Origin: Intestinibaculum porci | Lineage (GTDB): Bacteria > Bacillota_I > Bacilli_A > Erysipelotrichales > Coprobacillaceae | NCBI RefSeq assembly: GCF_003925875.1 | Contig: NZ_AP019309.1 | Span: 372,001 to 436,000, forward strand | Length of the DNA stretch: 64,000 nucleotides | Direction of reading: 5' to 3' | Shown: piece after piece, positions 1 through 64,000 of the stretch | Numbering within the stretch: position 1 is the stretch's first letter | Layout of the letters: each line of letters opens with the position of its first letter | The notes under the pieces: generated by a model | Told to the model about the DNA's origin: nothing | Database searches by the model: none | The model's input: only the letters and a program-made list of their open reading frames with translations | Program-made: the position numbers and the translations under genes

Positions 1-1869
1 CCAATGACTGGTTTAACAGCTGAAAAACACGATGCATTCTTAGAACCAACTCACGATGGTAGTGCGGTGTTAGAATTCAGTGGTAAAACATTAAGAAAAG
101 GTGAACCTGATGCTTCTTCATTCCCTTCAGGCGGTTTACGTGCAACATTCGAAGCGCGTGGCTATACTGCTTGGGACTGTACATCACCAGCCTTTGTAAA
201 AGATGGTTCATTATATATTCCAACATTATTCTGTTCTTATACTGGTGAAGCATTGGATAAGAAAACACCTTTATTAAGATCTGTTGATGCTTTATCGAAA
301 TCATCAGTACGTTTATTAAAGAAATTAGGCTTGGAAGACGTGACAAGCGTATCTGCTTCAGTAGGGGCTGAACAGGAATATTTCTTAGTCGCTGATGAAT
401 ATTATCAGAAACGTATGGACTTACGTTTAACTGGCCGTACTTTATATGGTTCAATGGCTCCTAAAGGACAGGAACTTGAAGATCATTACTTTGGTTCAAT
501 CAAACGTAAAGTCGGTGCTTTCATGAAGGACTTAGACCGTGAATTATGGAAATATGGTATTCCTTCAAAGACAAAACATAACGAAGTGGCACCAGCACAG
601 CATGAAGTTGCCTGTGTTTACGCAAAGGTGAATATCACTACTGATAACAACCACTTATTAATGCAGATCGCTCAGGATATCGCTAAGAAACATGGTTTAA
701 GATGCTTATTACATGAAAAACCATTCGATGGCGTGAACGGTTCTGGTAAACATAACAACTGGTCAGTTACGACAAATACTGGTGTGAACTTATTCAATCC
801 AGGTCCAAACCCAATTGAAAACTTACCTTTCTTAGCTACTTTAGCAGCAACTATTAAAGGTGTTGATGAATACGCTGAATTATTAAGAATGTCCGCTGCC
901 AGCGCTGGTAACGATCATCGTTTAGGGGCGAATGAAGCACCACCAGCTATCATCTCAATCTTCTTAGGGGAAGAATTAGATGACTTAGTAGATACCATCG
1001 TGAATGGCACTGCGTTAAGTGATAACACGAAAGAAAGATTCAAAACGGGGGTTGCCGTTGTACCTGATTTCTCTAAAGATACAACTGACCGTAACAGAAC
1101 ATCTCCATTTGCCTTCACAGGTAATAAATTCGAATTCCGTGCCGTTGGTTCAGCACAGTCAGTCGCTGGTCCAAACACTGTTTTAAATACCATCTTAGCT
1201 GAAGAATTTGATCAGATCAGTGATGCCATTGATGCTGGTGAAAAACCAATGGATATCATCAAGAGATTCTTATCTGAACATAAACGTATCATCTTCAATG
1301 GTGATGGCTATTCTAAGGAATGGGAAGAAGAAGCGGCAAGACGTGGCTTACCAAACAACAAGAATACCGTTGATGCGGCAGACTGCTTATTAGATGAAAA
1401 GAATGTAGAATTATATTCTAAACATGGTGTTTATACAAAAGTCGAATTAGACTCACGTTATGAAATTATGTTAGAAAACTATTCTAATACCCTTCAGGTT
1501 GAAGGTTTAACGGCCTTAAAGATGGCGAAGAATGAAATCTATCCAGCCGTTGTTAAATACATCGGTAAAGTCGCTAAAGACGCAAAAGACTTAGCGGAAT
1601 TAGGCGTTGATAACAGCTTCTTAAAAGCAAACTTAGAAGAATTAACCACTTTAGCAACGAAGATGAATGCCCAGATGGCTACCTTAGAAGAAAAGATCAA
1701 TACTGTCAGATCTGCAGACTTAGACGTCAAGGAAACCGCTGTTTTCTGGCGTGATGAAGTCTTAACAGCAATGGCTGATTTAAGAGCTACTGCTGATAAG
1801 TTAGAAACATTAGTTGATGAAAAAGATTGGCCAATGCCTAACTACGTTGATTTAATGTTCGGTATCTAG
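1..1869 (+). CDS. glnN: Type III glutamine synthetase, 5' end outside the window
   Basis: Catalyses ATP-dependent condensation of glutamate and ammonium to glutamine in the cytosol. The visible 622 codons start in frame at base 1, just before the conserved MTGLTAEKHDAF block. GSIII enzymes are about 700 residues, so roughly 70-100 N-terminal residues lie upstream, and the ATG at base 4 is internal. Family blocks seen are EQEYFLVD-like (GAEQEYFLVADEYY), the metal and glutamate-binding NEVAPAQHE, the GSGKHNNWS stretch and RTSPFAFTGNKFEFRAVGS. These are diagnostic of the large GlnN/GSIII class rather than GlnA. It is followed by a clear hairpin terminator, so it ends its transcription unit. No frameshift is seen. 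Confidence 0.96.
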   Translation, partial: PMTGLTAEKHDAFLEPTHDGSAVLEFSGKTLRKGEPDASSFPSGGLRATFEARGYTAWDCTSPAFVKDGSLYIPTLFCSYTGEALDKKTPLLRSVDALSKSSVRLLKKLGLEDVTSVSASVGAEQEYFLVADEYYQKRMDLRLTGRTLYGSMAPKGQELEDHYFGSIKRKVGAFMKDLDRELWKYGIPSKTKHNEVAPAQHEVACVYAKVNITTDNNHLLMQIAQDIAKKHGLRCLLHEKPFDGVNGSGKHNNWSVTTNTGVNLFNPGPNPIENLPFLATLAATIKGVDEYAELLRMSAASAGNDHRLGANEAPPAIISIFLGEELDDLVDTIVNGTALSDNTKERFKTGVAVVPDFSKDTTDRNRTSPFAFTGNKFEFRAVGSAQSVAGPNTVLNTILAEEFDQISDAIDAGEKPMDIIKRFLSEHKRIIFNGDGYSKEWEEEAARRGLPNNKNTVDAADCLLDEKNVELYSKHGVYTKVELDSRYEIMLENYSNTLQVEGLTALKMAKNEIYPAVVKYIGKVAKDAKDLAELGVDNSFLKANLEELTTLATKMNAQMATLEEKINTVRSADLDVKETAVFWRDEVLTAMADLRATADKLETLVDEKDWPMPNYVDLMFGI

Positions 1870-1900
1870 AAAGGAGGGGGATGACCCCTTCTTTTGTTTT
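1870..1900 (+). terminator. Rho-independent terminator of glnN
   Basis: Ten-pair stem AAAGGAGGGG with CCCCTTCTTT (one G-U pair) around a five-base loop, followed by a T-rich stretch, directly after the glnN stop codon. Confidence 0.85.
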
Positions 1901-1945
1901 CAGGATCAAGCATTTCAGGGGTACTCATTATTTATCATTTTGTAG

Positions 1946-2031
1946 TTGGTTTTTTTAAATAATTTGATACAATCATTCCTGTAGATGGCACTCGGTGCAA
2001 AGAAAGTCCACGTTTATTCGTGGATTTTTTC
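1946..2031 (+). ncRNA. Candidate small RNA with own promoter and terminator
   Basis: A sigma-A-like promoter (TTGGTT at 1946-1951, 16-bp spacer, TACAAT at 1968-1973) is followed by two hairpins. The first is GCAC-TCG-GTGC at 1988-1998. The second is TCCACG-TTTATT-CGTGGA at 2007-2024 and runs into six Ts. The predicted transcript is about 50 nt, starts near 1980 and holds no ORF with a ribosome site. I do not recognise a known RNA family. It could instead be an orphan terminator catching read-through from glnN. Confidence 0.4.
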
Positions 2032-2082
2032 TATTTTGTTTAGAGTGACGCGAGGACTATTTTTTTCATTCAGGTGAGATTG

Positions 2083-2112
2083 TTTTCAATTATTGAAAGG
2101 ATATGATATAAT
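2083..2112 (+). promoter_or_regulatory. Promoter of the GNAT gene
   Basis: TATAAT at 2107-2112, with TTTTCA at 2083-2088 as a weak -35 (18-bp spacer). The start site would be near 2119, just before the ribosome site. Confidence 0.55.
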
Positions 2113-2138
2113 TATCGTACAGCGTGGAGGTGCTCAAT

Positions 2139-2600
2139 ATGCGAATTAGATTATACAAACGAGATGATCTCGATGATATTATGAAGTTATATTACAATGC
2201 CGTTCATAACATTAATGCGCAGGACTATTCTGATGATGAATTAGATGTCATGGCCCCGCAGACTGCTGATCGTTATCACTGGGAAGCCAGTCTAGCGAAG
2301 AATCATACCATCGTTGCCGAAGGCGATGAAGGCTTACTTGGTTTTGGGAATATTGGCAGTACCGGTTTTCTCGATTGTCTTTATGTCGATGTCGATCATC
2401 TTCATGAAGGGGTCGCTGAGGCGATGTTAAAACACTTGGAAAACTATGCCAAAGCGAAAGGCAATCACATTATTAATGTGTATTCACCAATTACTGCTCA
2501 GGCCTTTTTTGAAAAACATGGCTATGCATTGATCGAAGAAGCGATCAGTGAGCATAAAGGTGTGCGTATTTTAAAATATCTTATGGAAAAGAAATTCTAG
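2139..2600 (+). CDS. GNAT family N-acetyltransferase
   Basis: A 153-residue single-domain acetyltransferase expected to move an acetyl group from acetyl-CoA to an unidentified amine. It begins IRLYKRDDLDDIMKLYY, the usual beta1-alpha1 of GNAT enzymes. A mid-region FLDCLYVDVDHLHEGVAEAML matches motif A (Q/RxxGxG/A region, here degenerate with HEGVAEA), and it ends with FFEKHGYALIEE, the conserved motif B. The ATG at 2139 is preferred over the in-frame GTG at 2124 because GGAGGTG at 2126-2132 sits at proper spacing. It is a single-gene unit between its own promoter and terminator. The substrate cannot be named. Confidence 0.85.
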   Translation: MRIRLYKRDDLDDIMKLYYNAVHNINAQDYSDDELDVMAPQTADRYHWEASLAKNHTIVAEGDEGLLGFGNIGSTGFLDCLYVDVDHLHEGVAEAMLKHLENYAKAKGNHIINVYSPITAQAFFEKHGYALIEEAISEHKGVRILKYLMEKKF

Positions 2601-2625
2601 TCCCTCCCGCAGGGACTATTTTCTT
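2599..2625 (+). terminator. Terminator after the GNAT gene
   Basis: Seven-pair stem AGTCCCT/AGGGACT with loop CCCGC, followed by ATTTTCTTTT. The left arm begins in the stop codon. Confidence 0.85.
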
Positions 2626-2642
2626 TTCTAAAAAAGAAAAAT

Positions 2643-4113
<1,471 letters not shown>

Positions 4114-4115
4114 CC

Positions 4116-4143
4116 TTGCAAAAATGCACATGATCGCTATAAT
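4116..4143 (+). promoter_or_regulatory. Promoter of vanZ-like gene, start site at the ATG
   Basis: TTGCAA at 4116-4121, 16-bp spacer, TATAAT at 4138-4143. Initiation about seven bases later falls at or next to the ATG at 4151, so the mRNA would have almost no leader. Confidence 0.6.
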
Positions 4144-4150
4144 GGGGGTC

Positions 4151-4594
4151 ATGAAAAAGATAAAATATTATATTCCCGCGATGATTATGCTGTGTGTGAT
4201 CTTTGGCTTCTCTGCCCAAAACGGCAATGATTCCGGTCATTTATCAGATAGTATTTACTATTTCTTACAGGCTCATGTACCTTTGCCTTTCGCCAAGGAT
4301 ACGATGACCTTTGTCATTCGTAAATGTGCCCATATGACTGAGTTTGGGCTGTTAGGCTTATCATTCTTGTATGGTTTCTCACATAGCTTCTCGCAGCACT
4401 TATACAAAGTCTCTCTGGCACTGGTGTTTGTTTGCGGCTGTCTGGATGAATTCCATCAGCGCTTCAGCGCTGGGCGTTCGCCATCACTGCGTGATGCGCT
4501 CATTGATACCACCGGCGCTTTGATCTTCTTAAGTATCACGTACTTCATAACGCATCGTCAAAAAAGGGAAAATCGCGTATTAGAAAAGGTATAG
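4151..4594 (+). CDS. VanZ family membrane protein
   Basis: A 147-residue integral membrane protein with four hydrophobic segments. It carries the VanZ hallmarks FSAQNGNDSGHLS after the first helix, RKCAHMTEFGLLGLSFLYG, and DEFHQRFSAGRSPSLRDALIDTTGA before the last helix. VanZ proteins are linked to teicoplanin resistance in the vanA cluster, but stand-alone chromosomal members have no firmly assigned reaction. The ATG at 4151 is chosen because a strong promoter overlaps the in-frame codons upstream (from 4124). It converges with the ABC-F gene and shares a bidirectional terminator with it. Confidence 0.9.
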   Translation: MKKIKYYIPAMIMLCVIFGFSAQNGNDSGHLSDSIYYFLQAHVPLPFAKDTMTFVIRKCAHMTEFGLLGLSFLYGFSHSFSQHLYKVSLALVFVCGCLDEFHQRFSAGRSPSLRDALIDTTGALIFLSITYFITHRQKRENRVLEKV

Positions 4595-4614
4595 GCTCAC
4601 GTCTATACCTTTTA
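4584..4614. terminator. Bidirectional terminator between vanZ-like and ABC-F genes
   Basis: Perfect ten-pair stem AAAGGTATAG/CTATACCTTT with flanking A and T runs. It contains the stop codons of both convergent genes. Confidence 0.9.
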
Positions 4615-6462
4615 TTCCTGCAGATTTTCCCATTCTTCCATCAAAGCTTCTAATTGTGTATTGAGCTTTTCAATTTCATCATTTAAAGCATTGTACTTTT
4701 CATAATCATTGATGATCTCTTCCTCATTTAATAAGGCTTCTTTTTCACTGATCGTATCTTCTAAAGCAGAAATTCCTTCTTCTAGCTTTTTGATACGGTT
4801 TTTCGTTTTACGATCTATTTCTCTTTTGGTAATCGTTACCGGTTTGTCTTTCTTTTCCTCAATGATTGGATGCTTATGAGCCATGTAATAGTCATAATCA
4901 CCTTCATAGGTATGGGCCCCATGAGGCGTCATCTCAATGACTTTAGTCGCGATTTTATTAATAAAATAACGGTCATGGGAAATAAAGAGAATCGTTCCCG
5001 GGAAATCTAATAAGGCATCTTCTAATACTTCTTCACTCTGAATATCCAAATGGTTTGTTGGTTCATCAAGGATCAGGAAGTTCGCTTTATTTAAAAGCAG
5101 TTTGATCAGAATGACACGACCTTTTTCGCCGCCGGATAGATCACCGATCGTTTTAAAGACATCTTCGCCTTTAAAGAGAAAAGTCGCACAAATATTACGA
5201 ATCTCGGTATTAGTCATACGTGGGTAGGTATCGGAAATCTCATCAAAGATGGTTTTGCTCATATCCAATGATGTCTGTTCCTGATCGTAGTAGCCGATCA
5301 TCACTTTGACGCCAATTTTAATTTTGCCATGCGTTGGCGTGTAATCATGTAAAATGAGATGGAACATCGTTGTTTTGCCAATTCCATTAGGACCTAATAA
5401 GGCTGCTTTATCACCGCGTTTGATCTCAAAGGAAATGCCATCAAAAAGCGGATGATCAAAGGCCATCGCCAAATCTGTCACTTTCAAAACATCAAAGCCC
5501 GACACAACTTCTGGATCAAAGGCAATGCGAATACTTTGCGGCAAAGCTTCGGGCCGATCCAAGTGTTCCATTTTAGCGAGCGCTTTTTCTTTGGATTCCG
5601 CGCGTTTCACCTGTTTTTCCCGGCCATAAGATTTGAGCGTATCAATCGACTGCTGCATGCGTTTGATCTCTTTCTGGTTATTGAGATAATGCTTGAGTTC
5701 CACATCGCGATTATGTTTTTTAATGCGCGCATATTCACTGTAATGACAGTTATAGATCGTGGATTTGCCATGCTCAATTTCCATGATGGAATTGGTGACC
5801 TGATCGACAAAGTAACGATCATGGGACACCACAATGAGGGCTTTCGGATAGTTCTTGAGATAAGTTTCTAACCATTCAATCGATGCTAAATCGAGATGGT
5901 TGGTCGGTTCATCAAGTAATAATAAATCTGGTTTACGCAGTAATAACTGGCCTAAGCCAATACGGGTTTTCTGTCCGCCGGAAAGAATCCGCATCGGCGA
6001 CGACCACATTTCTTCGGGGAAACCCAACCCGTTGAGAACGCCTTTGATCTGCGATTCCATCTCATAGCCATTGGCGGCATCAAACTGTGCGCTTAAGGCA
6101 TCATATTCATGCATGATCTCATCGAGATGAGTGCTATTAGCCATCTGATTTTCAAGTTCGCGTAAACGTCTTTCAATCCCCATTAACTGGGCAAAGGGTT
6201 CTTCTAATGTTTCATAAATGCTTTTGTCTAAATCGAAGGCATGTTCCTGTGAGAGGTAGCCTATTTTTACTTGTTTTGCGATGGAAAGGGAGCCGCTGTC
6301 ATAGCTTTCTTCACCGGTTAAAATATGGAGCAGAGTGGATTTCCCAGCCCCATTGACCCCAATGATCGCTAATTTATCATGGTCTTCCATCTTGAATGTT
6401 ACATCTTTTAAGACGTCCTGACTAAGGTAAGACTTGCTTAAAGAGGAACAAGAGAGTATCAT
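4612..6462 (-). CDS. ABC-F family ATPase
   Basis: A 616-residue soluble protein with two ABC domains and no membrane segment, the ABC-F layout. Domain 1 has GVNGAGKST, LSGGQKTR and LLLDEPTNHLD. A charged linker of about 80 residues (P-site tRNA interaction motif region) follows, then domain 2 with GPNGIGKTT, LSGGEKGR and FLILDEPTNHLD. It ends with a 70-residue coiled coil rich in Lys/Glu. ABC-F proteins act on the ribosome (translation factors such as EttA, YfmR and Uup, or antibiotic protection). The sequence does not settle which, though the long C-terminal coiled coil resembles the YdiF/Uup-like housekeeping types. It is transcribed alone, leftward. Confidence 0.92.
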   Translation of the reverse strand: MILSCSSLSKSYLSQDVLKDVTFKMEDHDKLAIIGVNGAGKSTLLHILTGEESYDSGSLSIAKQVKIGYLSQEHAFDLDKSIYETLEEPFAQLMGIERRLRELENQMANSTHLDEIMHEYDALSAQFDAANGYEMESQIKGVLNGLGFPEEMWSSPMRILSGGQKTRIGLGQLLLRKPDLLLLDEPTNHLDLASIEWLETYLKNYPKALIVVSHDRYFVDQVTNSIMEIEHGKSTIYNCHYSEYARIKKHNRDVELKHYLNNQKEIKRMQQSIDTLKSYGREKQVKRAESKEKALAKMEHLDRPEALPQSIRIAFDPEVVSGFDVLKVTDLAMAFDHPLFDGISFEIKRGDKAALLGPNGIGKTTMFHLILHDYTPTHGKIKIGVKVMIGYYDQEQTSLDMSKTIFDEISDTYPRMTNTEIRNICATFLFKGEDVFKTIGDLSGGEKGRVILIKLLLNKANFLILDEPTNHLDIQSEEVLEDALLDFPGTILFISHDRYFINKIATKVIEMTPHGAHTYEGDYDYYMAHKHPIIEEKKDKPVTITKREIDRKTKNRIKKLEEGISALEDTISEKEALLNEEEIINDYEKYNALNDEIEKLNTQLEALMEEWENLQE

Positions 6463-6526
6463 ATTTCATCACCGAAGAGTATTCTATCATAATTGTATGA
6501 ATATTTGAGAAAAAGTTGAATTTTCA

Positions 6527-6554
6527 TTGAATTTACAGTTGTATAAAGTATAAT
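6527..6554 (+). promoter_or_regulatory. Promoter of gntR
   Basis: TTGAAT at 6527-6532, 16-bp spacer, TATAAT at 6549-6554. The -10 box overlaps the palindromic operator that follows. Confidence 0.7.
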
Positions 6555-6563
6555 TGTATACAA
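6554..6563. promoter_or_regulatory. Palindromic operator TTGTATACAA on the gntR promoter
   Basis: Perfect 10-bp palindrome between the -10 box and the expected start site, a repressor position. The surrounding 14 bases TAATTGTATACAAA recur identically at 47025-47038. FCD-type GntR regulators such as MdcY/MatR are known to use ATTGTATACAAT-like sites, so autoregulation by the adjacent gene is the simplest reading. Confidence 0.65.
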
Positions 6564-6590
6564 AGAAACACTTATGAAAGGAGGCTTTCT

Positions 6591-7271
6591 ATGCCATCAC
6601 ATAATTTATTTGAATCTGCCAAGCATGGCACATTGGGGAATAAAATCTTTGACTTATTACGCGATCGTATCCTTAACGAAGAATATCATACAGGTGAGAA
6701 ACTCAATGAACTGACCTTAGTAAAAGAGCTCAATATTTCCCGGACCCCGATTCGGGAAGCGTTAAAACAGTTAGAGTTAGAAGGTCTGGTGGAAAGCATT
6801 CCTAATAAAGGGGTGTATGTCAAAGGCTTTTCACCGCGTGATATCGATGATATGTTTGAAATTCGTAAGGAATTAGAGGCTTTAGCCATTAAAATGGCGA
6901 TTGCCCGGATGGATGAAATTCATCTTGCGAAGATTAAAGATGTCTTTGATTTAATGGAGTTCTACACCGCTAAAAAAGATCAGGCAAAGGTGGATGAACT
7001 CAATATTCTCTATCATGAAACGATTTATCAGGCGACCCAGTCGAATTACTTTGAACAGTTATTAAAAGATATTCATTATTATGTTTCAGTGACCTCCCGG
7101 CACTGTTTAAAGGATGTCTCAAGAATGGATACCGCCTTGGAAGAACATCGGGCGATTCTGGAAATGATTGAAGATCAGGACGAAGATGAAGCGGCTGCCT
7201 TGGTGCGTCGGCATATTGCGAAAACACAGATGTTAGTCAGAAAATATTATGCAAAAGAGCGCGATCATTAG
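6591..7271 (+). CDS. GntR family transcriptional regulator, FadR/FCD subfamily
   Basis: A 226-residue DNA-binding regulator. The N-terminal winged helix has LGNKIFDLLRDRIL, then GEKLNELTLVKELNISRTPIREALKQLELEGLVE, the GntR signature. The C-terminal FCD ligand domain keeps three histidines, H142 (NILYHETIY), H186 (EEHRAIL) and H208 (RRHI). In this family such histidines bind a metal that helps hold small carboxylates. AAAGGAGG lies before the ATG. The gene overlaps its own operator and probably also controls the aconitase-family gene at 47.1 kb, which carries the same site. A citrate-like effector is therefore possible but unproven. Confidence 0.93.
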   Translation: MPSHNLFESAKHGTLGNKIFDLLRDRILNEEYHTGEKLNELTLVKELNISRTPIREALKQLELEGLVESIPNKGVYVKGFSPRDIDDMFEIRKELEALAIKMAIARMDEIHLAKIKDVFDLMEFYTAKKDQAKVDELNILYHETIYQATQSNYFEQLLKDIHYYVSVTSRHCLKDVSRMDTALEEHRAILEMIEDQDEDEAAALVRRHIAKTQMLVRKYYAKERDH

Positions 7272-7282
7272 TCGCTCTTTTC
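7253..7282 (+). terminator. Terminator of gntR
   Basis: Perfect nine-pair stem AAAAGAGCG/CGCTCTTTT that spans the stop codon. Confidence 0.85.
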
Positions 7283-7323
7283 ATTTATTTGAAAAAGCGT
7301 ATACTGTGTGTGAGGTGAAACGT

Positions 7324-8463
7324 ATGATTACGAGAGCCAAACATAAAACCTTAACGATCAAAGGCTCAGCCCGGCTGATTGCCGTTTCCGATATCCATGG
7401 GCACTTAGATCGCTTTAAGGCTCTTTTAAGGAAAGTTCACTATAATCCCTTGGAGGATTATTTGGTGATTATTGGTGACTTTGTGGAAAAAGGAGATCAG
7501 GTGTTAGAAACGATTCATTACCTGATGTATCTCTCGCAGTTTCCCAAATGCATCATTTTACTTGGTAACTGTGAATGGGCTTTAGATGCCTTATTACATA
7601 TTCCGGAACTCGCTATTGAAATACCGCGTTATCTCAAACGTGTTTCGGCTAATGGCTTAATTCGCACCCTTTATCATGAAGGCCATTATGATGATGGGCA
7701 TGAAACGATGCTAGGCATGCAAAAACAAATGGTCCAGAAGGTTGCCCAAGAGTTTGCCTTTATCGAAAGTCTGCCAGTGACCCTCAATGTCAATAATAAG
7801 CTGATCTTTGTCCATGCGGGCTTAGAAAATCGTGATAACTATAAAGAATGTGGCCTCTCGAGTTATTTAGAGATGCAGCGCTTTTTAGAAATGGGTCATC
7901 CGTTTAAACAAACAGTGGTGGTTGGTCATTTACCAACTTCTAACTATGATCCCGCGCATATCTGTAATGATATCATCATCGATGAAAAGAAACGGATTAT
8001 TGCCATCGATGGCGGGACTGGTGTGAAGATGATCTCACAGCTCAATGCCTTGATTATTCATTTTGAAAATGGCCAGAGGCGTTATGAGAAAGAGAACGTG
8101 ATGCCGCTGCCGACCATGCGTGTGCGCTGCGATGTAGCTGGCGATCCTGGTCCTGATCATAAGATTGCCTTTCCTCACTATGAGGTGGAGATGATTCATG
8201 AAGGCGAGCAGTTTAGTCAGTGTTATCAGGAAGATACCAGTGCTTTATTAATGATTAAAAATGAGTTTCTTTATGAAAGAAACGGACAGCTTTATTGTTT
8301 GGATGATTACTGCGATCATCAGATGACTTTGCATAAAGGTGATTTGGTGAAAGTGGCAGGAATTTATGGGGATTATGCCTATGTCTCTTTCCATCAGGAA
8401 GTAGGCTGGGTCAAACTTGATTTTTTAGAAGGTGCAGAACATGGCAAAGAAGAAAAAAACTAA
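7324..8463 (+). CDS. Calcineurin-like metallophosphoesterase with C-terminal SH3-like tail
   Basis: A 379-residue phosphoesterase. Metal-site motifs are SDIHGH (residues 22-27), GDFVEKGD (51-58), GNCE (81-84), VHAG and GHLPT. The usual GNH is GNC: Cys83 replaces the catalytic His, as in YfcE-like phosphodiesterases. Residues past about 280 form a separate small domain (LHKGDLVKVAGIYGDYAYVSF) resembling an SH3 fold. The ATG at 7324 behind GAGGTGAAA is preferred to a start inside gntR at 7249. It overlaps the next gene by 23 bases, so the two are probably translationally coupled. That gene is a peptidoglycan hydrolase, hinting at an envelope-related role. The substrate is unknown. Confidence 0.85.
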   Translation: MITRAKHKTLTIKGSARLIAVSDIHGHLDRFKALLRKVHYNPLEDYLVIIGDFVEKGDQVLETIHYLMYLSQFPKCIILLGNCEWALDALLHIPELAIEIPRYLKRVSANGLIRTLYHEGHYDDGHETMLGMQKQMVQKVAQEFAFIESLPVTLNVNNKLIFVHAGLENRDNYKECGLSSYLEMQRFLEMGHPFKQTVVVGHLPTSNYDPAHICNDIIIDEKKRIIAIDGGTGVKMISQLNALIIHFENGQRRYEKENVMPLPTMRVRCDVAGDPGPDHKIAFPHYEVEMIHEGEQFSQCYQEDTSALLMIKNEFLYERNGQLYCLDDYCDHQMTLHKGDLVKVAGIYGDYAYVSFHQEVGWVKLDFLEGAEHGKEEKN

Positions 8464-9874
8464 AACCAGATCATTTGTATTGATTTTATTAGTCGTCTGC
8501 CTGTTAGTGGGGGCAGGGGCTTTCTATATCCAGAAGAAAAAAGAAAAGCATCCCATTTCTACCAGGGTTGTCTTAGTCAAAAAAGTATGCAAATTAACGA
8601 GTGAAAAAATCAGTTATACAACATATTTAGGACAAAGCTTTATCGCTGATGGCGTCAATAAAGACACGTATCATGTCTATAGCTATTATCATGAGAAAAA
8701 GATCGAAGGCTATTTACCAATCAAAGATTTACAGGTCTATCACTTTGACCCTTCCTTTGAAAACAATATTGCCTTATTCCCTGAGAGCTATCGGATGCAG
8801 TTACGCTACCTGCATGCCCTCTATCCTCAATGGGTCTTTAGTCCGATGACGATTAAACGCAAGTTTAATAAAACCGCGAAAACGTATCAGAAAAAAGCTT
8901 TAACGAGCTTTACCGCTTCCCAGATGATCGCTTCCAATAAGATTGTCGAAGGTAATGTCTGGCGTCGCGCTTCCCTGGATTTAACGCGTTATGTTTTAGA
9001 TCCGCGTAATGCGCTTTATGCCGACCGGGCTGTTGTTTTTGAACAGATGGTCTATAACTCTGCAGAATCATTAGATACGATCAAACAGATGTTAAAGGGG
9101 ACGGCATTAGAAGGCAATGATCCGCAAAGCGGGAAAAGCTATGCGGAATTATTACAGGCTGCCTGTCTGAAATACAATATTTCATTATCGAATATTGCGG
9201 CGCGTGCCAAGCAGGAAAACGGTGCGGGCGGGCTAGGCCTTAAAGGCGGTCAGGTCAAAGGCAAGACCTATTACAACATTTTTAATATTGGCGCTAATAC
9301 CGGCGCGCGTTCAGGGATTGTCTACGCTTCGAAAAAGAAGTGGACAACGCGTAAAAAAGCGATCTATGGCGGAGTGGCTTATATCTGTCATCATTATGTC
9401 AATAAAAATCAGATCACGCTCTATCTGCAGCGTTTTGATTTATTAAGGAAGAAGCTTAATACGAATATTTATATGACCAATATTACTGCGCCGATTGAAG
9501 AAGCGCGTCATATGATGGATGGTTATGTCAATACAAATAGTGCCGGGATCTCCCGTGCTTTAAGTATTCCGGTGTATAAGAAAATGCCTGACCCAGTTAA
9601 GTATCCGATTGCGACGCTGCGCACTGATTTAAGTATTATTACGCAAAACAATTCTTTAAAACAGGTGAAGGTTTCTTATCATGCCTCGCAAAAATATACC
9701 GGTAATGAAATTACCCCTAAAGTAACGTTAAAAGATGGCAATAAGGTGCTTAAGAAGAATGTCGATTATTATCTTTCTTACGCTTCCAACAAAACAACCG
9801 GCAAGGGGAAAATCCATCTGATTGGACTTAATGACTACTATGGTAAAGTGACAAAAACTTTTACGATTGCGTAA
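8441..9874 (+). CDS. Membrane-anchored N-acetylglucosaminidase
   Basis: A 477-residue envelope enzyme expected to cut the glycan strands of peptidoglycan. A lysine-rich start and one hydrophobic helix (about residues 10-30) anchor it. A short SH3-like stretch follows, then a glucosaminidase domain (about residues 170-350) with SLDLTRYVLDPRNAL, the catalytic-region IAARAKQENGAGGLG and YYNIFNIGA. This is the LytD/Atl-type fold. The last 75 residues (SYHASQKYTGNEITP, SYASNKTTGKGKIHL) form an Ig-like domain. GAAGGTG before the ATG at 8441 fixes the start inside the preceding gene. An array of 11-bp TAAG repeats begins just past the stop. Confidence 0.9.
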   Translation: MAKKKKTKTRSFVLILLVVCLLVGAGAFYIQKKKEKHPISTRVVLVKKVCKLTSEKISYTTYLGQSFIADGVNKDTYHVYSYYHEKKIEGYLPIKDLQVYHFDPSFENNIALFPESYRMQLRYLHALYPQWVFSPMTIKRKFNKTAKTYQKKALTSFTASQMIASNKIVEGNVWRRASLDLTRYVLDPRNALYADRAVVFEQMVYNSAESLDTIKQMLKGTALEGNDPQSGKSYAELLQAACLKYNISLSNIAARAKQENGAGGLGLKGGQVKGKTYYNIFNIGANTGARSGIVYASKKKWTTRKKAIYGGVAYICHHYVNKNQITLYLQRFDLLRKKLNTNIYMTNITAPIEEARHMMDGYVNTNSAGISRALSIPVYKKMPDPVKYPIATLRTDLSIITQNNSLKQVKVSYHASQKYTGNEITPKVTLKDGNKVLKKNVDYYLSYASNKTTGKGKIHLIGLNDYYGKVTKTFTIA

Positions 9875-9877
9875 AAA

Positions 9878-9937
9878 TTAAGTTAATTTTAAGAAAATTA
9901 TAAGAGAAATATAAGGGAATTTTAAAGAACGCTTAAG
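9878..9937 (+). promoter_or_regulatory. Six direct repeats of TAAG with exact 11-bp period
   Basis: TAAG (once TAAA) starts at 9879, 9890, 9901, 9912, 9923 and 9934, each within an A/T-rich context TTTTAAGAAA-like. One motif per helical turn on one face is typical of OmpR/PhoB-class response regulators (WalR and PhoP bind 11-bp-spaced repeats). The array lies about 40-95 bp upstream of the -35 box of the 10067 operon. The last copies overlap a terminator stem. Confidence 0.6.
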
Positions 9938-9957
9938 AACTTAAAAATTCCCTTTTT
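9913..9957 (+). terminator. Terminator after the glucosaminidase gene
   Basis: AAGGGAATTTTAA pairs with TTAAAAATTCCCTT (one bulge), followed by TTTTT. It shares bases with the TAAG repeat array. Confidence 0.75.
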
Positions 9958-9973
9958 ATGTGTCTTTTTCCTC

Positions 9974-10001
9974 TTGTAAAAAGAAAAAAAGATGATATAA
10001 A
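9974..10001 (+). promoter_or_regulatory. Promoter of the 10067 operon
   Basis: TTGTAA at 9974-9979, 16-bp spacer, TATAAA at 9996-10001, downstream of the TAAG array. Confidence 0.55.
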
Positions 10002-10066
10002 TTATTGAGAAAGTTTGAAAAACGATTATCCTATAAGGTGAGGATATGAAATGAAAGGAAGGGATC

Positions 10067-10594
10067 ATGATGAACAGAATCAGTTCTTACAAGTTTATCG
10101 GTAAGTTGACCTTACTGGTTTGTCTTCTCAATATTATTTTTATGTTTATGATGAGCTTTTCACTCTTGCCCTATAATGCGGCGACGCCGCTCATCAAGGC
10201 ATTAGCACAATATCCGTTTTTCCCATTTGTCTATGGTGCGATCTTTCTTTTAACGATATTTTTAGGCATCTTAAGTCTGCTTCGTTTTCGTCAGAATACC
10301 AAGAATAAGATGTTTTTGATTCATTTGATTTATGCCATTCTGATCATTGTTTTACTGATCCATGGCTTTGATTTAGTGCGCATGTGCACGTATCTGTTAA
10401 TTGGCAAAACCTCAGCGTTGCAGGTGATGGTCTCAGCTTATAACGATAATACCCTTTTATCGCATTTAATGAGTATGCTTTTTGGGTATTTAACTTGTGG
10501 TTACTTATCCTTAGGGATGGCTTTGATTTCTTTAGTCTTACAGCTGCAGATTGCTGGCAAGCTTTATTTCCCACGCAGTGAAGTAGGTGAGTAA
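10067..10594 (+). CDS. Small integral membrane protein, unknown function
   Basis: A 175-residue protein with four hydrophobic helices (about residues 12-32, 48-70, 80-105 and 125-160) and little else. I recognise no family. Its layout resembles the four-helix N-terminal part of the protein encoded next, whose ATG lies two bases after its stop, so the pair may have arisen from a shared module. AAAGGAAGGG precedes tandem ATGs. It is probably controlled with the next gene through the 11-bp repeat array upstream. Confidence 0.7.
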   Translation: MMNRISSYKFIGKLTLLVCLLNIIFMFMMSFSLLPYNAATPLIKALAQYPFFPFVYGAIFLLTIFLGILSLLRFRQNTKNKMFLIHLIYAILIIVLLIHGFDLVRMCTYLLIGKTSALQVMVSAYNDNTLLSHLMSMLFGYLTCGYLSLGMALISLVLQLQIAGKLYFPRSEVGE

Positions 10595-10595
10595 T

Positions 10596-12173
10596 ATGTG
10601 TGATAAAAAGAAATGTTCCCTGATCGGATTAACGATGGGGATCCTCATGAGTGTCATGGTGATTGTCTTCTTCTTGATGTACACCACTTTTACCTCATTA
10701 TTCTCATCTCTCGATCTTTCGCATATCTATGCGTATCAGATTACTCGTCTCAAGATGGTCAATATTTATGTCAACATCATTCGTTTCTGCTTTTATGCAG
10801 CTTTATTAGTCGCGGGCATATATGTCATCAAATCACTAACGATGTACCGCAAGAATCATCGCAAGATTTATTTAACCACAACAATTATTGGCTTAGTGAC
10901 ATTAACAAGTTTAATCTTATGTTTAAACTTTATGGTGACCCTGCATAACTTAGGCCTCTTTACCCATGACCTCAATACGCAGCAGATCTCTGAACTGCGC
11001 GTCAAATATGATTACATCGTCTCTTTAATTACTCAAAGCAGCGGCTTTGCGTCCCTGCTTTCCAGGGCCAATCTCTTTGTCATTTCGGGCCTTATTGGCT
11101 TTAGTAATTTAGCATTACATGCGATCTATTTACTAGAAAGCGCGCATCATGTCGTCTTAGAGTCTGATGACTTAAAGTTATCAATGACCCGCATTGAGAA
11201 ACTCTTAAAACAGGATGAAAAGATTAAGATCGATCGGCATACCTTTAAACCGGCTGCAACTTCTGAAGCGGATGCCAAAACCATTGAGTTTGCGTCTTTA
11301 AAGGATGTTCCGCATTACTATGAACCACGGCCAAGCTTTGCCTATCGCCAAGGTGCAGCGAGCCAGGCACCAGTGCGGGTGATGAAGAAAAGCGTTGTCG
11401 CGGTCATTGTCAGCATTGGCATTGTCTTATCCTGCATGGGCGGCTATGCAGCCTATGATAAATACTTCAATTATATTAACTTAGATCTGATCAGCGGCCT
11501 TACCTTCGCTTATGCCGGCGAAAGCGGCAGCGGCTATATTACCAACTTTACTACCAATATTGCTTATAATGATAATCCTGATGTGCAGGCTTTTATGAAG
11601 AGTGTTAAATATCATTATGATACGCGTCAGAACTTATCCAATGGTGATGAGATCACCGTGAGTGCGACTTACAACAAAGAATTAGCGAAGCGTCGTCGTA
11701 TCCATATCTTAAAAGACTCCAAAACCTATAAAGTATCAGGATTAGTTTATCGTTTTGCGGATGGTTCACATGTCACCAAAGCTATTCAAAAAGCCATTAA
11801 GAGTGATGCTAAAGAAGCCTTTGATAAAGCGTTTATCGGCCGTTATCATAACGCGTCTAGCTACTCTTATGACTTTGAATCTTTATGGTTTGCGAAAGGC
11901 AATAAAAAGAGTTTAGAAGGGGACTATGCGATTGGCGTCTTCCGCGTCACCTGCAGTTATAAAGCCTTCTACTTTATCCCGCGGACGATCTCTTATGATC
12001 TTTATACCTATGTGGGCGGGGTGAATTCCAATTACATGCGTGTTAAATCTTCGGTTAATTACCGAACACCGGAAAATCGGATCTATTCAGCTGGCAATGT
12101 TTTTGATGAAGATACGGTCAAAACCAAGCTGCAGAAATATTTCCCTGATACCACATTATCTAAAATTGCTTAG
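10596..12173 (+). CDS. Membrane protein with TcaA/YvbJ-like extracellular domains
   Basis: A 525-residue protein. Residues 10-190 carry four membrane helices, followed by a soluble stretch and then a further helix near 265-285 (VVAVIVSIGIVLSCMGGYAAYDKYF). The rest is outside the cell. The outer part has ISGLTFAYAGESGSGY and NLSNGDEITVSATYNKELAK with SKTYKVSGL, a pattern shared by the repeated domains of TcaA/YvbJ-type envelope proteins. The start ATG at 10596 (behind GTAGGTGAG) nearly abuts the previous stop. An envelope stress or glycopeptide-related role is possible by analogy with TcaA only. Confidence 0.7.
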   Translation: MCDKKKCSLIGLTMGILMSVMVIVFFLMYTTFTSLFSSLDLSHIYAYQITRLKMVNIYVNIIRFCFYAALLVAGIYVIKSLTMYRKNHRKIYLTTTIIGLVTLTSLILCLNFMVTLHNLGLFTHDLNTQQISELRVKYDYIVSLITQSSGFASLLSRANLFVISGLIGFSNLALHAIYLLESAHHVVLESDDLKLSMTRIEKLLKQDEKIKIDRHTFKPAATSEADAKTIEFASLKDVPHYYEPRPSFAYRQGAASQAPVRVMKKSVVAVIVSIGIVLSCMGGYAAYDKYFNYINLDLISGLTFAYAGESGSGYITNFTTNIAYNDNPDVQAFMKSVKYHYDTRQNLSNGDEITVSATYNKELAKRRRIHILKDSKTYKVSGLVYRFADGSHVTKAIQKAIKSDAKEAFDKAFIGRYHNASSYSYDFESLWFAKGNKKSLEGDYAIGVFRVTCSYKAFYFIPRTISYDLYTYVGGVNSNYMRVKSSVNYRTPENRIYSAGNVFDEDTVKTKLQKYFPDTTLSKIA

Positions 12174-12197
12174 GACCTTTTTGAAAAAGGTCCTTTT
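12172..12197 (+). terminator. Terminator after the TcaA-like gene
   Basis: AGGACCTTTTT/AAAAAGGTCCT stem followed by TTTT, overlapping the stop codon. Confidence 0.85.
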
Positions 12198-12260
12198 CCT
12201 GTTGAGCGTGGCGGTTGTTTGTTTTAAACTAAAGGTAAATAAAGACAAAGGAGTCATACA

Positions 12261-14222
12261 ATGAGTACAATTGATACAAAAAGTATTAATACGATCAGAG
12301 CGTTAAGCGCTGATATGATCGAAAAAGCGAAATCCGGACATCCCGGTACCCCATTAGGAGCAGCCCCAACGGCTTATGCCTTATGGGATCGCCTCTTACA
12401 TACCACCCCTTTAGATTCTAAGTGGGTGAATCGTGATCGCTTTATTCTCTCAGCCGGTCATGCGTCTGCTTTACTTTACAGTTTATTACATATTTATGGT
12501 TATGATGTGTCCATGGATGATCTGAAACAGTTTAGACAGTTACATTCTAAAACGCCTGGTCATCCAGAATATGGCCACACTGATGGCGTTGAAGCGACGA
12601 CTGGTCCACTTGGAACCGGTCTTGGCATGGCCGTTGGGATGGCCATGGCGCAGGCCCATTTAGCGGCTATCTTCAATAAAGAAGGCTATCCTTTATTTGA
12701 TCATCATGTTTATGCTTTATGCGGTGATGGCTGTCTGATGGAAGGCATTTCCAGTGAAGTGCTTTCTTTAGCTGGCAACTTAAAGTTAGATAAGTTAGTC
12801 ATCTTATATGACAACAACCATATTTCGATTGAAGGCAATACCAAGATTACCTTCACGGAAGATGTCCCAGCGAAGATGGCAGCTTTAGGCTTTAGAGTCA
12901 TCAAAGTTGCTCAGGGCGATGATTTTGATGCCGTCTTAGCCGCTTTAGAAGAAGCGCAGACACCATGTGATCGGCCAACCTTTGTGGAAATCAAAACCGA
13001 AATCGGTGCCCATTCTCCTAAAGAAGGCAGCGAAGCAAGCCATGGGGCACCGCTTGGCGAAGACAATGTCCGTGCGTTAAAAGAAAACTTAGGGTTCAAT
13101 CCTGATGATCATTTCTTCTGCGATCAGGATGTTTATGATCATGCCAAAGCGCGTAATGAAAGAGAAAAAGCCTATTATGATAAATGGCAAAACATGTTTA
13201 ATGATTATATGCAGGCCTATCCAGCAATGAAAGCTTTATGGGATCAGTACTTCCAGCCTGATTTTAAAGCCTATTTCAATGATGATTACTATACCATTAC
13301 CCATGATCAGCCAGTTGCCACCCGCAATATTTCCGGCGAAGTATTAAACGGCTTAGCCAAAGCTTATCCATCTATCTGGGGCGGCAGTGCTGACTTAGGT
13401 TCATCAGTCAAATCTTATTTAAACGGAGAAGAAGATTTTGACAGCACCCACTATGAAGGACGTAATATTCATTACGGTGTACGAGAAAACGGTATGGCGG
13501 CGATCGCAAACGGGATCACGCTTTACGGCGGCAGCCGCACCTATGTGTCAACGTTCTTTACCTTCTCTGATTTCTTAAAACCAATTGCCCGGATGTCCGC
13601 TTTAATGCGTATTCCAACATTATATATCTTCTCCCATGATTCGATTGGTGTCGGTGAAGATGGCCCAACTCATCAGCCGGTCGAACAGTTGACAATGTTA
13701 AGAAGTATTCCGCATTTCGATGTTTGGCGTCCATGTGATGAAATGGAAACCAAAGTTGCTTATGAAGCAGCTTTTACTCAGGATGATCATCCAACGGCGA
13801 TCATCTTATCCCGTCAGAATTTAGCCTTAGTAGCTGGCAGTCAAGAAGCCGCTAAAGGTGGTTATATCTTAAAAGACTGTGAAGGCACACCTGATGTCAT
13901 TGTCATGGCGAGCGGATCAGAGGTTTCTCTGGCGGTGGCCGCTGCCAGCGAGGCAAAAGTGAAAGTGCGCGTCGTTTCGATGCCATCAATTGATGTCTTT
14001 AAACGTCAAAGCAAAGACTATATCACTTCAGTTTTACCAGATGAAGTGGAAAACCGCATCGCGGTCGAAGCCGGTTCACGAATGTCCTGGGGTGAATTTG
14101 TCGGTTATAAAGGACAATACTTAACCGTTGATGACTTTGGGACATCCGCTCCCGCTGATGAAGTCTTCAAAGAAAAAGGCTTTACGGTTGAACACTTAAA
14201 AGAAATGATTGAAAACTTCTAA
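12261..14222 (+). CDS. tkt: Transketolase
   Basis: A 653-residue thiamine-diphosphate enzyme of the pentose phosphate pathway that moves two-carbon units between sugar phosphates. ADMIEKAKSGHPGTPLGAAP opens the PP domain. GDGCLMEGISSEVLSLAGNLKLDKLVILYDNN is the thiamine-diphosphate/Mg motif. Other family blocks are HYGVRENGMAAIANGI and FSHDSIGVGEDGPTHQPVEQL. Length and all motifs are complete. AAAGGAG lies 8 bases before the ATG. It is a single gene between two terminators, convergent with the purine nucleoside phosphorylase gene. Confidence 0.97.
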   Translation: MSTIDTKSINTIRALSADMIEKAKSGHPGTPLGAAPTAYALWDRLLHTTPLDSKWVNRDRFILSAGHASALLYSLLHIYGYDVSMDDLKQFRQLHSKTPGHPEYGHTDGVEATTGPLGTGLGMAVGMAMAQAHLAAIFNKEGYPLFDHHVYALCGDGCLMEGISSEVLSLAGNLKLDKLVILYDNNHISIEGNTKITFTEDVPAKMAALGFRVIKVAQGDDFDAVLAALEEAQTPCDRPTFVEIKTEIGAHSPKEGSEASHGAPLGEDNVRALKENLGFNPDDHFFCDQDVYDHAKARNEREKAYYDKWQNMFNDYMQAYPAMKALWDQYFQPDFKAYFNDDYYTITHDQPVATRNISGEVLNGLAKAYPSIWGGSADLGSSVKSYLNGEEDFDSTHYEGRNIHYGVRENGMAAIANGITLYGGSRTYVSTFFTFSDFLKPIARMSALMRIPTLYIFSHDSIGVGEDGPTHQPVEQLTMLRSIPHFDVWRPCDEMETKVAYEAAFTQDDHPTAIILSRQNLALVAGSQEAAKGGYILKDCEGTPDVIVMASGSEVSLAVAAASEAKVKVRVVSMPSIDVFKRQSKDYITSVLPDEVENRIAVEAGSRMSWGEFVGYKGQYLTVDDFGTSAPADEVFKEKGFTVEHLKEMIENF

Positions 14223-14226
14223 GAGA

Positions 14227-14252
14227 AAAGGCATCGCGCAAGCGATGCCTTT
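14227..14252. terminator. Bidirectional terminator between tkt and the PNP gene
   Basis: Perfect 11-pair stem AAAGGCATCGC/GCGATGCCTTT with a GCAA tetraloop. Confidence 0.88.
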
Positions 14253-15066
14253 ACAGCGTGATGAGAATCTGATGGATCAGGGTCACGAGTTTTTGCGAAG
14301 CCTGTGAAGCGGCTTCCTGCACTTCCTGATGAGATAACTTTGATGCAGATAAGCCAGCTGCTTTATTGGTGATCAGGGAAATGCCTAAAACCGGCAGACT
14401 GCTGTGTCTGGCCACAATGGCTTCAGGAACGGTGGACATCCCGACGCTTGTCGCGCCTAAGGTTTTTAACGCCCGAATTTCTGCGGGGGTTTCAAAGCGT
14501 GGCCCAGGGAAAAAGGCATAAATGGATGGCTTAATAGGAATGCCGGTAGCTTGACTGGCAGCGAGGGCTTTTTCGATCAGTGCAGGGGTATAAATTTCTG
14601 ACATATCTTTAAAACGGGGACCAAATTCATCTAAGTTAAGACCACGTAATGGCGAGGGACAAAAGAAACTCAAGTGATCGGTGAGATAGGCAATATCACC
14701 AGGACTTAAAGAGTCATCAATGCCGCCGCAGGCGTTGGTAAGAATCAGCTGTTTGACTTTTAATAAGGCGAGCACGCGAATCGGGAAGGTGACTTCCTTC
14801 ATATCATAGCCTTCATAATAATGAACGCGTCCTTTCATGGCGAGAATCGTTTTGTCTCCTAACGTGCCAAGATACATTTTCCCTTCATGCCCTTCGATGG
14901 TGGAAGTAGGGAAATGTGGAATCTCATGGTAATCGAGGATTACCGGATCTTCGATCAGATCCGCTAAAGGGCCTAAGCCGGAACCTAACACAATGGCTGT
15001 GTCTATGGGTTTAGGAAAACGTTTTTGAATGAAGCGGGTCGCTTCATGAATAGCATCGCTATACAA
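14251..15066 (-). CDS. punA: Purine nucleoside phosphorylase (trimeric type)
   Basis: A 271-residue enzyme that phosphorolyses guanosine and inosine to base plus ribose-1-phosphate for purine salvage. Family blocks are TAIVLGSGLGPLAD (phosphate loop), GRVHYYEGYDM, LTNACGGIDDSL, FFPGPRFETPAEIRALK, GATSVGMSTVPEAIVARH and SLITNKAAG. The start is a TTG at 15066: AAGGAG lies eight bases before it and the length then matches the family. The upstream in-frame extension to 15225 would cross its own promoter. An extended -10 (TGCTATACT) lies upstream. It is divergent from the HD-domain gene with a short shared promoter region. Confidence 0.95.
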   Translation of the reverse strand: MYSDAIHEATRFIQKRFPKPIDTAIVLGSGLGPLADLIEDPVILDYHEIPHFPTSTIEGHEGKMYLGTLGDKTILAMKGRVHYYEGYDMKEVTFPIRVLALLKVKQLILTNACGGIDDSLSPGDIAYLTDHLSFFCPSPLRGLNLDEFGPRFKDMSEIYTPALIEKALAASQATGIPIKPSIYAFFPGPRFETPAEIRALKTLGATSVGMSTVPEAIVARHSSLPVLGISLITNKAAGLSASKLSHQEVQEAASQASQKLVTLIHQILITL

Positions 15067-15106
15067 AATAATCACTCCTTGTCCTTTTCTTAAAGTATAG
15101 CATGAT

Positions 15107-15135
15107 TTGGCATCAACTTGAAAATTTGATAAAAT
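15107..15135 (+). promoter_or_regulatory. Promoter of the HD-domain gene
   Basis: TTGGCA at 15107-15112, 17-bp spacer, TAAAAT at 15130-15135. The start site near 15142 lies downstream of the ATG at 15137, so that ATG cannot be used. Confidence 0.65.
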
Positions 15136-15157
15136 AATGAAAAAAGGTGGTGGTAAG

Positions 15158-16402
15158 ATGAATAAACAATCATTTCGCTTAGAAGCGGTGCGGTTATTTG
15201 AAAGCAAAGTCTTTCGTGATGCCATTCACGGTTATATTCATGTCGAATATTTACCAATCTGGTCCCTTATTAATACGTCGGCCATGCAGCGCTTACGTCG
15301 CATTAAGCAGTTAGGGGGCACGTATATGGTCTTCCAGTCGGCTGAACATTCTCGTTTTACCCATTCCCTGGGTGTTTATGAAGTGGTTTGTAAGATCCTT
15401 TCCTTAGAACAGGTGCGTGATCATCTCAGTGATTATGAAAAGTTATGTGTCATGTGTGCGGGCTTATTACACGATGTCGGCCATGGTCCTTTCTCTCATT
15501 CTTTTGAAAGTATTGGCGGGAATCATGAAGAGATGAGTATTCGGATCATTAAAGAAGATCCGCAGATTGTCTCGATCCTTTCGCAGATCGATCCAGAGAT
15601 GCCCGCTGATGTGGCGGCGATCATTGAAAAGAAAGCCAAACCGTTGCTCGTGTCGATGGTCTCTTCACAGTTAGATGCCGATCGCATGGATTATTTGTTA
15701 CGGGATTCCTATTCCTGCGGCGTAACGTATGGAGAATTTGATATGTCTCGTATTCTTCGGACCTTACGTATTCAGGATGATCGCATTGTCTTTAAAGCCT
15801 CAGGTGTGCAGGCAATTGAAGATTACATCTTAGCCCGCTATCACATGTACTGGCAGGTTTACTATCATCCGACCATTCGCGCTTACGAACATTTATTACA
15901 GGCAATTATGCGCCGTTTTATTGATTTATATCAGGACGGTTATCACTTCCAGAGTGATATCAGCGATCTGATTCCAGTGATCACGCAAAAGTGCACCGTA
16001 GAAGAATATGAGCGATTAGATGAAAGTATCATGATGTATCACTTCAGTTGTTTTATGCGTGAGAAAGATCCTATTTTGAGTGATTTATCAGAGCGTTTCC
16101 TCAATCGCCACTTATTCAAATATAAATCACTCACATCCCCGGAAGCTTATCATCATATCGAAGCGATTTCTGACGCCCAGGGTTTTGATCATCGCTATTA
16201 TGTCACCAGTGATTTTGCGAAGAATGTGCCTTATCGGCACTATGAGATTTCCGATCATTCGGCAGAAATTGAAATCTTAGATGATGATGGTCAGGTCGTC
16301 TCACTGCCGGAGCGATCAGAGATCGTATCCGCGATTATTCATGCGAAAGCTAAAGAAGATGCGAAAGTCTTCTTTGTGAAAGAAATTAAGAATCTTGTGT
16401 AG
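15158..16402 (+). CDS. HD-domain phosphohydrolase, dGTPase-like
   Basis: A 414-residue HD-superfamily protein. It contains RDAIHGYIHVEY near the N terminus, HSRFTHSLGVYEV, LLHDVGHGPFSHSFE (the HD motif) and SSQLDADRMDYLLRDSY, the metal-binding pattern of dGTP triphosphohydrolase-like enzymes (COG1078, the B. subtilis YwfO type). YwfO-like enzymes hydrolyse deoxynucleoside triphosphates, but the substrate here is not settled. The start at 15158 follows AAAGGTGGTGG. It forms an operon with the YwiB-like and cardiolipin synthase genes (11-base gap, then ATGA overlap). Confidence 0.9.
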   Translation: MNKQSFRLEAVRLFESKVFRDAIHGYIHVEYLPIWSLINTSAMQRLRRIKQLGGTYMVFQSAEHSRFTHSLGVYEVVCKILSLEQVRDHLSDYEKLCVMCAGLLHDVGHGPFSHSFESIGGNHEEMSIRIIKEDPQIVSILSQIDPEMPADVAAIIEKKAKPLLVSMVSSQLDADRMDYLLRDSYSCGVTYGEFDMSRILRTLRIQDDRIVFKASGVQAIEDYILARYHMYWQVYYHPTIRAYEHLLQAIMRRFIDLYQDGYHFQSDISDLIPVITQKCTVEEYERLDESIMMYHFSCFMREKDPILSDLSERFLNRHLFKYKSLTSPEAYHHIEAISDAQGFDHRYYVTSDFAKNVPYRHYEISDHSAEIEILDDDGQVVSLPERSEIVSAIIHAKAKEDAKVFFVKEIKNLV

Positions 16403-16413
16403 AGGAGGCACTT

Positions 16414-16800
16414 ATGAGAAAGAAAATTTATTATAAAGCCGTCTTTGACTATGGCAGTCATAAGGAGTCTTTAACTTATGAAGAATTAGGGGACTACAGT
16501 TTTGAAAATAACTTTCATGTGGTCCGCTTTACGACCAAAGATGGGGCTATGCGTTTACAGTATAATGAAGAAGAAGTGATTCTGCATCATGATGCTTCGC
16601 ATCTTCTGTTTTCCATTGTCCAGGAGATTGATAATGACTATTCAAGCGCCCATGGCATGATTCCTTTACGCACCAAGGTGGAAAAATTAAGCGGGGATGA
16701 TCAGACATTGAAGTTTATTTATTGTTTATATCAGGGCGAGATGCTGGTCTCTCATGTGTATATCATGATGCGCATGAGTGATTTGAGTGAAGATGCATGA
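16414..16800 (+). CDS. DUF1934 (YwiB-like) calycin-fold protein
   Basis: A 128-residue cytosolic protein resembling B. subtilis YwiB. It is an all-beta barrel, seen as alternating hydrophobic and charged strands (FHVVRFTTKDGAMRLQYNEEEVILHH), ending with LVSHVYIMMRMSDL. The function of the family is unknown. AGAGGAGG precedes the ATG. Its stop overlaps the start of the cardiolipin synthase gene (ATGA). In some Bacillota YwiB neighbours argS/rpoE; here it is about 14 kb from that pair. Confidence 0.8.
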   Translation: MRKKIYYKAVFDYGSHKESLTYEELGDYSFENNFHVVRFTTKDGAMRLQYNEEEVILHHDASHLLFSIVQEIDNDYSSAHGMIPLRTKVEKLSGDDQTLKFIYCLYQGEMLVSHVYIMMRMSDLSEDA

Positions 16801-18320
16801 AAAAGCTATTAAAAATCTTTTTAAGTAAGTTCTTTGCCTATGCGTCCCTGATTGCCCTGCAGGCTGTTTACTTAGCCTTTCTGATGATGCGTTTTATTGA
16901 CTACAATAATATCGTTCATTGGGTCTGTGTCCTCTTTTCCTATATTGTCGTCATTTATCTTGTTTCCAAAGAAGAGAATACCAACTATAAGATCGCCTGG
17001 ATTATCGCTTTATTAATCTTCCCGGAAATTGGCGGGGTCTTCTACTTGCTGATAGGCAATAAAAGACCATCACTCTGGTTAAAACGGAAGTTAACGCCAG
17101 CGATTGAAAAGATGCAGGATAATATGTATCAGGATCCTGAGATCACTAAGCGTATTATTAATAAGAAAGCGATCTCCATGGACTACCTCATTCATCAGCA
17201 TTTCCCTATTTATAATCAGACCGATGCCAAATATTATGAATTAAGTGATTATTCTTATCATGATATGTTAAAGGATTTAAAAAATGCTAAACATTTCATC
17301 TTTATGGAATACTTTATTGTGGCTAAAGGGATGATGTTTGAAACGATTATTGAAATCCTTAGTCAGAAAGTAAAAGAAGGCGTTGATGTCCGTTTCATCT
17401 ATGATGATTTTGGTTCCGTTTCAACGATTCCTTTCCGCTTTAAACAAAAAATGGAAGATTTAGGTATCAAAACCGTTGCCTTTAACCGTTTTATTCCATT
17501 ATTTTCCGTTTCCCAGAACCATCGTGATCACCGCAAGATCTGTGTCATTGATGGTTATATCGGCTATTCCGGCGGCTTTAACTTAGCGGATGAATATATT
17601 AATGCAAAGATGCGTTTTGGTCACTGGAAAGATACGGGCATCCGTTTAGAAGGGGAAGCGGTCTGGTCCTTAACGACAATGTTCCTCTCGAACTTTTATC
17701 CTTATCATAAAGAGATGAGTCATGAAGATATTAATGCCTTTAAACCGCATGTCTATCATCCGGAACCCTTTCAGGGTCAGGGATATGTTTTACCTTATGG
17801 CGATGAACCATTAGATAATGAAACCGTTGGAGAAGATGTTTATCTCAATCTGATTACTCATGCATCAAAGTCTATTGATATTATGACCCCATATTTCATT
17901 ATCGATGATACAATGTTAAAAGCATTGACATTAGCCGCTAAAAGCGGTGTGAAAGTTCGCTTATTTACGCCACATGTACCTGATAAAAGAGCGGTTTTCA
18001 GAGTGACGCGTTCCTATTATTACTCGCTAATTGACAGCGGCATTGAGGTTTATGAATACCTGCCGGGTTTCCTGCATGCGAAAGTTATGCTCATTGATGG
18101 GAAGATTGCGACAGTTGGAACCATTAACTTTGATTATCGTTCTCTTTATCTTCATTTTGAATGTAATGTCCTTTTATACCAGGCGCCTTGTATTAAAAAT
18201 ATCCAGGCTGATTTCAACCGTATGTATCAGATCTCCAAACGGATGAATAAAGAAGAAACCTGGCATTATAAAGTGGGGGTTATTGAAGCGTTCTTACGCT
18301 TAGCAGCCCCGCTCCTCTAG
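16797..18320 (+). CDS. cls: Cardiolipin synthase
   Basis: A 507-residue membrane enzyme that condenses two phosphatidylglycerols to cardiolipin and glycerol. Two N-terminal helices (about residues 10-75) form the PLDc_N anchor. The first HKD motif is H245-x-K247-x4-D252 (HRKICVIDG) and the second H427-x-K429-x4-D434 (HAKVMLIDG), followed by GTINFDYRSL. Both catalytic motifs are intact. It overlaps the previous stop by ATGA and is the last gene of the HD-YwiB-cls operon, ending at a strong terminator. Confidence 0.95.
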   Translation: MKKLLKIFLSKFFAYASLIALQAVYLAFLMMRFIDYNNIVHWVCVLFSYIVVIYLVSKEENTNYKIAWIIALLIFPEIGGVFYLLIGNKRPSLWLKRKLTPAIEKMQDNMYQDPEITKRIINKKAISMDYLIHQHFPIYNQTDAKYYELSDYSYHDMLKDLKNAKHFIFMEYFIVAKGMMFETIIEILSQKVKEGVDVRFIYDDFGSVSTIPFRFKQKMEDLGIKTVAFNRFIPLFSVSQNHRDHRKICVIDGYIGYSGGFNLADEYINAKMRFGHWKDTGIRLEGEAVWSLTTMFLSNFYPYHKEMSHEDINAFKPHVYHPEPFQGQGYVLPYGDEPLDNETVGEDVYLNLITHASKSIDIMTPYFIIDDTMLKALTLAAKSGVKVRLFTPHVPDKRAVFRVTRSYYYSLIDSGIEVYEYLPGFLHAKVMLIDGKIATVGTINFDYRSLYLHFECNVLLYQAPCIKNIQADFNRMYQISKRMNKEETWHYKVGVIEAFLRLAAPLL

Positions 18321-18341
18321 CACACTTTTGTGTGCTTTTTT
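18319..18341 (+). terminator. Terminator of the HD-YwiB-cls operon
   Basis: Seven-pair stem AGCACAC/GTGTGCT with TTTT loop, followed by TTTTTT. Confidence 0.88.
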
Positions 18342-18370
18342 CCGTTCACGTCCGTTTTTGACCGTTTACG
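18341..18370 (+). promoter_or_regulatory. Three 10-bp direct repeats resembling LytTR binding sites
   Basis: TCCGTTCACG (18341), TCCGTTTTTG (18351) and ACCGTTTACG (18361) sit head to tail. The first and third match the LytTR-domain site pattern [TA][AC][CA]GTTN[AG][TC] completely; the middle one breaks it. The two good copies are 20 bp apart, about two helical turns and close to the 21-22 bp seen for LytTR regulators. They end ten bases before a -35 box, an activator position. A LytTR gene lies 0.9 kb downstream. Confidence 0.6.
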
Positions 18371-18379
18371 AAAAAAAGA

Positions 18380-18408
18380 TTGAATAAATTACTTTGTGAA
18401 ATTATAAT
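18380..18408 (+). promoter_or_regulatory. Strong promoter before the 13-codon ORF
   Basis: TTGAAT at 18380-18385, 17-bp spacer, perfect TATAAT at 18403-18408. The start is expected near 18415, followed by GAGGAGCG. Confidence 0.75.
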
Positions 18409-18433
18409 TTTATTTAGAAAGAGGAGCGATATT

Positions 18434-18475
18434 ATGTCATGGTATCTTAAAAATATTTTTTTTCAAATAAGATAG
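18434..18475 (+). CDS. Candidate 13-residue peptide ORF
   Basis: ATG to TAG encodes MSWYLKNIFFQIR, a short hydrophobic, net-positive peptide. Its support is context: a consensus promoter, LytTR-like repeats upstream, and a good ribosome site (AGGAGCG at 18422-18428, 5 bases before the ATG). The sequence CGCTCCT at 18495-18501 is fully complementary to that ribosome site, so the mRNA could fold back on itself. It might be a signal, toxin or leader peptide, or only a leader-region ORF. No homologue is recognised. Coding is unproven. Confidence 0.4.
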   Translation: MSWYLKNIFFQIR

Positions 18476-18509
18476 AGTTATATACATTTTTATGCGCTCC
18501 TTAACAAGA

Positions 18510-18536
18510 TTGACTTATTAAATAATAATGGATAAT
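18510..18536 (+). promoter_or_regulatory. Possible second promoter, before the thioredoxin-like gene
   Basis: TTGACT at 18510-18515 with GATAAT at 18531-18536 (15-bp spacer) or TAATAA at 17-bp spacing. Spacing is not ideal. Confidence 0.35.
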
Positions 18537-18559
18537 AATGGATGATTAAGGAGAATATT

Positions 18560-19252
18560 ATGAAACATACCAAGAAAACATTAATGATTGTATTATTTGT
18601 CGTAGTGGTCGTTGGACTCATTACGGTCTTAGGAAAAAAGGCGCATAAGAATAAGGATCCCTATGAGAGTTTATTTAAAATGTTTCCGGAAAGAAAAATA
18701 GATGTCGCTTCCATGATGGATCAAACAACAAAGCATCGCTATTATGTTTATATTTATAACCCTCAGCAAAAAGGCTCTCAAGCCTTAGAAAAAACGGTTA
18801 ACGATGCTGTTCAATATAACAGCAGTTTATATTTTTTAAATGTCAATGAGAACCTCAATGCAATTAAAAAATTTGACTGGCAAACCTTCAATACGCAAAA
18901 TGATCGTGAGATTGGCAAGGTTGTTAATGGCAAGATCATTTACAACAAAGGGGAATCAGCGGATCGCTATATCAAAACAACGAAAAAGGATCCCTATGGC
19001 GATCGGATCGTTTATACCATTCAGAAATATACCAAAGATTATGCAACATATAATATCAAGGCCAGACCAGGTAAAGTTTACGCGCGGATCACGCGTCCTT
19101 GGATTAACTATCGGCAATATCAAAAAGGAAAATTAACGCTGGGTGGAGGACCAACATTATTAGAAATCAATAAGAAAAAGATTGTTCATTTCGCTTATGA
19201 TACGAAGGAAATCACCGCCGTTATGAAACAGTGGGAAAAAGAAAATTCGTAA
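18560..19252 (+). CDS. Membrane-anchored thioredoxin-like protein lacking CxxC
   Basis: A 230-residue protein with a lysine-rich N terminus and one helix (TLMIVLFVVVVVGLITVLG), so most of it lies outside the membrane. The order YYVYIYNPQQKGSQALEKTVNDA, a FLNVNENLNAI strand, and a late GGGPTLLEINKKKIVHF with its cis-Pro-like PTLLEI fits a thioredoxin fold. Where the CxxC should be there is PQQKGSQ, so it cannot act as a dithiol oxidoreductase. Bacteriocin transport accessory proteins share this fold. AAGGAG precedes the ATG at 18560. It lies in the LytTR/ABC cluster. The fold assignment is my inference. Confidence 0.6.
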   Translation: MKHTKKTLMIVLFVVVVVGLITVLGKKAHKNKDPYESLFKMFPERKIDVASMMDQTTKHRYYVYIYNPQQKGSQALEKTVNDAVQYNSSLYFLNVNENLNAIKKFDWQTFNTQNDREIGKVVNGKIIYNKGESADRYIKTTKKDPYGDRIVYTIQKYTKDYATYNIKARPGKVYARITRPWINYRQYQKGKLTLGGGPTLLEINKKKIVHFAYDTKEITAVMKQWEKENS

Positions 19253-19300
19253 CAGAATGATGGGGATTGTATAAAAATGTGATGGGAGGAAGATTATGTT

Positions 19301-19993
19301 ATGGTGATTGAAATATACAGTCTTGATCGTGGGCTCATTCATCAACTCACAAAGATATTGGATGATCTTCAGCAAGATTGCAATTTTTGTTTTAAAATTG
19401 AATGTGGTATTCATAAGAAGGTGTCTCATATCGATGTATTGATTATTGATCTGGATTTAGGCGACAGAAGTAGAAGCATAGCGGAGTACTATAAAGATTG
19501 TGAACACATTAAAAAGATATTTGTAAGTCATTACAAGGATGATGTGTTTAAAATATTTAAATATCATCCTGCCTCATTTTTTGTGAAATATGATTACAGC
19601 TACGTCAAAGAAGAGCTCATGCGCTGCCTTCAGGAAGTTAAAAAGCAGACAGGGCTATTGTTTTGTAAGCAAAACGGAAGAGAGACCGCTTTGCCCATCA
19701 AAAATATCTTATCGATCAGTCAAAAAGATCACTTCGCAGAAATTACCATGTGTGATGGAACGGTGAATGTGATTCATGCCTCGCTTGGGACTTTAAAAAA
19801 TCAGTTAGGGTATCGCTTCTTTTTGATCAATCGCTCAGAAGTAGTCAATCTCGATTATATTCTCAGCACGAATGGAAAAGAATTGGATCTGATTGACGGC
19901 AGGCGATTTTGCGTTAGTCGTCGTAAACAAAAGGCATTTTTATCTTTATATTGTGCATATGATGATCATTTTTTGGTGAAAGAAGGCTATTAA
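19301..19993 (+). CDS. LytTR-family DNA-binding response regulator
   Basis: A 230-residue regulator. The N-terminal half is receiver-like with IDVLIIDLDLGDRS supplying the phospho-acceptor Asp. The usual acidic pair after strand 1 is reduced (EIYSLDRG), so phosphorylation may be atypical. The C-terminal LytTR domain (about residues 125-225) has LPIKNILSISQKDHFAEITM, the HASLGTLKNQL block, FFLINRSEVVNLDYI and the closing FCVSRRKQKAFLSLY. No histidine kinase gene is in the window. GGGAGGAAG lies before the ATG. LytTR-like repeats 0.9 kb upstream are the natural target. Confidence 0.88.
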   Translation: MVIEIYSLDRGLIHQLTKILDDLQQDCNFCFKIECGIHKKVSHIDVLIIDLDLGDRSRSIAEYYKDCEHIKKIFVSHYKDDVFKIFKYHPASFFVKYDYSYVKEELMRCLQEVKKQTGLLFCKQNGRETALPIKNILSISQKDHFAEITMCDGTVNVIHASLGTLKNQLGYRFFLINRSEVVNLDYILSTNGKELDLIDGRRFCVSRRKQKAFLSLYCAYDDHFLVKEGY

Positions 19994-20020
19994 GTCATAA
20001 AAGAATTTGGAGGTGATCCG

Positions 20021-21286
20021 ATGATTTCTATCTATGTTGATTTTATGAAAAAGGATCATGCTTCATCACGCATGATCCTTGGCAGTTTCTTTTTGTATTT
20101 ATTAGGGACAACTGTATTCTTTAATTTTGTGACTTTAAAGAATTCTGCCATCCAAGTGGATTACAATAAAATCTTTGATGAACGTTTTTATATTGCCTTA
20201 TTATCAATGGTGGGAATGATCATGATCTTAGTGTATATGAAGCATCTACTTGATCTCTATTTCACCTCTCATGCTCATGAGATGTTTCTGATGCGCAGTA
20301 TGGGCATTGGCATCAATCAGCTGATTATTATGGAAATACTCAAATTTATCGGTTTCTTTGTCATTGACTTTCTGATTTTAGGGGGATTAAGCCTGCTTTT
20401 CATGCCGTTATCAAATACGTTATTCACGTATCTGATCTTACGTCCTGATAATCTTCTGGGGATTTTATTAAGCGGTTTGATACTGCTTTTTTTCGTGATC
20501 ATCGCCATGTGGTATATGCTTTTCAGTTATGATTTATATGATTTGGAAATCTTAGGCGTCAGTCATGAACTTAAAGGCCATACATCCCATTTTACAGTTC
20601 CAGACTTTTTATACATCCTGATGTTTTTATTAGGACTCTATGCCTATTTTATGCCAGGCGCTCAGGAGATCGGCATCATTTTTGTGGCGATGGTTGGTGC
20701 CATTGGCGCTTATGGCTGTTTTGTCCAGGTATTGCCGCATTTTATCGAAGAATACGTCAATCAAATCAAAACCTCAGCGACCAAGGTGATTACCCTTACG
20801 GCCTTAAGTGAAGATCTCAAACGTTTTAAACTCAGTGTTTTTTATGTCTGTATCACACTTATTTTTATGACCAACTTTATCTATTTCTTTCCCCATTATC
20901 ATGTCTTAACCCAATTACTGCTCATTGCTTTAGCGATTATTAATATTATGACGGATATCGGTTTTGTCTTAAGTTTCCGCTTAACCCTTTCCCGTGATAC
21001 GGCTAAGTATCACTTACTGCGTTCGCTAGGCTTAGAGAAAAGAGCGCTGCTGGGGATGATTAAACATGAAATCATTTTGTTTTATAGCTGTTTCTTTCTC
21101 TTTAATGCGGCTTATTTAGCGGTGATCTTTAGTCATCTCTATACCGTGAGAGGGCATCATCAATTAGCGATGCTCATTATTCTTGCCAGCTTCGTGGGAC
21201 CATTACTGATCTCATTATTCATCAATGTGAAAGGAGTACACAAGTATTATGAAAATACAAACGAAGGGATTAGCGAAGAGCTTTAG
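20021..21286 (+). CDS. FtsX-type ABC transporter permease, short form
   Basis: A 421-residue membrane protein with about eight to ten hydrophobic helices and no large outer domain, half the size of BceB-like permeases. The region MYMKHLLDLYFTSHAHEMFLMRSMGIGINQL and the later RDTAKYHLLRSLGLEKRALLGMI are the repeated FtsX coupling segments that contact the ATPase. GGAGGTGATCCG lies before the ATG. The last 38 bases overlap the ATPase gene, so the two are co-translated. It follows the LytTR gene by 27 bases, a usual arrangement for regulator-plus-transporter units handling peptides. Confidence 0.78.
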   Translation: MISIYVDFMKKDHASSRMILGSFFLYLLGTTVFFNFVTLKNSAIQVDYNKIFDERFYIALLSMVGMIMILVYMKHLLDLYFTSHAHEMFLMRSMGIGINQLIIMEILKFIGFFVIDFLILGGLSLLFMPLSNTLFTYLILRPDNLLGILLSGLILLFFVIIAMWYMLFSYDLYDLEILGVSHELKGHTSHFTVPDFLYILMFLLGLYAYFMPGAQEIGIIFVAMVGAIGAYGCFVQVLPHFIEEYVNQIKTSATKVITLTALSEDLKRFKLSVFYVCITLIFMTNFIYFFPHYHVLTQLLLIALAIINIMTDIGFVLSFRLTLSRDTAKYHLLRSLGLEKRALLGMIKHEIILFYSCFFLFNAAYLAVIFSHLYTVRGHHQLAMLIILASFVGPLLISLFINVKGVHKYYENTNEGISEEL

Positions 21287-21980
21287 TGAAGGTAGTCATA
21301 CGAATCATGTTCTCGATGGGATTGATATTACTTTTGATGATCATTGCTTTAGTGCGATTATGGGCGCTTCCGGCAGTGGTAAAACTACGTTCATGAATAT
21401 CATCTCAACGTTAATGAAGCCTACTAAGGGACATGTTTACTATGATGGTCAGGATATTTCCACCCTCACAGAAAAAGAATTAACACAAACAAGATTAAAA
21501 CGATTTGCTTTTATCTTTCAAAAAAATAACCTGATGTCTTCTTTAACCATTAGGAATAATATTATTTTACCCTTAAAGATAGAAAATAAGATCTCTGCGA
21601 TTGAGAAGCTAGAAAGTATGGCTCAGGAATTTGGGATTAGTGAAATCTTAGATCAGTATCCTTATGAATGTTCTGGCGGTCAATGTCAGCGTGCTGCGAT
21701 TGTCAGAGCGTTGATGAAATCACCGGAGATGATCTTCTGTGATGAACCAACGGGGGCTTTAGATTATAAAAACAGTCTAAGCTTCATGCATACCCTGCAA
21801 AAGATGAATGAACAGGGGGTGGCCTTAATTGTCATTACCCATGATCCAATGGTAGCAGCATATGCGAAAGAAGTGTATTTCATGAAAGAAGGAAAGCTTT
21901 GTGAACACATCACGAAAGAAGGGACAAACAAAGAATTCTTAAAACAGATTCAGGAAGCGAGCTTTCAAGATCTTGCTTAA
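21249..21980 (+). CDS. ABC transporter ATP-binding protein (MacB/BceA type)
   Basis: A 243-residue ATPase with GASGSGKTT (Walker A), the Q-loop FAFIFQKNNL, the signature CSGGQCQRA (unusual Cys-Ser for the normal Leu/Met-Ser), and MIFCDEPTGALD (Walker B). It pairs with the overlapping permease at 20021. A 25-residue C-terminal extension follows the H-loop (ITHDP). AAAGGAG lies 14 bases before the ATG inside the permease gene. Confidence 0.9.
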   Translation: MKIQTKGLAKSFSEGSHTNHVLDGIDITFDDHCFSAIMGASGSGKTTFMNIISTLMKPTKGHVYYDGQDISTLTEKELTQTRLKRFAFIFQKNNLMSSLTIRNNIILPLKIENKISAIEKLESMAQEFGISEILDQYPYECSGGQCQRAAIVRALMKSPEMIFCDEPTGALDYKNSLSFMHTLQKMNEQGVALIVITHDPMVAAYAKEVYFMKEGKLCEHITKEGTNKEFLKQIQEASFQDLA

Positions 21981-22009
21981 AATGAGGAAGGATGATCCTT
22001 CCTCATTTT
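21979..22009. terminator. Strong bidirectional terminator
   Basis: Perfect 14-pair stem AAAATGAGGAAGGA/TCCTTCCTCATTTT with TGA loop, between the convergent ATPase and GNAT genes. Confidence 0.92.
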
Positions 22010-22539
22010 AAGCATAATCCCATCACTACGCTTACCTCATCCTGTTCAAGAATATGGAAACCATTTTTGGTATAAAAGGCGATTGCTGCTTTATTTTCTA
22101 AGGATACACCCAGCATCAGACCTTCTACATGTTCTTCTTTGAGTTTTTGAATCAGGGTCTGCATCAGTTGTGTTCCCAAATGCATACCACGAGTTTCTTT
22201 CAGTAAATCAATATGCAAGTGGGCGGGGTAATGTTCCTGATATTTTGCATAGATGTTCCATTCTTTTAAGGCTCGTTTATGATAAGCTGGAGGCATCTTA
22301 TTTAATATTTCCTTTTTATGAGACATAAAGGATAAATAATTGGAGGCACAAAGGATATAGCCATAAATAGATCCTTGATCTTCAATGAGATAGGCAATGC
22401 CATGATCTAAATAAGGATCTGCATACATTGCTAAAGTAAACTTTGCATGAATAGGGTCCACCATAGCTTTTGATGAGGTCATCATGGCTATATGTTCAAC
22501 CTGTTTTTTGTAACATGCCTGATATTCAATAATCTTCAT
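22003..22539 (-). CDS. GNAT family N-acetyltransferase
   Basis: A 178-residue acetyltransferase in the OGA/AcuA-like layout: a start of MKIIEYQACYKKQVEHIA, AYLIEDQGSIYGYILCAS, then HLHIDLLKETRGMHLGTQLMQTL (motif A, R/GxxxGxx) and LMLGVSLENKAAIAFYTKNGFHIL (motif B). That last pair resembles acetyltransferases found beside hexosaminidases, but the substrate is unknown. It is the only leftward gene in the 18-30 kb stretch. AAAGGAG lies before its ATG. Confidence 0.85.
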   Translation of the reverse strand: MKIIEYQACYKKQVEHIAMMTSSKAMVDPIHAKFTLAMYADPYLDHGIAYLIEDQGSIYGYILCASNYLSFMSHKKEILNKMPPAYHKRALKEWNIYAKYQEHYPAHLHIDLLKETRGMHLGTQLMQTLIQKLKEEHVEGLMLGVSLENKAAIAFYTKNGFHILEQDEVSVVMGLCLK

Positions 22540-22655
22540 AGAAACTCCTTTCTATCTCTTAACGGTAACGTAATTGCTTATAAAAATCAAAGTCTGTTCA
22601 TAATTGGAAAAACAGAATCGCTTCTAAATATATTTTTGTTTTTTTGTCTATATTA

Positions 22656-22684
22656 TTGTGAATGATATCATGAATTGATATAAT
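22656..22684 (+). promoter_or_regulatory. Promoter of the first lactococcin 972-like module
   Basis: TTGTGA at 22656-22661, 17-bp spacer, TATAAT at 22679-22684. The downstream bases GAAAGCG are the same as those after the promoter at 25361. Confidence 0.72.
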
Positions 22685-22733
22685 GAAAGCGTATTCAGAT
22701 ATAACAAATTGGGAATATGAAGGAGGTGGTTGT

Positions 22734-24692
22734 ATGCATAAACTTAAATATGCATTAGTGTGCGTATTGGCATTCACTCTTACAATCATTATTGGGGATA
22801 TGAGTGTGTATATGTCCAAAGCAGAACTTTTGGGGCGTATTGATGCAAACAATGAATCATTATCAGTGACCCTTGACTATAACATCAAGCATCCTGATTA
22901 CCTGGGCATCCTGAAGGTCTTAAAAAAAGAGAAGCTGACATATTATGGCTTGTCTTACCAAAATGAAAATAATCTTGTTTATCATATTCATTTTGCAAGC
23001 ATGCAAAATGAAGAAGAAGTCCTTGGACACCCATTTGATCAAGTCGTGACTTACCGGTATGGACAAAAGTTTGGAACCACAGAAACGATTACTATTCAGC
23101 CTTTTGATGACGCAAAAAAATATGATGAAATCATTGTCAACGGAGAAAATCTTGCTCCGCTATCCGACAAATTAAAAAGCTTGCGTGGGGTGATGGTCGA
23201 TAGCCGGGAAGTGCATAATGAAGTTCCGGCGATAAAATTAACGGATATCTTAAAGAAAGAGCCGTTACTTTTAGGTATTATGATCCTTGTTTTGATCCTC
23301 TGTATGGGCGATCTCTTTTGTCGTAGACAAAGATTTTATGCACTCAAGAAGCTGCATGGGTATGCATTGCCGGTTTATATGATCAAGGAAAGCTTAAGAT
23401 CATTGTGTCTAAGTAGTGTGGTCTTTATCATATCCTCATTACTGACCCGTATCTTACTGATTTATGATAATGATAATATTATCATGGGAAAATATTTATT
23501 GGCACTTTTAGGATTATTGCTGGCCTTGATGGCCCTTATTCATGTGATCATGATACTTTTTGCCTCTCGCTTATCAATCTTGTCACAAATGAAAGAAATT
23601 TATCAGTATCGTCTTTATGATTTACTTATTAAACCGATCATGGCTGTTGTCATGGTCATTCTTGCAATGCAGCTGACAGTATCTGTCGCGACAGCTTATC
23701 GCTATTCAAAACAGGTTCATACGTTATCGGTGATTGAAGAGAAAACCAGAGGTATGTTTCGTATTGATAGCTTTAAACAAGGGGTGAACTTATCACATAA
23801 AGGCTGGTCAAAGATAGTGGATCAAACCAATGAAATGGTCCAAAAACAAGGCGCTTTATATATTGATGCGGACAACTATACCAGCGAAGGCCGAGAAAAA
23901 GGTTTAGGTGAAATCTTAGAGAGAATCCCTAAAGGAATCCGGGTGAATGGGGCAATGATTCAGCTGTTTGCGATCAAAGATGAACAAGGAATAGTACACT
24001 TGGATAGGAAAAGAAATTATCAGAAGCATCCATTATTCTTAATTCCGCAAAAGTATAAAGATCAGGTATGGCTCAATAATGTCATTCAGGATTATCATGC
24101 GGAAGTGGATTACATTCCTAATCATCAGAAGATTTATAGTTTTAATACTGATGTGAATGTGAAAGAAGATGGCTGGATTGAAGATCCAATTATGGTGATT
24201 GATAGCCGTGAAGACTTTAATAACTATATGGTTCCGATCACTCCCTATAAAAGTGTTCAAGAAGTTTGTGCTCATTATGGCATCGGCAATGTCATTAACT
24301 ATGAACAGCCCGCTTCTAAAATGAAACAGTACGTTACCCAGACTAAAACACTATTAATGAAGACAATTGCTTATTGTCTCTTATATCTTGTCTTGGCGTT
24401 CTTTACCTTATATGAACTGGTTTATGTTTATTTTATCAATCATGCGCTAGAGATTGTATTAAAGAGAATTCATGGTCAAAAAACACTAAAAATGTATGCT
24501 GGATATTATACCCAGCTGATTGGCTTCTTTATCATTGTCATGATCATCTTAAGATTTGTCTTGCATAGTAATATGGCGATCATCACTACAGTTTTTTTAC
24601 TTATTATAAGTAGCATACTTAGTATGCTCATGCAAAATAAGATTGTTTCATCACATATTGTAGCAACGTTGAAGGGAGGAATATCATCATGA
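22734..24692 (+). CDS. Permease of bacteriocin-associated (lactococcin 972-like) ABC pair
   Basis: A 652-residue membrane protein with one N-terminal helix, an outer domain (about residues 30-185), four central helices (190-330), a second outer domain (340-540) and three C-terminal helices. This is the layout of the about 650-700-residue bacteriocin-associated integral membrane proteins found with lactococcin 972-type peptides (TIGR01654-like, from memory). GAAGGAGGTGG lies before the ATG at 22734, and the in-frame ATG at 22683 falls inside the -10 box. Its stop overlaps the ATPase start (ATGA). A related pair follows. It may export or confer immunity to a peptide; none is clearly encoded beside it. 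Confidence 0.68.
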   Translation: MHKLKYALVCVLAFTLTIIIGDMSVYMSKAELLGRIDANNESLSVTLDYNIKHPDYLGILKVLKKEKLTYYGLSYQNENNLVYHIHFASMQNEEEVLGHPFDQVVTYRYGQKFGTTETITIQPFDDAKKYDEIIVNGENLAPLSDKLKSLRGVMVDSREVHNEVPAIKLTDILKKEPLLLGIMILVLILCMGDLFCRRQRFYALKKLHGYALPVYMIKESLRSLCLSSVVFIISSLLTRILLIYDNDNIIMGKYLLALLGLLLALMALIHVIMILFASRLSILSQMKEIYQYRLYDLLIKPIMAVVMVILAMQLTVSVATAYRYSKQVHTLSVIEEKTRGMFRIDSFKQGVNLSHKGWSKIVDQTNEMVQKQGALYIDADNYTSEGREKGLGEILERIPKGIRVNGAMIQLFAIKDEQGIVHLDRKRNYQKHPLFLIPQKYKDQVWLNNVIQDYHAEVDYIPNHQKIYSFNTDVNVKEDGWIEDPIMVIDSREDFNNYMVPITPYKSVQEVCAHYGIGNVINYEQPASKMKQYVTQTKTLLMKTIAYCLLYLVLAFFTLYELVYVYFINHALEIVLKRIHGQKTLKMYAGYYTQLIGFFIIVMIILRFVLHSNMAIITTVFLLIISSILSMLMQNKIVSSHIVATLKGGISS

Positions 24693-25288
24693 TTATTGAA
24701 TGCACACATTTACAAAAGCGTTTTGGTTCCCATATCGTGATTCAGGATTTTTCTTATACCTTCGATCATCCTGGTCTCTATGCTATTACGGGGAAATCAG
24801 GCAGTGGGAAAACAACTCTGTTAAATATGATTGGCGGCTTAGAAAAATGCAGTAAGGGAAGTGTAAAGGTAGATGGACAAGTTCTAAAAAATGCTAGACA
24901 GAAACGTTTATATTATCAAAAAGTAGCATTCTTATTTCAGAATTATGCGTTGCTTAACCATTTAAGCGTTGAAAAGAACTTATCAGAAATGACCTCATCT
25001 ACTGAGCAGGAGAGAGATACAGTGCTTGAAAAACTGCATATCACAGAAACGTTACATCAGAAAGTTCATGAACTTTCTGGTGGCCAGCAACAGCGTGTCG
25101 CTTTAGCCAGAGCTATTCTGCATGGAGGAGATGTGCTCTTATGTGATGAACCAACTGCTAACCTTGATGAAGAAAACAAGGAAGAAATCTTTCAGCTTAT
25201 TCAAGGTCTTTCACAAGATCGCATTGTCATTATTGTGACTCATGATTTATCCTTAGCGTCGCGCTGTGATCATCAAATCAGGCTCTAA
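24689..25288 (+). CDS. Short ABC ATPase, lactococcin 972 export type
   Basis: A 199-residue ATPase with TGKSGSGKTT, LFQNYALLNHLSVEKNL, LSGGQQQRVALARAI, LLCDEPTANLDEE and IVTHDLSLA. The small size and FQNYAL Q-loop fit the about 200-residue ATPases of the lactococcin 972 group (TIGR03608-like, from memory). It is translationally coupled to the 22734 permease by a 4-base overlap and ends at a strong terminator. Confidence 0.88.
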   Translation: MIIECTHLQKRFGSHIVIQDFSYTFDHPGLYAITGKSGSGKTTLLNMIGGLEKCSKGSVKVDGQVLKNARQKRLYYQKVAFLFQNYALLNHLSVEKNLSEMTSSTEQERDTVLEKLHITETLHQKVHELSGGQQQRVALARAILHGGDVLLCDEPTANLDEENKEEIFQLIQGLSQDRIVIIVTHDLSLASRCDHQIRL

Positions 25289-25291
25289 TAC

Positions 25292-25320
25292 AGGAGACTT
25301 TTTGAGTCTCCTATTTTTTT
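25292..25320 (+). terminator. Terminator after the first lactococcin 972-like module
   Basis: AGGAGACT/AGTCTCCT stem with TTTTG loop, then ATTTTTTT. Confidence 0.88.
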
Positions 25321-25337
25321 ACAAAGTTCTGAAATAA

Positions 25338-25366
25338 TTGCATAAGGATATTGTTTTTTTTATAAT
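25338..25366 (+). promoter_or_regulatory. Promoter of the second lactococcin 972-like module
   Basis: TTGCAT at 25338-25343, 17-bp spacer, TATAAT at 25361-25366, then GAAAGCGAATACAG, near-identical to the sequence after the 22679 promoter. Confidence 0.75.
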
Positions 25367-25392
25367 GAAAGCGAATACAGGGAGGGGTGACT

Positions 25393-27351
25393 ATGCGTAA
25401 GATTCTTGTATTATTTGTTGTTTTAGTTAATATCTTAGGCTTTCAGATGATTGTCAATATTTATCAAGAACAGGATGTTTCTGATGCTTACCATCTTTAT
25501 GGCTATAAGGATGGTAAGTATGTCTACCATGCAGAAATGAAATATGATGTGGATCAAGCGAAGCTTCTTGCCTGTTTGCATCATTTGTCACAAAAGTATG
25601 ATTGTATGATCTATCAGGAAGAGGCCAATGATGAAGAAAAGAGGATCCGCTATGATATCCTCTATGCTCACTCTTTAAAGTCTTTACATCTCATTACAAA
25701 TCATCACCAGGTATTAAGTGGTGATCATTATTACAGCAATCAAAAAGGAAAGGGGTACTACTTTTATACCTTAAACAAGGAGTATCAGGTTTCTTTACAT
25801 CATTTGACAAAGTTAAAAGGAACACAGTTTACGGTAGTTACTCAGGATTTTGAAGTCTTAAAACAAATAGAAGAGACGCTTTCCAAAGGGTTTCCAAAAC
25901 AGTTCCTAAGTTTTGAAAAGGTGACTCAGGAGCAGTATCATGGAGATCTGGAATTAAGAAGAAACTTAAAACAAATGCTTATTTTGATGAGTGTGTGTAC
26001 ACTTCTCATCTTAATGATTGATGTTTTTAAACGTTCAAGAACCTTTGGAATAATGAAAAGTGTGGGACTTAGTATAAATACCGTCTTGGTGAAAGTCTTT
26101 TCCTTTGAATTGAGTGTTTGCATCATTGTGCCAGTACTTACACTGGTGATCCTGTTCATCCTTTTTATTCATGTTTTGAATCAAGCAACGCTTTCTCTTT
26201 TGAGATCCCTCGCAGTCTTTGGAACTGGTGAAATCATTTGTACGATTATCTTGATCATGATTGCTAATGGGGTTATGTATCATCTCAACACTCTCAATCA
26301 GTTAAAAGGACAAGAAACCCATAAGGGATTATTAGCAGTTAATTACATTTTGAAAGGACTCTGTTTATTTCTGTTTGCGGGCGTGATTGTCAATAGTATT
26401 GGGGAGATTAAACAGGATGGCCGTTTCTTACTAGGCTCTTATGATCAAGTGGAAGGCTATTATATGATAAACGGACTTAAACGTTCCTATGTGAATGATG
26501 GCTATAATATTGAGAAATACAATGAGGGTAAGTTTGATGCTATGTATGATATGTATCAAAGAAATTATGATTATGCCAATAAAAATGGCGCTCTTTACTT
26601 TGAAGTATCGACGATGATGATTCATGATCAGCCCCATGATGTCCTCTTAGTCAATCAAAATTACATGAAACTTGTCTTACCGAAGCAGCGTTTTGATAAG
26701 CAGGCTATTACCTATATTGTACCACCAGATATCAGTGAACAAACAATCTTAGAAAATATCAATGATACCAAGGCGACAATCAAAGTCGTGCATCATCAAA
26801 TAGATCAATATCCTAACTTTGCGGCTGTTCAAGGACAAACGATTAAACATCCTTATTTTGCAGTTTATGGAGATCAGGCAGAAAGAATCAATAAAAGCTT
26901 ATTTGTAAATGTCTACTACCGTCAAAAGACATTACAAAAAGTACTTCATTATGCGCATTATGAAAATAAAGTGGAAATCACTAAAACAAAGGATATGGTA
27001 GAAAGCTATAAAGCCTCTATTAAAAATGATTTATACGGACAGGTAGAAAAGATTGCTTTACCATTAACAGTACTGGTCCTTATTTCAGTCGAATATATGT
27101 ACATGTATAGTAAGGTCTATCGTCTAAAACGTGCTGTTAAGTACTTGCTGGGACAGGGGATTATAGGACAGTATGGTGACTTATTCGTGGAATTACTGCT
27201 AGCTGATCTTTTCCTGATAGTGAAGGATCATAGTTTTAATGCCTATCTCTTCTATACCTTAACCATTTGTGTGGATCTGATTATTTTTATCATCATGTTT
27301 ATTAAATTACAACAAAAGAATGTGACATTAATATTGAAGGGAGAGGACTAG
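25393..27351 (+). CDS. Second bacteriocin-associated-type permease
   Basis: A 652-residue membrane protein with the same layout as the 22734 product: an N-terminal helix (ILVLFVVLVNILGFQMIV), an outer domain to about residue 190, four helices in 195-340, a second outer domain and three C-terminal helices. Sequence identity with the first is low to the eye, so it is an old duplication or separate acquisition. The ATG at 25393 behind GGGAGGGG is preferred to the GTG at 25387. Its stop abuts the next ATPase ATG. Confidence 0.68.
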   Translation: MRKILVLFVVLVNILGFQMIVNIYQEQDVSDAYHLYGYKDGKYVYHAEMKYDVDQAKLLACLHHLSQKYDCMIYQEEANDEEKRIRYDILYAHSLKSLHLITNHHQVLSGDHYYSNQKGKGYYFYTLNKEYQVSLHHLTKLKGTQFTVVTQDFEVLKQIEETLSKGFPKQFLSFEKVTQEQYHGDLELRRNLKQMLILMSVCTLLILMIDVFKRSRTFGIMKSVGLSINTVLVKVFSFELSVCIIVPVLTLVILFILFIHVLNQATLSLLRSLAVFGTGEIICTIILIMIANGVMYHLNTLNQLKGQETHKGLLAVNYILKGLCLFLFAGVIVNSIGEIKQDGRFLLGSYDQVEGYYMINGLKRSYVNDGYNIEKYNEGKFDAMYDMYQRNYDYANKNGALYFEVSTMMIHDQPHDVLLVNQNYMKLVLPKQRFDKQAITYIVPPDISEQTILENINDTKATIKVVHHQIDQYPNFAAVQGQTIKHPYFAVYGDQAERINKSLFVNVYYRQKTLQKVLHYAHYENKVEITKTKDMVESYKASIKNDLYGQVEKIALPLTVLVLISVEYMYMYSKVYRLKRAVKYLLGQGIIGQYGDLFVELLLADLFLIVKDHSFNAYLFYTLTICVDLIIFIIMFIKLQQKNVTLILKGED

Positions 27352-27972
27352 ATGATGGATGTGCGCAATATTTCAAAGAGCTATGGGCAGCATCAGGTTA
27401 TTAAAGACTTTTCTTATCATTTTGAGTTAGGACGTATGTATGCGATCGTAGGACCTTCAGGCAGTGGAAAATCCACCTTAGTGAATATGTTTGGACTGTT
27501 AGAAAAGCCTGATTCAGGAACATTAACCATTGATGGTCATAGTCAGGTAAAGCCTTCCTCTAGGCAAGCGATGGTATTAAGAAGAAAAACGATATCTTAT
27601 ATGTTTCAAAACTATGCGCTGATTCCCGAAGAAACTGTACAATACAATTTATCTTTAGTCTTAGATCGTCATGACAAGCAAAAGAAAGAGAAAATGTTAA
27701 AGGTATTAGATCAGGTGGGATTAGATCTTTCACTAAAAGAGAAAGTGTTTACCCTCTCTGGCGGTCAGCAGCAACGCGTTGCTTTAGCTCGTATTCTCTT
27801 ACGTCCAGGAAAGATTATTTTAGCGGACGAACCAACAGGAAATCTTGATGCAATAAATCGTGATCGTATTCTTGCATATTTTAAGAAGCTTAAAGAAGGG
27901 CGTATCATTATTATCGTCACACATGATCAAGAAGTAGCGCAATACTGTGATGACATCATTAGTCTAGCGTAA
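27352..27972 (+). CDS. Short ABC ATPase partner of the second permease
   Basis: A 206-residue ATPase with GPSGSGKSTL, YMFQNYALIPEETVQYNL, LSGGQQQRVALARIL, ILADEPTGNLD and IVTHDQEVA. The length matches the lactococcin 972-group ATPases. It starts directly after the permease stop (ATGATG), with GGGAGAGG ahead of it. Confidence 0.88.
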   Translation: MMDVRNISKSYGQHQVIKDFSYHFELGRMYAIVGPSGSGKSTLVNMFGLLEKPDSGTLTIDGHSQVKPSSRQAMVLRRKTISYMFQNYALIPEETVQYNLSLVLDRHDKQKKEKMLKVLDQVGLDLSLKEKVFTLSGGQQQRVALARILLRPGKIILADEPTGNLDAINRDRILAYFKKLKEGRIIIIVTHDQEVAQYCDDIISLA

Positions 27973-28068
27973 ATGTATTCTAAAATGGAACAGTGGTATA
28001 ATTAAGGTAGAAGATAGATTCTATTACTTATGAGAGGAATGATCGAAATGCTTATTGAAGTTCAATAA

Positions 28069-28164
28069 TTGATATTTGAAAGGCCTTATAGGAAATTAAA
28101 AAATATTAGCAAAGCTGTATTAGTTTTATTGAGTATTATTTCGCTTAATGTAAGTGAAATTTAA
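28069..28164 (+). other. Signal-peptide-like reading frame, possible relic of a small secreted peptide
   Basis: From a TTG at 28069 one frame reads FERPYRKLKNISKAV followed by LVLLSIISLNVSEI and a stop. Basic residues before a short hydrophobic stretch look like the signal sequence of a small exported peptide, in the place where a bacteriocin precursor would sit. There is no good ribosome site or ATG and no mature part, so a functional gene is doubtful. Confidence 0.15.
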
Positions 28165-28179
28165 TTCGGGGTGATTGTC

Positions 28180-28398
28180 ATGAAGACTAAAAAATATGGA
28201 ACAATCTTTATTATTTTTACGATCTTACTTGTGGCTATGATGATTTACTGTCATGTTTATCGGACAAAGATTTACTATCGTGATATGAGCGTCGTATTAT
28301 TGAATTTGTATTACTTTTCATCCGTGGGACGGTATATCTGCGGCCTTGTTTTGTGGGTTGAACAGGTATTGCTCTTAAGAGAAATTTCAAAGAAGTAA
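28180..28398 (+). CDS. Small two-helix membrane protein, unknown
   Basis: A 72-residue protein, MKTKKYGTIFIIFTILLVAM at the start and a second hydrophobic stretch VLLNLYYFSSVGRYICGLVL, with a basic C terminus. GGGGTGATTGTC lies before the ATG. Small two-helix proteins beside bacteriocin transporters are often immunity or accessory factors, but I recognise no family. It ends at its own terminator. Confidence 0.55.
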   Translation: MKTKKYGTIFIIFTILLVAMMIYCHVYRTKIYYRDMSVVLLNLYYFSSVGRYICGLVLWVEQVLLLREISKK

Positions 28399-28405
28399 AC
28401 TTATG

Positions 28406-28436
28406 AGGAGATTTCATTTGGGAAATCTCCTTTTTC
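28406..28436 (+). terminator. Terminator after the small membrane protein
   Basis: GGAGATTTC/GAAATCTCC nine-pair stem followed by TTTTT. Confidence 0.87.
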
Positions 28437-28442
28437 CGTGGC

Positions 28443-28463
28443 GTCAACGTAAAAAACGTTGAC
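28443..28463. promoter_or_regulatory. Inverted repeat overlapping the argS -35 box
   Basis: GTCAACGT-AAAAA-ACGTTGAC, a perfect eight-pair inverted repeat whose right arm supplies the -35 box TTGACA (28459-28464). A likely -10 is TATTGT at 28481-28486. A second palindrome, ATTGTA-T-TACAAT (28482-28494), covers the -10. Either may be an operator. Confidence 0.45.
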
Positions 28464-28522
28464 AGGAGCGAGAAATATGATATTGTATTACAATGTATAA
28501 AAATGTTTAACAGGAGGTAATT

Positions 28523-30184
28523 ATGGCTGCGAATAAGCTTGAGAGCACATTACAGGAAGCTTTAAAAAATGCCATTGTCAAAGCTGGTCTCAGCGATGAT
28601 ATTGAGGCTTCAAAAATTAATATTGAAATTCCTAAAGATAAATCGCATGGCGATTATTCATCTAATATTGCGATGCAGTTAACAAGAGTTTTACACCGTA
28701 ATCCAAGAGAAATTGCACAGCAGATCGTTGATGCATTAGATAAGGAAGCCGGATCTATTGATCGGGTTGAAATTGCCGGACCAGGATTCTTAAATTTCTT
28801 TATGAAGAATGATGCGTTAACATCTATTATTAAAGAAGTATTAACGGAAAAAGAAAACTATGGTGCCAGTGATTTTGGGAAAGGGATCAAATACGATGTA
28901 GAATTTGTCTCTGCCAATCCAACCGGTGATTTACATTTAGGCCATGCTAAAGGGGCTGCTGTTGGTGACAGTATTGTCCGTATTATGAGAAAAGCAGGCT
29001 ATGATGTGACAGCAGAATACTATATTAATGATGCTGGTAACCAGATTACGAATTTAGCATTATCTTTATATACGCGTTATTTAGCTTTATTTGGTATTGA
29101 AAGAGAAATGCCTAAAGATGGTTACTATGGTCAGGATGTCAAAGACATTGCGGCGAAAGTGAAAGAAGAACATGGGGATGAATTCCTTCATATTGATGAA
29201 GAAGAAGCTATTCATTTCTTTAGAAAATTAGGAACAGAACATGAATTACAGAAGATTAAAGATATCTTAAAGGAATTCAGAGTTCATTTTGATTACTGGT
29301 TCTCAGAAACATCACTCTATCGTGAAAATATGATTCAGCCAGTTATTGATGCTTTAGATGCAAAAGGCTACTTATATAAAGAAGATGGTGCTTTATGGTT
29401 CAGATCAACAGATTTTGATGATGATAAGGACCGTGTATTAATTAAGAAAGATGGTTCTTATACATATTTCACACCAGATATTGCTTATCATAAAAATAAA
29501 TTTGATCGTGGCTTCGATTACTTAGTTGATTTATTTGGCGCTGATCATCATGGTTACATCAATCGTATGAAAGCGGCGATGCAGGCTTTAGGCTATAATA
29601 AAGATCAGTTAAATATTGATATTATGCAGTTAGTCCAGATGGTGGAAAATGGTGAAGTTGTCAAGATGAGTAAACGTACTGGCAATGCCGTTACCATTAA
29701 AGACTTAATTGAAGAGATCGGTGTTGATGCAACCCGTTACTTCTTCGTTTCTAAAGCTGCTAATACACCATTTGAATTTGATTTAGGCTTAGCCAAATCT
29801 CAGTCCAATGAAAACCCTGTTTACTATGCTCAGTACGCTCATGCCAGATTATGTTCAATCATGCGCAGTGCGAAAGAACAGGGCTACGCATGCGCTGATC
29901 ATTATGAATTATTAACAAATCCAAAAGAAGTGGATTTATTAAAACAGATCGGTGAATTCAGAAATGTCATTATTGATGCAGCAAAAGCGCGTGCACCACA
30001 TAAGGTGGCGAACTATATTCAGAAACTTGCGCAATTATTCCATTCATTCTATAATGATTGTTATGTATTAGACGAGGCAAACAGAGAATTATCTAACCAG
30101 CGTATCGCTTTATGCCTGGCTACAAAAACAACTTTAGCGAATGCTTTAAATGTCATTGGTGTATCAGCACCAGAAAAAATGTAG
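28523..30184 (+). CDS. argS: Arginyl-tRNA synthetase
   Basis: A 553-residue class I synthetase that charges tRNA-Arg. An N-terminal additional domain comes first (residues 1-115, ending GPGFLNFFM). Then VSANPTGDLHLGHAKGAAVGD carries the HIGH-type motif (HLGH), and VVKMSKRTGNAVTI is the KMSKS equivalent. The C-terminal anticodon-binding helix bundle includes NPVYYAQYAHARLCSIMR. CAGGAGG lies before the ATG. The rpoE gene starts nine bases after its stop, as in several Bacillota. Confidence 0.97.
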   Translation: MAANKLESTLQEALKNAIVKAGLSDDIEASKINIEIPKDKSHGDYSSNIAMQLTRVLHRNPREIAQQIVDALDKEAGSIDRVEIAGPGFLNFFMKNDALTSIIKEVLTEKENYGASDFGKGIKYDVEFVSANPTGDLHLGHAKGAAVGDSIVRIMRKAGYDVTAEYYINDAGNQITNLALSLYTRYLALFGIEREMPKDGYYGQDVKDIAAKVKEEHGDEFLHIDEEEAIHFFRKLGTEHELQKIKDILKEFRVHFDYWFSETSLYRENMIQPVIDALDAKGYLYKEDGALWFRSTDFDDDKDRVLIKKDGSYTYFTPDIAYHKNKFDRGFDYLVDLFGADHHGYINRMKAAMQALGYNKDQLNIDIMQLVQMVENGEVVKMSKRTGNAVTIKDLIEEIGVDATRYFFVSKAANTPFEFDLGLAKSQSNENPVYYAQYAHARLCSIMRSAKEQGYACADHYELLTNPKEVDLLKQIGEFRNVIIDAAKARAPHKVANYIQKLAQLFHSFYNDCYVLDEANRELSNQRIALCLATKTTLANALNVIGVSAPEKM

Positions 30185-30193
30185 GAGGAAACT

Positions 30194-30523
30194 ATGGATT
30201 ACTCACAGACTTCAATGGTTGATGTTGCTTACGACATCATGGAAGGCCTGAAAGCCCCAATCGATTTCTATGAATTATGGGAACAGGTCGCAGAAAAGAA
30301 AAACTTCACAACAGAAGAAAGAGATGAAAACGAATCTGTATTCTATACCAATATTACTTTAGATGGTCGTATGATCACTGTTGGTGAAAACAGATGGGAT
30401 TTAAGAGAACGTCATAAATTTGAAGATGTTCATATTGATATGAATGATGTTTATTCTGATGACGAAGAGGAAGAAGAAGAAACAGACGACGGTTCAATCG
30501 AAGATAGCTATAGCGATGATTAA
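30194..30523 (+). CDS. rpoE: RNA polymerase delta subunit
   Basis: A 109-residue protein with a folded N-terminal half (SMVDVAYDIMEGLKAPIDFYELWEQV, then ITLDGRMITVGENRWDLRERHKFE) and a disordered, almost wholly acidic tail (DDEEEEEETDDGSIEDSYSDD). Delta subunits of Bacillota raise polymerase recycling and transcription specificity. It is co-transcribed with argS and ends at a terminator. Confidence 0.94.
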   Translation: MDYSQTSMVDVAYDIMEGLKAPIDFYELWEQVAEKKNFTTEERDENESVFYTNITLDGRMITVGENRWDLRERHKFEDVHIDMNDVYSDDEEEEEETDDGSIEDSYSDD

Positions 30524-30524
30524 G

Positions 30525-30548
30525 AAGAACACTCCGGTGTTCTTTTTC
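30525..30548 (+). terminator. Terminator of argS-rpoE
   Basis: AAGAACAC/GTGTTCTT stem with TCCG loop, then TTTTC. Confidence 0.87.
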
Positions 30549-30600
30549 TTTTGCTTTCATTGACTTACTCTGTCAGGATCATACTTTATGAAATTTTTGT

Positions 30601-31007
30601 GAGGGGTTCGCGAGGGGTTTGCGAGGGGTTCGCGAGGGGTTCGTGAGGGGTTCGCGAGGGGTTCGTGAGGGGTTCGTGAGGGGTTCGCGAGGGGTTCGTG
30701 AGGGGTTCGTGAGGGGTTCGTGAGGGGTTCGCGAGGGGTTCGCGAGGGGTTCGTGAGGGGTTCGCGAGGGGTTTGCGAGGGGTTCGTGAGGGGTTCGCGA
30801 GGGGTTCGCGAGGGGTTCGTGAGGGGTTTGTGAGGGGTTCGTGAGGGGTTTGTGAGGGGTTCGTGAGGGGTTCGCGAGGGGTTCGTGAGGGGTTCGTGAG
30901 GGGTTCGCGAGGGGTTCGTGAGGGGTTCGCGAGGGGTTCGTGAGGGGTTCGTGAGGGGTTCGCGAGGGGTTCGCGAGGGGTTCGTGAGGGGTTTGCGAGG
31001 TGTTTGC
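30601..31007 (+). repeat. Array of 36 (plus one degenerate) 11-bp repeats GAGGGGTTYGY
   Basis: Thirty-six head-to-tail units run without any indel from 30601 to 30996, followed by one degenerate copy (GAGGTGTTTGC). Only positions 9 (C in 31, T in 5) and 11 (C in 17, T in 19) vary. Every unit has a GGGG run, so the + strand could form stacked G-quadruplexes with 7-base loops. It lies between the rpoE terminator and the AlbA_2 gene. The open frame on the minus strand across it is a product of composition. Confidence 0.95.
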
Positions 31008-31176
31008 AAGGGCTCTGATGGGGATGAATGGAACAACGGCTGTATGTTTATAGAATAATATAAAATCGAAAATTATATTTTTTGTAAGATGTTTTATCGT
31101 GTGATTAAGTTTTTTTGTTTGAAGATTTGCGTTGGTGTTATACTGATATTGGTTGAGGAGGTGCGTTGTTGATAAA

Positions 31177-32628
31177 ATGAATAATTTCGATGTATTAGAA
31201 CATTATTCTCATGATGAAGAAGGACAATATTTTGATCGTAAGAGTGCCAGGATTAAACCTAAGGATATTGCGAGACATCTGGTTGCTTTTGCTAATGGGA
31301 ATGGTGGAGAATTAGTGATTGGTATTGAGGATGATGGTGAAATTTCAGGCTTTGATTATCCTCAAGCAAATCCATTGAATGATTTTTTAGATATCCCTTT
31401 TACATATTGTAAAGGAGACTTTAGATATCAGTATCAAATTTATGACGTAGAGGTTGGTGACAGGAAAGATCAAGTTTTAGTTTTTGAAGTGAACCCCAGT
31501 GAAAATAAAGTTATAAAAACTATTGATAATAAAGTCTACCTCAGGGTAGGAGATCAATCGAAATTGCTTAGCCATGATCAAATTACACAATTGGAGTTTG
31601 ACAAAGGTGAACGTTATTTTGAAGATTTGATTCTTGAAGACTCGAGCTATGATGATGTAGATATGAATACAATTGATGAATATCGTTCAATCTTAAAGAC
31701 GAGTTTAAGTGGCGAAGAAATTCTTAAGGCAAGAAACTTATTGAAAAATGGACATTTGACTTATGCAGGTGCTCTTCTTTTTGCAAAATATCCCACACAG
31801 TTTTTGCCAAATGCACGAGTAAGGGTTTTAAAATTTGATGGGAACAAAATGCATACCGGAGAAAGGCTAAATATTAGTAAGGATAAAAATTTTGAGGAAA
31901 ATCTTCCAACGCTTTTAAAGAATATTAGAGAATTTATTACAACATTGTTAAAGGAATACCAGTTTTTAGATCGTGATGGTATTTTTAAAACTGTTTCTGA
32001 GTATCCAGAATTTGCATGGCTTGAAGGTATTGTGAATAGTGTAACACATCGGGATTATTCATTTCGAGGTGATTATATTCGTGTGTCCATCTACGATGAT
32101 CGGCTGGAAGTCTTTAGTCCGGGAAAATTACCTAATATTGTAACGCTAGATAATATGATCGAAACTAGATATTCACGTAATCCGCGAATTGCTAGAGTCT
32201 TAAATGAATTTGGCTTTGTACGTGAATTAAATGAAGGTGTCAAAAGAATATATGAAGAAATGGATCATTACTTTTTGAATAAGCCTATTTATTCTGAACC
32301 AAACAATAATGCGGTTTTACTGGTTTTGGAAAATAATAGCAAAGATCGTAAGATGAAAACAACAAAAGAAATAACTCATTTATTGACACCTGAACTTTTG
32401 AGAAGTCTTGATGAATCAGAAATGAAAATTATACAATATGTTACAGTACATGGTCGGATTAATATAAAAAAGACAAAAAAAATACTTGGCAAAGGAGATA
32501 CATATTCTAGAAGGCGACTAAAAAACTTACAAGATAAAAAAATTCTTAGGTGGCACGGAACTAATAAAACTGATCCCTATCAGTATTATTCTTTAGAAGA
32601 TCTTTACGATACAAGTACAAATTCATAA
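31177..32628 (+). CDS. AlbA_2 (Schlafen-type) domain regulator with C-terminal winged helix
   Basis: A 483-residue protein. The N-terminal AlbA_2 domain has GQYFDRKSARIKPKDIARHLVAFANGNGGELVIGIEDDGEISGF. The central part includes WLEGIVNSVTHRDYSFRGDYIRVSIYDDRLEVFSPGKLPN (the GHKL-like ATPase C region typical of COG2865), and the tail carries a winged helix (KIIQYVTVHGRINIKKTKKILGKGDTYSRRRLKNLQDKKIL). Such proteins are presumed ATP-binding transcription regulators. GAGGAGGTG lies 13 bases ahead of the ATG at 31177, a long spacing; the alternative is a TTG at 31153. A/T-rich codon use suggests a transferred gene. Confidence 0.85.
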   Translation: MNNFDVLEHYSHDEEGQYFDRKSARIKPKDIARHLVAFANGNGGELVIGIEDDGEISGFDYPQANPLNDFLDIPFTYCKGDFRYQYQIYDVEVGDRKDQVLVFEVNPSENKVIKTIDNKVYLRVGDQSKLLSHDQITQLEFDKGERYFEDLILEDSSYDDVDMNTIDEYRSILKTSLSGEEILKARNLLKNGHLTYAGALLFAKYPTQFLPNARVRVLKFDGNKMHTGERLNISKDKNFEENLPTLLKNIREFITTLLKEYQFLDRDGIFKTVSEYPEFAWLEGIVNSVTHRDYSFRGDYIRVSIYDDRLEVFSPGKLPNIVTLDNMIETRYSRNPRIARVLNEFGFVRELNEGVKRIYEEMDHYFLNKPIYSEPNNNAVLLVLENNSKDRKMKTTKEITHLLTPELLRSLDESEMKIIQYVTVHGRINIKKTKKILGKGDTYSRRRLKNLQDKKILRWHGTNKTDPYQYYSLEDLYDTSTNS

Positions 32629-32752
32629 TAGGGTTCATAATCAATTCATAAAGATTCTTTATATTGTAGGTGTCAGGTGAGAACTGACGGATAAAGCAAA
32701 CATAAAAATTTCCCTTTCCTTAAAAGATGTCAACAATAATAATAGACATCAC
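32629..32752. other. Spacer with small hairpin
   Basis: Holds TTCATAATCAATTCATAAAG (an 11-bp-spaced pair) and a GTCAG/CTGAC hairpin. No gene is seen. Confidence 0.4.
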
Positions 32753-32777
32753 GCACGCTTTCCCCAGCGTGCTTTTC
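32753..32777 (+). terminator. Terminator downstream of the AlbA_2 gene
   Basis: GCACGCT/AGCGTGC stem with TTCCCC loop, then TTTTC. Confidence 0.82.
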
Positions 32778-32792
32778 TTTTGACAAATAAAA

Positions 32793-32820
32793 TAAAAAAA
32801 CGGAATACGAGATTCCGTTA
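32793..32820 (-). terminator. Terminator of the small leftward gene
   Basis: ACGGAAT/ATTCCGT stem flanked on the plus strand by seven As, giving a T run in the leftward direction. Confidence 0.82.
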
Positions 32821-33066
32821 ATCAAATAATGATGTGACTTCATCTAATGGACAAAATTCATCATAACCACGCATGGCGTTGGTTTCAATGATGGTTAAAC
32901 GTAACTGTCCGACATTCCATTGGGTAGCACCATTTTCCTGGCAGTTTTTGTAGGCATCGTCGATCGCTGCCATGGTGGCTGCATCTTTGACGTTATTACG
33001 TAAGATTTCCATGGCCTGCTTGCAGCGTTCATACTGAACTTCTACTGGTGATTCATCATATGTCAT
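32818..33066 (-). CDS. Small cytosolic protein, unknown function
   Basis: An 82-residue acidic, mostly helical protein with no membrane segment (EVQYERCKQAMEILRNNV, then AAIDDAYKNCQENG). It has three cysteines. No family is recognised. It has a good ribosome site (AAAGGAGCG) before the ATG and its own terminator, and its base composition is like core genes, so it is likely real. It is divergent from gap. Confidence 0.65.
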   Translation of the reverse strand: MTYDESPVEVQYERCKQAMEILRNNVKDAATMAAIDDAYKNCQENGATQWNVGQLRLTIIETNAMRGYDEFCPLDEVTSLFD

Positions 33067-33192
33067 GTTTCATCGCTCCTTTAAAATTCTTTATTCAAAT
33101 ATTAAGAATAACAATTTCACATAGAAAAAGCAATGGCTTCCAAGCATATGTTAACGAATATGAAAAAAATTTTCTACAATTGTTAGAATAGT

Positions 33193-33206
33193 GTAAACCG
33201 TTATCA
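33193..33206. promoter_or_regulatory. cre-like sequence upstream of gap
   Basis: The stretch AAACCGTTATCA agrees with the cre consensus in 12 of 14 positions on either strand. It lies about 30-40 bp upstream of the -35 box. It is weaker than the 49870 site. Confidence 0.3.
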
Positions 33207-33234
33207 AAAATATTCTAAAGAAAGATGGAAACCA

Positions 33235-33263
33235 TTGATTTTAGAAATTTTATGAATTATAAT
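33235..33263 (+). promoter_or_regulatory. Promoter of gap
   Basis: TTGATT at 33235-33240, 17-bp spacer, TATAAT at 33258-33263. The start site near 33270 rules out the in-frame start at 33225. Confidence 0.72.
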
Positions 33264-33299
33264 CTCTATAGAAATTTAATTAAGGAGGAATGTCATAAA

Positions 33300-34310
33300 A
33301 TGGCAGTAAAAGTTGCAATTAATGGTTTTGGCCGTATTGGTCGTTTAGCATTCAGACAGATGTTTGGTGCAGAAGGGTATGAAGTAGTTGCTATCAACGA
33401 TTTAACTTCACCTAAAATGTTAGCATATTTATTAAAATATGATTCTTCACAGGGTAAATATGCTTTAGCTGATACAGTAGAAGCTAAAGAAAACTCAATC
33501 GTTGTTGATGGTAAAGAAATTACTATCTACAAAGAACCAGATGCTAATAACTTACCTTGGGGTGAATTAGGAGTAGATGTAGTTCTTGAATGTACAGGTT
33601 TCTATACTTCAAAAGCAAAAGCTCAGGCTCACATCAACGCTGGTGCTAAGAAAGTTGTTATCTCAGCTCCTGCTGGAAACGATTTAAAGACAATCGTATT
33701 CAACACTAACAATGAAACATTATCAGCTGATGATCAGATCATCTCTGCAGCTTCATGTACTACAAACTGCTTAGCTCCAATGGCTAAAGCATTAAACGAC
33801 AAATGGGAAGTTAAAGCTGGTATCATGTTAACAGTTCATGCTTACACTGGTGACCAGATGATCCTTGATGGACCACAGAGAAAAGGTAACTTAAGAAGAT
33901 CTAGAGCTGGTGCAGTCAACATCACTCCAACTTCTACTGGTGCTGCAAAAGCTATCGGTTCAGTTGTTACTGAATTAAATGGTAAATTAATCGGTTCAGC
34001 ATTACGTGTACCTGTTCCTACTGGATCAATCACTGTTTTAACAGCTACTGTAAAAGGTAACCCAACTGTTGATGAAATCAACGCTCAGATGAAAGCTAAC
34101 ACTACTGAATCATTCGGTTACAACGAAGACGATATCGTATCTTCTGATATCGTAGGTATGAGATTCGGTTCATTATTCGATTCTACTTTAACTATGGTTA
34201 ACCCAATCTCTGATGATGAATCAGAAGTTCAGGTAGTATCTTGGTATGATAACGAAAACTCATTCACTTCTAACATGGTTAGAACTATTAAGTATTTCGC
34301 TGAATTATAA
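33300..34310 (+). CDS. gap: Glyceraldehyde-3-phosphate dehydrogenase
   Basis: A 336-residue NAD-dependent glycolytic enzyme. Rossmann start [18 protein letters not shown], active-site [18 protein letters not shown] with the catalytic Cys, [40 protein letters not shown] and the closing [16 protein letters not shown] are all present. AAGGAGGAA lies before the ATG at 33300. It is a monocistronic unit with codon use typical of very highly expressed genes. The usual cggR/pgk/tpi neighbours are absent here. Confidence 0.97.
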
Positions 34311-34344
34311 TACTGCAATAATTAGAGAAAAATTTAATGAAATG

Positions 34345-34370
34345 AAACCTCCCGCTTTGGGAGGTTTTCC
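34345..34370 (+). terminator. Terminator of gap
   Basis: AAACCTCCC/GGGAGGTTT stem with GCTTT loop, then TTCC. Confidence 0.85.
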
Positions 34371-34388
34371 TTTACCCTTTAGGGTATG

Positions 34389-34416
34389 AAAAAAGGCGAG
34401 GATTTCGCCTTTTTAA
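34389..34416. terminator. Terminator of the lysozyme gene
   Basis: AAAAAGGCGA/TCGCCTTTTT stem usable in both directions, ahead of the lysozyme stop codon. Confidence 0.85.
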
Positions 34417-34420
34417 ACTA

Positions 34421-34927
34421 TTATAATATGTGATATAAGCTGCGTGCGTAGCTGGCACGACGAGCAGAAGCACTGCTGCGAGCGGCTGGTCTTTCAAAGT
34501 CATAACAGAATTTGTAAGCGGCTCTGTAGGCGCCTGAGGCAGAATTGCCAGCACCTTTAATAGAACGGTAAACACCGCGATAAGATGTTTTTAATTCATG
34601 ATCTAAGAATTTAACCTGCCCTTTAATTGAAGAAGCACTTAAGCCATGACGGGCGCAATATCTTCTTAAGTTGGCTTTACGGCCGCCAGTCCACTGAACT
34701 AAGCCATAGCAGACACCGCCAGATCGAGGATTGTAACCTGATTCATATTTGATATTAGACATAATCCCGGCAGCGCCAGCTTTAGAGTATCCTAAGCTGC
34801 GTAAAGTGCTATAGATTTTAGCGCGGTTTGATGCCGCATTTGTATGAGATGTATGGGAAGTAAAGATGCCTGCACAAAGTAAACAGATCATAACGATGAG
34901 TGAGCATTTTTTAATTATTGTTTTCAT
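34421..34927 (-). CDS. Secreted phage tail tip lysozyme-like muralytic protein
   Basis: A 168-residue exported protein. MKTIIKKCSLIVMICLLCAG and following residues to the AA site near 32 form a signal peptide. The rest is one domain: IYSTLRSLGYSKAGAAGIMSNIKYESGYNPRS (catalytic-Glu region), GVCYGLVQWTGGRKANLRRYC, QVKFLDHELKTSYRGVYRSI and CYDFERPAARSSASARRASYARSLY. This is the phage tail lysozyme (Phage_lysozyme2) pattern, here a stand-alone cell-wall hydrolase. The promoter is flanked by 11-bp TAAG repeats on both sides, suggesting tight control by a WalR/PhoP-like regulator. It is divergent from the ctp gene. Confidence 0.87.
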   Translation of the reverse strand: MKTIIKKCSLIVMICLLCAGIFTSHTSHTNAASNRAKIYSTLRSLGYSKAGAAGIMSNIKYESGYNPRSGGVCYGLVQWTGGRKANLRRYCARHGLSASSIKGQVKFLDHELKTSYRGVYRSIKGAGNSASGAYRAAYKFCYDFERPAARSSASARRASYARSLYHIL

Positions 34928-34945
34928 AGTGACCTCTTTCTATTT

Positions 34946-34982
34946 CTTACGAATCTCTTACAAAATTCTTAAGAAAATCTTA
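34946..34982 (-). promoter_or_regulatory. Four 11-bp direct repeats in the lysozyme leader
   Basis: TAAG read leftward (CTTA on the plus strand at 34946, 34957, 34968 and 34979) repeats with exact 11-bp period just after the expected start site, a repressor position. WalR sites (TGTWAH-N5-TGTWAH) have the same period, and WalR governs wall hydrolases in B. subtilis. The bases match that consensus only in part. Confidence 0.6.
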
Positions 34983-34996
34983 ATTTCTACAAGGGC

Positions 34997-35024
34997 ATCA
35001 TATCATACTCAAATCAGATGTCAA
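34997..35024 (-). promoter_or_regulatory. Promoter of the lysozyme gene
   Basis: Leftward TTGACA (35024-35019), 16-bp spacer, TATGAT (35002-34997). Confidence 0.72.
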
Positions 35025-35031
35025 TAGAATT

Positions 35032-35046
35032 CTTAAGAAAAACTTA
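35032..35046 (-). promoter_or_regulatory. Two further 11-bp-spaced TAAG repeats upstream of the -35 box
   Basis: CTTAAG copies at 35032 and 35043, 11 bp apart, end eight bases upstream of the lysozyme -35, an activator position. Both are self-complementary CTTAAG, so direction is ambiguous. Confidence 0.5.
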
Positions 35047-35127
35047 AGAATTTGGTGATTTTCATGATTTGAATGGATGAATGAAGTCATGAAAATATTG
35101 CATGCATATATCAAAGAAGGAGCGATT

Positions 35128-35163
35128 ATGGTAGAATATTTGCGGGTGATTCAAGATGCATAA
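35128..35163 (+). CDS. Possible 11-codon upstream ORF overlapping ctp
   Basis: ATG with an excellent ribosome site (AAGGAGCG) encodes [11 protein letters not shown]. Its stop overlaps the first codons of ctp (ATG at 35156). The ctp ATG itself has only a weak GGGTGATT. Translational coupling is suggested; the peptide itself may be irrelevant. Part of it also reads as an extended -10 (TGGTAGAAT). Confidence 0.3.
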   Translation: MVEYLRVIQDA

Positions 35164-36583
35164 GGAACATAAAAAATGGAGATTAAAACCGTATAGTGCT
35201 GTTATTATTGGCCTTGTGTGTCTATCATTAGGCTTAGGATTAGGGTATGTCATGTTTAAGACCCCGGAAGTGCCGGCGGTGAGTGTTAAACAGACAGTTG
35301 ATAATAAAACCTTAAGACAGGTCTATAAAATCTTAAAAGATCAGTTTAAAGATACTACCAATTCTTCTAAAAGCCTCAGTGATCGGATGATTGCTGGTTT
35401 AGTCAAAGGGTTAGGTGATCCCCATACAGCTTATATGACAAAAGAAGAATATATGCAGTTTGACAGCTCGCTAGCGGGCAGTTATGTCGGTATTGGTATT
35501 TCCTACTTAGTTGTTAATCAAGGGGCGCTGATTACTAACTGCTTTGAAAATTCTAATGCTTATAAAGCGGGCATTCGGACGGGAGATATCTTAACCCATG
35601 TCGATGGGGTCAGTTTAGCGCATAAGAATGCGGATGCGATGAATACGATGATTCGCGGCGATGAAGGAAGCTTTTCTAACTTTACGTACTTATCACAAGG
35701 AAAAGCAATCAATAAGCATATTAAGAGAAAAGCAACGCAGTCTGATGTATTCTATAAGGAAGTAAGCGTAAAGAAGAAAAAAGCCGGAGTTATTACGATC
35801 AGTGCCTTTAGTGATGCAACGGGAAAATTAGTAGCGAAAGCCTTAAAACAAATGCAAAATGATCATGTAGATACTTTAATTATGGATGTCCGCAATAATG
35901 GCGGAGGCTATATTGATGCGGCCGAAGACTGCTTAGCCCTCTTTAATAAAGCTGGAACGGTGCTTTATTCGTTAAAAGATCGTCAGGGGAAGGTGACTTC
36001 GGTGAAAGATACGACGGATACGGCTTATCACTTTGCCCATAACTATATCTTAGTCAATAACCATAGTGCCAGTGCTTCGGAGATTCTGACTCAGTCATTA
36101 AAAGAACTCAATGGTTTCCAGGTGATTGGAACACCTACTTATGGCAAGTCAACGGTTCAGGTGGAAGTTCCGCTTTCTAATAATGGTGTCTTAAAGTACA
36201 CCTATGCCTCATGGATGAGTGCCAAAGGCAAGATTATTTCTAAAAAAGGTATTCAGCCAAATCTTTATGTCAAAGGGGCGGATTTAGATCCAATGGAACT
36301 CAATGCGCCGAAGAAAACATATACGCAAAATGATCTCAATGCTTATATTGCATCGATGGAAACGATGCTCAAGGGATTAGGATATAAGGTCGATCGCACT
36401 GATGGCTATTTTTCACCAGCAGTGAAAAAAGCCCTAACATCTTATCAGAAAAAGCAGAAGCTTCCTGGTAAAGGAAAATACAATAAGAAAACATATTACT
36501 ATTTATTATCGGATTATTTAAAAGCTCTGAAATCAGGTCGTTATGATCCCGAATTAAAGAAAGCTTTAGGGGGTGTATCATGA
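35156..36583 (+). CDS. C-terminal processing peptidase (S41) with peptidoglycan-binding tail
   Basis: A 475-residue membrane-anchored serine protease. One helix lies near residues 15-35 ([20 protein letters not shown]). A PDZ domain (about 105-185) has [10 protein letters not shown] and [14 protein letters not shown]. The S41 domain has [29 protein letters not shown] (catalytic Ser) and [11 protein letters not shown] (catalytic Lys). The C-terminal 75 residues are a peptidoglycan-binding_1 domain ([28 protein letters not shown]). It is the CtpA/CtpB type, cleaving envelope proteins. Its stop overlaps uvrB by ATGA. Confidence 0.93.
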
Positions 36584-38553
36584 GAAAATTTGAATTAGTC
36601 TCAGACTTTCAGCCGATGGGGGATCAGCCTCAGGCCATTAAGTCATTAGTGGAAGGTGTGCGTGAAGGAAAAAAGACGCAGGTCCTCTTAGGGGGTACCG
36701 GGACCGGGAAAACCTTCACCTTTGCGAATGTGATTGCCCAAGTGAATAAACCGACACTTGTTTTATCACACAATAAAACCTTAGCTGGACAGTTATATTC
36801 CGAGTTAAAAGAATTCTTCCCGCATAACCGCGTGGAATACTTTATTTCTAACTTCGATTTTTATCAGCCAGAAGCGTATATTCCTAAAAGTGATACCTAT
36901 ATCGATAAAGAAGCAACCACCAACTATGAAATTGAAATGCTGAGAAGTGCAGCGATGAACTCCTTAATTGAACGGGAAGATACAATTGTGGTGGCGTCAG
37001 TGGCATCGATTTACGGGTTAGGAAACCCTGAACAGTATAAAGAAATGATCTTTTCTTTGCGCGTTGGTCAGGAAATTGACCGCCGGGAACTGCTGACTTA
37101 TCTGGTAGATCGTCAGTATACCCGTAATGATATCGATCAGGTCAAAGGGACCTTCCGGGTGCGCGGGGATGTCATTGAAATTGTCCCGGGTCACTCAGAA
37201 TCTTATATTATCCGTATCGAACTCTTTGGTGATGAAGTCGATCGCATTACCGAAGTGGATCCTTTAACTGGCAAGGTATTAGGCGCATTTAATACTTACA
37301 CTATTTATCCTGCTGATGACTATGTCACCAGTGCCGAGAATATGCAGCATGCCTGTGATACCATTACAGCTGAGCTGCAGGATCGCCTCAAATACTTTGA
37401 AGAAGCCGGCAAACCACTGGAATACGAACGCTTAGATAACCGCACCCGTCATGATGTAGAAATGTTACGGGAGGTGGGAATCTGTCCCGGAATTGAAAAC
37501 TATTCCCGCCATATTGATGGCCGTAAGCCAGGGGAACGTCCTTATACCTTAATTGACTATTTCCCTAAAGATTTCCTGCTCATCGTCGATGAATCACACG
37601 TGATGCTGCCACAGATCAGGGCCATGTATAATGGCGACCGCAGCCGTAAGGAAACGCTGGTGGAATATGGCTTCCGTCTGCCTTCCGCTTTAGATAACCG
37701 ACCATTACGTTTTGAAGAGTTTGAAAAGCTTATCAACCAGGCGATTTATGTTTCGGCGACACCAGGTGACTATGAACTAGAAAGCACCAAAGGGGAAGTT
37801 GTCGAACAGATCATTCGTCCAACGGGCTTATTAGATCCAATTATTGAAATTCGGCCAATTGAAGATCAGATCGATGATATTATTTCGGAGATTCAGGACC
37901 GCATTGAAAAGAATGAACGTGTGCTGATTACGACATTAACCAAGCGGATGGCGGAAGACTTAACCGATTATCTTAAAGAGTTTGGCTTAAAAGTGGCTTA
38001 TCTGCATAGTGATACCAAAACTTTGGAACGAACGGAAATCTTACGTGATTTGCGTTTAGGTAAATATGATGTCTTAATTGGGATCAACTTATTAAGAGAA
38101 GGGTTGGACTTACCAGAAGTGTCTTTAGTATGTATTTTAGATGCTGATAAGGAAGGCTTCTTACGATCTAATCGTTCACTTATTCAGACGATTGGCCGTG
38201 CTGCTCGAAATGCCAACGGGAAGGTCATCATGTATGCCGACAATATGACGGATTCCATGAAATCAGCAATTGATGAAACGAATCGTCGTCGCGCGATTCA
38301 GATGGCTTATAATGAAGAACATCATATTATCCCTAAGACGATTAAGAAGGAAATCCGGGAAGCGATCCACGGTCAGGAAACCTTAGATCAGGCGGCAACG
38401 ATTGTCAAGAAAGCGAAGAAAGTCTCTAAGAAGGCTAAGAAACAGACGATCGAAGAACTGGAAAAACAGATGCGCGAAGCCGCAAAGGCCTTAGACTTCG
38501 AAAGAGCAATGGCCCTGCGTGATGCTATTCAGGAGTTACGCGATGCATCTTAA
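36580..38553 (+). CDS. uvrB: UvrABC excision nuclease subunit B
   Basis: A 657-residue helicase-like subunit that verifies lesions loaded by Uvr[18 protein letters not shown] (Walker A), YYQPEAY-like [20 protein letters not shown] (beta-hairpin), [14 protein letters not shown] (Walker B/DESH), [41 protein letters not shown] and [19 protein letters not shown] are all present. A C-terminal UVR coiled-coil ([24 protein letters not shown]) contacts UvrC. The order ctp-uvrB-cca-uvrA is tightly overlapped, so they form one operon. Confidence 0.98.
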
Positions 38554-39889
38554 TATTCCAATAAGTGATTTCGCTAAGACGCTTTTTGATGATCTGCTTG
38601 AGCATGGCGCGACGATCTATTTTGTCGGCGGAATTGTCCGGGATACCCTATTAGGGAGAGACAATAAAGATCTCGATGTCGAAGTCTATCATCTGCCTTA
38701 TGACTTATTAGTAGAAAGACTCTCACATTTTGGTCATGTCCGCACCTTTGGGGCATCCTTTGCGGTGGTGCATCTTGATGAACTGCCGGGGTATGAGTTT
38801 GCCCTGCCCCGCAGGGAAACGAAAACCGGCCCAAAGCATACGGATTTTACCGTTACCATTGCGCCTGATTTAGCGCCGCAGATGGCGGCGAAGCGCCGCG
38901 ATCTGACTATCAATGCCTTGATGGTCGATTACGCGGATGGCACCCTTTATGATTTTTATCATGGCTATGAAGATTTACAAAACGGGATCATCCGCGCGGT
39001 GGATCCGCTCCATTTTGGGGAAGATCCATTACGCGTCTTACGGATTGCTTCCTTTATGTCGCGCCTGCTTTTTCAAGTGGAGGAAGGCACGAAGCAGTTA
39101 TGCAAGCAAATGGTGCAGGAAGGGTTACTTGAAGCGTTAAGTATTGAACGCATCACCATTGAATATGAAAAGATTTTAATGGGCACGCAGCCTTCTTTAG
39201 GCTTGAATTTCTTAAAAGAAGTCCATGGCTTACCACCTTATTTACAGGCTTTAGTAACCACGATGCAAAGAAGAGATTATCATCCGGAAGGCAGTGTCTG
39301 GAATCATACGATGTTAGTCATTGATTTATGTGCTCATGTGAAAGAGCATACGAGTGATCCATTAAGTTTTATGTGGAGCGGTTTGCTTCATGATATCGGG
39401 AAACCAGCGACGACGGTAGGGGAGCACTCTTACCGTCATGATGAAATGGGCGTCACCGTCTTTCAAAAGGACGTGCATATGCAGTTAAGTAAAAAACAAA
39501 AACAATATATTCGCTGCATGATTGCGCATCATATGCAGCTCATGAATATGGCGACCCATCATGCCCGTCCCATTACTTTTAAACGCTTGTTAAAGGAGCT
39601 TGAGGGGATCTTCCCGCTTGATGATTTAGCCTGGTTTACCCGTTGTGATAAGATGGGACGAGGCTATATCGCATCATCGCAGATTGCGATGTTTAATGAC
39701 TATTTAGATGAGATGATCGCCTTATGCGGCGATCAGGCAGAAAAGCCGCTGATTGATGGGAAAACCCTTATTGAAGCCGGCTTTTCTGATCATCATTTCT
39801 ATAAACAATTATTAGCAGAGGCTTATGACCTGCAGTTAGCTGGTTATCAGCGTGATGCCATATTAAGGAGGCTGAAAGGTGAACGATAA
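38543..39889 (+). CDS. cca: CCA tRNA nucleotidyltransferase / poly(A) polymerase family with HD domain
   Basis: A 448-residue class II nucleotidyltransferase. The head is [25 protein letters not shown] with the GGxVRD and DxD catalytic motifs. It is followed by [30 protein letters not shown] and [15 protein letters not shown] (neck). The C-terminal half has an HD domain ([34 protein letters not shown]). CCA-adding activity matures tRNA 3' ends. Here all seven tRNA genes already encode CCA, so the role would be repair. The start at 38543 behind AGGAG overlaps uvrB by 11 bases. Confidence 0.88.
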
Positions 39890-42698
39890 AATTATTATCA
39901 AAGGGGCAAGAGAAAACAACTTAAAAAATGTTGATTTAGAGATCCCTAAAAATAAACTTGTCATTTTAACGGGGTTATCCGGCAGCGGGAAAACGTCATT
40001 AGCGTTTGATACGATCTATGCCGAAGGGCAGCGCCGTTATGTCGAATCATTAAGTGCGTATGCCCGGCAGTTTTTAGGCGGTATGGAAAAGCCGGATGTA
40101 GATTCGATTGAAGGCTTATCGCCAGCGATTGCCATTGATCAGAAAACGACTAGCAATAACCCGCGTTCAACGGTTGGGACAGTCACGGAAATCTTTGATT
40201 ATTTACGTTTGCTGTATGCCCGCGTCGGTCATGCGTATTGTCCTAATCATCATATCCGAATTGAAGCCCAGACAATCAAACAAATGTGTGATATCGTCGA
40301 TGGCTACGATGATCGTGATAAACTGCAGGTCTTAGCCCGCGTAGCGATGAATCAGAAGGGAACGCATAAAGATACCTTTGATGCTTTACGCAAGGATGGT
40401 TTTGTCCGCGTTAAAGTCGATGGGGAATTACGTTTACTTGATGATGACATTGTCTTAGAAAAGAATCAGAAACATACGATTGATGTTGTCGTTGACCGAA
40501 TTGTGAAAAAGGAAGGTTACCGCAGTCGCTTAGCGGACTCTTTAGAGACCGCCTTAAAGCTGGCTGATGGCGAAGCAATTGTGGAAAACTTAACCAAAGG
40601 CGAAGAAAAACTTTTCTCTGCCAATCAGGCCTGCCCAATTTGCGGCTTTAGTGTGCCGAAGTTAGAACCGCGTCTTTTCTCTTTTAACAATCCTTTAGGG
40701 GCTTGTCCAGACTGTAAAGGGTTAGGAACGAAAAGCGTTGTCGATGATGACTTGCTGATCCCGGATCCAAGCTTATCAATTAATGAAGGCGGGATCCGTT
40801 ATTTCAAAACGGCCGTGGGGACGGATCGTATTGAATGGCAGCGATTCACAATCTTATGTCAGACCTATGGTATTGATATGGATAAACCGCTGAAAGACTT
40901 TACGAAGAAGGAAAAGAAGATTATCTTCTCTGGTTCTGATAAACCAATTTCATATACGATTGAAAGTTCCAGCGGAAATATTTCTAAAACGACGGGCTAC
41001 ATTGAAGGGATTAAGACGTTAATTGCCCGCCGCTATGTAGAAACAACATCCGCTTGGTCAAAAGAATGGTATGCCTCATTCATGCGTGAGCAGACGTGTC
41101 CAACCTGTCATGGTAAACGTCTTAATGAGATGGTTTTAGCGGTTAAGGTCAATGATTTATCTATTAGTGATTTCACTGATTTATCCATTGATCAGGCGTT
41201 AGAATGGATCACTAATCTCAAGTTATCACCGATGGAAGAAAAGATTGCGCGCCTGATTGTGAAGGAAATCAAAGATCGTTTAACCTTCTTACATAATGTC
41301 GGTTTAGGTTATTTAACGTTATCTAGACGGGCGGCTGGCTTATCTGGCGGGGAAGCGCAGCGTATTCGTCTAGCAACGCAGATCGGTTCCCGTTTAACGG
41401 GCGTTCTCTATGTCTTAGATGAACCTTCGATCGGTTTACATCAGCGTGATAATGAAAAGCTGATTCAGACTTTATGTGATATGCGTGATTTAGGCAACTC
41501 GGTTCTTGTAGTCGAACATGATGAAGAAACGATGATGGCCAGCGATTATATCGTTGATGTCGGTCCGGGAGCGGGCGTTCATGGCGGCACCATTGTGGCC
41601 GCGGGCACGCCACAGGAAGTGATGAATAATGAAAATTCTATTACTGGGGCTTATTTATCTGGTCGAAAGAAGATTGAAGTGCCTAAGAAACGTCGTAAAG
41701 GCAATGGCCTTTATGTTGAAGTGAGAGGCGCGAAGGAACATAACTTAAAAAATATCAATGTGAAATTCCCGCTTGGTAAACTGATTGTCGTGACGGGGGT
41801 ATCCGGCTCGGGTAAATCTACCTTAGTCAATGATGTCTTAGCTAAAGGGATTAAAGAAAAGCTTTATAAAGCAAAAGAAAAACCAGGAGCGCATAAAGAG
41901 ATCCGGGGGATTGAAAATATTGATAAACTGATTGAAGTTTCACAGGAACCGATCGGGCGTACCCCACGTTCCAATCCGGTGACGTATACTGGCGTCTTTG
42001 ATGATATTCGTGACTTGTTTGCGAAAACGCCAGAAGCGAAGATGCGCGGTTATGATAAAGGGCGTTTCTCTTTCAATGTGAAAGGCGGCCGCTGTGAAGC
42101 CTGCCAGGGGGATGGCGTGAAGAAGATCTCTATGCATTTCTTACCAGATGTTTATGTACCTTGTGAAGAATGCGGCGGGAAACGTTATAACGAAGAAACG
42201 CTGCAGGTCACTTATAAAGATAAGAATATTTATGATGTCTTAGAGATGACGGTAGAAGAAAGCTTAAGTTTCTTTGAAAACTTACCACGTATTTACAATA
42301 AACTGAAAGCCCTCTATGATGTCGGCTTAGGCTATATTAAACTCGGTCAGTCCGCCACCACGTTATCCGGCGGGGAAGCGCAGCGTGTGAAGCTGGCAAG
42401 CGAACTGCAGAAACGGGCTACGGGCAAGACGCTTTATATCTTAGATGAACCAACCACTGGTTTACATAGCGATGATGTCAATCGTCTGATTCAGGTGCTT
42501 AATAAGATTGTCGATGGCGGGGATACTGTCTTAGTCATCGAACATAACTTAGATGTGATCAAGGTTGCCGACTGGATCATTGATTTAGGGTTGGAAGGCG
42601 GCGATATGGGTGGTACAATTGTAGTACAAGGAACCCCAGAAAAGGTCGCTAAATGCGAAGAAAGCCGTACGGGTAAATTCCTGAAAGACTTATTATAG
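39879..42698 (+). CDS. uvrA: UvrABC excision nuclease subunit A
   Basis: A 939-residue DNA damage sensor with two ABC ATPase modules. Domain I has GLSGSGKTSLAFDTIYAEGQRRYVESLSAYARQFL, a zinc site CPICGFSVPKLEP to CPDCKGLG, and LSGGEAQRIRLATQIGS. Domain II has GVSGSGKSTLVNDVL, a second zinc site CEACQGDG to CEECGGKRY, LSGGEAQRVKLASELQ and LDEPTTGLHSDDV. The start is a GTG at 39879 behind AAGGAGG; it overlaps cca by 11 bases. hprK follows after 10 bases. Confidence 0.98.
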   Translation: MNDKIIIKGARENNLKNVDLEIPKNKLVILTGLSGSGKTSLAFDTIYAEGQRRYVESLSAYARQFLGGMEKPDVDSIEGLSPAIAIDQKTTSNNPRSTVGTVTEIFDYLRLLYARVGHAYCPNHHIRIEAQTIKQMCDIVDGYDDRDKLQVLARVAMNQKGTHKDTFDALRKDGFVRVKVDGELRLLDDDIVLEKNQKHTIDVVVDRIVKKEGYRSRLADSLETALKLADGEAIVENLTKGEEKLFSANQACPICGFSVPKLEPRLFSFNNPLGACPDCKGLGTKSVVDDDLLIPDPSLSINEGGIRYFKTAVGTDRIEWQRFTILCQTYGIDMDKPLKDFTKKEKKIIFSGSDKPISYTIESSSGNISKTTGYIEGIKTLIARRYVETTSAWSKEWYASFMREQTCPTCHGKRLNEMVLAVKVNDLSISDFTDLSIDQALEWITNLKLSPMEEKIARLIVKEIKDRLTFLHNVGLGYLTLSRRAAGLSGGEAQRIRLATQIGSRLTGVLYVLDEPSIGLHQRDNEKLIQTLCDMRDLGNSVLVVEHDEETMMASDYIVDVGPGAGVHGGTIVAAGTPQEVMNNENSITGAYLSGRKKIEVPKKRRKGNGLYVEVRGAKEHNLKNINVKFPLGKLIVVTGVSGSGKSTLVNDVLAKGIKEKLYKAKEKPGAHKEIRGIENIDKLIEVSQEPIGRTPRSNPVTYTGVFDDIRDLFAKTPEAKMRGYDKGRFSFNVKGGRCEACQGDGVKKISMHFLPDVYVPCEECGGKRYNEETLQVTYKDKNIYDVLEMTVEESLSFFENLPRIYNKLKALYDVGLGYIKLGQSATTLSGGEAQRVKLASELQKRATGKTLYILDEPTTGLHSDDVNRLIQVLNKIVDGGDTVLVIEHNLDVIKVADWIIDLGLEGGDMGGTIVVQGTPEKVAKCEESRTGKFLKDLL

Positions 42699-42708
42699 GA
42701 GTAAGAAT

Positions 42709-43644
42709 ATGGCAAAATCTGTAAAAATCAAAGATCTTCTCTCACCAACCGAATATAAACGTGTATCCGGAGATGAATCTTCGATGGAACGTGAAGTGTT
42801 TGTGGCAGATATTAACCGTCCTGGCTTCGAGTTAGCTGGGTTCTTCAAACACAGTGACTTCCGTCGTATCATTCTCCTTGGTGAAAAAGAAAATGCATTT
42901 ATTGAAGAAATGACCAAAGAAGCACAGCTGGCTTGTTTCTCTAAGTTAGTTAATGATGAAACCCCATGTATTATCGTTGCCAAAGGGTATAAAACATCGG
43001 ATATTCTCAAAAATATCGCAATAAAACGTAACTTCCCGGTTTTTGAAACAGACAGTGCAACCGGTCGTGTCTCTATCGACTTGCAGGCGCGCTTAGACGA
43101 ATGGCTGGCGCCAGAAACACTGATCCATGGTGTTTTCTTAAACATCTATGGGAAAGGCGTCATCATCCGTGGTGATTCCGGCATCGGGAAATCAGAAATC
43201 GCTTTGGAATTAGTCAAACGTGGTCATCAGCTGATCGCTGACGATGCTGTGGAACTGTATCATATTGGTCAGAATATTGTTGGAAAAGCCCCAAAAGTTT
43301 TAAGTAACTTACTGGAAATCCGTGGGATCGGGGTCATCGATGTCTCAAAAATGTTTGGGGCGGGCTCTGTTCTTTCAAAAAACAACGTCGATCTGATCAT
43401 CCAGTTAGAGCGCTGGCTGCCATCGCGTGAATACACCCGTATCGGGGTGGAAGAAGATGACGTCACCGAAGAGATTTTAAATGTATCTATTCCCAAGATT
43501 GTCGTTCCGGTTACTGGCGGTCGTTCAATGTCTGTTATTATTGAATCAGCTGTTATGAATATGCAGCTAAAATCTCAGGGCTTTGATTCCAGCAAGGAAT
43601 TCGTTAATCGTATTCTTTCTAATATCAAGAGCAAGGAGCATTAA
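42709..43644 (+). CDS. hprK: HPr kinase/phosphorylase
   Basis: A 311-residue bifunctional enzyme that phosphorylates and dephosphorylates HPr (and Crh) on Ser46, the signal for CcpA. The N-terminal domain runs to about residue 130. The catalytic core has HGVFLNIYGKGVIIRGDSGIGKSEIALELVKRGHQLIADDAVEL with the P-loop near residues 155-162, then LEIRGIGVIDVSKMFG (HprK signature) and VPVTGGRSMSVIIESAVMN. Its presence supports the cre assignments in this window. It is linked to lgt two bases downstream, as in many Bacillota. Confidence 0.97.
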   Translation: MAKSVKIKDLLSPTEYKRVSGDESSMEREVFVADINRPGFELAGFFKHSDFRRIILLGEKENAFIEEMTKEAQLACFSKLVNDETPCIIVAKGYKTSDILKNIAIKRNFPVFETDSATGRVSIDLQARLDEWLAPETLIHGVFLNIYGKGVIIRGDSGIGKSEIALELVKRGHQLIADDAVELYHIGQNIVGKAPKVLSNLLEIRGIGVIDVSKMFGAGSVLSKNNVDLIIQLERWLPSREYTRIGVEEDDVTEEILNVSIPKIVVPVTGGRSMSVIIESAVMNMQLKSQGFDSSKEFVNRILSNIKSKEH

Positions 43645-43646
43645 CA

Positions 43647-44441
43647 ATGCAGCTATTTCCTGATTACAAAACCTTTCTCACTATTGGTTCGTTATCGATC
43701 CATTACTATGCCATTGTGATTTTAGCGGGGGCGTTAATGGCCTATGCTTTAGGTCAGTACCGCTTTAAACAATTAGGTTATGATAAAGGTATTCTTTCCG
43801 ATTATTTCTTTGGTTTACTGCTCCTTGGGATCGCCGGGGCGCGTCTCTGGTATGTCATCTTTATGTGGCCGCAGTATGCTGCTCATCCTGAAGAGATTAT
43901 TATGATCTGGCATGGTGGCCTCGCCATCCAGGGTGGCATTGTGGCAGGTCTCATCTACAGTTACTATTTCTTTAGAAAAAGGAACATTCCTTTCTTAGTG
44001 GCTGGCGATGCTATTATGCCGGGCGTCTTAATCGCTCAGGCTTGTGGCCGCTGGGGCAACTTCTTTAACCGTGAAGCTTTTGGCTCAGCTGTCTCTTTAA
44101 GCTATTTAAAGCGTCTGCACTTACCAGCTTTCATCATTAACAATATGTATATTGATGGGGCTTATCACCATCCGACCTTCCTTTATGAATCAGTGGGGAA
44201 CTTATGTGTCTTCCTGATTATCATTCTCGTTGTCCGTCATTTCGCTAAACATAATGGCGCACAGTTCTTTGCCTACTTTATTGGTTATGGCATTGTCCGC
44301 TTCTTTGTGGAAGGATTACGTACGGATTCGTTAATGTTAGGGTCGATTCGGATGGCTCAGTTAACCTCCGTCGTCTTCTTAGCCGTCGGTATTGCGGGGA
44401 TGATTTACATCCATTATAAGGGCACAAATAAATCGTATTAG
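43647..44441 (+). CDS. lgt: Prolipoprotein diacylglyceryl transferase
   Basis: A 264-residue, seven-helix membrane enzyme that attaches diacylglycerol to the lipobox Cys of prolipoproteins. SIHYYAIVILAGALMAY, GARLWYVIF, the core IWHGGLAIQGGIVAG, then QACGRWGNFFNREAFG (Lgt signature), HPTFLYESVGNL and FFVEGLRTDSLMLGSIRMAQLTS are all present. It follows hprK and ends at a terminator, the last gene of the ctp-uvrB-cca-uvrA-hprK-lgt run. Confidence 0.97.
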   Translation: MQLFPDYKTFLTIGSLSIHYYAIVILAGALMAYALGQYRFKQLGYDKGILSDYFFGLLLLGIAGARLWYVIFMWPQYAAHPEEIIMIWHGGLAIQGGIVAGLIYSYYFFRKRNIPFLVAGDAIMPGVLIAQACGRWGNFFNREAFGSAVSLSYLKRLHLPAFIINNMYIDGAYHHPTFLYESVGNLCVFLIIILVVRHFAKHNGAQFFAYFIGYGIVRFFVEGLRTDSLMLGSIRMAQLTSVVFLAVGIAGMIYIHYKGTNKSY

Positions 44442-44466
44442 AAAAAGGGCGCAAGCTCTTTTTTTT
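44442..44466 (+). terminator. Terminator after lgt
   Basis: AAAAAGGGC/GCTCTTTTT stem (one G-U) with a GCAA loop and a long T run. Confidence 0.86.
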
Positions 44467-44528
44467 ATACCCTGATTTGGGTTATAGCGTGCTATAGGAT
44501 TACCATATAACGAAATGACTGATATTTG

Positions 44529-44557
44529 TTGACGAAATAATAAGAGACGTGTATAGT
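44529..44557 (+). promoter_or_regulatory. Promoter of the metY leader
   Basis: TTGACG at 44529-44534, 17-bp spacer, TATAGT at 44552-44557. A seven-pair hairpin CCTACTA-ACC-TAGTAGG (44578-44594) lies at the start of the transcript. Confidence 0.68.
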
Positions 44558-44614
44558 AATGCATGTAGAAAGAAAAGCCTACTAACCTAGTAGGAATTGG
44601 AAGGAGGATGAATA

Positions 44615-44704
44615 ATGAAAAAACTTAAACTTCATTCAATTCATTCTGTTCTCGCCTTAAATCGAATGTGCAGTGAATTGAAAGCACATACTATGATGTG
44701 CTAA
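44615..44704 (+). CDS. 29-codon leader ORF ending in Met-Met-Cys
   Basis: GGAAGGAGG lies six to eight bases before an ATG that opens a 29-residue ORF (MKKLKLHSIHSVLALN, then a Met-Cys pair at codons 18-19, and a terminal HTMMC before TAA). The ORF sits between a good promoter and metY, a sulfur amino acid gene. The Met-Cys codon pairs (ATGTGC at 44666-44671 and 44696-44701) can each pair with GCACAT at 44684-44689, giving two mutually exclusive hairpins. This looks like a ribosome-stalling leader that senses charged Met or Cys tRNA. No T run follows, so the mechanism is not a plain intrinsic attenuator. Confidence 0.6.
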   Translation: MKKLKLHSIHSVLALNRMCSELKAHTMMC

Positions 44705-44760
44705 AATAATCACATACACAAACAAAAATATTTAAGGAAAAACAAGGAGAATAACATATT

Positions 44761-46056
44761 ATGGCAAACAATAAATATCATTTCGAAACTTTAGCATTAC
44801 ACGTAGGACAGGAAGAAGCAGATCCAGTAACGGATTCAAGAGCAGTCCCAATTTATCAGACATCTTCATTCGTTTTCAAAAACTCTGATCATGCCCAGGC
44901 AAGATTTGCCCTGCAGGATGCCGGCAATATCTATGGCCGTTTAACAAACCCAACAACTGATATCTTTGAAAAACGTATCGCTGCCTTAGAAGGCGGGGTT
45001 GCGGCTTTAGCTGTCGCTTCTGGCGCTGCCGCTGTGACTTATGCTGTTAAGAATATTACAAAAGCTGGCGATCATATCGTTGCAGCGAAGAACATCTATG
45101 GGGGAACATTCAACTTATTCGCGCATACATTAGAAGATGATGGTGTTCATACAACATTCGTTGATGCGTTAAAACCTGAAGAATTCGATAATGCGATTCA
45201 GGAAAATACAAAGTTAGTTTTCATTGAAACATTAGGTAACCCTAATAGTGACTGTGTTGATATTGAAGCGATTGCTAATATCGCTCATAAACATGGTTTA
45301 CCATTAATCATCGATAACACATTCGGTACACCTTACTTAATTCGTCCAATTGAATACGGGGCTGACGTTGTTGTTCATTCCGCTACTAAGTTCATTGGTG
45401 GTCATGGGACAACAATTGGTGGTGTCATCGTTGATGGCGGTACTTTTGACTGGGCTGCTCACGCTGATAAATTCCCTGGTTTAGTAGAACCAAACCCATC
45501 ATACCATGGTGTTTCTTTCGCTAAAGATGTCGGCGCCGCTGCTTTCGTGACAAAGATTCGTGCGATCATCTTGAGAGATGAAGGAGCGACTTTATCACCA
45601 GTGCATTCATTCATCTTCTTACAGGGTCTTGAAACATTGTCATTACGTGTTGAAAGACAGGTAGAAAATGCCTTAAAAGTTGTCGATTACTTAAAGAATA
45701 ATCCAAATGTCGAAGCTGTTCATCATCCATCTGTATCAACTGATCCAGAACAGCAGCGATTATATAAGAAATACTTCCCTAATGGCGGTGGATCAATCTT
45801 CACTTTCGAAATCAAAGGTGATGAAAGAAAAGCGAAAGATTTCATCGATCATCTGAAGTTATTCTCATTATTAGCGAACGTAGCTGATGTGAAGTCATTA
45901 GTGATCCATCCCGCAACAACAACACATGCTGAATTAAATGATGAAGAATTAAATGCCGTAGGTATTTATAGAAACTCTATCCGTTTATCAATCGGGACAG
46001 AACATATCGATGATATCATCGGTGACTTAGATCAGGCTTTCGAAGCTGTTAAATAA
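44761..46056 (+). CDS. metY: O-acetylhomoserine sulfhydrylase (aminocarboxypropyltransferase)
   Basis: A 431-residue PLP enzyme of the Cys/Met metabolism family that makes homocysteine from O-acetylhomoserine and sulfide, giving a direct route to methionine. FETLALHVGQEEADPVTDSRAVPIYQTSSFVF, IYGRLTNPTTDIFEKRIAALEGG, the AKNIYGGTFNLF block, and the PLP-lysine segment VVVHSATKFIGGHGTTIGGV are typical of the about 430-residue MetY group, which is longer than MetB/MetC. CAAGGAG precedes the ATG. It is behind the Met-Cys leader ORF and ends at a terminator. Confidence 0.94.
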   Translation: MANNKYHFETLALHVGQEEADPVTDSRAVPIYQTSSFVFKNSDHAQARFALQDAGNIYGRLTNPTTDIFEKRIAALEGGVAALAVASGAAAVTYAVKNITKAGDHIVAAKNIYGGTFNLFAHTLEDDGVHTTFVDALKPEEFDNAIQENTKLVFIETLGNPNSDCVDIEAIANIAHKHGLPLIIDNTFGTPYLIRPIEYGADVVVHSATKFIGGHGTTIGGVIVDGGTFDWAAHADKFPGLVEPNPSYHGVSFAKDVGAAAFVTKIRAIILRDEGATLSPVHSFIFLQGLETLSLRVERQVENALKVVDYLKNNPNVEAVHHPSVSTDPEQQRLYKKYFPNGGGSIFTFEIKGDERKAKDFIDHLKLFSLLANVADVKSLVIHPATTTHAELNDEELNAVGIYRNSIRLSIGTEHIDDIIGDLDQAFEAVK

Positions 46057-46060
46057 TATA

Positions 46061-46097
46061 AAAAATCCATACCAGCAATGGTATGGATATTTTTTTG
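46061..46097 (+). terminator. Terminator of metY
   Basis: ATCCATACC/GGTATGGAT nine-pair stem, AGCAAT loop, then ATTTTTTT. Confidence 0.88.
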
Positions 46098-46139
46098 CCT
46101 TATTCTTTACTTGATTCAACCGACTCAATGGTAACCGCA

Positions 46140-46697
46140 TCAAACATGTCCTTCATGTGACATGAGATCATGTAAATACGCTTCGGCAAGATATAAGGGG
46201 ACATTAGTGAATTGTTCCTGCATATCATAAGGTTTTAATGAGAAACGTACACCAGTAAGATCAGGATGTTTTTGAAGCAATGTCATTAAGCTTTTAGAAT
46301 AGACATTTTTTCCGGATTTCACCTCAATAGGTAGGACTTTACCGAGCTGACAAAGAAAATCAATTTCAAGTTTCGCATTTTCTTTCGTGTAATAATAGGG
46401 AATAAGCCCTAGAGATCTTGTGATTGAAGCGATGAATTGCTGGGTAAATGCCTCTTGGTATTCCTCAAAAATAGATTCACCTAATAAAATATCTTTCGGA
46501 TCTGTCTCAGCCATACAATTGAGTAGGCCGACATCAAGGGTAAAAAGTTTAAAAGCACTCAAGTCTTCGTAAAATTTTAAAGGTTTGGCGATTTTATTGA
46601 CCCGCATGACTTTGAATACTAATCCGGCATCGATCAGCTATTGAATAGCATCTTCAAATTCTTTGGCTCGAGCACCTTTTTTGATATGACTATACAT
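46140..46697 (-). pseudogene. Decayed AAA ATPase (DUF4143 C-terminal part)
   Basis: Leftward frame reads YSHIKKGARAKEFEDAIQ, an in-frame TAG, then LIDAGLVFKVMRVNKIAKPLKFY and onward to the DUF4143 end (KLFTLDVGLLNCMAE, EEYQEAFTQQFIASI, YYYTKENAKLEIDFLCQ, LPIEVKSGKNVYSKSL). This is the C-terminal half of COG1373-type ATPases, in which the conserved Trp codon of the AIQW block has become a stop. The whole ATPase half is missing, and 33-bp repeats begin at the break point. The ORF at 46140-46607 is only the part after the stop. Confidence 0.85.
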
Positions 46698-46703
46698 TTT
46701 TAT

Positions 46704-46802
46704 GAACGTTAAAATGCCTATCTATTACATTTTTCTGAACGTTCAAATGACTATTTATTACACTTTTAAGAACATTCAAACGGTTAACAATAACACTTTT
46801 CT
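46704..46802. repeat. Three tandem 33-bp repeats (plus diverged flanking copies)
   Basis: Units begin GAACGTT at 46704, GAACGTT at 46737 and GAACATT at 46770, each followed by a related body with WATTACAYTTTT. A weaker half copy precedes (46671) and another follows (46803). Read leftward they give an 11-residue repeat of the form KSVINSHLNVQ. GAACGTTC is itself palindromic. They adjoin the broken end of the DUF4143 relic. Confidence 0.8.
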
Positions 46803-47020
46803 GACCTTAACATTGAAAATGGCTTTCAAAGTCTTCTTCAATATAAAAATCATAGAAGTCTTTTGGTTCCATTATTGACAATGTTAGGTAGATCTAAGAA
46901 TCATCTGCTCAAGTTGTTTTCATTCTTCTTTGTGTACTGCTTTTTATCATAAGAAGAAGTGAAGGGGAAGGAAAGCTGACTAAGCTTAAGATGATTAAAG
47001 ATTATAAGATATTGTAATCA
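46803..47020. other. Spacer upstream of the aconitase-family gene
   Basis: Leftward, an ATG at 46872 starts MEPKDFYDFYIEEDFESHFQ and stops after 21 codons, possibly the far end of the same relic. No other gene is seen. Confidence 0.35.
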
Positions 47021-47027
47021 TGCATAA

Positions 47028-47037
47028 TTGTATACAA
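47028..47037. promoter_or_regulatory. Second TTGTATACAA operator
   Basis: Identical over 14 bases (TAATTGTATACAAA, 47025-47038) to the site on the gntR promoter. Here it lies just upstream of the -35 box, a position more usual for activation or for blocking by looping. Confidence 0.6.
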
Positions 47038-47041
47038 AAGC

Positions 47042-47070
47042 TTGTTTTGAGGTTAGTAATTGTTTATAAT
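47042..47070 (+). promoter_or_regulatory. Promoter of the aconitase-family gene
   Basis: TTGTTT at 47042-47047, 17-bp spacer, TATAAT at 47065-47070, then GAAGGC. Confidence 0.68.
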
Positions 47071-47096
47071 GAAGGCACACAAGGAGGTAAGTATTC

Positions 47097-49355
47097 ATGA
47101 TTAAACTGTATGATGAAGGGATCTACTTAGTAAATGGAAAAGAGATTGTCAAAGAGAGCGAGGCAAAATCTTTTTCAAAAGAAGACGCGAAAAAAGGAAC
47201 CATTGCCTATGGCATTATGAAAAATCATAATGTCTCAGGAGATATGGATCATTTAAAAATTAAATTTGATGCGATGGCATCTCATGATATTACATATGTG
47301 GGTATTATTCAGACGGCCCGTGCCTCAGGCATGGAAAAATTCCCACTACCTTATGTTATGACATGCTGTCATAACTCATTATGTGCGGTCGGCGGTACGA
47401 TTAATGATGACGACCACTTATTCGGTTTATCCGCTGCGAAGAAATATGGTGGTATTTATGTACCTCCTCATATTGCCGTTATCCACCAGTATATGCGAGA
47501 AAACTTTGCTGGATGCGGAAAAATGATTTTAGGTTCTGACTCTCATACCCGCTATGGAGCGTTAGGAACAATGGCCATTGGTGAAGGCGGCGGTGAATTA
47601 GTTAAACAGCTGCTTGAAGACACGTATGATGTGGCTTATCCAGGGGTTATTGCCATTTACTTAGATGGCAAACCAAAACCATGGGTAGGACCACATGATG
47701 TCGCTTTAGCGATTATTCGTGAAGTTTTCGCCAAAGGTTATGTGAAGAATAAAGTGATGGAGTTTGTTGGTCCTGGGGTTTCCTCTATGCCTACAGATTA
47801 TCGTAATGGTGTGGATGTTATGACGACAGAAACAACATGTTTAACATCGATCTGGCGCACTGATGAAGATACGAAGGCGTATTTATCAAAACATCATCGT
47901 GAAGATGATTATAAACAGTTAGATCCAGCTGATGTCGCTTACTATGATGGTTGTGTCTATGTGGATTTATCAACGATTAAACCGATGATTGCGTTACCAT
48001 TCCATCCATCCAATGCCTATGAAATTGATGAATTGAATGCCAACTTAGAAGACATCTTAAAGAAAACGGAAGAAGCAGCGGCTAAGATCTCTGGTGATCG
48101 TGCTCACTTCACATTGTTAGATAAGATCACTCCTGATGGAAAATTAAAAGTTCAGCAGGGCGTCATTGGCGGCTGTGCCGGTGGTACGTATTCTAATATC
48201 GTAGAAGCAGCCCATGCCTTAAAAGGCAAGAGTACCGGTAATGATGAATTCTACTTATCTGTTTATCCATCTTCTCAGCCGGTTTATACCGACCTTGATC
48301 GTAAAGGTCTGTTAGCTGATTTAATGGATACTGGGGCACTGATTCGTTCAGCTTTCTGCGGCCCATGTTTCGGAGCTGGCGATACACCTGCTAATAATGC
48401 GTTATCAATCCGTCATACAACCCGTAACTTCCCGAACCGTGAAGGTTCTAAACCAGGTCAGGGCCAGATGGCTGCCGTCGCTTTAATGGATGCCCGTTCG
48501 ATTGCCGCAACAGCAGCTAATGGTGGTATTTTAACGAGTGCCGAAAGCTTAGACTGCTGGGGTGATATCCCTGAATATAACTATGATGATCGTTCTTATG
48601 TGCATCGTGTGTATAACGGCTTTAATCATGCGGATGAAGACAAATCATTACGTTTTGGTCCTAATATTAAAGACTGGCCAGAACAGGAAGCTTTAGCAGA
48701 TAATATCTTACTGAAAGTGGCTTCTAAGATTGAAGATGATGTCACCACGACGGATGAATTAATTCCTTCAGGAGAAACATCTTCTTATCGTTCTAATCCA
48801 TTAGGTTTAGCAGAATTCACTTTATCAAGAAGAGATCCTGCTTATGTTGGGAAAGCCAAAGCAGTACGTGCTTTAGAGGATGAAAGAAAAGCTGGTAAGA
48901 TCGATGCAAGCTTACAGGGCGTCTTTGATGTGATCAAGACCATTGATCATGATGTCGATCCTTTAAAAGTGGAAATTGGTTCTGTATTATATGCCAATAA
49001 ACCAGGGGATGGGTCAGCCCGTGAACAGGCCGCTTCATGTCAGCGTGTCTTAGGTGGTTTAGCCAATATTACGCAGGAATATGCGACAAAACGTTATCGC
49101 AGCAACTGTATGAACTGGGGCATGGTGCCATTCCATTTAAAAGGTCAGCCAACTGATTTTGATGTTGATGACTATATCTATGTGCCTCATATCTTAGAGG
49201 CCTTAGATGGTGACTTAAAAGATATTCCAGCTTATGTCATTAAAGATGGACAGGCGAAAGAGATTCATCTCTATATCCAGGATATGACTGCTGATGAACG
49301 TGCAATTGTCAAAGCAGGCTGTCTGATCAACTTTAACCGCAACAAGAAAAAATAA
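47097..49355 (+). CDS. Aconitase-family hydratase (YbhJ-like)
   Basis: A 752-residue Fe-S hydratase of the aconitase superfamily. The cluster cysteines sit in [15 protein letters not shown] and [15 protein letters not shown]. Other family parts are [46 protein letters not shown] and the swivel-domain [18 protein letters not shown] with the catalytic Ser. Its length and order (no long AcnA linker) recall E. coli YbhJ, whose substrate is unknown, more than classical aconitase. AAGGAGG lies before the ATG. It carries the GntR-type operator and is monocistronic. Citrate or another tricarboxylate is a plausible but unproven substrate. Confidence 0.85.
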
Positions 49356-49361
49356 CATCGC

Positions 49362-49386
49362 AAGAGGGTTTCATAACCCTCTTTTG
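49362..49386 (+). terminator. Terminator of the aconitase-family gene
   Basis: AAGAGGGTT/AACCCTCTT stem with TCAT loop, then TTG. Confidence 0.85.
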
Positions 49387-49423
49387 TGTTATAATGGCTT
49401 CTATATGAAAGTGAGGTTTCACC

Positions 49424-49846
49424 ATGGATAAACAAAGAGAAAAATATATGAAAATGAGCGTTGAAGAACGCAAAGCTGTGGCGCATGCGGTGAAGCAGGG
49501 AGAAGCTTACAAGACGTGGAAAAAAGAGGCTGATCGCTCACGCTTGAAATATATCATGACTTTAGTGCTGTTCTTTGTTTTCTTTGGCTTAGATAATGTT
49601 TTATCAGGCAAGAAAACATGGGGCGATGTCGCCTCCGTTTTATTGGTGGCTTACTGTGGTTTCGCAATTGTTTTCTTAGCGGTTGACAGTATTCGCGCAA
49701 AAGCCCATCCGCGCGTTTGGCGCTGCCCTAACTGTGGTCAGATTCTGCCGTGTCGCTCTGCTAACTTTAGCCGTGGGGCGGAATCGTATCAGCCGGATGT
49801 TTATGTTGATCATTGTCCTTACTGTAACCATGATTTAACGAAGTAG
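49424..49846 (+). CDS. Two-helix membrane protein with C-terminal zinc ribbon, unknown
   Basis: A 140-residue protein. A charged N-terminal coil (KYMKMSVEERKAVAHAVKQGE) is followed by two helices (IMTLVLFFVFFGLDNVL and SVLLVAYCGFAIVFLAV) and a ribbon CPNCGQILPC ... HCPYCNHDL that could bind zinc. No specific family is recognised. TATAAT at 49391-49396 (after the terminator) is a likely -10, and GTGAGG precedes the ATG. Confidence 0.7.
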   Translation: MDKQREKYMKMSVEERKAVAHAVKQGEAYKTWKKEADRSRLKYIMTLVLFFVFFGLDNVLSGKKTWGDVASVLLVAYCGFAIVFLAVDSIRAKAHPRVWRCPNCGQILPCRSANFSRGAESYQPDVYVDHCPYCNHDLTK

Positions 49847-49869
49847 TTCACAAAAAATTCACAAATGAG

Positions 49870-49883
49870 TGATAACGTTTACA
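49870..49883 (+). promoter_or_regulatory. Perfect cre (CcpA) site
   Basis: TGATAACGTTTACA matches TGWNANCGNTNWCA at all 14 positions. It sits in a gap with no protein gene, directly before a terminator-ended stretch, so its target may be a small RNA. Otherwise it serves the aminotransferase gene from a distance. Confidence 0.7.
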
Positions 49884-49952
49884 TGTCGGAAGACAACAAT
49901 ACACCTTCCAATTTGGAAAAGAGAATGACACCCCATGTGATTCTCTTTTTTT
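49884..49952 (+). ncRNA. Candidate CcpA-controlled small RNA
   Basis: Between the cre site and the aminotransferase promoter lies a stretch with TTCCAATTTGGAA and then a strong terminator (AAAAGAGAAT/ATTCTCTTTT stem, TTTTTTT). Two TTCACA hexamers 11 bp apart (49847, 49858) are possible -35 elements, but no good -10 is seen. The terminator could instead serve the zinc-ribbon gene. Confidence 0.3.
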
Positions 49953-50001
49953 GTATCTCGCTATCTTTTTAGGCCGGTGGTATAATGAAGGCGAGGTGAA
50001 C

Positions 50002-51189
50002 ATGATGAACTATGAATTTTCTAATAAGATGACCCATGTCAAAGCATCGGCCATCCGAGAAATTTTTAAAGCATTAACCAATCCGGAAATTATCAGTTTT
50101 GCCGGGGGGAACCCCGCTTCAACTGCTTTTCCAGTAGACGCGATCAAGAAGGCTTCCGCTGATCTTCTTGAAGAAAATCCGATTGCCTTATTGCAGTATG
50201 GCTTAACCGAAGGGGATCCTGATTTCTTAAAGGCTGCCAATGCGTTTTTCAACCGTCATGAACAAGTCACTTTTGAAAGTGATATGATCATTACCACAAC
50301 CGGATCCCAGCAGATTATGGATTTAGCATCGAAATGTCTCTGCAATGAAGGCGATGTTGTCGTGGTTGAAGAACCTTCTTTCTTAGGGTCTTTAAACTCC
50401 TTTAAAGAAAATGGCTGTGTATTAAGAGGGGTGCCATTTAAAGATGGTCAGTTAGATTTAGAAAAACTGGAAGAAGCTTTACAGATAGAGCCTAAACCAA
50501 AGTTTATGTATCTGATTCCTAACTTCCAGAATCCAACTGGTTTTACGATGAGCTTAGAAACCCGTCAGGCGGTTTTAGCCCTGGCCAAAAAATATCAGGT
50601 GATGATCTTAGAAGATGATCCTTATGGCGCTTTACGCTTTAGCGGAGAAGATGTGCCTTCGCTTAAATCATTAGATCGTGATGGCTTAGTGCTCTATGCC
50701 GTTTCGATGTCAAAAATTATGGCGCCAGGGATGCGTGTCGCTTGTGCTATCGGTCCGAAGGAAGTTGTCCAGAAGATGGTTGTGGCCAAACAGGGGGCTG
50801 ATGTCCATACTAATTTATGGTCTCAGAAAGTCATTGCCCGTTTATTAGAAACGTATGATATGGATGCCCATTTAACAAGAATCAAAAAGATTTATAAAGA
50901 GAAATGCGAATTGATGTTAGCAGAGATGGACAAAGAATTTGCGGATGGTATCACTTATACCCGCCCGGAAGGCGGCATGTTTATTTGGGTGGATTTACCT
51001 AAAGAAGCAGATATGAATGCCTTCGTTAAAGAAGCGCTAGAAAAGAAAGTGGCGGTTGTACCAGGCAATGCCTTCTTAACCGATGATACGAAAGAATGTC
51101 ATTCTTTCCGGATGAACTTCTCTACGCCAGCGCCTGAAGATATTATCAAAGGAGTTAAAATCCTTGGTGAAATGACCCATCAGTTATAA
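50002..51189 (+). CDS. PLP-dependent aminotransferase (class I, AAT-I fold)
   Basis: A 395-residue aminotransferase of the 2-aminoadipate/LysN or MocR-catalytic-like group. ISFAGGNPASTAFPVDAIKKA at the N terminus, LQYGLTEGDPDFLKA, TTTGSQQIMDLASKCL, YLIPNFQNPTGFTM, LEDDPYGALRF and the PLP-lysine segment YAVSMSKIMAPGMRVACAIG are seen. No HTH domain is attached. The amino donor cannot be set from sequence. The start is the ATG at 50002 (GGCGAGGTGAAC ahead); an extended -10 TGGTATAAT is at 49978-49986. Confidence 0.9.
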   Translation: MMNYEFSNKMTHVKASAIREIFKALTNPEIISFAGGNPASTAFPVDAIKKASADLLEENPIALLQYGLTEGDPDFLKAANAFFNRHEQVTFESDMIITTTGSQQIMDLASKCLCNEGDVVVVEEPSFLGSLNSFKENGCVLRGVPFKDGQLDLEKLEEALQIEPKPKFMYLIPNFQNPTGFTMSLETRQAVLALAKKYQVMILEDDPYGALRFSGEDVPSLKSLDRDGLVLYAVSMSKIMAPGMRVACAIGPKEVVQKMVVAKQGADVHTNLWSQKVIARLLETYDMDAHLTRIKKIYKEKCELMLAEMDKEFADGITYTRPEGGMFIWVDLPKEADMNAFVKEALEKKVAVVPGNAFLTDDTKECHSFRMNFSTPAPEDIIKGVKILGEMTHQL

Positions 51190-51195
51190 GAAATA

Positions 51196-51227
51196 GAAGT
51201 CTGCAAATCATTTGTAGACTTTTTTTC
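51196..51227 (+). terminator. Terminator of the aminotransferase gene
   Basis: AGTCTGCAAA/TTTGTAGACT stem (one G-U), TCA loop, TTTTTTT. Confidence 0.85.
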
Positions 51228-51401
51228 TAAAGCTCAATTGAAAAAGTAAATTCCGCTTAAATTTAAATTCCGGTTTTGTGTAGTTTTGTCTTACAAATGC
51301 CTTTATTAAAGGAATTCGTTAGCGCTTATTAGAAATTCAGAGGTCAAAACATGTCTGATTTTACTAAATTGATTGCTAATCATGAAAAAAGATTGTAGCG
51401 A

Positions 51402-51459
51402 AAAATGTGGAACTTCGCACCTCACATTTCTGTGAAGGACTTATTTCCACATTTTTTTG
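51402..51459 (-). terminator. Long hairpin at the 3' end of the IS30-like element
   Basis: AAAAATGTGGAA/TTCCACATTTTT 12-pair stem around an inner CTTC/GAAG stem, next to the transposase stop codon. It may act as a terminator for the leftward genes or mark the element end. Confidence 0.6.
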
Positions 51460-51460
51460 A

Positions 51461-52861
51461 TTACTTTTTCTTTAAAACTGAAGGCTTTAACTCCACCTTG
51501 TCTTTATCGATCTGGCTATAGCCTTTGCACTTTAGAGCCTCATAGATCTCCGGCATCATGAAAGCCGTGTTTTCATAGAGACTTCTGCCGCCATAAAGCT
51601 TGCGGGAGTAGGAGTTGATATTATTAACGGCTCTGTTAAGGACCTCCTGACTTACAAGCCCAAGCTTGCGGAGATCCTTTTTCTTAGGGCAGATATATCT
51701 TAAAACAAGATGCTCGTTCTCAAGTGATCCCTTCTGATTTGAATGCATCGCATCACAGTAGAAGATTCGGCATGTTCCTGACTCTCTGTCTTCGAATTCA
51801 TCGGCCAGTGAGAACTCACTGCCTCTGTCAGTCAGGATAGACCCTATATTATTAATAAATACATCCGGGCCAAGCAGTTTTTCAATATAGTCAAGGCCAT
51901 TCACCATCTCCTCAGCTGTTTTTTCATCATGATAGACGGCAAGAAATACACCGCCTGGCATGATCTTAAAAGTCTGAATAAACGGGCCGTTAGAAACATC
52001 ATTATAAACGGTATCCATAAGGATATAGCCGACAGGATGATCAATTGCCTGCTCGCTATCAGGCCGTTCTGCACCATCATAGAGCTTAACGCTATGATTG
52101 ATGCTGTACTGTGCGGCCACAAGGGGGTTGTATTCAAGAAAGTCCTTGAATGTTCTTCCGGTTAAATAGCCGCTGTCCTTGCGCTTTCTGTACTGGTTAG
52201 CGCGTACCTTAGGCATCTTTCTTCTCTTTACCTGGTTTCTGAGCGCCAGGCTATTGATTCCAAACTGTTCAAATGCACCCTGCTCAATATAGTTGTACAG
52301 GCACTTTTCGGAAATTTTGAGCTCAGGATGCTCGTTAAGAATTGCATACGGTGACTTGCCCTGTTCAAGCTCAGGCTTGATGATATCAGCCATCCACTGA
52401 GCCTCTGAATAGGTGAGGTTGAAGCCCATTCTCGAATCCCTAAGCATATATTCGTATGCTCTTTGGGCCACATCTGCTCTGTAGTAGTATTTTGAGAATC
52501 TGCAGCTGGGGGCTTTGGTGCAGCCGTTGCAGACGCCCGGTGATCTGTCCCTTTGATTGCATTTAAACAGGGTGTAGTCAGTGCATTCCATGAACACCTC
52601 ATGGCTGGTTCTGCACTCCCGTCCTCTTGTGCACTTTTTGTAGTTGGCGCAGTCAAAGGGTGCCTTACTTGGCGATCCTGAAGGAGTTCTGTGATTCCGA
52701 ATTTCCTTAGCGACGGTAGTTGGATCTTTATGAATGGTCTTGGCAATTTGGGCCTTATTAAGGCCGCTCTTGAGACCTGCTTCAATCTTTTCTCGAAGCT
52801 CATAAGTTATGTGCTTCTGATATCCTATGGGCTTTTTAGCGGCTCTTTCCATTCTTATCAC
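51461..52861 (-). CDS. IS30-family transposase
   Basis: A 466-residue DDE transposase. The N-terminal HTH is HITYELREKIEAGLKSGLNKAQIAKTIHKDPTTVAKEIRNH. A Cys-rich insert follows (CANYKKCTRGREC ... CNQRDRSPGVCNGCTKAPSCRFSKYYY), then the catalytic domain with GYILMDTVY (first Asp), ILTDRGSEFSLADE (second) and CDAMHSNQKGSLENEH (Glu). This is longer than a typical IS30 transposase (about 320-380) because of the Cys-rich insert. It starts inside the end of a small ORF that belongs to the same unit. Catalytic residues are intact. Confidence 0.9.
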   Translation of the reverse strand: MIRMERAAKKPIGYQKHITYELREKIEAGLKSGLNKAQIAKTIHKDPTTVAKEIRNHRTPSGSPSKAPFDCANYKKCTRGRECRTSHEVFMECTDYTLFKCNQRDRSPGVCNGCTKAPSCRFSKYYYRADVAQRAYEYMLRDSRMGFNLTYSEAQWMADIIKPELEQGKSPYAILNEHPELKISEKCLYNYIEQGAFEQFGINSLALRNQVKRRKMPKVRANQYRKRKDSGYLTGRTFKDFLEYNPLVAAQYSINHSVKLYDGAERPDSEQAIDHPVGYILMDTVYNDVSNGPFIQTFKIMPGGVFLAVYHDEKTAEEMVNGLDYIEKLLGPDVFINNIGSILTDRGSEFSLADEFEDRESGTCRIFYCDAMHSNQKGSLENEHLVLRYICPKKKDLRKLGLVSQEVLNRAVNNINSYSRKLYGGRSLYENTAFMMPEIYEALKCKGYSQIDKDKVELKPSVLKKK

Positions 52862-53045
52862 CTTCCTGCATTACTGTTTGGTAGCAGTAATCAATTAATG
52901 TGTAGGGATAGAGTCTTCTCATTAATGCGTCCTCTTCGACTTCTGAAAGCTTTCTGCAACGTTTTTTGCCTTTCGAAGGGCGCATAGTCCCATTGATTTC
53001 TCGGCTATTGTTCTTAATAGCCGCCTTCTTTGTGATATTTGACAT
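52836..53045 (-). CDS. Small basic protein of the IS30-like element
   Basis: A 69-residue, strongly basic protein (MRPSKGKKRCRKLSEVEEDALMRRLYPYTLIDYCYQTVMQE). GGAGGTGG lies seven bases before the ATG at 53045. Its end overlaps the transposase start by 26 bases, so it is translationally coupled. No family is recognised; a DNA-binding accessory role in transposition is a guess. Confidence 0.6.
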   Translation of the reverse strand: MSNITKKAAIKNNSREINGTMRPSKGKKRCRKLSEVEEDALMRRLYPYTLIDYCYQTVMQEGDKNGKSR

Positions 53046-53073
53046 GTTTAATGCCACCTCCTTGATATTTTTC

Positions 53074-54009
53074 CTATTTTTTGGCGGTTTCCCGCTTCTT
53101 TACAAAGAAGTTTAACACCGTCAGGGCTGATTCACATTTTTCCCATGTTGGTAATGGGCAGGCAACATCATCGCGGAGGAAGCTGTTTTTTACGCAATCT
53201 TTGGTGAGACCTTTAGTAACGGTCATGAAACTGTTTTGATAGAAATCTTTGAAGTGATCAGCGATAAATGAGCATATAAGATTAGAAAGCAAATTATCAC
53301 TCATTTTATTGATCTTAGGGGTTGCATAAAGATATTCCAGGAGTGCTCTAAGCCGACCATGAAAATCCTCAAGGCTGCTGTCGCCGTGAAAGATCTGATG
53401 CAGGTATAGAAGGATATCAAAAAGGTTTTCACGCATAAAAGGGATAATTCCCAGCGGAAACACGGCATGAGTTTTATGAAGGCTTTTGGAGTAGATGCGC
53501 TGAAGCTGAAATTCATAAGGAGTATCGTTAATGTTTACGATCTTCTTGTAATGCCCGAATTTTATCCAGTCATGTGCGTTCTCATCAGAAAAATCGGGTA
53601 TTGTTCTCACAATATCCTCTGCAGAGAAGGTGTTCATGATATATGAATAGGTGGCGTTGATGAAAAGCATGATGTCATAAGCAAGTTCAGTTGATGAAAG
53701 GCAAGCTTCATAAAGCTTTTTAACCAGTCTGGAAAAGAATCTGTTATCAGAGCGCACTAAAAGGGCAACGGAAAAGTTATTGTTCCATAAGTGGTTATTT
53801 GTGCAGTCAGGAAAGACGTGCTCAGGCTTCTGCTCTGCACTAGAAGAATTTCTAATGAGCGCTTTGAAGCATGAGGAAATCTTATCATTGAAGGAAAAGG
53901 AACCATCACATAAATTCATATTTAAACTTTTATACTTGAAAACAGGCGTGGTGTGTATTACTATCATATTGTCTTGTTGGACAGATGATGAGAAGCTTTT
54001 CCAGGGCAT
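53074..54009 (-). CDS. Accessory protein of the IS30-like element, unknown
   Basis: A 311-residue soluble protein, first gene of the three-ORF leftward unit. The block LQRIYSKSLHKTHAVFPLGIIPFMRENLFD resembles the KTHALLPSFLIPY-type segment seen in transposon-linked DUF6431 proteins; this is from memory. No zinc-finger cysteines are seen. The start is odd: GGAGGTAAGG serves an ATG whose mini-ORF (MMS) ends in TAATG, and that ATG at 54009 opens this gene. The alternative is a TTG at 54042 without a ribosome site. Confidence 0.6.
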   Translation of the reverse strand: MPWKSFSSSVQQDNMIVIHTTPVFKYKSLNMNLCDGSFSFNDKISSCFKALIRNSSSAEQKPEHVFPDCTNNHLWNNNFSVALLVRSDNRFFSRLVKKLYEACLSSTELAYDIMLFINATYSYIMNTFSAEDIVRTIPDFSDENAHDWIKFGHYKKIVNINDTPYEFQLQRIYSKSLHKTHAVFPLGIIPFMRENLFDILLYLHQIFHGDSSLEDFHGRLRALLEYLYATPKINKMSDNLLSNLICSFIADHFKDFYQNSFMTVTKGLTKDCVKNSFLRDDVACPLPTWEKCESALTVLNFFVKKRETAKK

Positions 54010-54135
54010 TAACTCATCATCTTTTTTTGTCCTTACCTCCAAATCGAATTTAGTTTAACACTTTAATATCATGATAATTTTATCACATTTTAAAATAACT
54101 GAATAACTAAATTCATAAAAAACATAAGGATTAAT

Positions 54136-54195
54136 AAGTGAATGATAGAATTCACGTTAGAAATATCTAACTGGAATTTCGAAAATCAATTGACG
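54136..54195 (+). repeat. 60-bp IS end, copy 1
   Basis: Identical in 58 of 60 bases to 55872-55931. It contains two small hairpins (GTGAAT/ATTCAC and GTTAGA/TCTAAC). Copy 2 follows a transposase C terminus directly, so copy 1 is the scar of a second such element; weaker similarity continues about 30 bp to its left. Confidence 0.85.
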
Positions 54196-54230
54196 GCATT
54201 TCAGGACATAAACGACGCATTAACAAGTAC

Positions 54231-54258
54231 TTGCAATTTTAATGATTTTAGTTATAAT
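54231..54258 (+). promoter_or_regulatory. Promoter of the abiF-type RNA
   Basis: TTGCAA at 54231-54236, 16-bp spacer, TATAAT at 54253-54258. Start near 54265. Confidence 0.7.
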
Positions 54259-54264
54259 ATAGGC

Positions 54265-54325
54265 GATAGAGCCCACCACGCATAAGGCGGAGACGTACTG
54301 CGGACCACGGTTGGGACTTTTTTTT
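54265..54325 (+). ncRNA. abiF-type structured RNA upstream of an Abi gene
   Basis: About 60 nt beginning GATAGAGCCCACCACG and ending GGTTGGGAC plus eight Ts. The outer stem pairs CCCACC with GGTTGGG (one bulge), with an inner CGC-ATAAG-GCG hairpin. Position (own promoter, terminator, then an Abi_2 gene) and sequence fit the abiF RNA motif described in comparative RNA surveys. This assignment rests on memory; an Rfam covariance search would decide. Confidence 0.65.
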
Positions 54326-54335
54326 GGAGAAATTT

Positions 54336-55254
54336 ATGTCTACAAGCATTTCACAACCTTTAAAACCTGCACTTACCTACAATCAGCAGATAGAACGACT
54401 TAAAGTAATACACAAACTAACAATTTCAGATGATGCTTTGGCCCTACGTATCCTTGTACAAGTGAATTACTATCGTCTCAGTGCTTATGGTATTGGCTTA
54501 AAGAAAGCATCAAACCCAGAGGAGTACCGCGATGATATTACTTTGGAGCATATTTTCCGATTATATTGTTTTGATAGTGAGTTCCGCAATAACATAATTC
54601 ATATTGTTGAACAACTAGAGATTATGCTACGTACCCGAATATCATATTATCTTGGAATTACATACGGTCCTGAAGGATATACTGATGTCAGAAATTTTAT
54701 TGACAAGCAGGATCGACAAGGACAATCTATCCATAGTAAAATAATGGAATCATTAAAGAGAGATAGAGCACAATAAGAATTTACCATTGGTGAAACACCA
54801 TTTGGAAACATATGGTGGACATTTTCCGATTTGGGTAGCTGTTGAAATCATGACATTTGGCAACATTGCCTCTCTCTTTGATATTATGAAGACAGAAGAT
54901 AAGAAAGAAATTTCTATATTATTTGGAACGTCACCAAGTCATTTAAAAAGTTGGATATTGGCTCTCGTTGAAATCAGAAATATTTGTGCTCATTATAACC
55001 GATTGTATAACATGCCATTAAAGCAAACACCTTTCCTTTATAGAGAAAACCGTAAATATCGTAATGAACAAAACAAAGTATTTCCAATAGTTCTCGTAAT
55101 AAAGCGAATGCTTTGTGCTAATGAGCAATGGGAATCTTTCCTGAAAGATATAAACAAAACCATGAATAAATATAGAGATGTAGTCGTTCTTTCATTTATA
55201 GGATTTCCGTCGGAGTGGTATGAAATTCTATCTGCACCGTTGATAAATAAATGA
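54336..55254 (+). pseudogene. Abi_2/AbiF-type abortive infection protein, frameshifted
   Basis: Two frames together encode one about 305-residue Abi_2 protein. Part 1 has QIERLKVIHKLTISDD, VNYYRLSAYGIGLKK and RLYCFDSEFRNNIIHIVEQLEIMLRTRISYYL. Part 2 has NKNLPLVKHHLETYGGHFPIWVAVEIMTFGNIASLF and ALVEIRNICAHYNRLYN. The last contains RNICAH, the RxxxxH motif of HEPN ribonucleases. The frame changes near 54760-54768 in an AGAGAGATAGAG run, a one-base indel. GGAGA precedes the ATG at 54336. Probably a dead phage-defence gene, unless the shift is a sequencing error. Confidence 0.82.
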
Positions 55255-55451
55255 TCTTCACTCGCTCTATTCTTTGGTTTCGGTATAAAAAGCAATAAAT
55301 ACACAAAAAGATAAGTAAATCAAGCAGACGTGCTATTATTCACGATCTTATTGATTTTATCCTACACAAGTCGGGAAGCTAATTATAATCAGCCTTATAT
55401 TGCTGCTCACAGTGCTTTAATTTTTAGCGATTATATAAAGAAGAAATAAAT
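55255..55451. other. Spacer between the Abi gene and the IS relic
   Basis: A/T-rich; no gene or clear signal seen. Confidence 0.4.
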
Positions 55452-55487
55452 GTGAACCTCCCGCGGCTTTAGCCGTGGGAGGTTCAC
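55452..55487. repeat. Long perfect hairpin resembling an IS200/IS605-type end
   Basis: A 16-pair stem (one G-U) GTGAACCTCCCGCGGC with GCCGTGGGAGGTTCAC around TTTA. GC-rich palindromes with GGCTTTAGCC and TTCAC are typical of IS605/TnpB element ends. It truncates the transposase relic that starts right after it. Confidence 0.6.
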
Positions 55488-55906
55488 GGCTGTGACTACA
55501 GTCGCATGAGAAACAAATTCAGATGCCCAATGTGGCGTCATAACCGCGGATCCAAAAAATTGAAGGATGCCCGTATGACAACTGCAGTGATTCATCATTT
55601 GGACGCGTTGTCTACACCTGCATGAAGGATAACCCAAGATACTTTGGGTCGGTTCCTAGAAAAAGTCAGAAATTCAAGGACATCTATAAGAACCGTACCT
55701 GCACAGAAAGAATCAATAACCGTGTTCTCAATGACTATCACCTGCAGGACATGAGAGTAAGAGACTATGCCAAGGTAGCATTCTTCATGCATATAGTCTG
55801 CATTAACATCCATCTGGATGCATGGATTAAGCGGGATAAGACTAAAATTCATGAAAAAGATAAGAGTTTAGAAGTGAATAATAGAATTCACGTTAGAAAT
55901 ATCTAA
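55488..55906 (+). pseudogene. C-terminal relic of a DDE transposase
   Basis: One frame reads CDYSRMRNKFRCPMWRHNRG. After a one-base shift near the A run at 55554-55559 the next frame reads EGCPYDNCSDSSFGRVVYTC and then MKDNPRYFGSVPRKSQKFKD, NRTCTERINNRVLNDY and FFMHIVCINIHLDAWIK. The RTxxERINNRxLNDY block is the Glu-containing end of a DDE transposase. Most of the gene is missing upstream, cut at a hairpin. The last codons run into the 60-bp repeat. Confidence 0.8.
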
Positions 55907-55931
55907 CTGGAATTTCGGAAATCAATTGACG
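55872..55931 (+). repeat. 60-bp IS end, copy 2
   Basis: Matches 54136-54195 in 58 of 60 bases; directly follows and overlaps the end of the transposase relic. Confidence 0.85.
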
Positions 55932-56133
55932 TAACAGACAAAACTGTGTTACTATTCACGGTTAGATATAGTTGATATATAAAGTTGTACCTAAAAAGAG
56001 CACGGAACGGTGCCCGTGATACGGCCTTGTTTTAATTGTAGTAAAGAGGTATGTAAAATGTATACACAGCGAAATGAAGCATGATGTTAAATCTGATTTC
56101 AGGTAATGGCTATGATACCTTATTCCACCATTA
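55932..56133. other. Spacer before the IS66-like element
   Basis: Contains a GTAACA/TGTTAC inverted repeat (55932-55953) and a GC-rich stretch near 56000. No gene seen; the exact IS66 end is not resolved. Confidence 0.35.
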
Positions 56134-56169
56134 TAACGGTTTGTCGATTCTCAGGAGAGATCTTCCCCT
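56134..56169. terminator. Hairpin at the end of the IS66-like transposase gene
   Basis: ATTCTCAGG/CCTGAGAAT nine-pair stem followed by TTTCTTTT on the plus strand, overlapping the leftward stop codon. It could shield the element from outside transcription. Confidence 0.6.
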
Positions 56170-57731
56170 GAGAATATTTCTTTTACCGTTATTGGATCAC
56201 CTTCATAAAGTCGTATCATTGCATAGATCTCATTTATTCCGTTTTTCCTGCAGGTTTCTATATACGTTTTGGCATCTGCGTAATACTGAGCGTTTTGAAT
56301 ATTTTGGAACTGTCCTGATGATCGCATATGGCTTTTTACGACTCTAAGTCCGCGTTCTGCGCAATTATTGGTTGTCGGAAGAGTGAAATCATTTACCCAA
56401 GCAAAGTAATTATCATAATAATCACGTATACGCTTAATTAGCGTCTTCTCGGATCTTCCAAAGTATGCATCATAATCTTTTTTGTTTCTCTTTTCCGCTC
56501 GGTTGAGTATATCATTAACTTTTTTGTTAAAGTTTTCAATAAATTCATCACTAAAGCGAGTCTCTCCCTTGTTTATGGCTTCTTTGCGTTTGTGGATGGT
56601 ATCGGAAATAAGATCTTTCAGTTCCATAAGCTCATCATGTTTTGTATCAATAGCGATTTTTTTGAGGTCACGCTGAAGGTGCTGATTGCATTCAAGGTTG
56701 CCAAACTTGAATTTAGCGTTATAGTTCACTTTATTGTGATCATGCATCGTTTTTTGCTCTTCAGTGAGTAGTGTTAGGACTTTGTCTTCTTCAATCCCTT
56801 CAAGATCTTTCTTCTCATGAGCCGTATAATATGAGAGTGTTTCATCTCCGTAAAAGCGCAGGCAGCCTTTCTTTGTATTAATATTGATAACAGTGTCATC
56901 CCAATATACGAGAGTTCTTTGGAGCATTAGATTCTTTAAAACTATACGGAACTCAGATAACTTTTTTGATGCAATCATAGGAAGTTTTGCAAGGTAGCCT
57001 TCTGACGGACTTATTTCTCCGTTTGTGATCCCCTCAAAAAAGGTTTTAACCTTGTTAATAGGAACATTGCAGGTATTCATTAGCGATAAGCCAACGGCCT
57101 GTACTGCCGTCCCATAGTGACAGGCTGATCTTTCATTAGGCTTCAGGCCAAGAAAAAATGTAGTCCCGCAGCTTCCGCATTTGTATTGATAGAAAACCTT
57201 TTTGAGGTTTATAGGCTTGATGCTAATAGTTTTCTCATATACAGCTTTAGTTTTGCCGGTGAAAACAAGTTCATGAGAACCACATTTCGGACACTCAGTT
57301 GCATCATCTGCCACATATTCAATTTCTTCGTCAATATCATCAGGAATACCGAGTTCACTTTTAGAATGTCCTGGCTGACCTCCAATTTTTCTGTCAGTAG
57401 GCTCTCTGGAATTGATGCTTGAGTTATATTTTGCTTTTCCTATAGGAGTAGACGCAGTAGGAATACCAACGGTAGTTGAGTCATGATTGCTTATGGCATT
57501 AAGATATTCAATCTTGTCTTTCAGTCTGTTAATTTCATCATTAAGATTTCTAATCATTTCATCTTTTTCAAGACAAAGCTGCTTTAATTTTGCGATTCTG
57601 TTATCCCTGTATTCAAGCTTCTGTTTTTTGGATTTCAGTTCTTCATTACAATCGTAAAGTCTTGTTTTAAGGTCACCAATCTTTTTGCATGCTTTATCAT
57701 ATTTTACTGATAGTGTTCCTAAAGAATCCAT
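56151..57731 (-). CDS. IS66-family transposase (TnpC)
   Basis: A 526-residue transposase. A long N-terminal coiled coil (residues 1-95) leads to KYNSSINSREPTDRKIGGQPGHSKSELG (IS66 NSS..GGQ.GH block) and a zinc ribbon CPKCGSHE ... CGSCGTTFF. The catalytic domain has LVYWDDTVININ, NLECNQHLQRDLKKI and LPTTNNCAERGLRVVKSHMRSSGQFQNIQNAQYYADAKTYIETCRKNG (TNN..ER Glu motif). It looks intact. The usual TnpA and TnpB genes of IS66 are absent; instead a 120-residue protein precedes it. Confidence 0.92.
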   Translation of the reverse strand: MDSLGTLSVKYDKACKKIGDLKTRLYDCNEELKSKKQKLEYRDNRIAKLKQLCLEKDEMIRNLNDEINRLKDKIEYLNAISNHDSTTVGIPTASTPIGKAKYNSSINSREPTDRKIGGQPGHSKSELGIPDDIDEEIEYVADDATECPKCGSHELVFTGKTKAVYEKTISIKPINLKKVFYQYKCGSCGTTFFLGLKPNERSACHYGTAVQAVGLSLMNTCNVPINKVKTFFEGITNGEISPSEGYLAKLPMIASKKLSEFRIVLKNLMLQRTLVYWDDTVININTKKGCLRFYGDETLSYYTAHEKKDLEGIEEDKVLTLLTEEQKTMHDHNKVNYNAKFKFGNLECNQHLQRDLKKIAIDTKHDELMELKDLISDTIHKRKEAINKGETRFSDEFIENFNKKVNDILNRAEKRNKKDYDAYFGRSEKTLIKRIRDYYDNYFAWVNDFTLPTTNNCAERGLRVVKSHMRSSGQFQNIQNAQYYADAKTYIETCRKNGINEIYAMIRLYEGDPITVKEIFSGEDLS

Positions 57732-57745
57732 TGATTTACTCCTTG

Positions 57746-58108
57746 TTAATCATCATTATTAAGAATTGATTCAATTCTATTGATCTTGCTGGTAAGCTTT
57801 CTATTAGCCGCCTTAAGCTGTTTGATCTCATCATCTCTGCTTGCAATAATTTTTTGCATATCCTCAACCATCTTTTTATAGGTTCTTCTGCCGCTTGCTT
57901 TTTCTTCATTTTCAGCTGTATTTTTATCAGGATTAGGCTTTCTCCCTCGCTTTTTGCTTGAAGGAATAATTTCTCCAGTTTCCTCGTCTACAACGCCAAG
58001 GTATTTGCGTTTTGCTCTAGGCTGTTTGAGCTCAGGATTCCAAACTGAAACAGATTCATAAGCATATTTCTTGCCAGTTTTCTTGTTTGTCACATAAACA
58101 ATTGCCAT
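57746..58108 (-). CDS. Accessory protein of the IS66-like element
   Basis: A 120-residue basic protein. The first 50 residues (MAIVYVTNKKTGKKYAYES, then RAKRKYLGVVDEETGEIIPS) resemble the start of transposase-linked proteins that read YVTNKKTG.TYVYE. An AT-hook-like KKRGRKPNP and a C-terminal coiled coil follow (EDMQKIIASRDDEIKQLKAANRKLTSKINRIE). GGGGGTGAGAAAAG lies before the ATG. It probably helps the transposase that begins 15 bases downstream. Confidence 0.65.
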   Translation of the reverse strand: MAIVYVTNKKTGKKYAYESVSVWNPELKQPRAKRKYLGVVDEETGEIIPSSKKRGRKPNPDKNTAENEEKASGRRTYKKMVEDMQKIIASRDDEIKQLKAANRKLTSKINRIESILNNDD

Positions 58109-58416
58109 CTTTTCTCACCCCCTTGTTACTATATACAGTATATCATATAACTAGCTTAAAATAAATAGTAATTTACATATAATTTAAATTTATTAGAGAC
58201 TATGTTTGCTGAAATTATCAAGAAAAAGAGAATACTTTTTTGGTTGTCAGGAATAAGACACTTGAATTGTTAATACATGACTATAAATCACTTTAAAAGT
58301 TATAATAAAAGGGTATCCCATATATGGATATACCCCTAAATAAAGACATTATTCAATTTTTAATCTTTCAGCACTGTGAATAGTAACAAAACTGTCAAAA
58401 AAAATCAAAAAAACTA
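58109..58416. other. Gene-free stretch between the IS66-like element and the tRNA operon
   Basis: A/T-rich. One imperfect hairpin GGGTAT-CC ... GGATATACCC (58310-58335) is seen; no gene. Confidence 0.4.
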
Positions 58417-58445
58417 TTGCATATCTCCTGGGGCCATGGTAATAT
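58417..58445 (+). promoter_or_regulatory. Promoter of the tRNA operon
   Basis: TTGCAT at 58417-58422, 17-bp spacer, TAATAT at 58440-58445; about 20 bases before the first tRNA. Confidence 0.65.
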
Positions 58446-58465
58446 ATACGAGCACCAAGGGTGAT

Positions 58466-58542
58466 GCCTGTTTAGCTCAGTTGGTTAGAGCATCTGACTG
58501 TTAATCAGGGGGTCGTAGGTTCGAGTCCTACAACAGGCGCCA
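58466..58542 (+). tRNA. tRNA-Asn (GTT)
   Basis: GCCTGTT/AACAGGC acceptor stem, anticodon loop CTGTTAA, TTCGAGT T-loop, CCA encoded. Confidence 0.97.
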
Positions 58543-58620
58543 GTGGCGGATTGGAGAAACGGTTAACTCACATGCCTTTCACGCATGCATTCACGGGTTC
58601 GAATCCCGTATCCGTCACCA
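58543..58620 (+). tRNA. tRNA-Glu (TTC)
   Basis: GTGGCGG/CCGTCAC acceptor stem (one G-U), anticodon loop CTTTCAC, CCA encoded. It begins at the base directly after the CCA of tRNA-Asn, with no spacer. Confidence 0.95.
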
Positions 58621-58626
58621 CAAAAT

Positions 58627-58702
58627 GGAGGCTTAGCTCAGTTGGGAGAGCGTCTGCCTTACAAGCAGAGGGTCAGCGGTTCGAGCCCGTTAGCCTCCAC
58701 CA
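58627..58702 (+). tRNA. tRNA-Val (TAC)
   Basis: GGAGGCT/AGCCTCC acceptor, anticodon loop CTTACAA, CCA encoded. Confidence 0.97.
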
Positions 58703-58716
58703 TTATTTTTAAGCAA

Positions 58717-58792
<76 letters not shown>

Positions 58793-58796
58793 CAAT

Positions 58797-58872
58797 GACT
58801 CGCTAGCTCAGTTGGTAGAGCATCTGACTTTTAATCAGAGGGTCAGGGGTTCGAATCCCCTGCGAGTCACCA
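58797..58872 (+). tRNA. tRNA-Lys (TTT), copy 1
   Basis: GACTCGC/GCGAGTC acceptor, anticodon loop CTTTTAA, CCA encoded. Confidence 0.97.
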
Positions 58873-58883
58873 TCTTTTTTTAT

Positions 58884-58966
58884 GCGGGTGTGGTGAAATT
58901 GGCAGACACGCTAGACTTAGGATCTAGTGCTTCGGCGTGCAGGTTCAAGTCCTGTCACCCGCACCA
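58884..58966 (+). tRNA. tRNA-Leu (TAG)
   Basis: GCGGGTG/CACCCGC acceptor, anticodon loop CTTAGGA, long variable arm (TGCTTCGGCG), CCA encoded. Confidence 0.96.
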
Positions 58967-58981
58967 TTCACAACATATTAT

Positions 58982-59057
58982 GACTCGCTAGCTCAGTTGG
59001 TAGAGCATCTGACTTTTAATCAGAGGGTCAGGGGTTCGAATCCCCTGCGAGTCACCA
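58982..59057 (+). tRNA. tRNA-Lys (TTT), copy 2
   Basis: Identical over its whole length to copy 1 at 58797; the five bases around TGACTCGC differ only outside the gene. Confidence 0.97.
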
Positions 59058-59068
59058 TTCCTAAAACG

Positions 59069-59093
59069 ACATTCCTTCGGGAATGTTTTTTTT
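59069..59093 (+). terminator. Terminator of the tRNA operon
   Basis: ACATTCC/GGAATGT stem with a TTCG tetraloop, then TTTTTTT. Confidence 0.9.
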
Positions 59094-59107
59094 ATACATT
59101 TTCTCAT

Positions 59108-59133
59108 TATATGTGACAAAATTGTCACATATA
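59108..59133. promoter_or_regulatory. BceR-type operator, 26-bp perfect palindrome
   Basis: Arms TATATGTGACAA and TTGTCACATATA separated by AA. The core TGACA-AAAT-TGTCA fits the TNACA-N4-TGTNA consensus known for BceR-like response regulators. It lies just upstream of the bceAB promoter. Confidence 0.7.
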
Positions 59134-59147
59134 GAAATATTAGGCGC

Positions 59148-59176
59148 AGGACAAGTGAGGTCTTTTCTTCTATGAT
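59148..59176 (+). promoter_or_regulatory. Promoter of bceAB
   Basis: AGGACA at 59148-59153 (weak -35), 17-bp spacer, TATGAT at 59171-59176. A weak -35 is normal for an activator-dependent promoter; the palindrome centre lies about 62 bp before the expected start. Confidence 0.55.
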
Positions 59177-59205
59177 AGGGGTGAAGAAAAAAGGAGAGAT
59201 AAAAA

Positions 59206-59964
59206 ATGAAAGTACTCGAAATTAAAAATATTCAGAAATACTATGGTACGAAGTCTAATGTAACAAAAGCCTTAAACGATTTATCCTTTGATGTAGAACA
59301 GGGCGAATTTGTGGCCATTATGGGTGCTTCCGGCAGCGGGAAGACGACTTTGTTGAACTGCGTTTCTACGATTGATCGTGTCACCAGCGGTCATATCCTT
59401 ATTAATAATCATGATATTACAGCGTTAAAGCCGAAACAGTTATCAAAATTCAGAAGAGAACAGTTAGGTTTTATCTTCCAGGATTTCAACTTAATTGATA
59501 CCTTAACAGCTTATGAAAATATCTCTTTAGCGTTATCCATTCAGCATAAAGAAAAAGATATGAAAGAAAAGATTCATGCATTAGCGAAAGAATTAGATAT
59601 TGAACAGGTCTTAGACAAATATCCTTATGAGATGTCAGGGGGACAGAAACAGCGTGTCGCCGCCGAAAGGGCGTTGATTACTTCCCCATCGATGATTTTA
59701 GCGGATGAACCAACCGGTGCGTTAGATTCTCGTTCTTCTAAGGTGATGTTAGAGAAGATGGCATTAATGAACAAAACGCATAAAGCCACAATCTTAATGG
59801 TGACCCATGATGCTTTAGCGGCTTCTTATGGCAGCCGTGTCATCTTTATCAAAGATGGTCAGATCTTCCATGAAATCTATAAAGGAAATGATGATCGTAA
59901 AACATTCTTTAATAAGATTATTGAAGTAGAAAGTGTTCTTGGTGGTGATCTCAATGATTTATAA
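59206..59964 (+). CDS. BceA-like ABC ATPase
   Basis: A 252-residue ATPase of the peptide-antibiotic resistance (BceAB/PsdAB/YxdLM) type. ASGSGKTTLLNCVSTIDRVTSGHI (Walker A), LGFIFQDFNLIDTLTAYENISLAL (Q-loop), MSGGQKQRVAAERALI (signature) and ILADEPTGALDSRSS (Walker B) are followed by a C-terminal FFNKIIEVESVLGGDL. AAAGGAG lies before the ATG. It overlaps the permease gene by 11 bases. Confidence 0.93.
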   Translation: MKVLEIKNIQKYYGTKSNVTKALNDLSFDVEQGEFVAIMGASGSGKTTLLNCVSTIDRVTSGHILINNHDITALKPKQLSKFRREQLGFIFQDFNLIDTLTAYENISLALSIQHKEKDMKEKIHALAKELDIEQVLDKYPYEMSGGQKQRVAAERALITSPSMILADEPTGALDSRSSKVMLEKMALMNKTHKATILMVTHDALAASYGSRVIFIKDGQIFHEIYKGNDDRKTFFNKIIEVESVLGGDLNDL

Positions 59965-61975
59965 AATTGCCTACAACAATATGAAAAAAAGTATCAAAGA
60001 CTATGCCGTATACTTCTTTACAGTTATGTTAGGGGTGGCGGTCTTCTATGTCTTCAATGCCATTGGCAGTCAGAGTGCAATGTTAAAGATTACGAAGTCT
60101 TCTTCCGATATGATTAAGATGATGACCGGTATTTTATCGGGGGTCAGTGTCCTGGTATCGATTGTTTTAGGGTTCCTTATTGTCTATGCCAATTCTTTCT
60201 TAATCAAACGAAGAAGAAAAGAATTTGGGGTCTATATGATTCTTGGCATGAGCAAGAAGAAAGTGTCTTATATCTTGTTTATTGAAACCTTATTAGTTGG
60301 GCTGATTTCACTAGGTGCTGGTTTGGTCATTGGCGGTTTATTATCTCAGCTGATGGGCTTAGCCGTGGCTAAAATGTTTGCGGCGAATATGACTGCTTAT
60401 CGCTTTACGTTCTCATTTCCCGCAATGCTTAAAACGATAGAATACTTTGGAATTATGTATTTATTCGTCATGATTTTTAATACAATTTCTATTTCCAAAG
60501 CGCAGATTATTACCTTATTACGTAAGAAAGAAAATCAGAGTATGAAAATGCGTAATCCGCTTCTTTGTACGATGATCTTTATAGCGGGGGCTATGATCTT
60601 AGGTTATGCGTATGCGATGGTTATTGACTATAATCGTTTAGTGAAACTGATAGATGCCACTGGTAATACTGGCAGCGGCTTACTTATTCCGATTGGGATG
60701 GGGATGGTTTCGACCTTCATGATTTTCTATTCGGTTTCTTCTTTAGCGACGCAGTTCATTAAGAAGACCAAGAGCTACTGGAAAGGGTTAAACAGTTTTA
60801 CTTTTAAACAGTTATCTTCGCAGATCCATACGATGACCGTCTCTTTATCGATTATTTCGATTCTGTTATTTATTACGATTACAATCTTAGGGACCGCTTC
60901 AAGTATGACCGCCTCCCTTAACAATAGTTATAAAGAAAATACCGTGGCGGATTTCTCTTATACAGCCTGGCATGCCAAATCTGACTTTCCGACGGTCTTA
61001 AAGAAGAATGGCTTTGACGTCAATAAAGAATTCAAAAACTATGTCAATGTCCGTGCATATAATTTGTCAGAACAGGAATTTGGTTATAAGCAGCTATTAG
61101 GCAGTCATACCAAAGGTTATGAAAAATGGACGAAGATGTTGATGCAGTGGAATGCCATGAGCATTTCTGATTACAATAAATTAGCCAAAATGTATCATCA
61201 TAAACAGTATACGTTAGGAAAAAATCAGTACATGATGATTTGTGATTATGAACCTTCTGGTCGTGTGCTGAATGCAGGATTAAAATATAAACCTGCCATT
61301 ACCATCAAAGGGCATTCATTACAGGCTGCTTATGATCATTATCAGACTGGATTTATTGAAATGTCTGCTGGTTATAACATCGGTATTTTAATTGTACCTG
61401 ATCATGTATTAACGGGCTCAGACTATAAACAGGTGTTAGCTGGCAACTATGCCGGGAAGCATAAACAGGCCACTGAAGATCGTTTAATGGCTGTTCTTAA
61501 AAAGAGCAAAACAACAACCAAAAATTTTGATTATACCTATTCAACAAAGATTATCAATATTCAAAATACTGTGGGCATTGGGGCTTTAGTGACCTTTGTC
61601 GGAATGTATATTGGAATTGTCTTCCTGATTACTTCTGCAGCGATTCTGGCCTTAAAGACCTTGTCTCAAATGATTGATTCTACTTCACGTTATGAAGTCT
61701 TACGGAAGATGGGAACAGAAGAAAGCATGATGAATCATTCAATCCTAAAACAGGTCTTAGTCTTATTCATCTTCCCGCTTATTTTAGCCATCATTCATTC
61801 CGTTGCCGGGATGAAGTTTAGCAGTGTCATTCTTTCTAGCAGCGGCTTTAAAGCTGATATTCATACAACCTGGCTCGTCTTTGCGGCGTTAGCTGTCATC
61901 TATGGCGGCTATATCTTTGTCACCTATCAGATGAGTAAAAATATCTGTAATACTTCTAAAACAACCATTCATTAA
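59954..61975 (+). CDS. BceB-like permease of peptide-antibiotic transporter
   Basis: A 673-residue membrane protein with one N-terminal helix, helices 2-4 around residues 50-180, two further helices, a large outer domain (about residues 310-535) between helices 7 and 8, and three C-terminal helices. This is the ten-helix BceB plan. The opening KIAYNNMKKSIKDYAVYFFTV and SFLIKRRRKEFGVYMILGMSKKKV are typical. These transporters free lipid II-cycle targets from bacitracin-like peptides and also signal to a BceS kinase. No kinase/regulator pair is in this window. The start at 59954 behind GGTGGTGATC is preferred to 59933. Confidence 0.92.
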   Translation: MIYKIAYNNMKKSIKDYAVYFFTVMLGVAVFYVFNAIGSQSAMLKITKSSSDMIKMMTGILSGVSVLVSIVLGFLIVYANSFLIKRRRKEFGVYMILGMSKKKVSYILFIETLLVGLISLGAGLVIGGLLSQLMGLAVAKMFAANMTAYRFTFSFPAMLKTIEYFGIMYLFVMIFNTISISKAQIITLLRKKENQSMKMRNPLLCTMIFIAGAMILGYAYAMVIDYNRLVKLIDATGNTGSGLLIPIGMGMVSTFMIFYSVSSLATQFIKKTKSYWKGLNSFTFKQLSSQIHTMTVSLSIISILLFITITILGTASSMTASLNNSYKENTVADFSYTAWHAKSDFPTVLKKNGFDVNKEFKNYVNVRAYNLSEQEFGYKQLLGSHTKGYEKWTKMLMQWNAMSISDYNKLAKMYHHKQYTLGKNQYMMICDYEPSGRVLNAGLKYKPAITIKGHSLQAAYDHYQTGFIEMSAGYNIGILIVPDHVLTGSDYKQVLAGNYAGKHKQATEDRLMAVLKKSKTTTKNFDYTYSTKIINIQNTVGIGALVTFVGMYIGIVFLITSAAILALKTLSQMIDSTSRYEVLRKMGTEESMMNHSILKQVLVLFIFPLILAIIHSVAGMKFSSVILSSSGFKADIHTTWLVFAALAVIYGGYIFVTYQMSKNICNTSKTTIH

Positions 61976-61979
61976 TGTT

Positions 61980-62003
61980 TAAGACCGTTTCGACGGTCTT
62001 TTA
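61980..62003 (+). terminator. Terminator of bceAB
   Basis: AAGACCGT/ACGGTCTT stem with TTCG loop, then TT. Confidence 0.85.
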
Positions 62004-62091
62004 ACGATATGGAAAAGATTTCACAAAAAATAGCTAGACGGATAGAAGATAATTTGATAGGATGAATAAGAATTTAATAAGTGAAATGAAG

Positions 62092-62248
62092 TTCATAGGA
62101 AATGGAGAAATCCTACCGAAGGAGTAACGCTCTCAGGTATCGTCATGATGAGGACTATGAATGGATCACAACTCTGGAGAATCTCAGGAAATGAGTGCCG
62201 AAGGTGCAACGCGTTAAACGCTGAATCTCTCAGGCCAAAGGACAGAGT
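62092..62248 (+). promoter_or_regulatory. Tandem glycine riboswitch
   Basis: Two consecutive aptamers. Aptamer 1 (62092-62161) is closed by TTCATAG/CTATGAA and holds ATGGAGAAATCC, CCGAAGGAGTAAC and CTCTCAGGTA. Aptamer 2 (62171-62248) is closed by ACTCTG/CAGAGT and holds TGCCGAAGGTGCAAC and CTCTCAGGCCAAAGGACAGA, the diagnostic glycine-riboswitch core. No terminator follows, so control of the symporter is likely at translation initiation. In many Bacillota such switches turn on glycine efflux or use when glycine is high. Confidence 0.95.
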
Positions 62249-62323
62249 CATATGGTAAGCAATCATTGTTTATTGTATTTCATGTTATTCTCAAGAGGGC
62301 AATAAGTTCAGGAAGGAATTATT

Positions 62324-63760
62324 ATGTGGAGTACAATTAACAATTTTTTAGTATCTATTGATAACTTCGTGTGGGGAATCCCCCTGATGGCCCTGATTCT
62401 GGTAGGCGGTATTTTACTGACTGTCAGAATGGGAGGAATGCAGTTTAAAAGACTGCCTTTAGCTTTTAAGTACATGTTTGAAAAAGAAGAAGACGGTGAA
62501 GGCGAAGTCACCAGCTTTGCAGCATTATGTACCGCTTTATCAGCGACCATTGGGACTGGCAATATTGTCGGCGTAGCCACAGCTGTCATGGCTGGCGGTC
62601 CCGGTGCGATCTTCTGGCTGATTGTCGCAGCCTGCTTTGGTATGGCAACGAAATATGCCGAAGGGTTCTTAGCCGTTAAATATCGTAAAGTGGACAAAGA
62701 TGGCCATAGCTTAGGGGGCCCTTTCTATTATATTGAACGCGGAATGGGAGAAAAGTGGAAACCGCTCGCTAAGATGTTTGCTTTCTTTGGCGTGTGTGTT
62801 GGTTTATTTGGCATTGGGACATTCTCTCAGGTGAATGGGATCTCTAGTGCTGTGCAAAACTTCTTTGATCCTAAAAACGCCCATGCCATTACCATTCCTT
62901 TTGTGGGCACTTATTCTATTGCCATTGTGATCACTTCCATTGTTTTAACGATCTGCGTGGCCGGCGTCTTATTAGGCGGTCTTAAACGCATCGCGCAGGT
63001 TTCTGAAGTCATTGTCCCATTTATGGCAGCGACTTATATCATCTGTGTCGTCTTATTAATCGTAACGAATATTTCTAAAGTGCCAGAAGCTGTATCCATT
63101 ATTGTTCAGGGGGCTTTCAATCCTAGCGCAATAACTGGCGGGGCGATTGGTTCGATGATTATCGTCATGCAAAAAGGGATCGCTCGCGGGATCTTCTCTA
63201 ATGAAGCGGGTTTAGGCTCGGCTCCGATTGCGGCGGCTGCGGCTAAAACAAAAGAACCGGTTCGTCAGGGTTTAGTATCGATGACGGGTACCTTTATTGA
63301 TACGATTGTTATTTGTACCATGACGGGTATTTCAATTGTTTTAACGGGAGCCTGGAAAGTTAAAGGCTTAGAAGGGGTTCAGGTGACTACTTATGCTTTT
63401 GCCCATGGTTTACCATTTCCATCAAGAGTGGCAAGCTTCCTGTTAATGTTATGTTTAGTATTCTTTGCCTTTACGACGATCTTAGGCTGGGATTACTACT
63501 CTGAAAGATGTTTAGAATATTTAGTGGGGAATAAGAAGATCGCGTTAAAGATCTTCCGTTATGCCTATATCTTATGTGTTTTCGCCGGTCCTTATATGAC
63601 GGTGGAAGCGGTTTGGACGATTGCGGATATCTTTAATGGCTTGATGGCGATTCCTAATATGATTGCCATTTATGCCTTAAATGGAGAGGTTGTAGCTGAG
63701 ACCAAAGCTTACTTTGCGAAAATGGTGCGTGCCCGTAAATTATCCCCGGCAGAAGAATAA
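62324..63760 (+). CDS. Sodium:alanine/glycine symporter (AGCS family)
   Basis: A 478-residue transporter with about ten helices. The N-terminal WGIPLMALILVGGILLTVRMGGMQFKRLP, TALSATIGTGNIVGVATAVMAGGPGAIFWL (AGCS signature), GGPFYYIERGMG, QKGIARGIFSNEAGLGSAPIAAAAAKT and FAFTTILGWDYYSERCLEYL are seen. It moves alanine or glycine with sodium. The tandem glycine riboswitch 76 bases upstream points to glycine as a physiological substrate. GGAAGGAATT lies before the ATG. Monocistronic. Confidence 0.95.
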   Translation: MWSTINNFLVSIDNFVWGIPLMALILVGGILLTVRMGGMQFKRLPLAFKYMFEKEEDGEGEVTSFAALCTALSATIGTGNIVGVATAVMAGGPGAIFWLIVAACFGMATKYAEGFLAVKYRKVDKDGHSLGGPFYYIERGMGEKWKPLAKMFAFFGVCVGLFGIGTFSQVNGISSAVQNFFDPKNAHAITIPFVGTYSIAIVITSIVLTICVAGVLLGGLKRIAQVSEVIVPFMAATYIICVVLLIVTNISKVPEAVSIIVQGAFNPSAITGGAIGSMIIVMQKGIARGIFSNEAGLGSAPIAAAAAKTKEPVRQGLVSMTGTFIDTIVICTMTGISIVLTGAWKVKGLEGVQVTTYAFAHGLPFPSRVASFLLMLCLVFFAFTTILGWDYYSERCLEYLVGNKKIALKIFRYAYILCVFAGPYMTVEAVWTIADIFNGLMAIPNMIAIYALNGEVVAETKAYFAKMVRARKLSPAEE

Positions 63761-63769
63761 AAATTGCTG

Positions 63770-63800
63770 GTGTAGTCAATAATTTGACTACACTTTTTAT
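63770..63800 (+). terminator. Terminator of the symporter gene
   Basis: GTGTAGTCAA/TTGACTACAC ten-pair stem, short loop, TTTTT. Confidence 0.88.
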
Positions 63801-63886
63801 TTAGACAATATTTGTTTTGAAAACTGTTTCACATTTCGATAATTGATTAATATCGTAACTAATATTTTAAAAAAAGCTAATTATAG

Positions 63887-63914
63887 TTGACATAAAGTGG
63901 ATACACGGTATAAT
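63887..63914 (+). promoter_or_regulatory. Near-consensus promoter of the last gene
   Basis: TTGACA at 63887-63892, 16-bp spacer, TATAAT at 63909-63914. Confidence 0.8.
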
Positions 63915-63953
63915 AAGAGTCATCAATCAGGGAGATTGAAAGGGGAAATGTCT

Positions 63954-64000
63954 ATGAAATTCAAAAATCTTCTTACTTGCGTAGCAGTAGCCTCAATGAT
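63954..64000 (+). CDS. Start of a gene for an exported protein, cut by the window end
   Basis: AAAGGGG lies 8 bases before an ATG that opens MKFKNLLTCVAVASM. Basic residues followed by a hydrophobic stretch look like a signal peptide. A Cys is present but too early to call a lipobox. A strong promoter suggests high expression. The rest is outside the window. Confidence 0.6.
   Translation, partial: MKFKNLLTCVAVASM

Follow-up and report, generated by a model that had tools for sequence, protein, structure and literature searches.

A predicted LytTR-type operator and strong promoter ahead of a thioredoxin-like, regulator and ABC transporter operon in Intestinibaculum porci

The window, that is, the whole stretch of DNA analyzed, comprises 64,000 nucleotides of the Intestinibaculum porci genome (NZ_AP019309.1, positions 372,001 to 436,000); coordinates are those of the window unless given as genome positions. 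The cardiolipin synthase gene (cls) ends at an intrinsic terminator, and promoter P1, which follows it, therefore opens a new transcription unit. Downstream of P1 and in the same direction lie a 13-codon open reading frame (ORF), a thioredoxin-like gene, a LytTR regulator, a permease, and an ABC ATPase. Their spacing suggests that the five frames form one transcript, of which the short ORF is the first frame and which would start near 18415 and end at an inverted repeat near 21980 to 22009. The features are as follows.

18319 to 18336, plus strand: intrinsic terminator of the upstream cls gene (7-pair stem, T tail)
18341 to 18349, plus strand: LytTR-type direct repeat 1, 9-mer TCCGTTCAC (10-mer TCCGTTCACG, 18341 to 18350)
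18351 to 18359, plus strand: degenerate middle repeat, 9-mer TCCGTTTTT (10-mer TCCGTTTTTG, 18351 to 18360)
18361 to 18369, plus strand: LytTR-type direct repeat 2, 9-mer ACCGTTTAC (10-mer ACCGTTTACG, 18361 to 18370)
18380 to 18408, plus strand: promoter P1, TTGAAT (18380 to 18385)-N17-TATAAT (18403 to 18408), promoter score 10/12
18422 to 18428, plus strand: ribosome site AGGAGCG of the short ORF, able to pair with 18495 to 18501
18434 to 18475, plus strand: 13-codon ORF MSWYLKNIFFQIR, candidate leader ORF, with AGAGGAG preceding its ATG at 18434
18495 to 18504, plus strand: CGCTCCTTAA, complementary to both ribosome sites (18422 to 18428 and 18546 to 18553)
18510 to 18539, plus strand: possible second promoter P2, TTGACT-N18-AATAAT, promoter score 10/12
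18546 to 18553, plus strand: TTAAGGAG, ribosome site of the thioredoxin-like gene
18560 to 19252 (alternative start 18542), plus strand: membrane-anchored thioredoxin-like protein without cysteine (weak fold support)
19301 to 19993, plus strand: ComE-like response regulator (receiver-like and LytTR domains), presumed to activate P1
20021 to 21286, plus strand: ABC permease, resembling the permeases that adjoin thioredoxin-like genes in relatives
21249 to 21980, plus strand: ABC ATPase, scoring best, below cut-offs, with the bacteriocin-export, LolD, and MacB models of NCBIfam
21980 to 22009, no strand assigned: inverted repeat, possible operon terminator, seen by eye and absent from the terminator-scan list

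The repeats, the TTGAAT-N17-TATAAT promoter, and the short ORF all lie where an earlier note on this DNA had placed them. That note described two complete matches to the LytTR site pattern. The two copies are indeed 20 bp apart, start to start, but the tandem array holds three copies rather than two, all in a 10-bp register. Likewise, each copy fits closely, but "complete" overstates agreement at eight of the nine positions of the LytTR consensus, [TA][AC][CA]GTTN[AG][TG]. The middle copy is weaker and retains CCGTT without ACG. As a 9-mer, the second repeat ends exactly 10 bp ahead of the −35 box, as the note had said, giving a 9-bp repeat, 11 bp, a 9-bp repeat, 10 bp, and the −35 box in succession. 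Two 9-bp direct repeats 11 to 13 bp apart and about 10 bp before a −35 box are the arrangement sought for a LytTR-type operator. The repeat region is also 81% an inverted repeat, in which CGTTYACG is nearly palindromic. Promoter-like sites as a class are not enriched here (20 in 18250 to 22750, against a shuffle mean of 18.5). With a ComE-like LytTR gene about 0.9 kb downstream, the note's central reading of a LytTR-type direct-repeat operator beside a strong promoter holds, and 18341 to 18370 is a well-supported prediction of such an operator.

A single LytTR-like 9-mer is not above chance, as 9-mers fitting eight of the nine consensus positions are common (576 on the plus strand and 514 on the minus strand). 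A lenient composite, defined as two such 9-mers 20 to 22 bp apart and 8 to 11 bp before a promoter scoring at least 9/12, occurred once in the window and 13 times in total over 40 dinucleotide shuffles (0.33 per window), a count that alone is not striking. The telling count is the stricter one, in which the promoter must match the real one in quality: 2 composites in the 40 shuffled windows did so. A pattern modeled on the site and tolerating three mismatches was found once, the shuffle mean being 0.01; the comparison is circular, since the site itself supplied the model.

The best control for the operator pattern is the rest of the genome. The pattern CCGTT-N15-CCGTT-N13-TTG, drawn up after sight of the window site and three others, had four exact matches genome-wide and eight with at most one mismatch, whereas the reversed-pattern control had four with at most one mismatch. 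The three other exact matches share ACCGTTGGNNACCAAAAATGACCGTT. Two of the four one-mismatch sites, at genome positions 1504793 and 2129033, resemble those three; the others lie at 389486 (inside cls) and 38419. The five similar sites (genome positions 1493599, 1504793 on the minus strand, 1656084 on the minus strand, 2129033 on the minus strand, and 2130887) stand 0, 4, 6, 7, or 8 mismatches from a common 35-mer, ACCGTTGGGCACCAAAAATGACCGTTGGGCACCAA, and the window site stands 17 from it. All five share the window site's distance to the −35 box and, by eye, have −10-like sequences 16 to 17 bp after it. The same arrangement is thus found at other promoters of the genome, with promoter contexts judged by eye. 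The CCGTT-repeat arrangement therefore appears to mark promoters in this genome, with the window site as a distinct member that has its own letters. The five similar sites are probably one regulon of another LytTR protein. Two of them precede similar proteins (YYDPKRTKE...) that we take to be small membrane proteins, and one precedes genes that we read as transposase-like.

The 19301 product matched the LytTR domain at 38.7 bits (cut-off, 22.6); the genome has 11 LytTR matches, 10 of them above the cut-off. Its structural model (mean pLDDT, 71.9) has an N-terminal half that is receiver-like with moderate confidence, and a PDB search with this model returned full-length ComE as the best match (E = 9e-10), followed by isolated LytTR domains (3d6w, AgrA). 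Pfam found no receiver in the product and found one in one of four aligned regulators, presumably that of Faecalibacillus intestinalis, with which the window regulator shares aspartates around residues 45 to 55. No GHKL-type histidine kinase gene adjoins the regulator or lies anywhere in the window, all eight genome matches being elsewhere. The 20021 permease itself matched neither a Pfam nor an NCBIfam family and is FtsX-like by our own reading. Judging from gene order, the operator-binding protein would be the 19301 product. The titles and abstracts of the literature searched contained no description of this operon.

A thioredoxin fold for the 18560 product is weakly indicated. The structural matches of its model (mean pLDDT, 66.6) are mostly thioredoxins, yet none reaches an E value of 0.001 or better; one of seven thioredoxin-like homologs had a weak Pfam hit, and a profile built from four of these proteins matched no PDB sequence. 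A CXXC motif is kept in all six distant homologs, but the window protein lacks cysteine altogether. Homologs were found in 6 of 43 family genomes and 6 of 315 order genomes (own genome included in both counts) and in 9 of 395 genomes of a class sample. In another family of the class, five of six homologs adjoin a response regulator that belongs to a type other than LytTR, and the six stretches around them contained no ORF matching a LytTR profile.

The operon is part of a tract of about 10.2 kb (18321 to 28522) between cls and an ORF at 28523 that we take to be argS-like. The tract holds the LytTR regulator, three ABC units (this operon and two more), and an ORF at 22003 to 22539 that we read as acetyltransferase-like. 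Within 22683 to 27972, two large membrane proteins are weakly similar to the bacteriocin-associated family TIGR01654, the first also matching DUF1430 over the cut-off, and each is followed by an ATPase resembling TIGR03608 below the cut-off. A 75-amino-acid membrane ORF with no family match follows these units at 28171. Farther on, a minus-strand ORF at 30557 to 31036 consists of near-perfect tandem repeats (PLTNPSRTPRE) and probably reflects an intergenic tandem repeat in the DNA, not a protein.

In the single other genome available for the genus (82% complete), a cls copy (73% identical) stands 75 bp before the argS-like gene, with no counterpart of the 10.2 kb, and a second, closer copy (82%) ends at a contig edge. 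This suggests, but does not settle, that the block was gained or lost as a whole. Neither 18300 to 19300 nor the thioredoxin-like protein had a match in that genome, an absence that is uncertain because the best cls copy stops at the contig edge and the other directly precedes the argS-like gene.

Beyond the genus, a BLAST search of 43 family genomes with 18330 to 18560 at a loose limit gave, among the matches listed, only short ones besides the self-match (best E = 2e-4). The nine best that became loci are AT rich (G+C of 0.12 to 0.38 in the matched region) and had no CCGTT pair in 3 kb. A scan of genome contigs with the permease found no relative, and one with four of the seven thioredoxin-like proteins found three loci; neither viral contigs searched with the LytTR protein nor plasmids searched with the thioredoxin-like protein gave a match. 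No relative searched holds the leader or its ORF, so covariation has nothing to compare.

The gene grouping itself does recur. In F. intestinalis, placed in the same family as the source genome (Coprobacillaceae), one copy has a LytTR regulator, a gene that we read as a histidine kinase, a thioredoxin-like gene, and a permease in order. In two further genomes (G024 and G029), a short thioredoxin-like gene and two permease/ATPase pairs lie close to a divergent gene for a LytTR-domain protein. The permease is also present in the second F. intestinalis copy and on an 8.5-kb contig of another genome (G063), with no LytTR gene in the stretch examined, and in G031 the thioredoxin-like gene has no LytTR, permease, or other such neighbors. 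The association of LytTR, ABC transporter, and thioredoxin-like genes is therefore frequent but not constant, recurring in part of the family. By eye, the operons of Faecalibacillus, G024, and G029 are also preceded by repeated sequence, in letters that differ from the window's. LytTR proteins matched in 36 of 60 relatives (own genome included), the best-scoring foreign match at E = 9e-12 and 26% identity and the others at 20 to 35%; we do not claim orthology of the regulators. Immediately ahead of the thioredoxin-like gene, both F. intestinalis copies have a conserved element, AATACTTGAGTATAAA-N5/6-CTCTATAGTCTA, whose promoter spacer is 19 bp, and the same element precedes the first permease in G024 and G029, between the repeated sequence and the transporter operon. 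A 19-bp promoter spacer is typical of MerR-type control.

The 13-codon ORF is plausible without being remarkable. In the window, a strong ribosome-site motif precedes an ATG 28 times at gene starts, 13 times inside genes, and 17 times between genes; the intergenic matches fall at 13 positions, namely, this ORF, ten ORFs of 3 to 29 codons, and two of 60 and 82 codons. Some of these positions may be real starts. The region 18420 to 18504 is a large imperfect palindrome, and this alone gives the minus strand a similar short ORF (MYITLSYLKKNIFKIP, start 18487), likewise preceded by a ribosome site. A strict pattern (exact ribosome site and ATG, a serine-compatible codon, and Trp-Tyr-Leu-Lys-Asn), which would miss diverged peptides, matched 1 of 315 order genomes, its own; none of the other 314 matched, and on this basis we reject the peptide as a conserved signal. 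In five of eight upstream regions of related operons (300 bp each), a loose ribosome-site motif precedes a short ORF of at least 5 codons; one such ORF is a 5-codon TTG frame, 93 bp ahead of the second permease of G024, and none resembles the 13-codon peptide.

In the leader RNA, CGCTCCT (18495 to 18501) pairs with the first ribosome site and CTCCTTAA (18497 to 18504) pairs with the second, TTAAGGAG. By computation the two pairings are mutually exclusive, and the second reaches the downstream ribosome site. In free RNA (18415 to 18620), the computed occupancy was 0.74 for the first pairing and 0.24 for the second. Blocking 18415 to 18450 raised the second to 0.98 and left the downstream ribosome site fully paired, up from 47%, and blocking 18459 to 18489 raised the second pairing to 0.93; with a block that reached 18500, the second pairing was abolished and the downstream site was 40% paired (all computed). 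Duplexes as strong appeared in shuffles of 18437 to 18543 in 9 of 2,000 cases for the first site, 60 of 2,000 for the second, and 1 of 2,000 for both, in a count that does not require the two sites to overlap. The hairpin at 18420 to 18504 gave a z score of −3.4 (2 of 1,000 shuffles), with boundaries chosen by eye. Wider windows gave −2.7, −1.6, and −0.06, the 3′ stem alone gave −1.6, and the full leader folded no better than shuffles (z = −0.06 and −0.04). Of 160 windows of 93 nucleotides sampled along the 64 kb, 9 had z scores of −2.5 or lower. A stem-length significance (47 of 5,000 shuffles) was discarded, as the best-scoring observed stem was another, AU/GU-rich pairing. Rfam returned four matches up to E = 1 in 16000 to 30000, all far below gathering scores. 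Since the pairing was noticed first and tested afterwards, in one genome and without covariation, its statistical support is moderate and post hoc, and a translational switch at the leader is possible, a lead rather than a result.

Taken together, 18341 to 18408 is fairly likely to be the LytTR-controlled promoter of an autoregulated operon for the thioredoxin-like protein, regulator, permease, and ATPase, with the short ORF in its 5′ leader, most likely acting in cis if it is translated at all. The whole operon, rather than a peptide gene, is likely the simplest target of the operator. The 19301 regulator, once an unlinked kinase or the transporter module had activated it, would bind the two CCGTT repeats on the same DNA face, two turns apart, and would contact RNA polymerase at the −35 box, raising its own operon by positive feedback. 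Against this, P1 is near consensus and might fire without an activator, and a LytTR gene does not accompany every thioredoxin-like homolog. In a second, translational layer, ribosomes loading on the leader ORF would release CGCTCCTTAA, which could then mask the ribosome site of the following gene; translation of the leader would in this way temper operon output. Such a layer, in which occupation of the ORF flips this segment between the ribosome sites, active translation dampening and poor translation releasing the thioredoxin-like gene, seems doubtful to us; a transcript from P2 would also bypass the leader.

The first alternative is that the short ORF is incidental and the leader an ordinary 5′ untranslated region, so that only the operator and promoter count. 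We give this about an even chance: such ORFs are frequent between genes, this one is not found in relatives, and the full leader folds like its shuffles, but the complementarity of 18495 to 18504 to both ribosome sites and the z score of the local hairpin argue the other way.

A second alternative assigns the repeats to a different LytTR protein, or to a non-LytTR reader of CGTTYACG palindromes, with the 19301 product acting elsewhere. The genome has LytTR proteins enough for this, the inverted-repeat symmetry would suit another regulator class, and no site of the similarly spaced five lies within about 1.5 kb of the 7 LytTR matches examined among the genome's 10 others, so that a LytTR-type site need not adjoin the gene of its regulator. 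We nevertheless consider it improbable, as the middle repeat keeps CCGTT but not ACG, favoring direct repeats; the other bases of the site differ from those of the five similar sites, as expected for a separate regulator; and the distance to the −35 box equals that of the genome's other LytTR-type sites and of the autoregulated LytTR operons of PMC6193735.

The weakest alternative is the peptide proposed in the earlier note. LytTR regulators often control peptide genes, and this ORF has a strong ribosome site seven bases before its ATG and a LytTR-type promoter directly in front, but it is very unlikely that the LytTR regulator turns on a peptide of 13 residues serving as a signal, a toxin, or another effector in trans, given the 314 other order genomes without the strict pattern, the eight upstream regions without a similar peptide, the ten comparable short ORFs between genes (one, MYITLSYLKKNIFKIP, a product of the palindrome), and 13 residues with no visible leader, signal, or export sequence. 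The peptide is not conserved with the regulator: relatives do keep a LytTR gene without its frame, a pattern that the note had held to count against its reading, although these are distant relatives only. The idea of a peptide signal is unsupported, and the short ORF is more likely a feature of the RNA leader, or an accident, than a signal peptide.

A discovery in peptide signaling therefore does not stand. What the locus adds is a well-formed LytTR-type operator with measurable geometry, in a bacterium with 11 LytTR matches, and a grouping of LytTR, ABC transporter, and thioredoxin-like genes that recurs in part of the Coprobacillaceae. The leader switch, if true, would make a transporter operon responsive to the state of translation, with a polarity the reverse of that in erm and cat.

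The operon resembles bacteriocin-associated ABC transporters in that its region's ATPases score best, below the cut-off, against the putative bacteriocin-export family TIGR03608 and in that it includes a thioredoxin-like membrane protein; unlike in those systems, no bacteriocin precursor was seen and the thioredoxin-like protein is cysteine free. Its leader can be set beside erm and cat, which are controlled by leader-ORF translational attenuators. As in these and in VmlR, a short ORF comes with a ribosome site of its own, and alternative pairings extend to the ribosome site of the next gene. In contrast to erm and cat, ribosomes on the window leader would conceal the downstream ribosome site instead of exposing it, and no stalling motif or inducer is known.

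The sites of ComE and AgrA are pairs of direct repeats spaced by two helical turns beside the −35 box, and the window repeats share this pairing, spacing, and position. The regulator shares with the ComE, AgrA, and BlpR type its receiver-like and LytTR domains, and its model is closest to full-length ComE; in contrast to that type, the window has no GHKL-type kinase gene, and its ORF list has no secreted peptide precursor.

In operons of the LytTR Regulatory System (LRS), according to PMC6193735, 9-bp repeats lie mostly 12 bp apart, with a minority at 11 or 13 bp, and preferentially 10 bp before the −35 box; the LytTR operons described there act in positive autoregulation, with binding shown for HdrR, and some include ABC transporter genes. 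The window site agrees in its 9-bp direct repeats, its 11-bp spacing (a minority there), and its 10 bp to the −35 box (PMC6193735, Table 3), and its operon likewise combines genes for a LytTR regulator, a membrane protein, and an ABC transporter. It departs from LRS operons in its CCGTT repeats, the tabulated ones being mostly of ACC-CTT types, and in gene order, the membrane-anchored thioredoxin-like protein preceding the regulator rather than following it and a permease gene standing directly after the regulator, where an LRS encodes its membrane inhibitor. LRS regulators also lack a receiver domain (PMC6193735), whereas the window regulator appears to have a receiver-like one despite the missing Pfam match. 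By geometry, the window site would thus work like LRS sites, whereas by domain content its regulator appears not to be of the LRS type and to stand nearer the ComE-type response regulators.

What the first reader, a model, noticed from the sequence alone, without database searches (positions are those of the whole stretch)
44564..44760. Leader ORF with Met-Cys codons and switchable hairpins before metY
A 29-codon ORF with its own ribosome site carries Met-Cys at codons 18-19 and ends Met-Met-Cys-stop. Both ATGTGC pairs can base-pair with the single GCACAT between them, so ribosome position would choose between two hairpins. metY makes homocysteine. A ribosome-mediated sulfur amino acid switch, in place of the usual S-box or T-box, is a plausible new leader class. 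The lack of a T run suggests translational or Rho-dependent control.
Basis: partly seen in the sequence, partly recalled or inferred. Interest (0 to 1): 0.75.

Follow-up and report, generated by a model that had tools for sequence, protein, structure and literature searches.

The report
Widespread CGA-AUG leader ORF before metY
In front of a gene for making homocysteine, many gut bacteria carry a tiny reading frame with an unvarying Arg(CGA)-Met pair at about codon 17-18, and where a ribosome pauses there appears to decide whether the gene's start site is free; this looks like a common but undescribed sulfur-amino-acid switch.

Summary
The 29-codon leader ORF (44615-44704) before metY (44761-46056) is real and belongs to a large, apparently undescribed leader class. 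In a Clostridia sample chosen without reference to the motif (order of G113), CGAATGTG lies upstream of 30 of 55 metY genes (0.43 expected), always in frame in a short ORF with a ribosome site, read Arg(CGA)-Met(AUG)-UGA/UGC/UGU. Peptides differ widely (NFRNGRM, RCGRM, TGTDRM, LALNRM), yet CGA is fixed: 22/22 in NFRNGRM leaders, where another Arg of the same peptide uses all six codons. In 57 of 70 leaders 15-16 codons precede the Arg. Downstream genes are metY and other sulfur genes (cysK, MetQ, cystine-type ABC). Folding of 70 leaders indicates that the metY ribosome site is sequestered by sequence flanking Arg-Met and freed by a ribosome parked there (p about 4e-7 against shuffles); flanks match their own ribosome site better than others' (0 of 2000 permutations). 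Most likely a ribosome-position translational attenuator that turns metY on when Met (or Cys) decoding stalls. The signal, and why CGA is fixed, are not shown.

The parts
44529..44557 (+). sigma-70-like promoter, TTGACG-17-TATAGT; transcript would start near 44565
   Evidence: consensus scan; not functional evidence
44578..44594 (+). inverted repeat CCTACTAACCTAGTAGG at the predicted transcript start; candidate operator of an Rrf2-type repressor
   Evidence: sequence; similar repeats before metY in L004, L007 and degenerate ones in L009, L010, L022; an Rrf2-like gene adjoins metY in L005
44601..44607 (+). ribosome site AAGGAGG of the leader ORF
   Evidence: sequence
44615..44704 (+). leader ORF, 29 codons, MKKLKLHSIHSVLALNRMCSELKAHTMMC*
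   Evidence: sequence; same-position ORFs with RMC in relatives
44663..44671 (+). core CGA-AUG-UGC (Arg17-Met18-Cys19), presumed site where the ribosome parks
   Evidence: CGAATGTG in 30/55 metY upstream regions of one order, all in frame; CGA 22/22 in NFRNGRM leaders
44648..44662 (+). segment GTTCTCGCCTTAAAT just upstream of the core, predicted to pair with the metY leader and ribosome site
   Evidence: minimum-energy folds; opening cost 4.35 with a ribosome at the ORF start, 1.46 with one at Arg-Met, shuffle P 0.027
44684..44689 (+).
   Evidence: sequence; not conserved within the genus
44744..44749 (+). metY ribosome site AAGGAG
   Evidence: sequence
44761..46056 (+). metY, O-acetylhomoserine sulfhydrylase (homocysteine synthase), 431 aa
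   Evidence: TIGR01326 608.9 bits over its cut-off of 495.1; PF01053 E 2e-133

Best explanation
A ribosome-position translational attenuator for metY, one member of a leader class defined by a short ORF with CGA-AUG, usually followed by UGA/UGC/UGU, at about codons 17-18. Supported by comparison: the class, its codon identity, its fixed position, its link to sulfur genes, and predicted sequestration of the metY ribosome site by sequence flanking Arg-Met. Inferred: with Met and Cys plentiful, ribosomes pass CGA-AUG quickly, the flanks re-pair with the metY ribosome site and metY is off. When decoding stalls at AUG (short of charged Met-tRNA) or at the next codon (Cys, or slow UGA termination), the parked ribosome covers the flanks, the metY site opens and homocysteine synthesis rises. 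The CGA codon is thought to make the pause sensitive, because it is read by tRNA-Arg(ICG) through an I-A wobble pair.
For: CGAATGTG in 30/55 metY upstream regions, expected 0.43; 30/30 in frame with a ribosome-site-led ORF. Arg before Met is CGA in 22/22 NFRNGRM leaders while another Arg in the same peptide uses six codons. 15-16 codons precede the Arg in 57/70. metY site opening cost 6.10 free, 6.08 with an initiating ribosome, 3.78 with one at Arg-Met; shuffles 4.39/4.32/4.30; p 3.8e-7. Pairing partners flank the core at -18..-13 and +6..+23. Tails match their own metY site better than others' (0/2000 permutations; control segments not). Regulon: metY, cysK, MetQ-type, cystine-type and NMT1-type ABC.
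Against: About a third of leaders show no predicted relief, so the platform is not uniform. In 14/30 the codon after Met is UGA, not Cys, so Cys sensing is not general. For the window alone the folding signal is modest (shuffle P 0.027). In B. [quoted passage not shown] No expression data.
Confidence: 0.6

Rival explanations
1. Nascent-chain arrest: the leader peptide itself stalls the ribosome after Arg-Met in response to a small molecule (SAM, Met, Cys or homocysteine), like TnaC or SpeFL, and opens metY in the same way.
For: In one large subgroup the peptide LRxNFRNGRM is kept while its codons vary synonymously; many members end directly after Met with UGA; start-to-Arg length is nearly fixed.
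Against: Other subgroups have unrelated peptides before Arg-Met (LALN, TGTD, FYNE, SPLFF) but the same CGA codon; a peptide sensor should not need CGA.
Confidence: 0.2
2. The CGA codon is the sensor: decoding by tRNA-Arg(ICG) depends on sulfur- or SAM-dependent anticodon-loop modification (2-thiocytidine 32 by TtcA, 2-methyladenosine 37 by RlmN), so sulfur status sets the pause.
For: CGA is the fixed element across unrelated peptides. RlmN modifies A37 of tRNA-Arg(ACG), and its deletion modestly reduced decoding in V. cholerae (PMC12588516); that s2C32 restricts CGA reading is from my own knowledge. TtcA-like genes are found in 9 of 10 host genomes tested.
Against: TtcA matches are all below the curated cut-off, and the Blautia genome with a leader gives only a weak match. 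Does not explain the fixed AUG and UGN.
Confidence: 0.08
3. One reading: GCACAT pairs alternately with the two ATGTGC copies.
For: The three elements are present and the hairpin GCACAU:AUGUGC is in the minimum-energy fold. A CACAT-type complement lies downstream of Arg-Met in the four LALxRMC-type leaders examined.
Against: GCACAT and the second ATGTGC are absent in the same genus (L004) and in the NFRNGRM group.
Confidence: 0.05
4. The ORF is passive and metY is controlled only at its promoter by an Rrf2-type repressor.
For: An inverted repeat lies at the predicted start site, and an Rrf2-like gene adjoins metY in L005, which has no leader ORF.
Against: A passive ORF would not keep CGA-AUG, its position and its pairing to the metY site. 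In Faecalibacillus the ORF lies between cysK and metY.
Confidence: 0.05

Closest known systems
Macrolide-inducible erm leaders (ermBL/ermCL translational attenuation)
   Same: Short ORF; a stalled ribosome opens a sequestered ribosome site of the next gene
   Different: Here the genes are for sulfur amino acids, the stall site is a fixed CGA-AUG, and the signal is presumably metabolic
Actinobacterial cys-operon leader peptides with Cys-codon runs (PMC1262725)
   Same: Leader ORF before sulfur genes, no terminator, often Cys codons near the end
   Different: Different phylum; the fixed element here is Arg(CGA)-Met, and Cys is absent in about half of the CGAATGTG leaders of one order
uORFC-8-2 before cysS in Rhodobacterales (PMC8632094)
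   Same: Ribosome-mediated control with Cys codons at about codon 14-15
   Different: It has an intrinsic terminator and controls cysS; here translational control and metY
TnaC and SpeFL arrest peptides
   Same: Small leader peptide, some members ending directly at the presumed stall site; a conserved peptide in the NFRNGRM subgroup
   Different: Peptide sequence is not conserved across the class, and a synonymous codon is fixed
SAM riboswitch (S-box) and T-box
   Same: Control of methionine and cysteine genes in Firmicutes
   Different: No Rfam match at this leader; the S-box of this genome is at metK

Membership tests
Ribosome-mediated translational attenuators (erm-type) | Short leader ORF with its own ribosome site upstream of the controlled gene | tested here: met
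   30/30 CGAATGTG copies in frame in such ORFs
Ribosome-mediated translational attenuators (erm-type) | Ribosome site of the controlled gene sequestered in the leader RNA and freed by a ribosome at the stall site | tested here: met
   by computation over 70 leaders; modest for the window alone (P 0.027)
Ribosome-mediated translational attenuators (erm-type) | Ribosome stalls in the leader under an inducing condition | not testable with these tools
   needs toeprinting or ribosome profiling
Cysteine-codon attenuators | Cys codons at the presumed stall site in all members | tested here: not met
   14 of 30 have UGA directly after Met
Transcription attenuators with intrinsic terminator | Hairpin followed by a T run between leader ORF and gene | tested here: not met
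   none on the + strand of the window leader
Arrest peptides (TnaC/SpeFL type) | Conserved peptide sequence at the stall site | tested here: inconclusive
   met in the NFRNGRM subgroup, not across the class
SAM riboswitch / T-box | Match to the Rfam covariance model | tested here: not met
   no match at this leader nor at 20 Clostridia metY loci; T-box hits in L009, L010, L022 lie elsewhere than the leader

The most novel reading that the evidence does not exclude
The invariant CGA-AUG pair is itself the sensor: Arg(CGA) in the P site, held by an I-A wobble pair whose stability depends on sulfur- or SAM-dependent tRNA modification, gates decoding of AUG and so reports sulfur or methionine status. 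This would be a codon-pair sensor independent of peptide sequence.
Probability: 0.13. Interest if true: 0.93.

Novelty: new variant of a known kind. Interest (0 to 1): 0.78.

Why it matters
Translational attenuation by leader ORFs is known, but this sulfur version was not found in Rfam, in the NCBIfam scan of five leader peptides, or in the open-access text searched. It is common in gut Clostridia (about half of metY genes in one order) and present in Coprobacillaceae and rumen Treponema. A fixed synonymous codon at a fixed position, with the peptide free to vary, makes a sharp open question testable: what does a CGA-AUG codon pair sense? The answer would explain control of homocysteine and methionine synthesis in abundant gut bacteria and give a compact sulfur reporter.

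Tried and rejected
Cys codon as the universal sensor: rejected, UGA replaces it in 14 of 30. A pairing site only upstream of the core: rejected, sites flank it on both sides. Frameshift into metY: the other frames after AUG are not unusually open (median 12-13 codons). TtcA co-occurrence: inconclusive. Hits before nrdF (L061, L070) and the similar L084, L085 were read by inspection as an out-of-frame coincidence in the end of nrdE and set aside; L160 and L164 were set aside as noise because no sulfur gene follows. A very degenerate Asn-x-Arg-Met-Cys pattern was useless. NCBIfam gave nothing for five leader peptides. The set is biased towards GGACGAATGTRY, so codon statistics use.

Full report
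What is there. The window lies in a 3.2-Mb genome of the family that also holds Thomasclavelia and Faecalibacillus: relatives marked 'same family' have contigs of the same length as those named records, and NCBI places Thomasclavelia in Coprobacillaceae. The leader ORF at 44615-44704 has its own ribosome site and ends 56 nt before metY, an O-acetylhomoserine sulfhydrylase by TIGR01326 and PF01053.

Relatives in the family. Upstream of metY other genera have short ORFs with ribosome sites: LALNRMCGRA in the same genus, LALDRMCISR, SLARMC, and a second form NFRNGRMC or NFRNGRMYC in Thomasclavelia- and Faecalibacillus-type genomes. All share the codons CGA AUG, mostly followed by UGY. The terminal Met-Met-Cys and the GCACAT of the window are private to it. 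Other genera lack this leader; some look like T-boxes by eye, and some show only an inverted repeat near the promoter.

Spread. The pattern TTYMGNAAYGGACGAATGTRY over genomes of 84,980 species gave 68 hits (about 7 expected by my own estimate), most of them short ORFs 20-120 nt before metY in Clostridia, Oscillospiraceae, Blautia, Ruminococcus and Treponema. A codon-neutral pattern for NFRNGRM gave 9 genomes with hits of 391 in one class with no hit of the reversed control, and 16 of 295 in one order with 2 control hits. Other downstream genes are cysK, a LanC-like gene followed by cysK, an NlpA/MetQ-type lipoprotein, family-3 and NMT1-type ABC binding proteins, and a UroD-like gene followed by an amino-acid ABC system.

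The real invariant. In 58 metY-bearing genomes of one order, chosen without reference to the leader (except the centre genome G113, which itself carries one), 55 upstream regions could be read. CGAATGTG is the commonest octamer, in 30 of 55; the next, in 15, is a promoter element, and shuffles reach 7. The rate outside these regions predicts 0.43. All 30 are in frame with a ribosome-site-led ORF; the next codon is UGA 14, UGC 9, UGU 7, UGG 0. The peptides before it differ widely. Of Arg codons before Met in such ORFs 36 of 42 are CGA, against 6.7% in genes of these loci. Within 22 codon-neutral NFRNGRM leaders the Arg before Met is CGA in all, while the earlier Arg uses six codons and Gly four. 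Start-to-Arg spacing is 15-16 codons in 57 of 70 leaders; the window has 16.

Expression platform. In 70 leaders the predicted cost of opening the metY ribosome site is 6.10 kcal/mol free, 6.08 with a ribosome initiating on the leader ORF and 3.78 with Met of Arg-Met in the P site; dinucleotide shuffles give 4.39, 4.32 and 4.30 (paired Wilcoxon p 3.8e-7 for the difference). Pairing partners of the metY site lie at -18..-13 and +6..+23 around Met and are depleted elsewhere. Each tail matches its own metY site better than other leaders' sites (-5.81 vs -4.32, sd 0.21, 0 of 2000 permutations); segments outside the footprint do not. In the window the partner is GTTCTCGCCTTAAAT, just upstream of CGA: 4.35 kcal/mol with a ribosome at the start, 1.46 with one at Arg-Met, shuffle P 0.027; L002, L004 and L007 give 0.073, 0.007 and 0.08. 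So the conserved Leu-Ala-Leu of this subgroup is probably a by-product of RNA pairing. About a third of leaders show no such relief, so the platform is not uniform. The shortest Met-to-metY distance is 51 nt, enough for a parked ribosome and an initiating one side by side.

Mechanism. I read this as translational attenuation: passage gives OFF, a ribosome parked on CGA-AUG gives ON. The inducing condition is inferred from the genes and from the Met and Cys codons. A relative (L006, G011) has a different Met/Cys-rich leader, MMPMNMMCCC, before its metY, followed by a hairpin GGAACAGG...CCUGUUCC and a U-rich run seen by eye and in the fold, though the terminator scan did not call it; it points to Met and Cys sensing at the same gene. 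Why CGA is fixed is open: a slow I-A wobble pair in the P site (CGA-first pairs are slow in yeast, PMC6301793), a modification-sensitive codon (PMC12588516), or an unknown constraint. In B. subtilis tandem CGA codons did not impede translation (PMC10454642), which weakens a plain slow-codon reading.

Limits. Only open-access papers were searched and nothing on this leader was found, so prior description elsewhere is possible. Many organisms are metagenome assemblies. All structures are predicted; there are no expression data.

Noticed in passing
L006:1200-1400 (G011, same family): A different leader ORF before metY, MKAYATMMPMNMMCCCESMIMMRRLLVVYE, very rich in Met and Cys, followed by a strong hairpin and a U-rich run: looks like a Met/Cys transcription attenuator; the terminator scan did not call it.
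   Followed up: partly
L005:933-1364; window 44578-44594: An Rrf2-like (CymR/IscR type) regulator gene directly upstream of metY in a relative without the leader ORF; an inverted repeat CCTACT..AGTAGG near the metY promoter here and in relatives is a candidate operator.
   Followed up: partly
L203, L206, L209, L214 (about 180-200 nt before metY): A subtype with CGA-AUG followed by a Leu codon (CCRMLCSR-like peptides), lying much further from metY; its expression platform was not studied.
   Followed up: no
L144, L092, L065 (Treponema): Near-identical leader peptides (LVRENFRNGRMCLCC) stand before different genes: cysK, a LanC-like gene followed by cysK, and a UroD-like gene followed by an amino-acid ABC system.
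   Followed up: partly
window 62164-62255: Glycine riboswitch aptamer (RF00504, 59.7 bits).
   Followed up: no
window 58466-59057: Cluster of seven tRNA genes: Asn, Glu, Val, Thr, Lys, Leu, Lys.
   Followed up: no
L012:1501-2775: The metY match carries one in-frame TAA: pseudogene or assembly error.
   Followed up: no
L008, L011, L013, L015, L021 upstream of metY: T-box-like leaders (GGTGGTAACACG-type motif) precede metY in other genera of the same family; seen by eye, not scored with Rfam.
   Followed up: no
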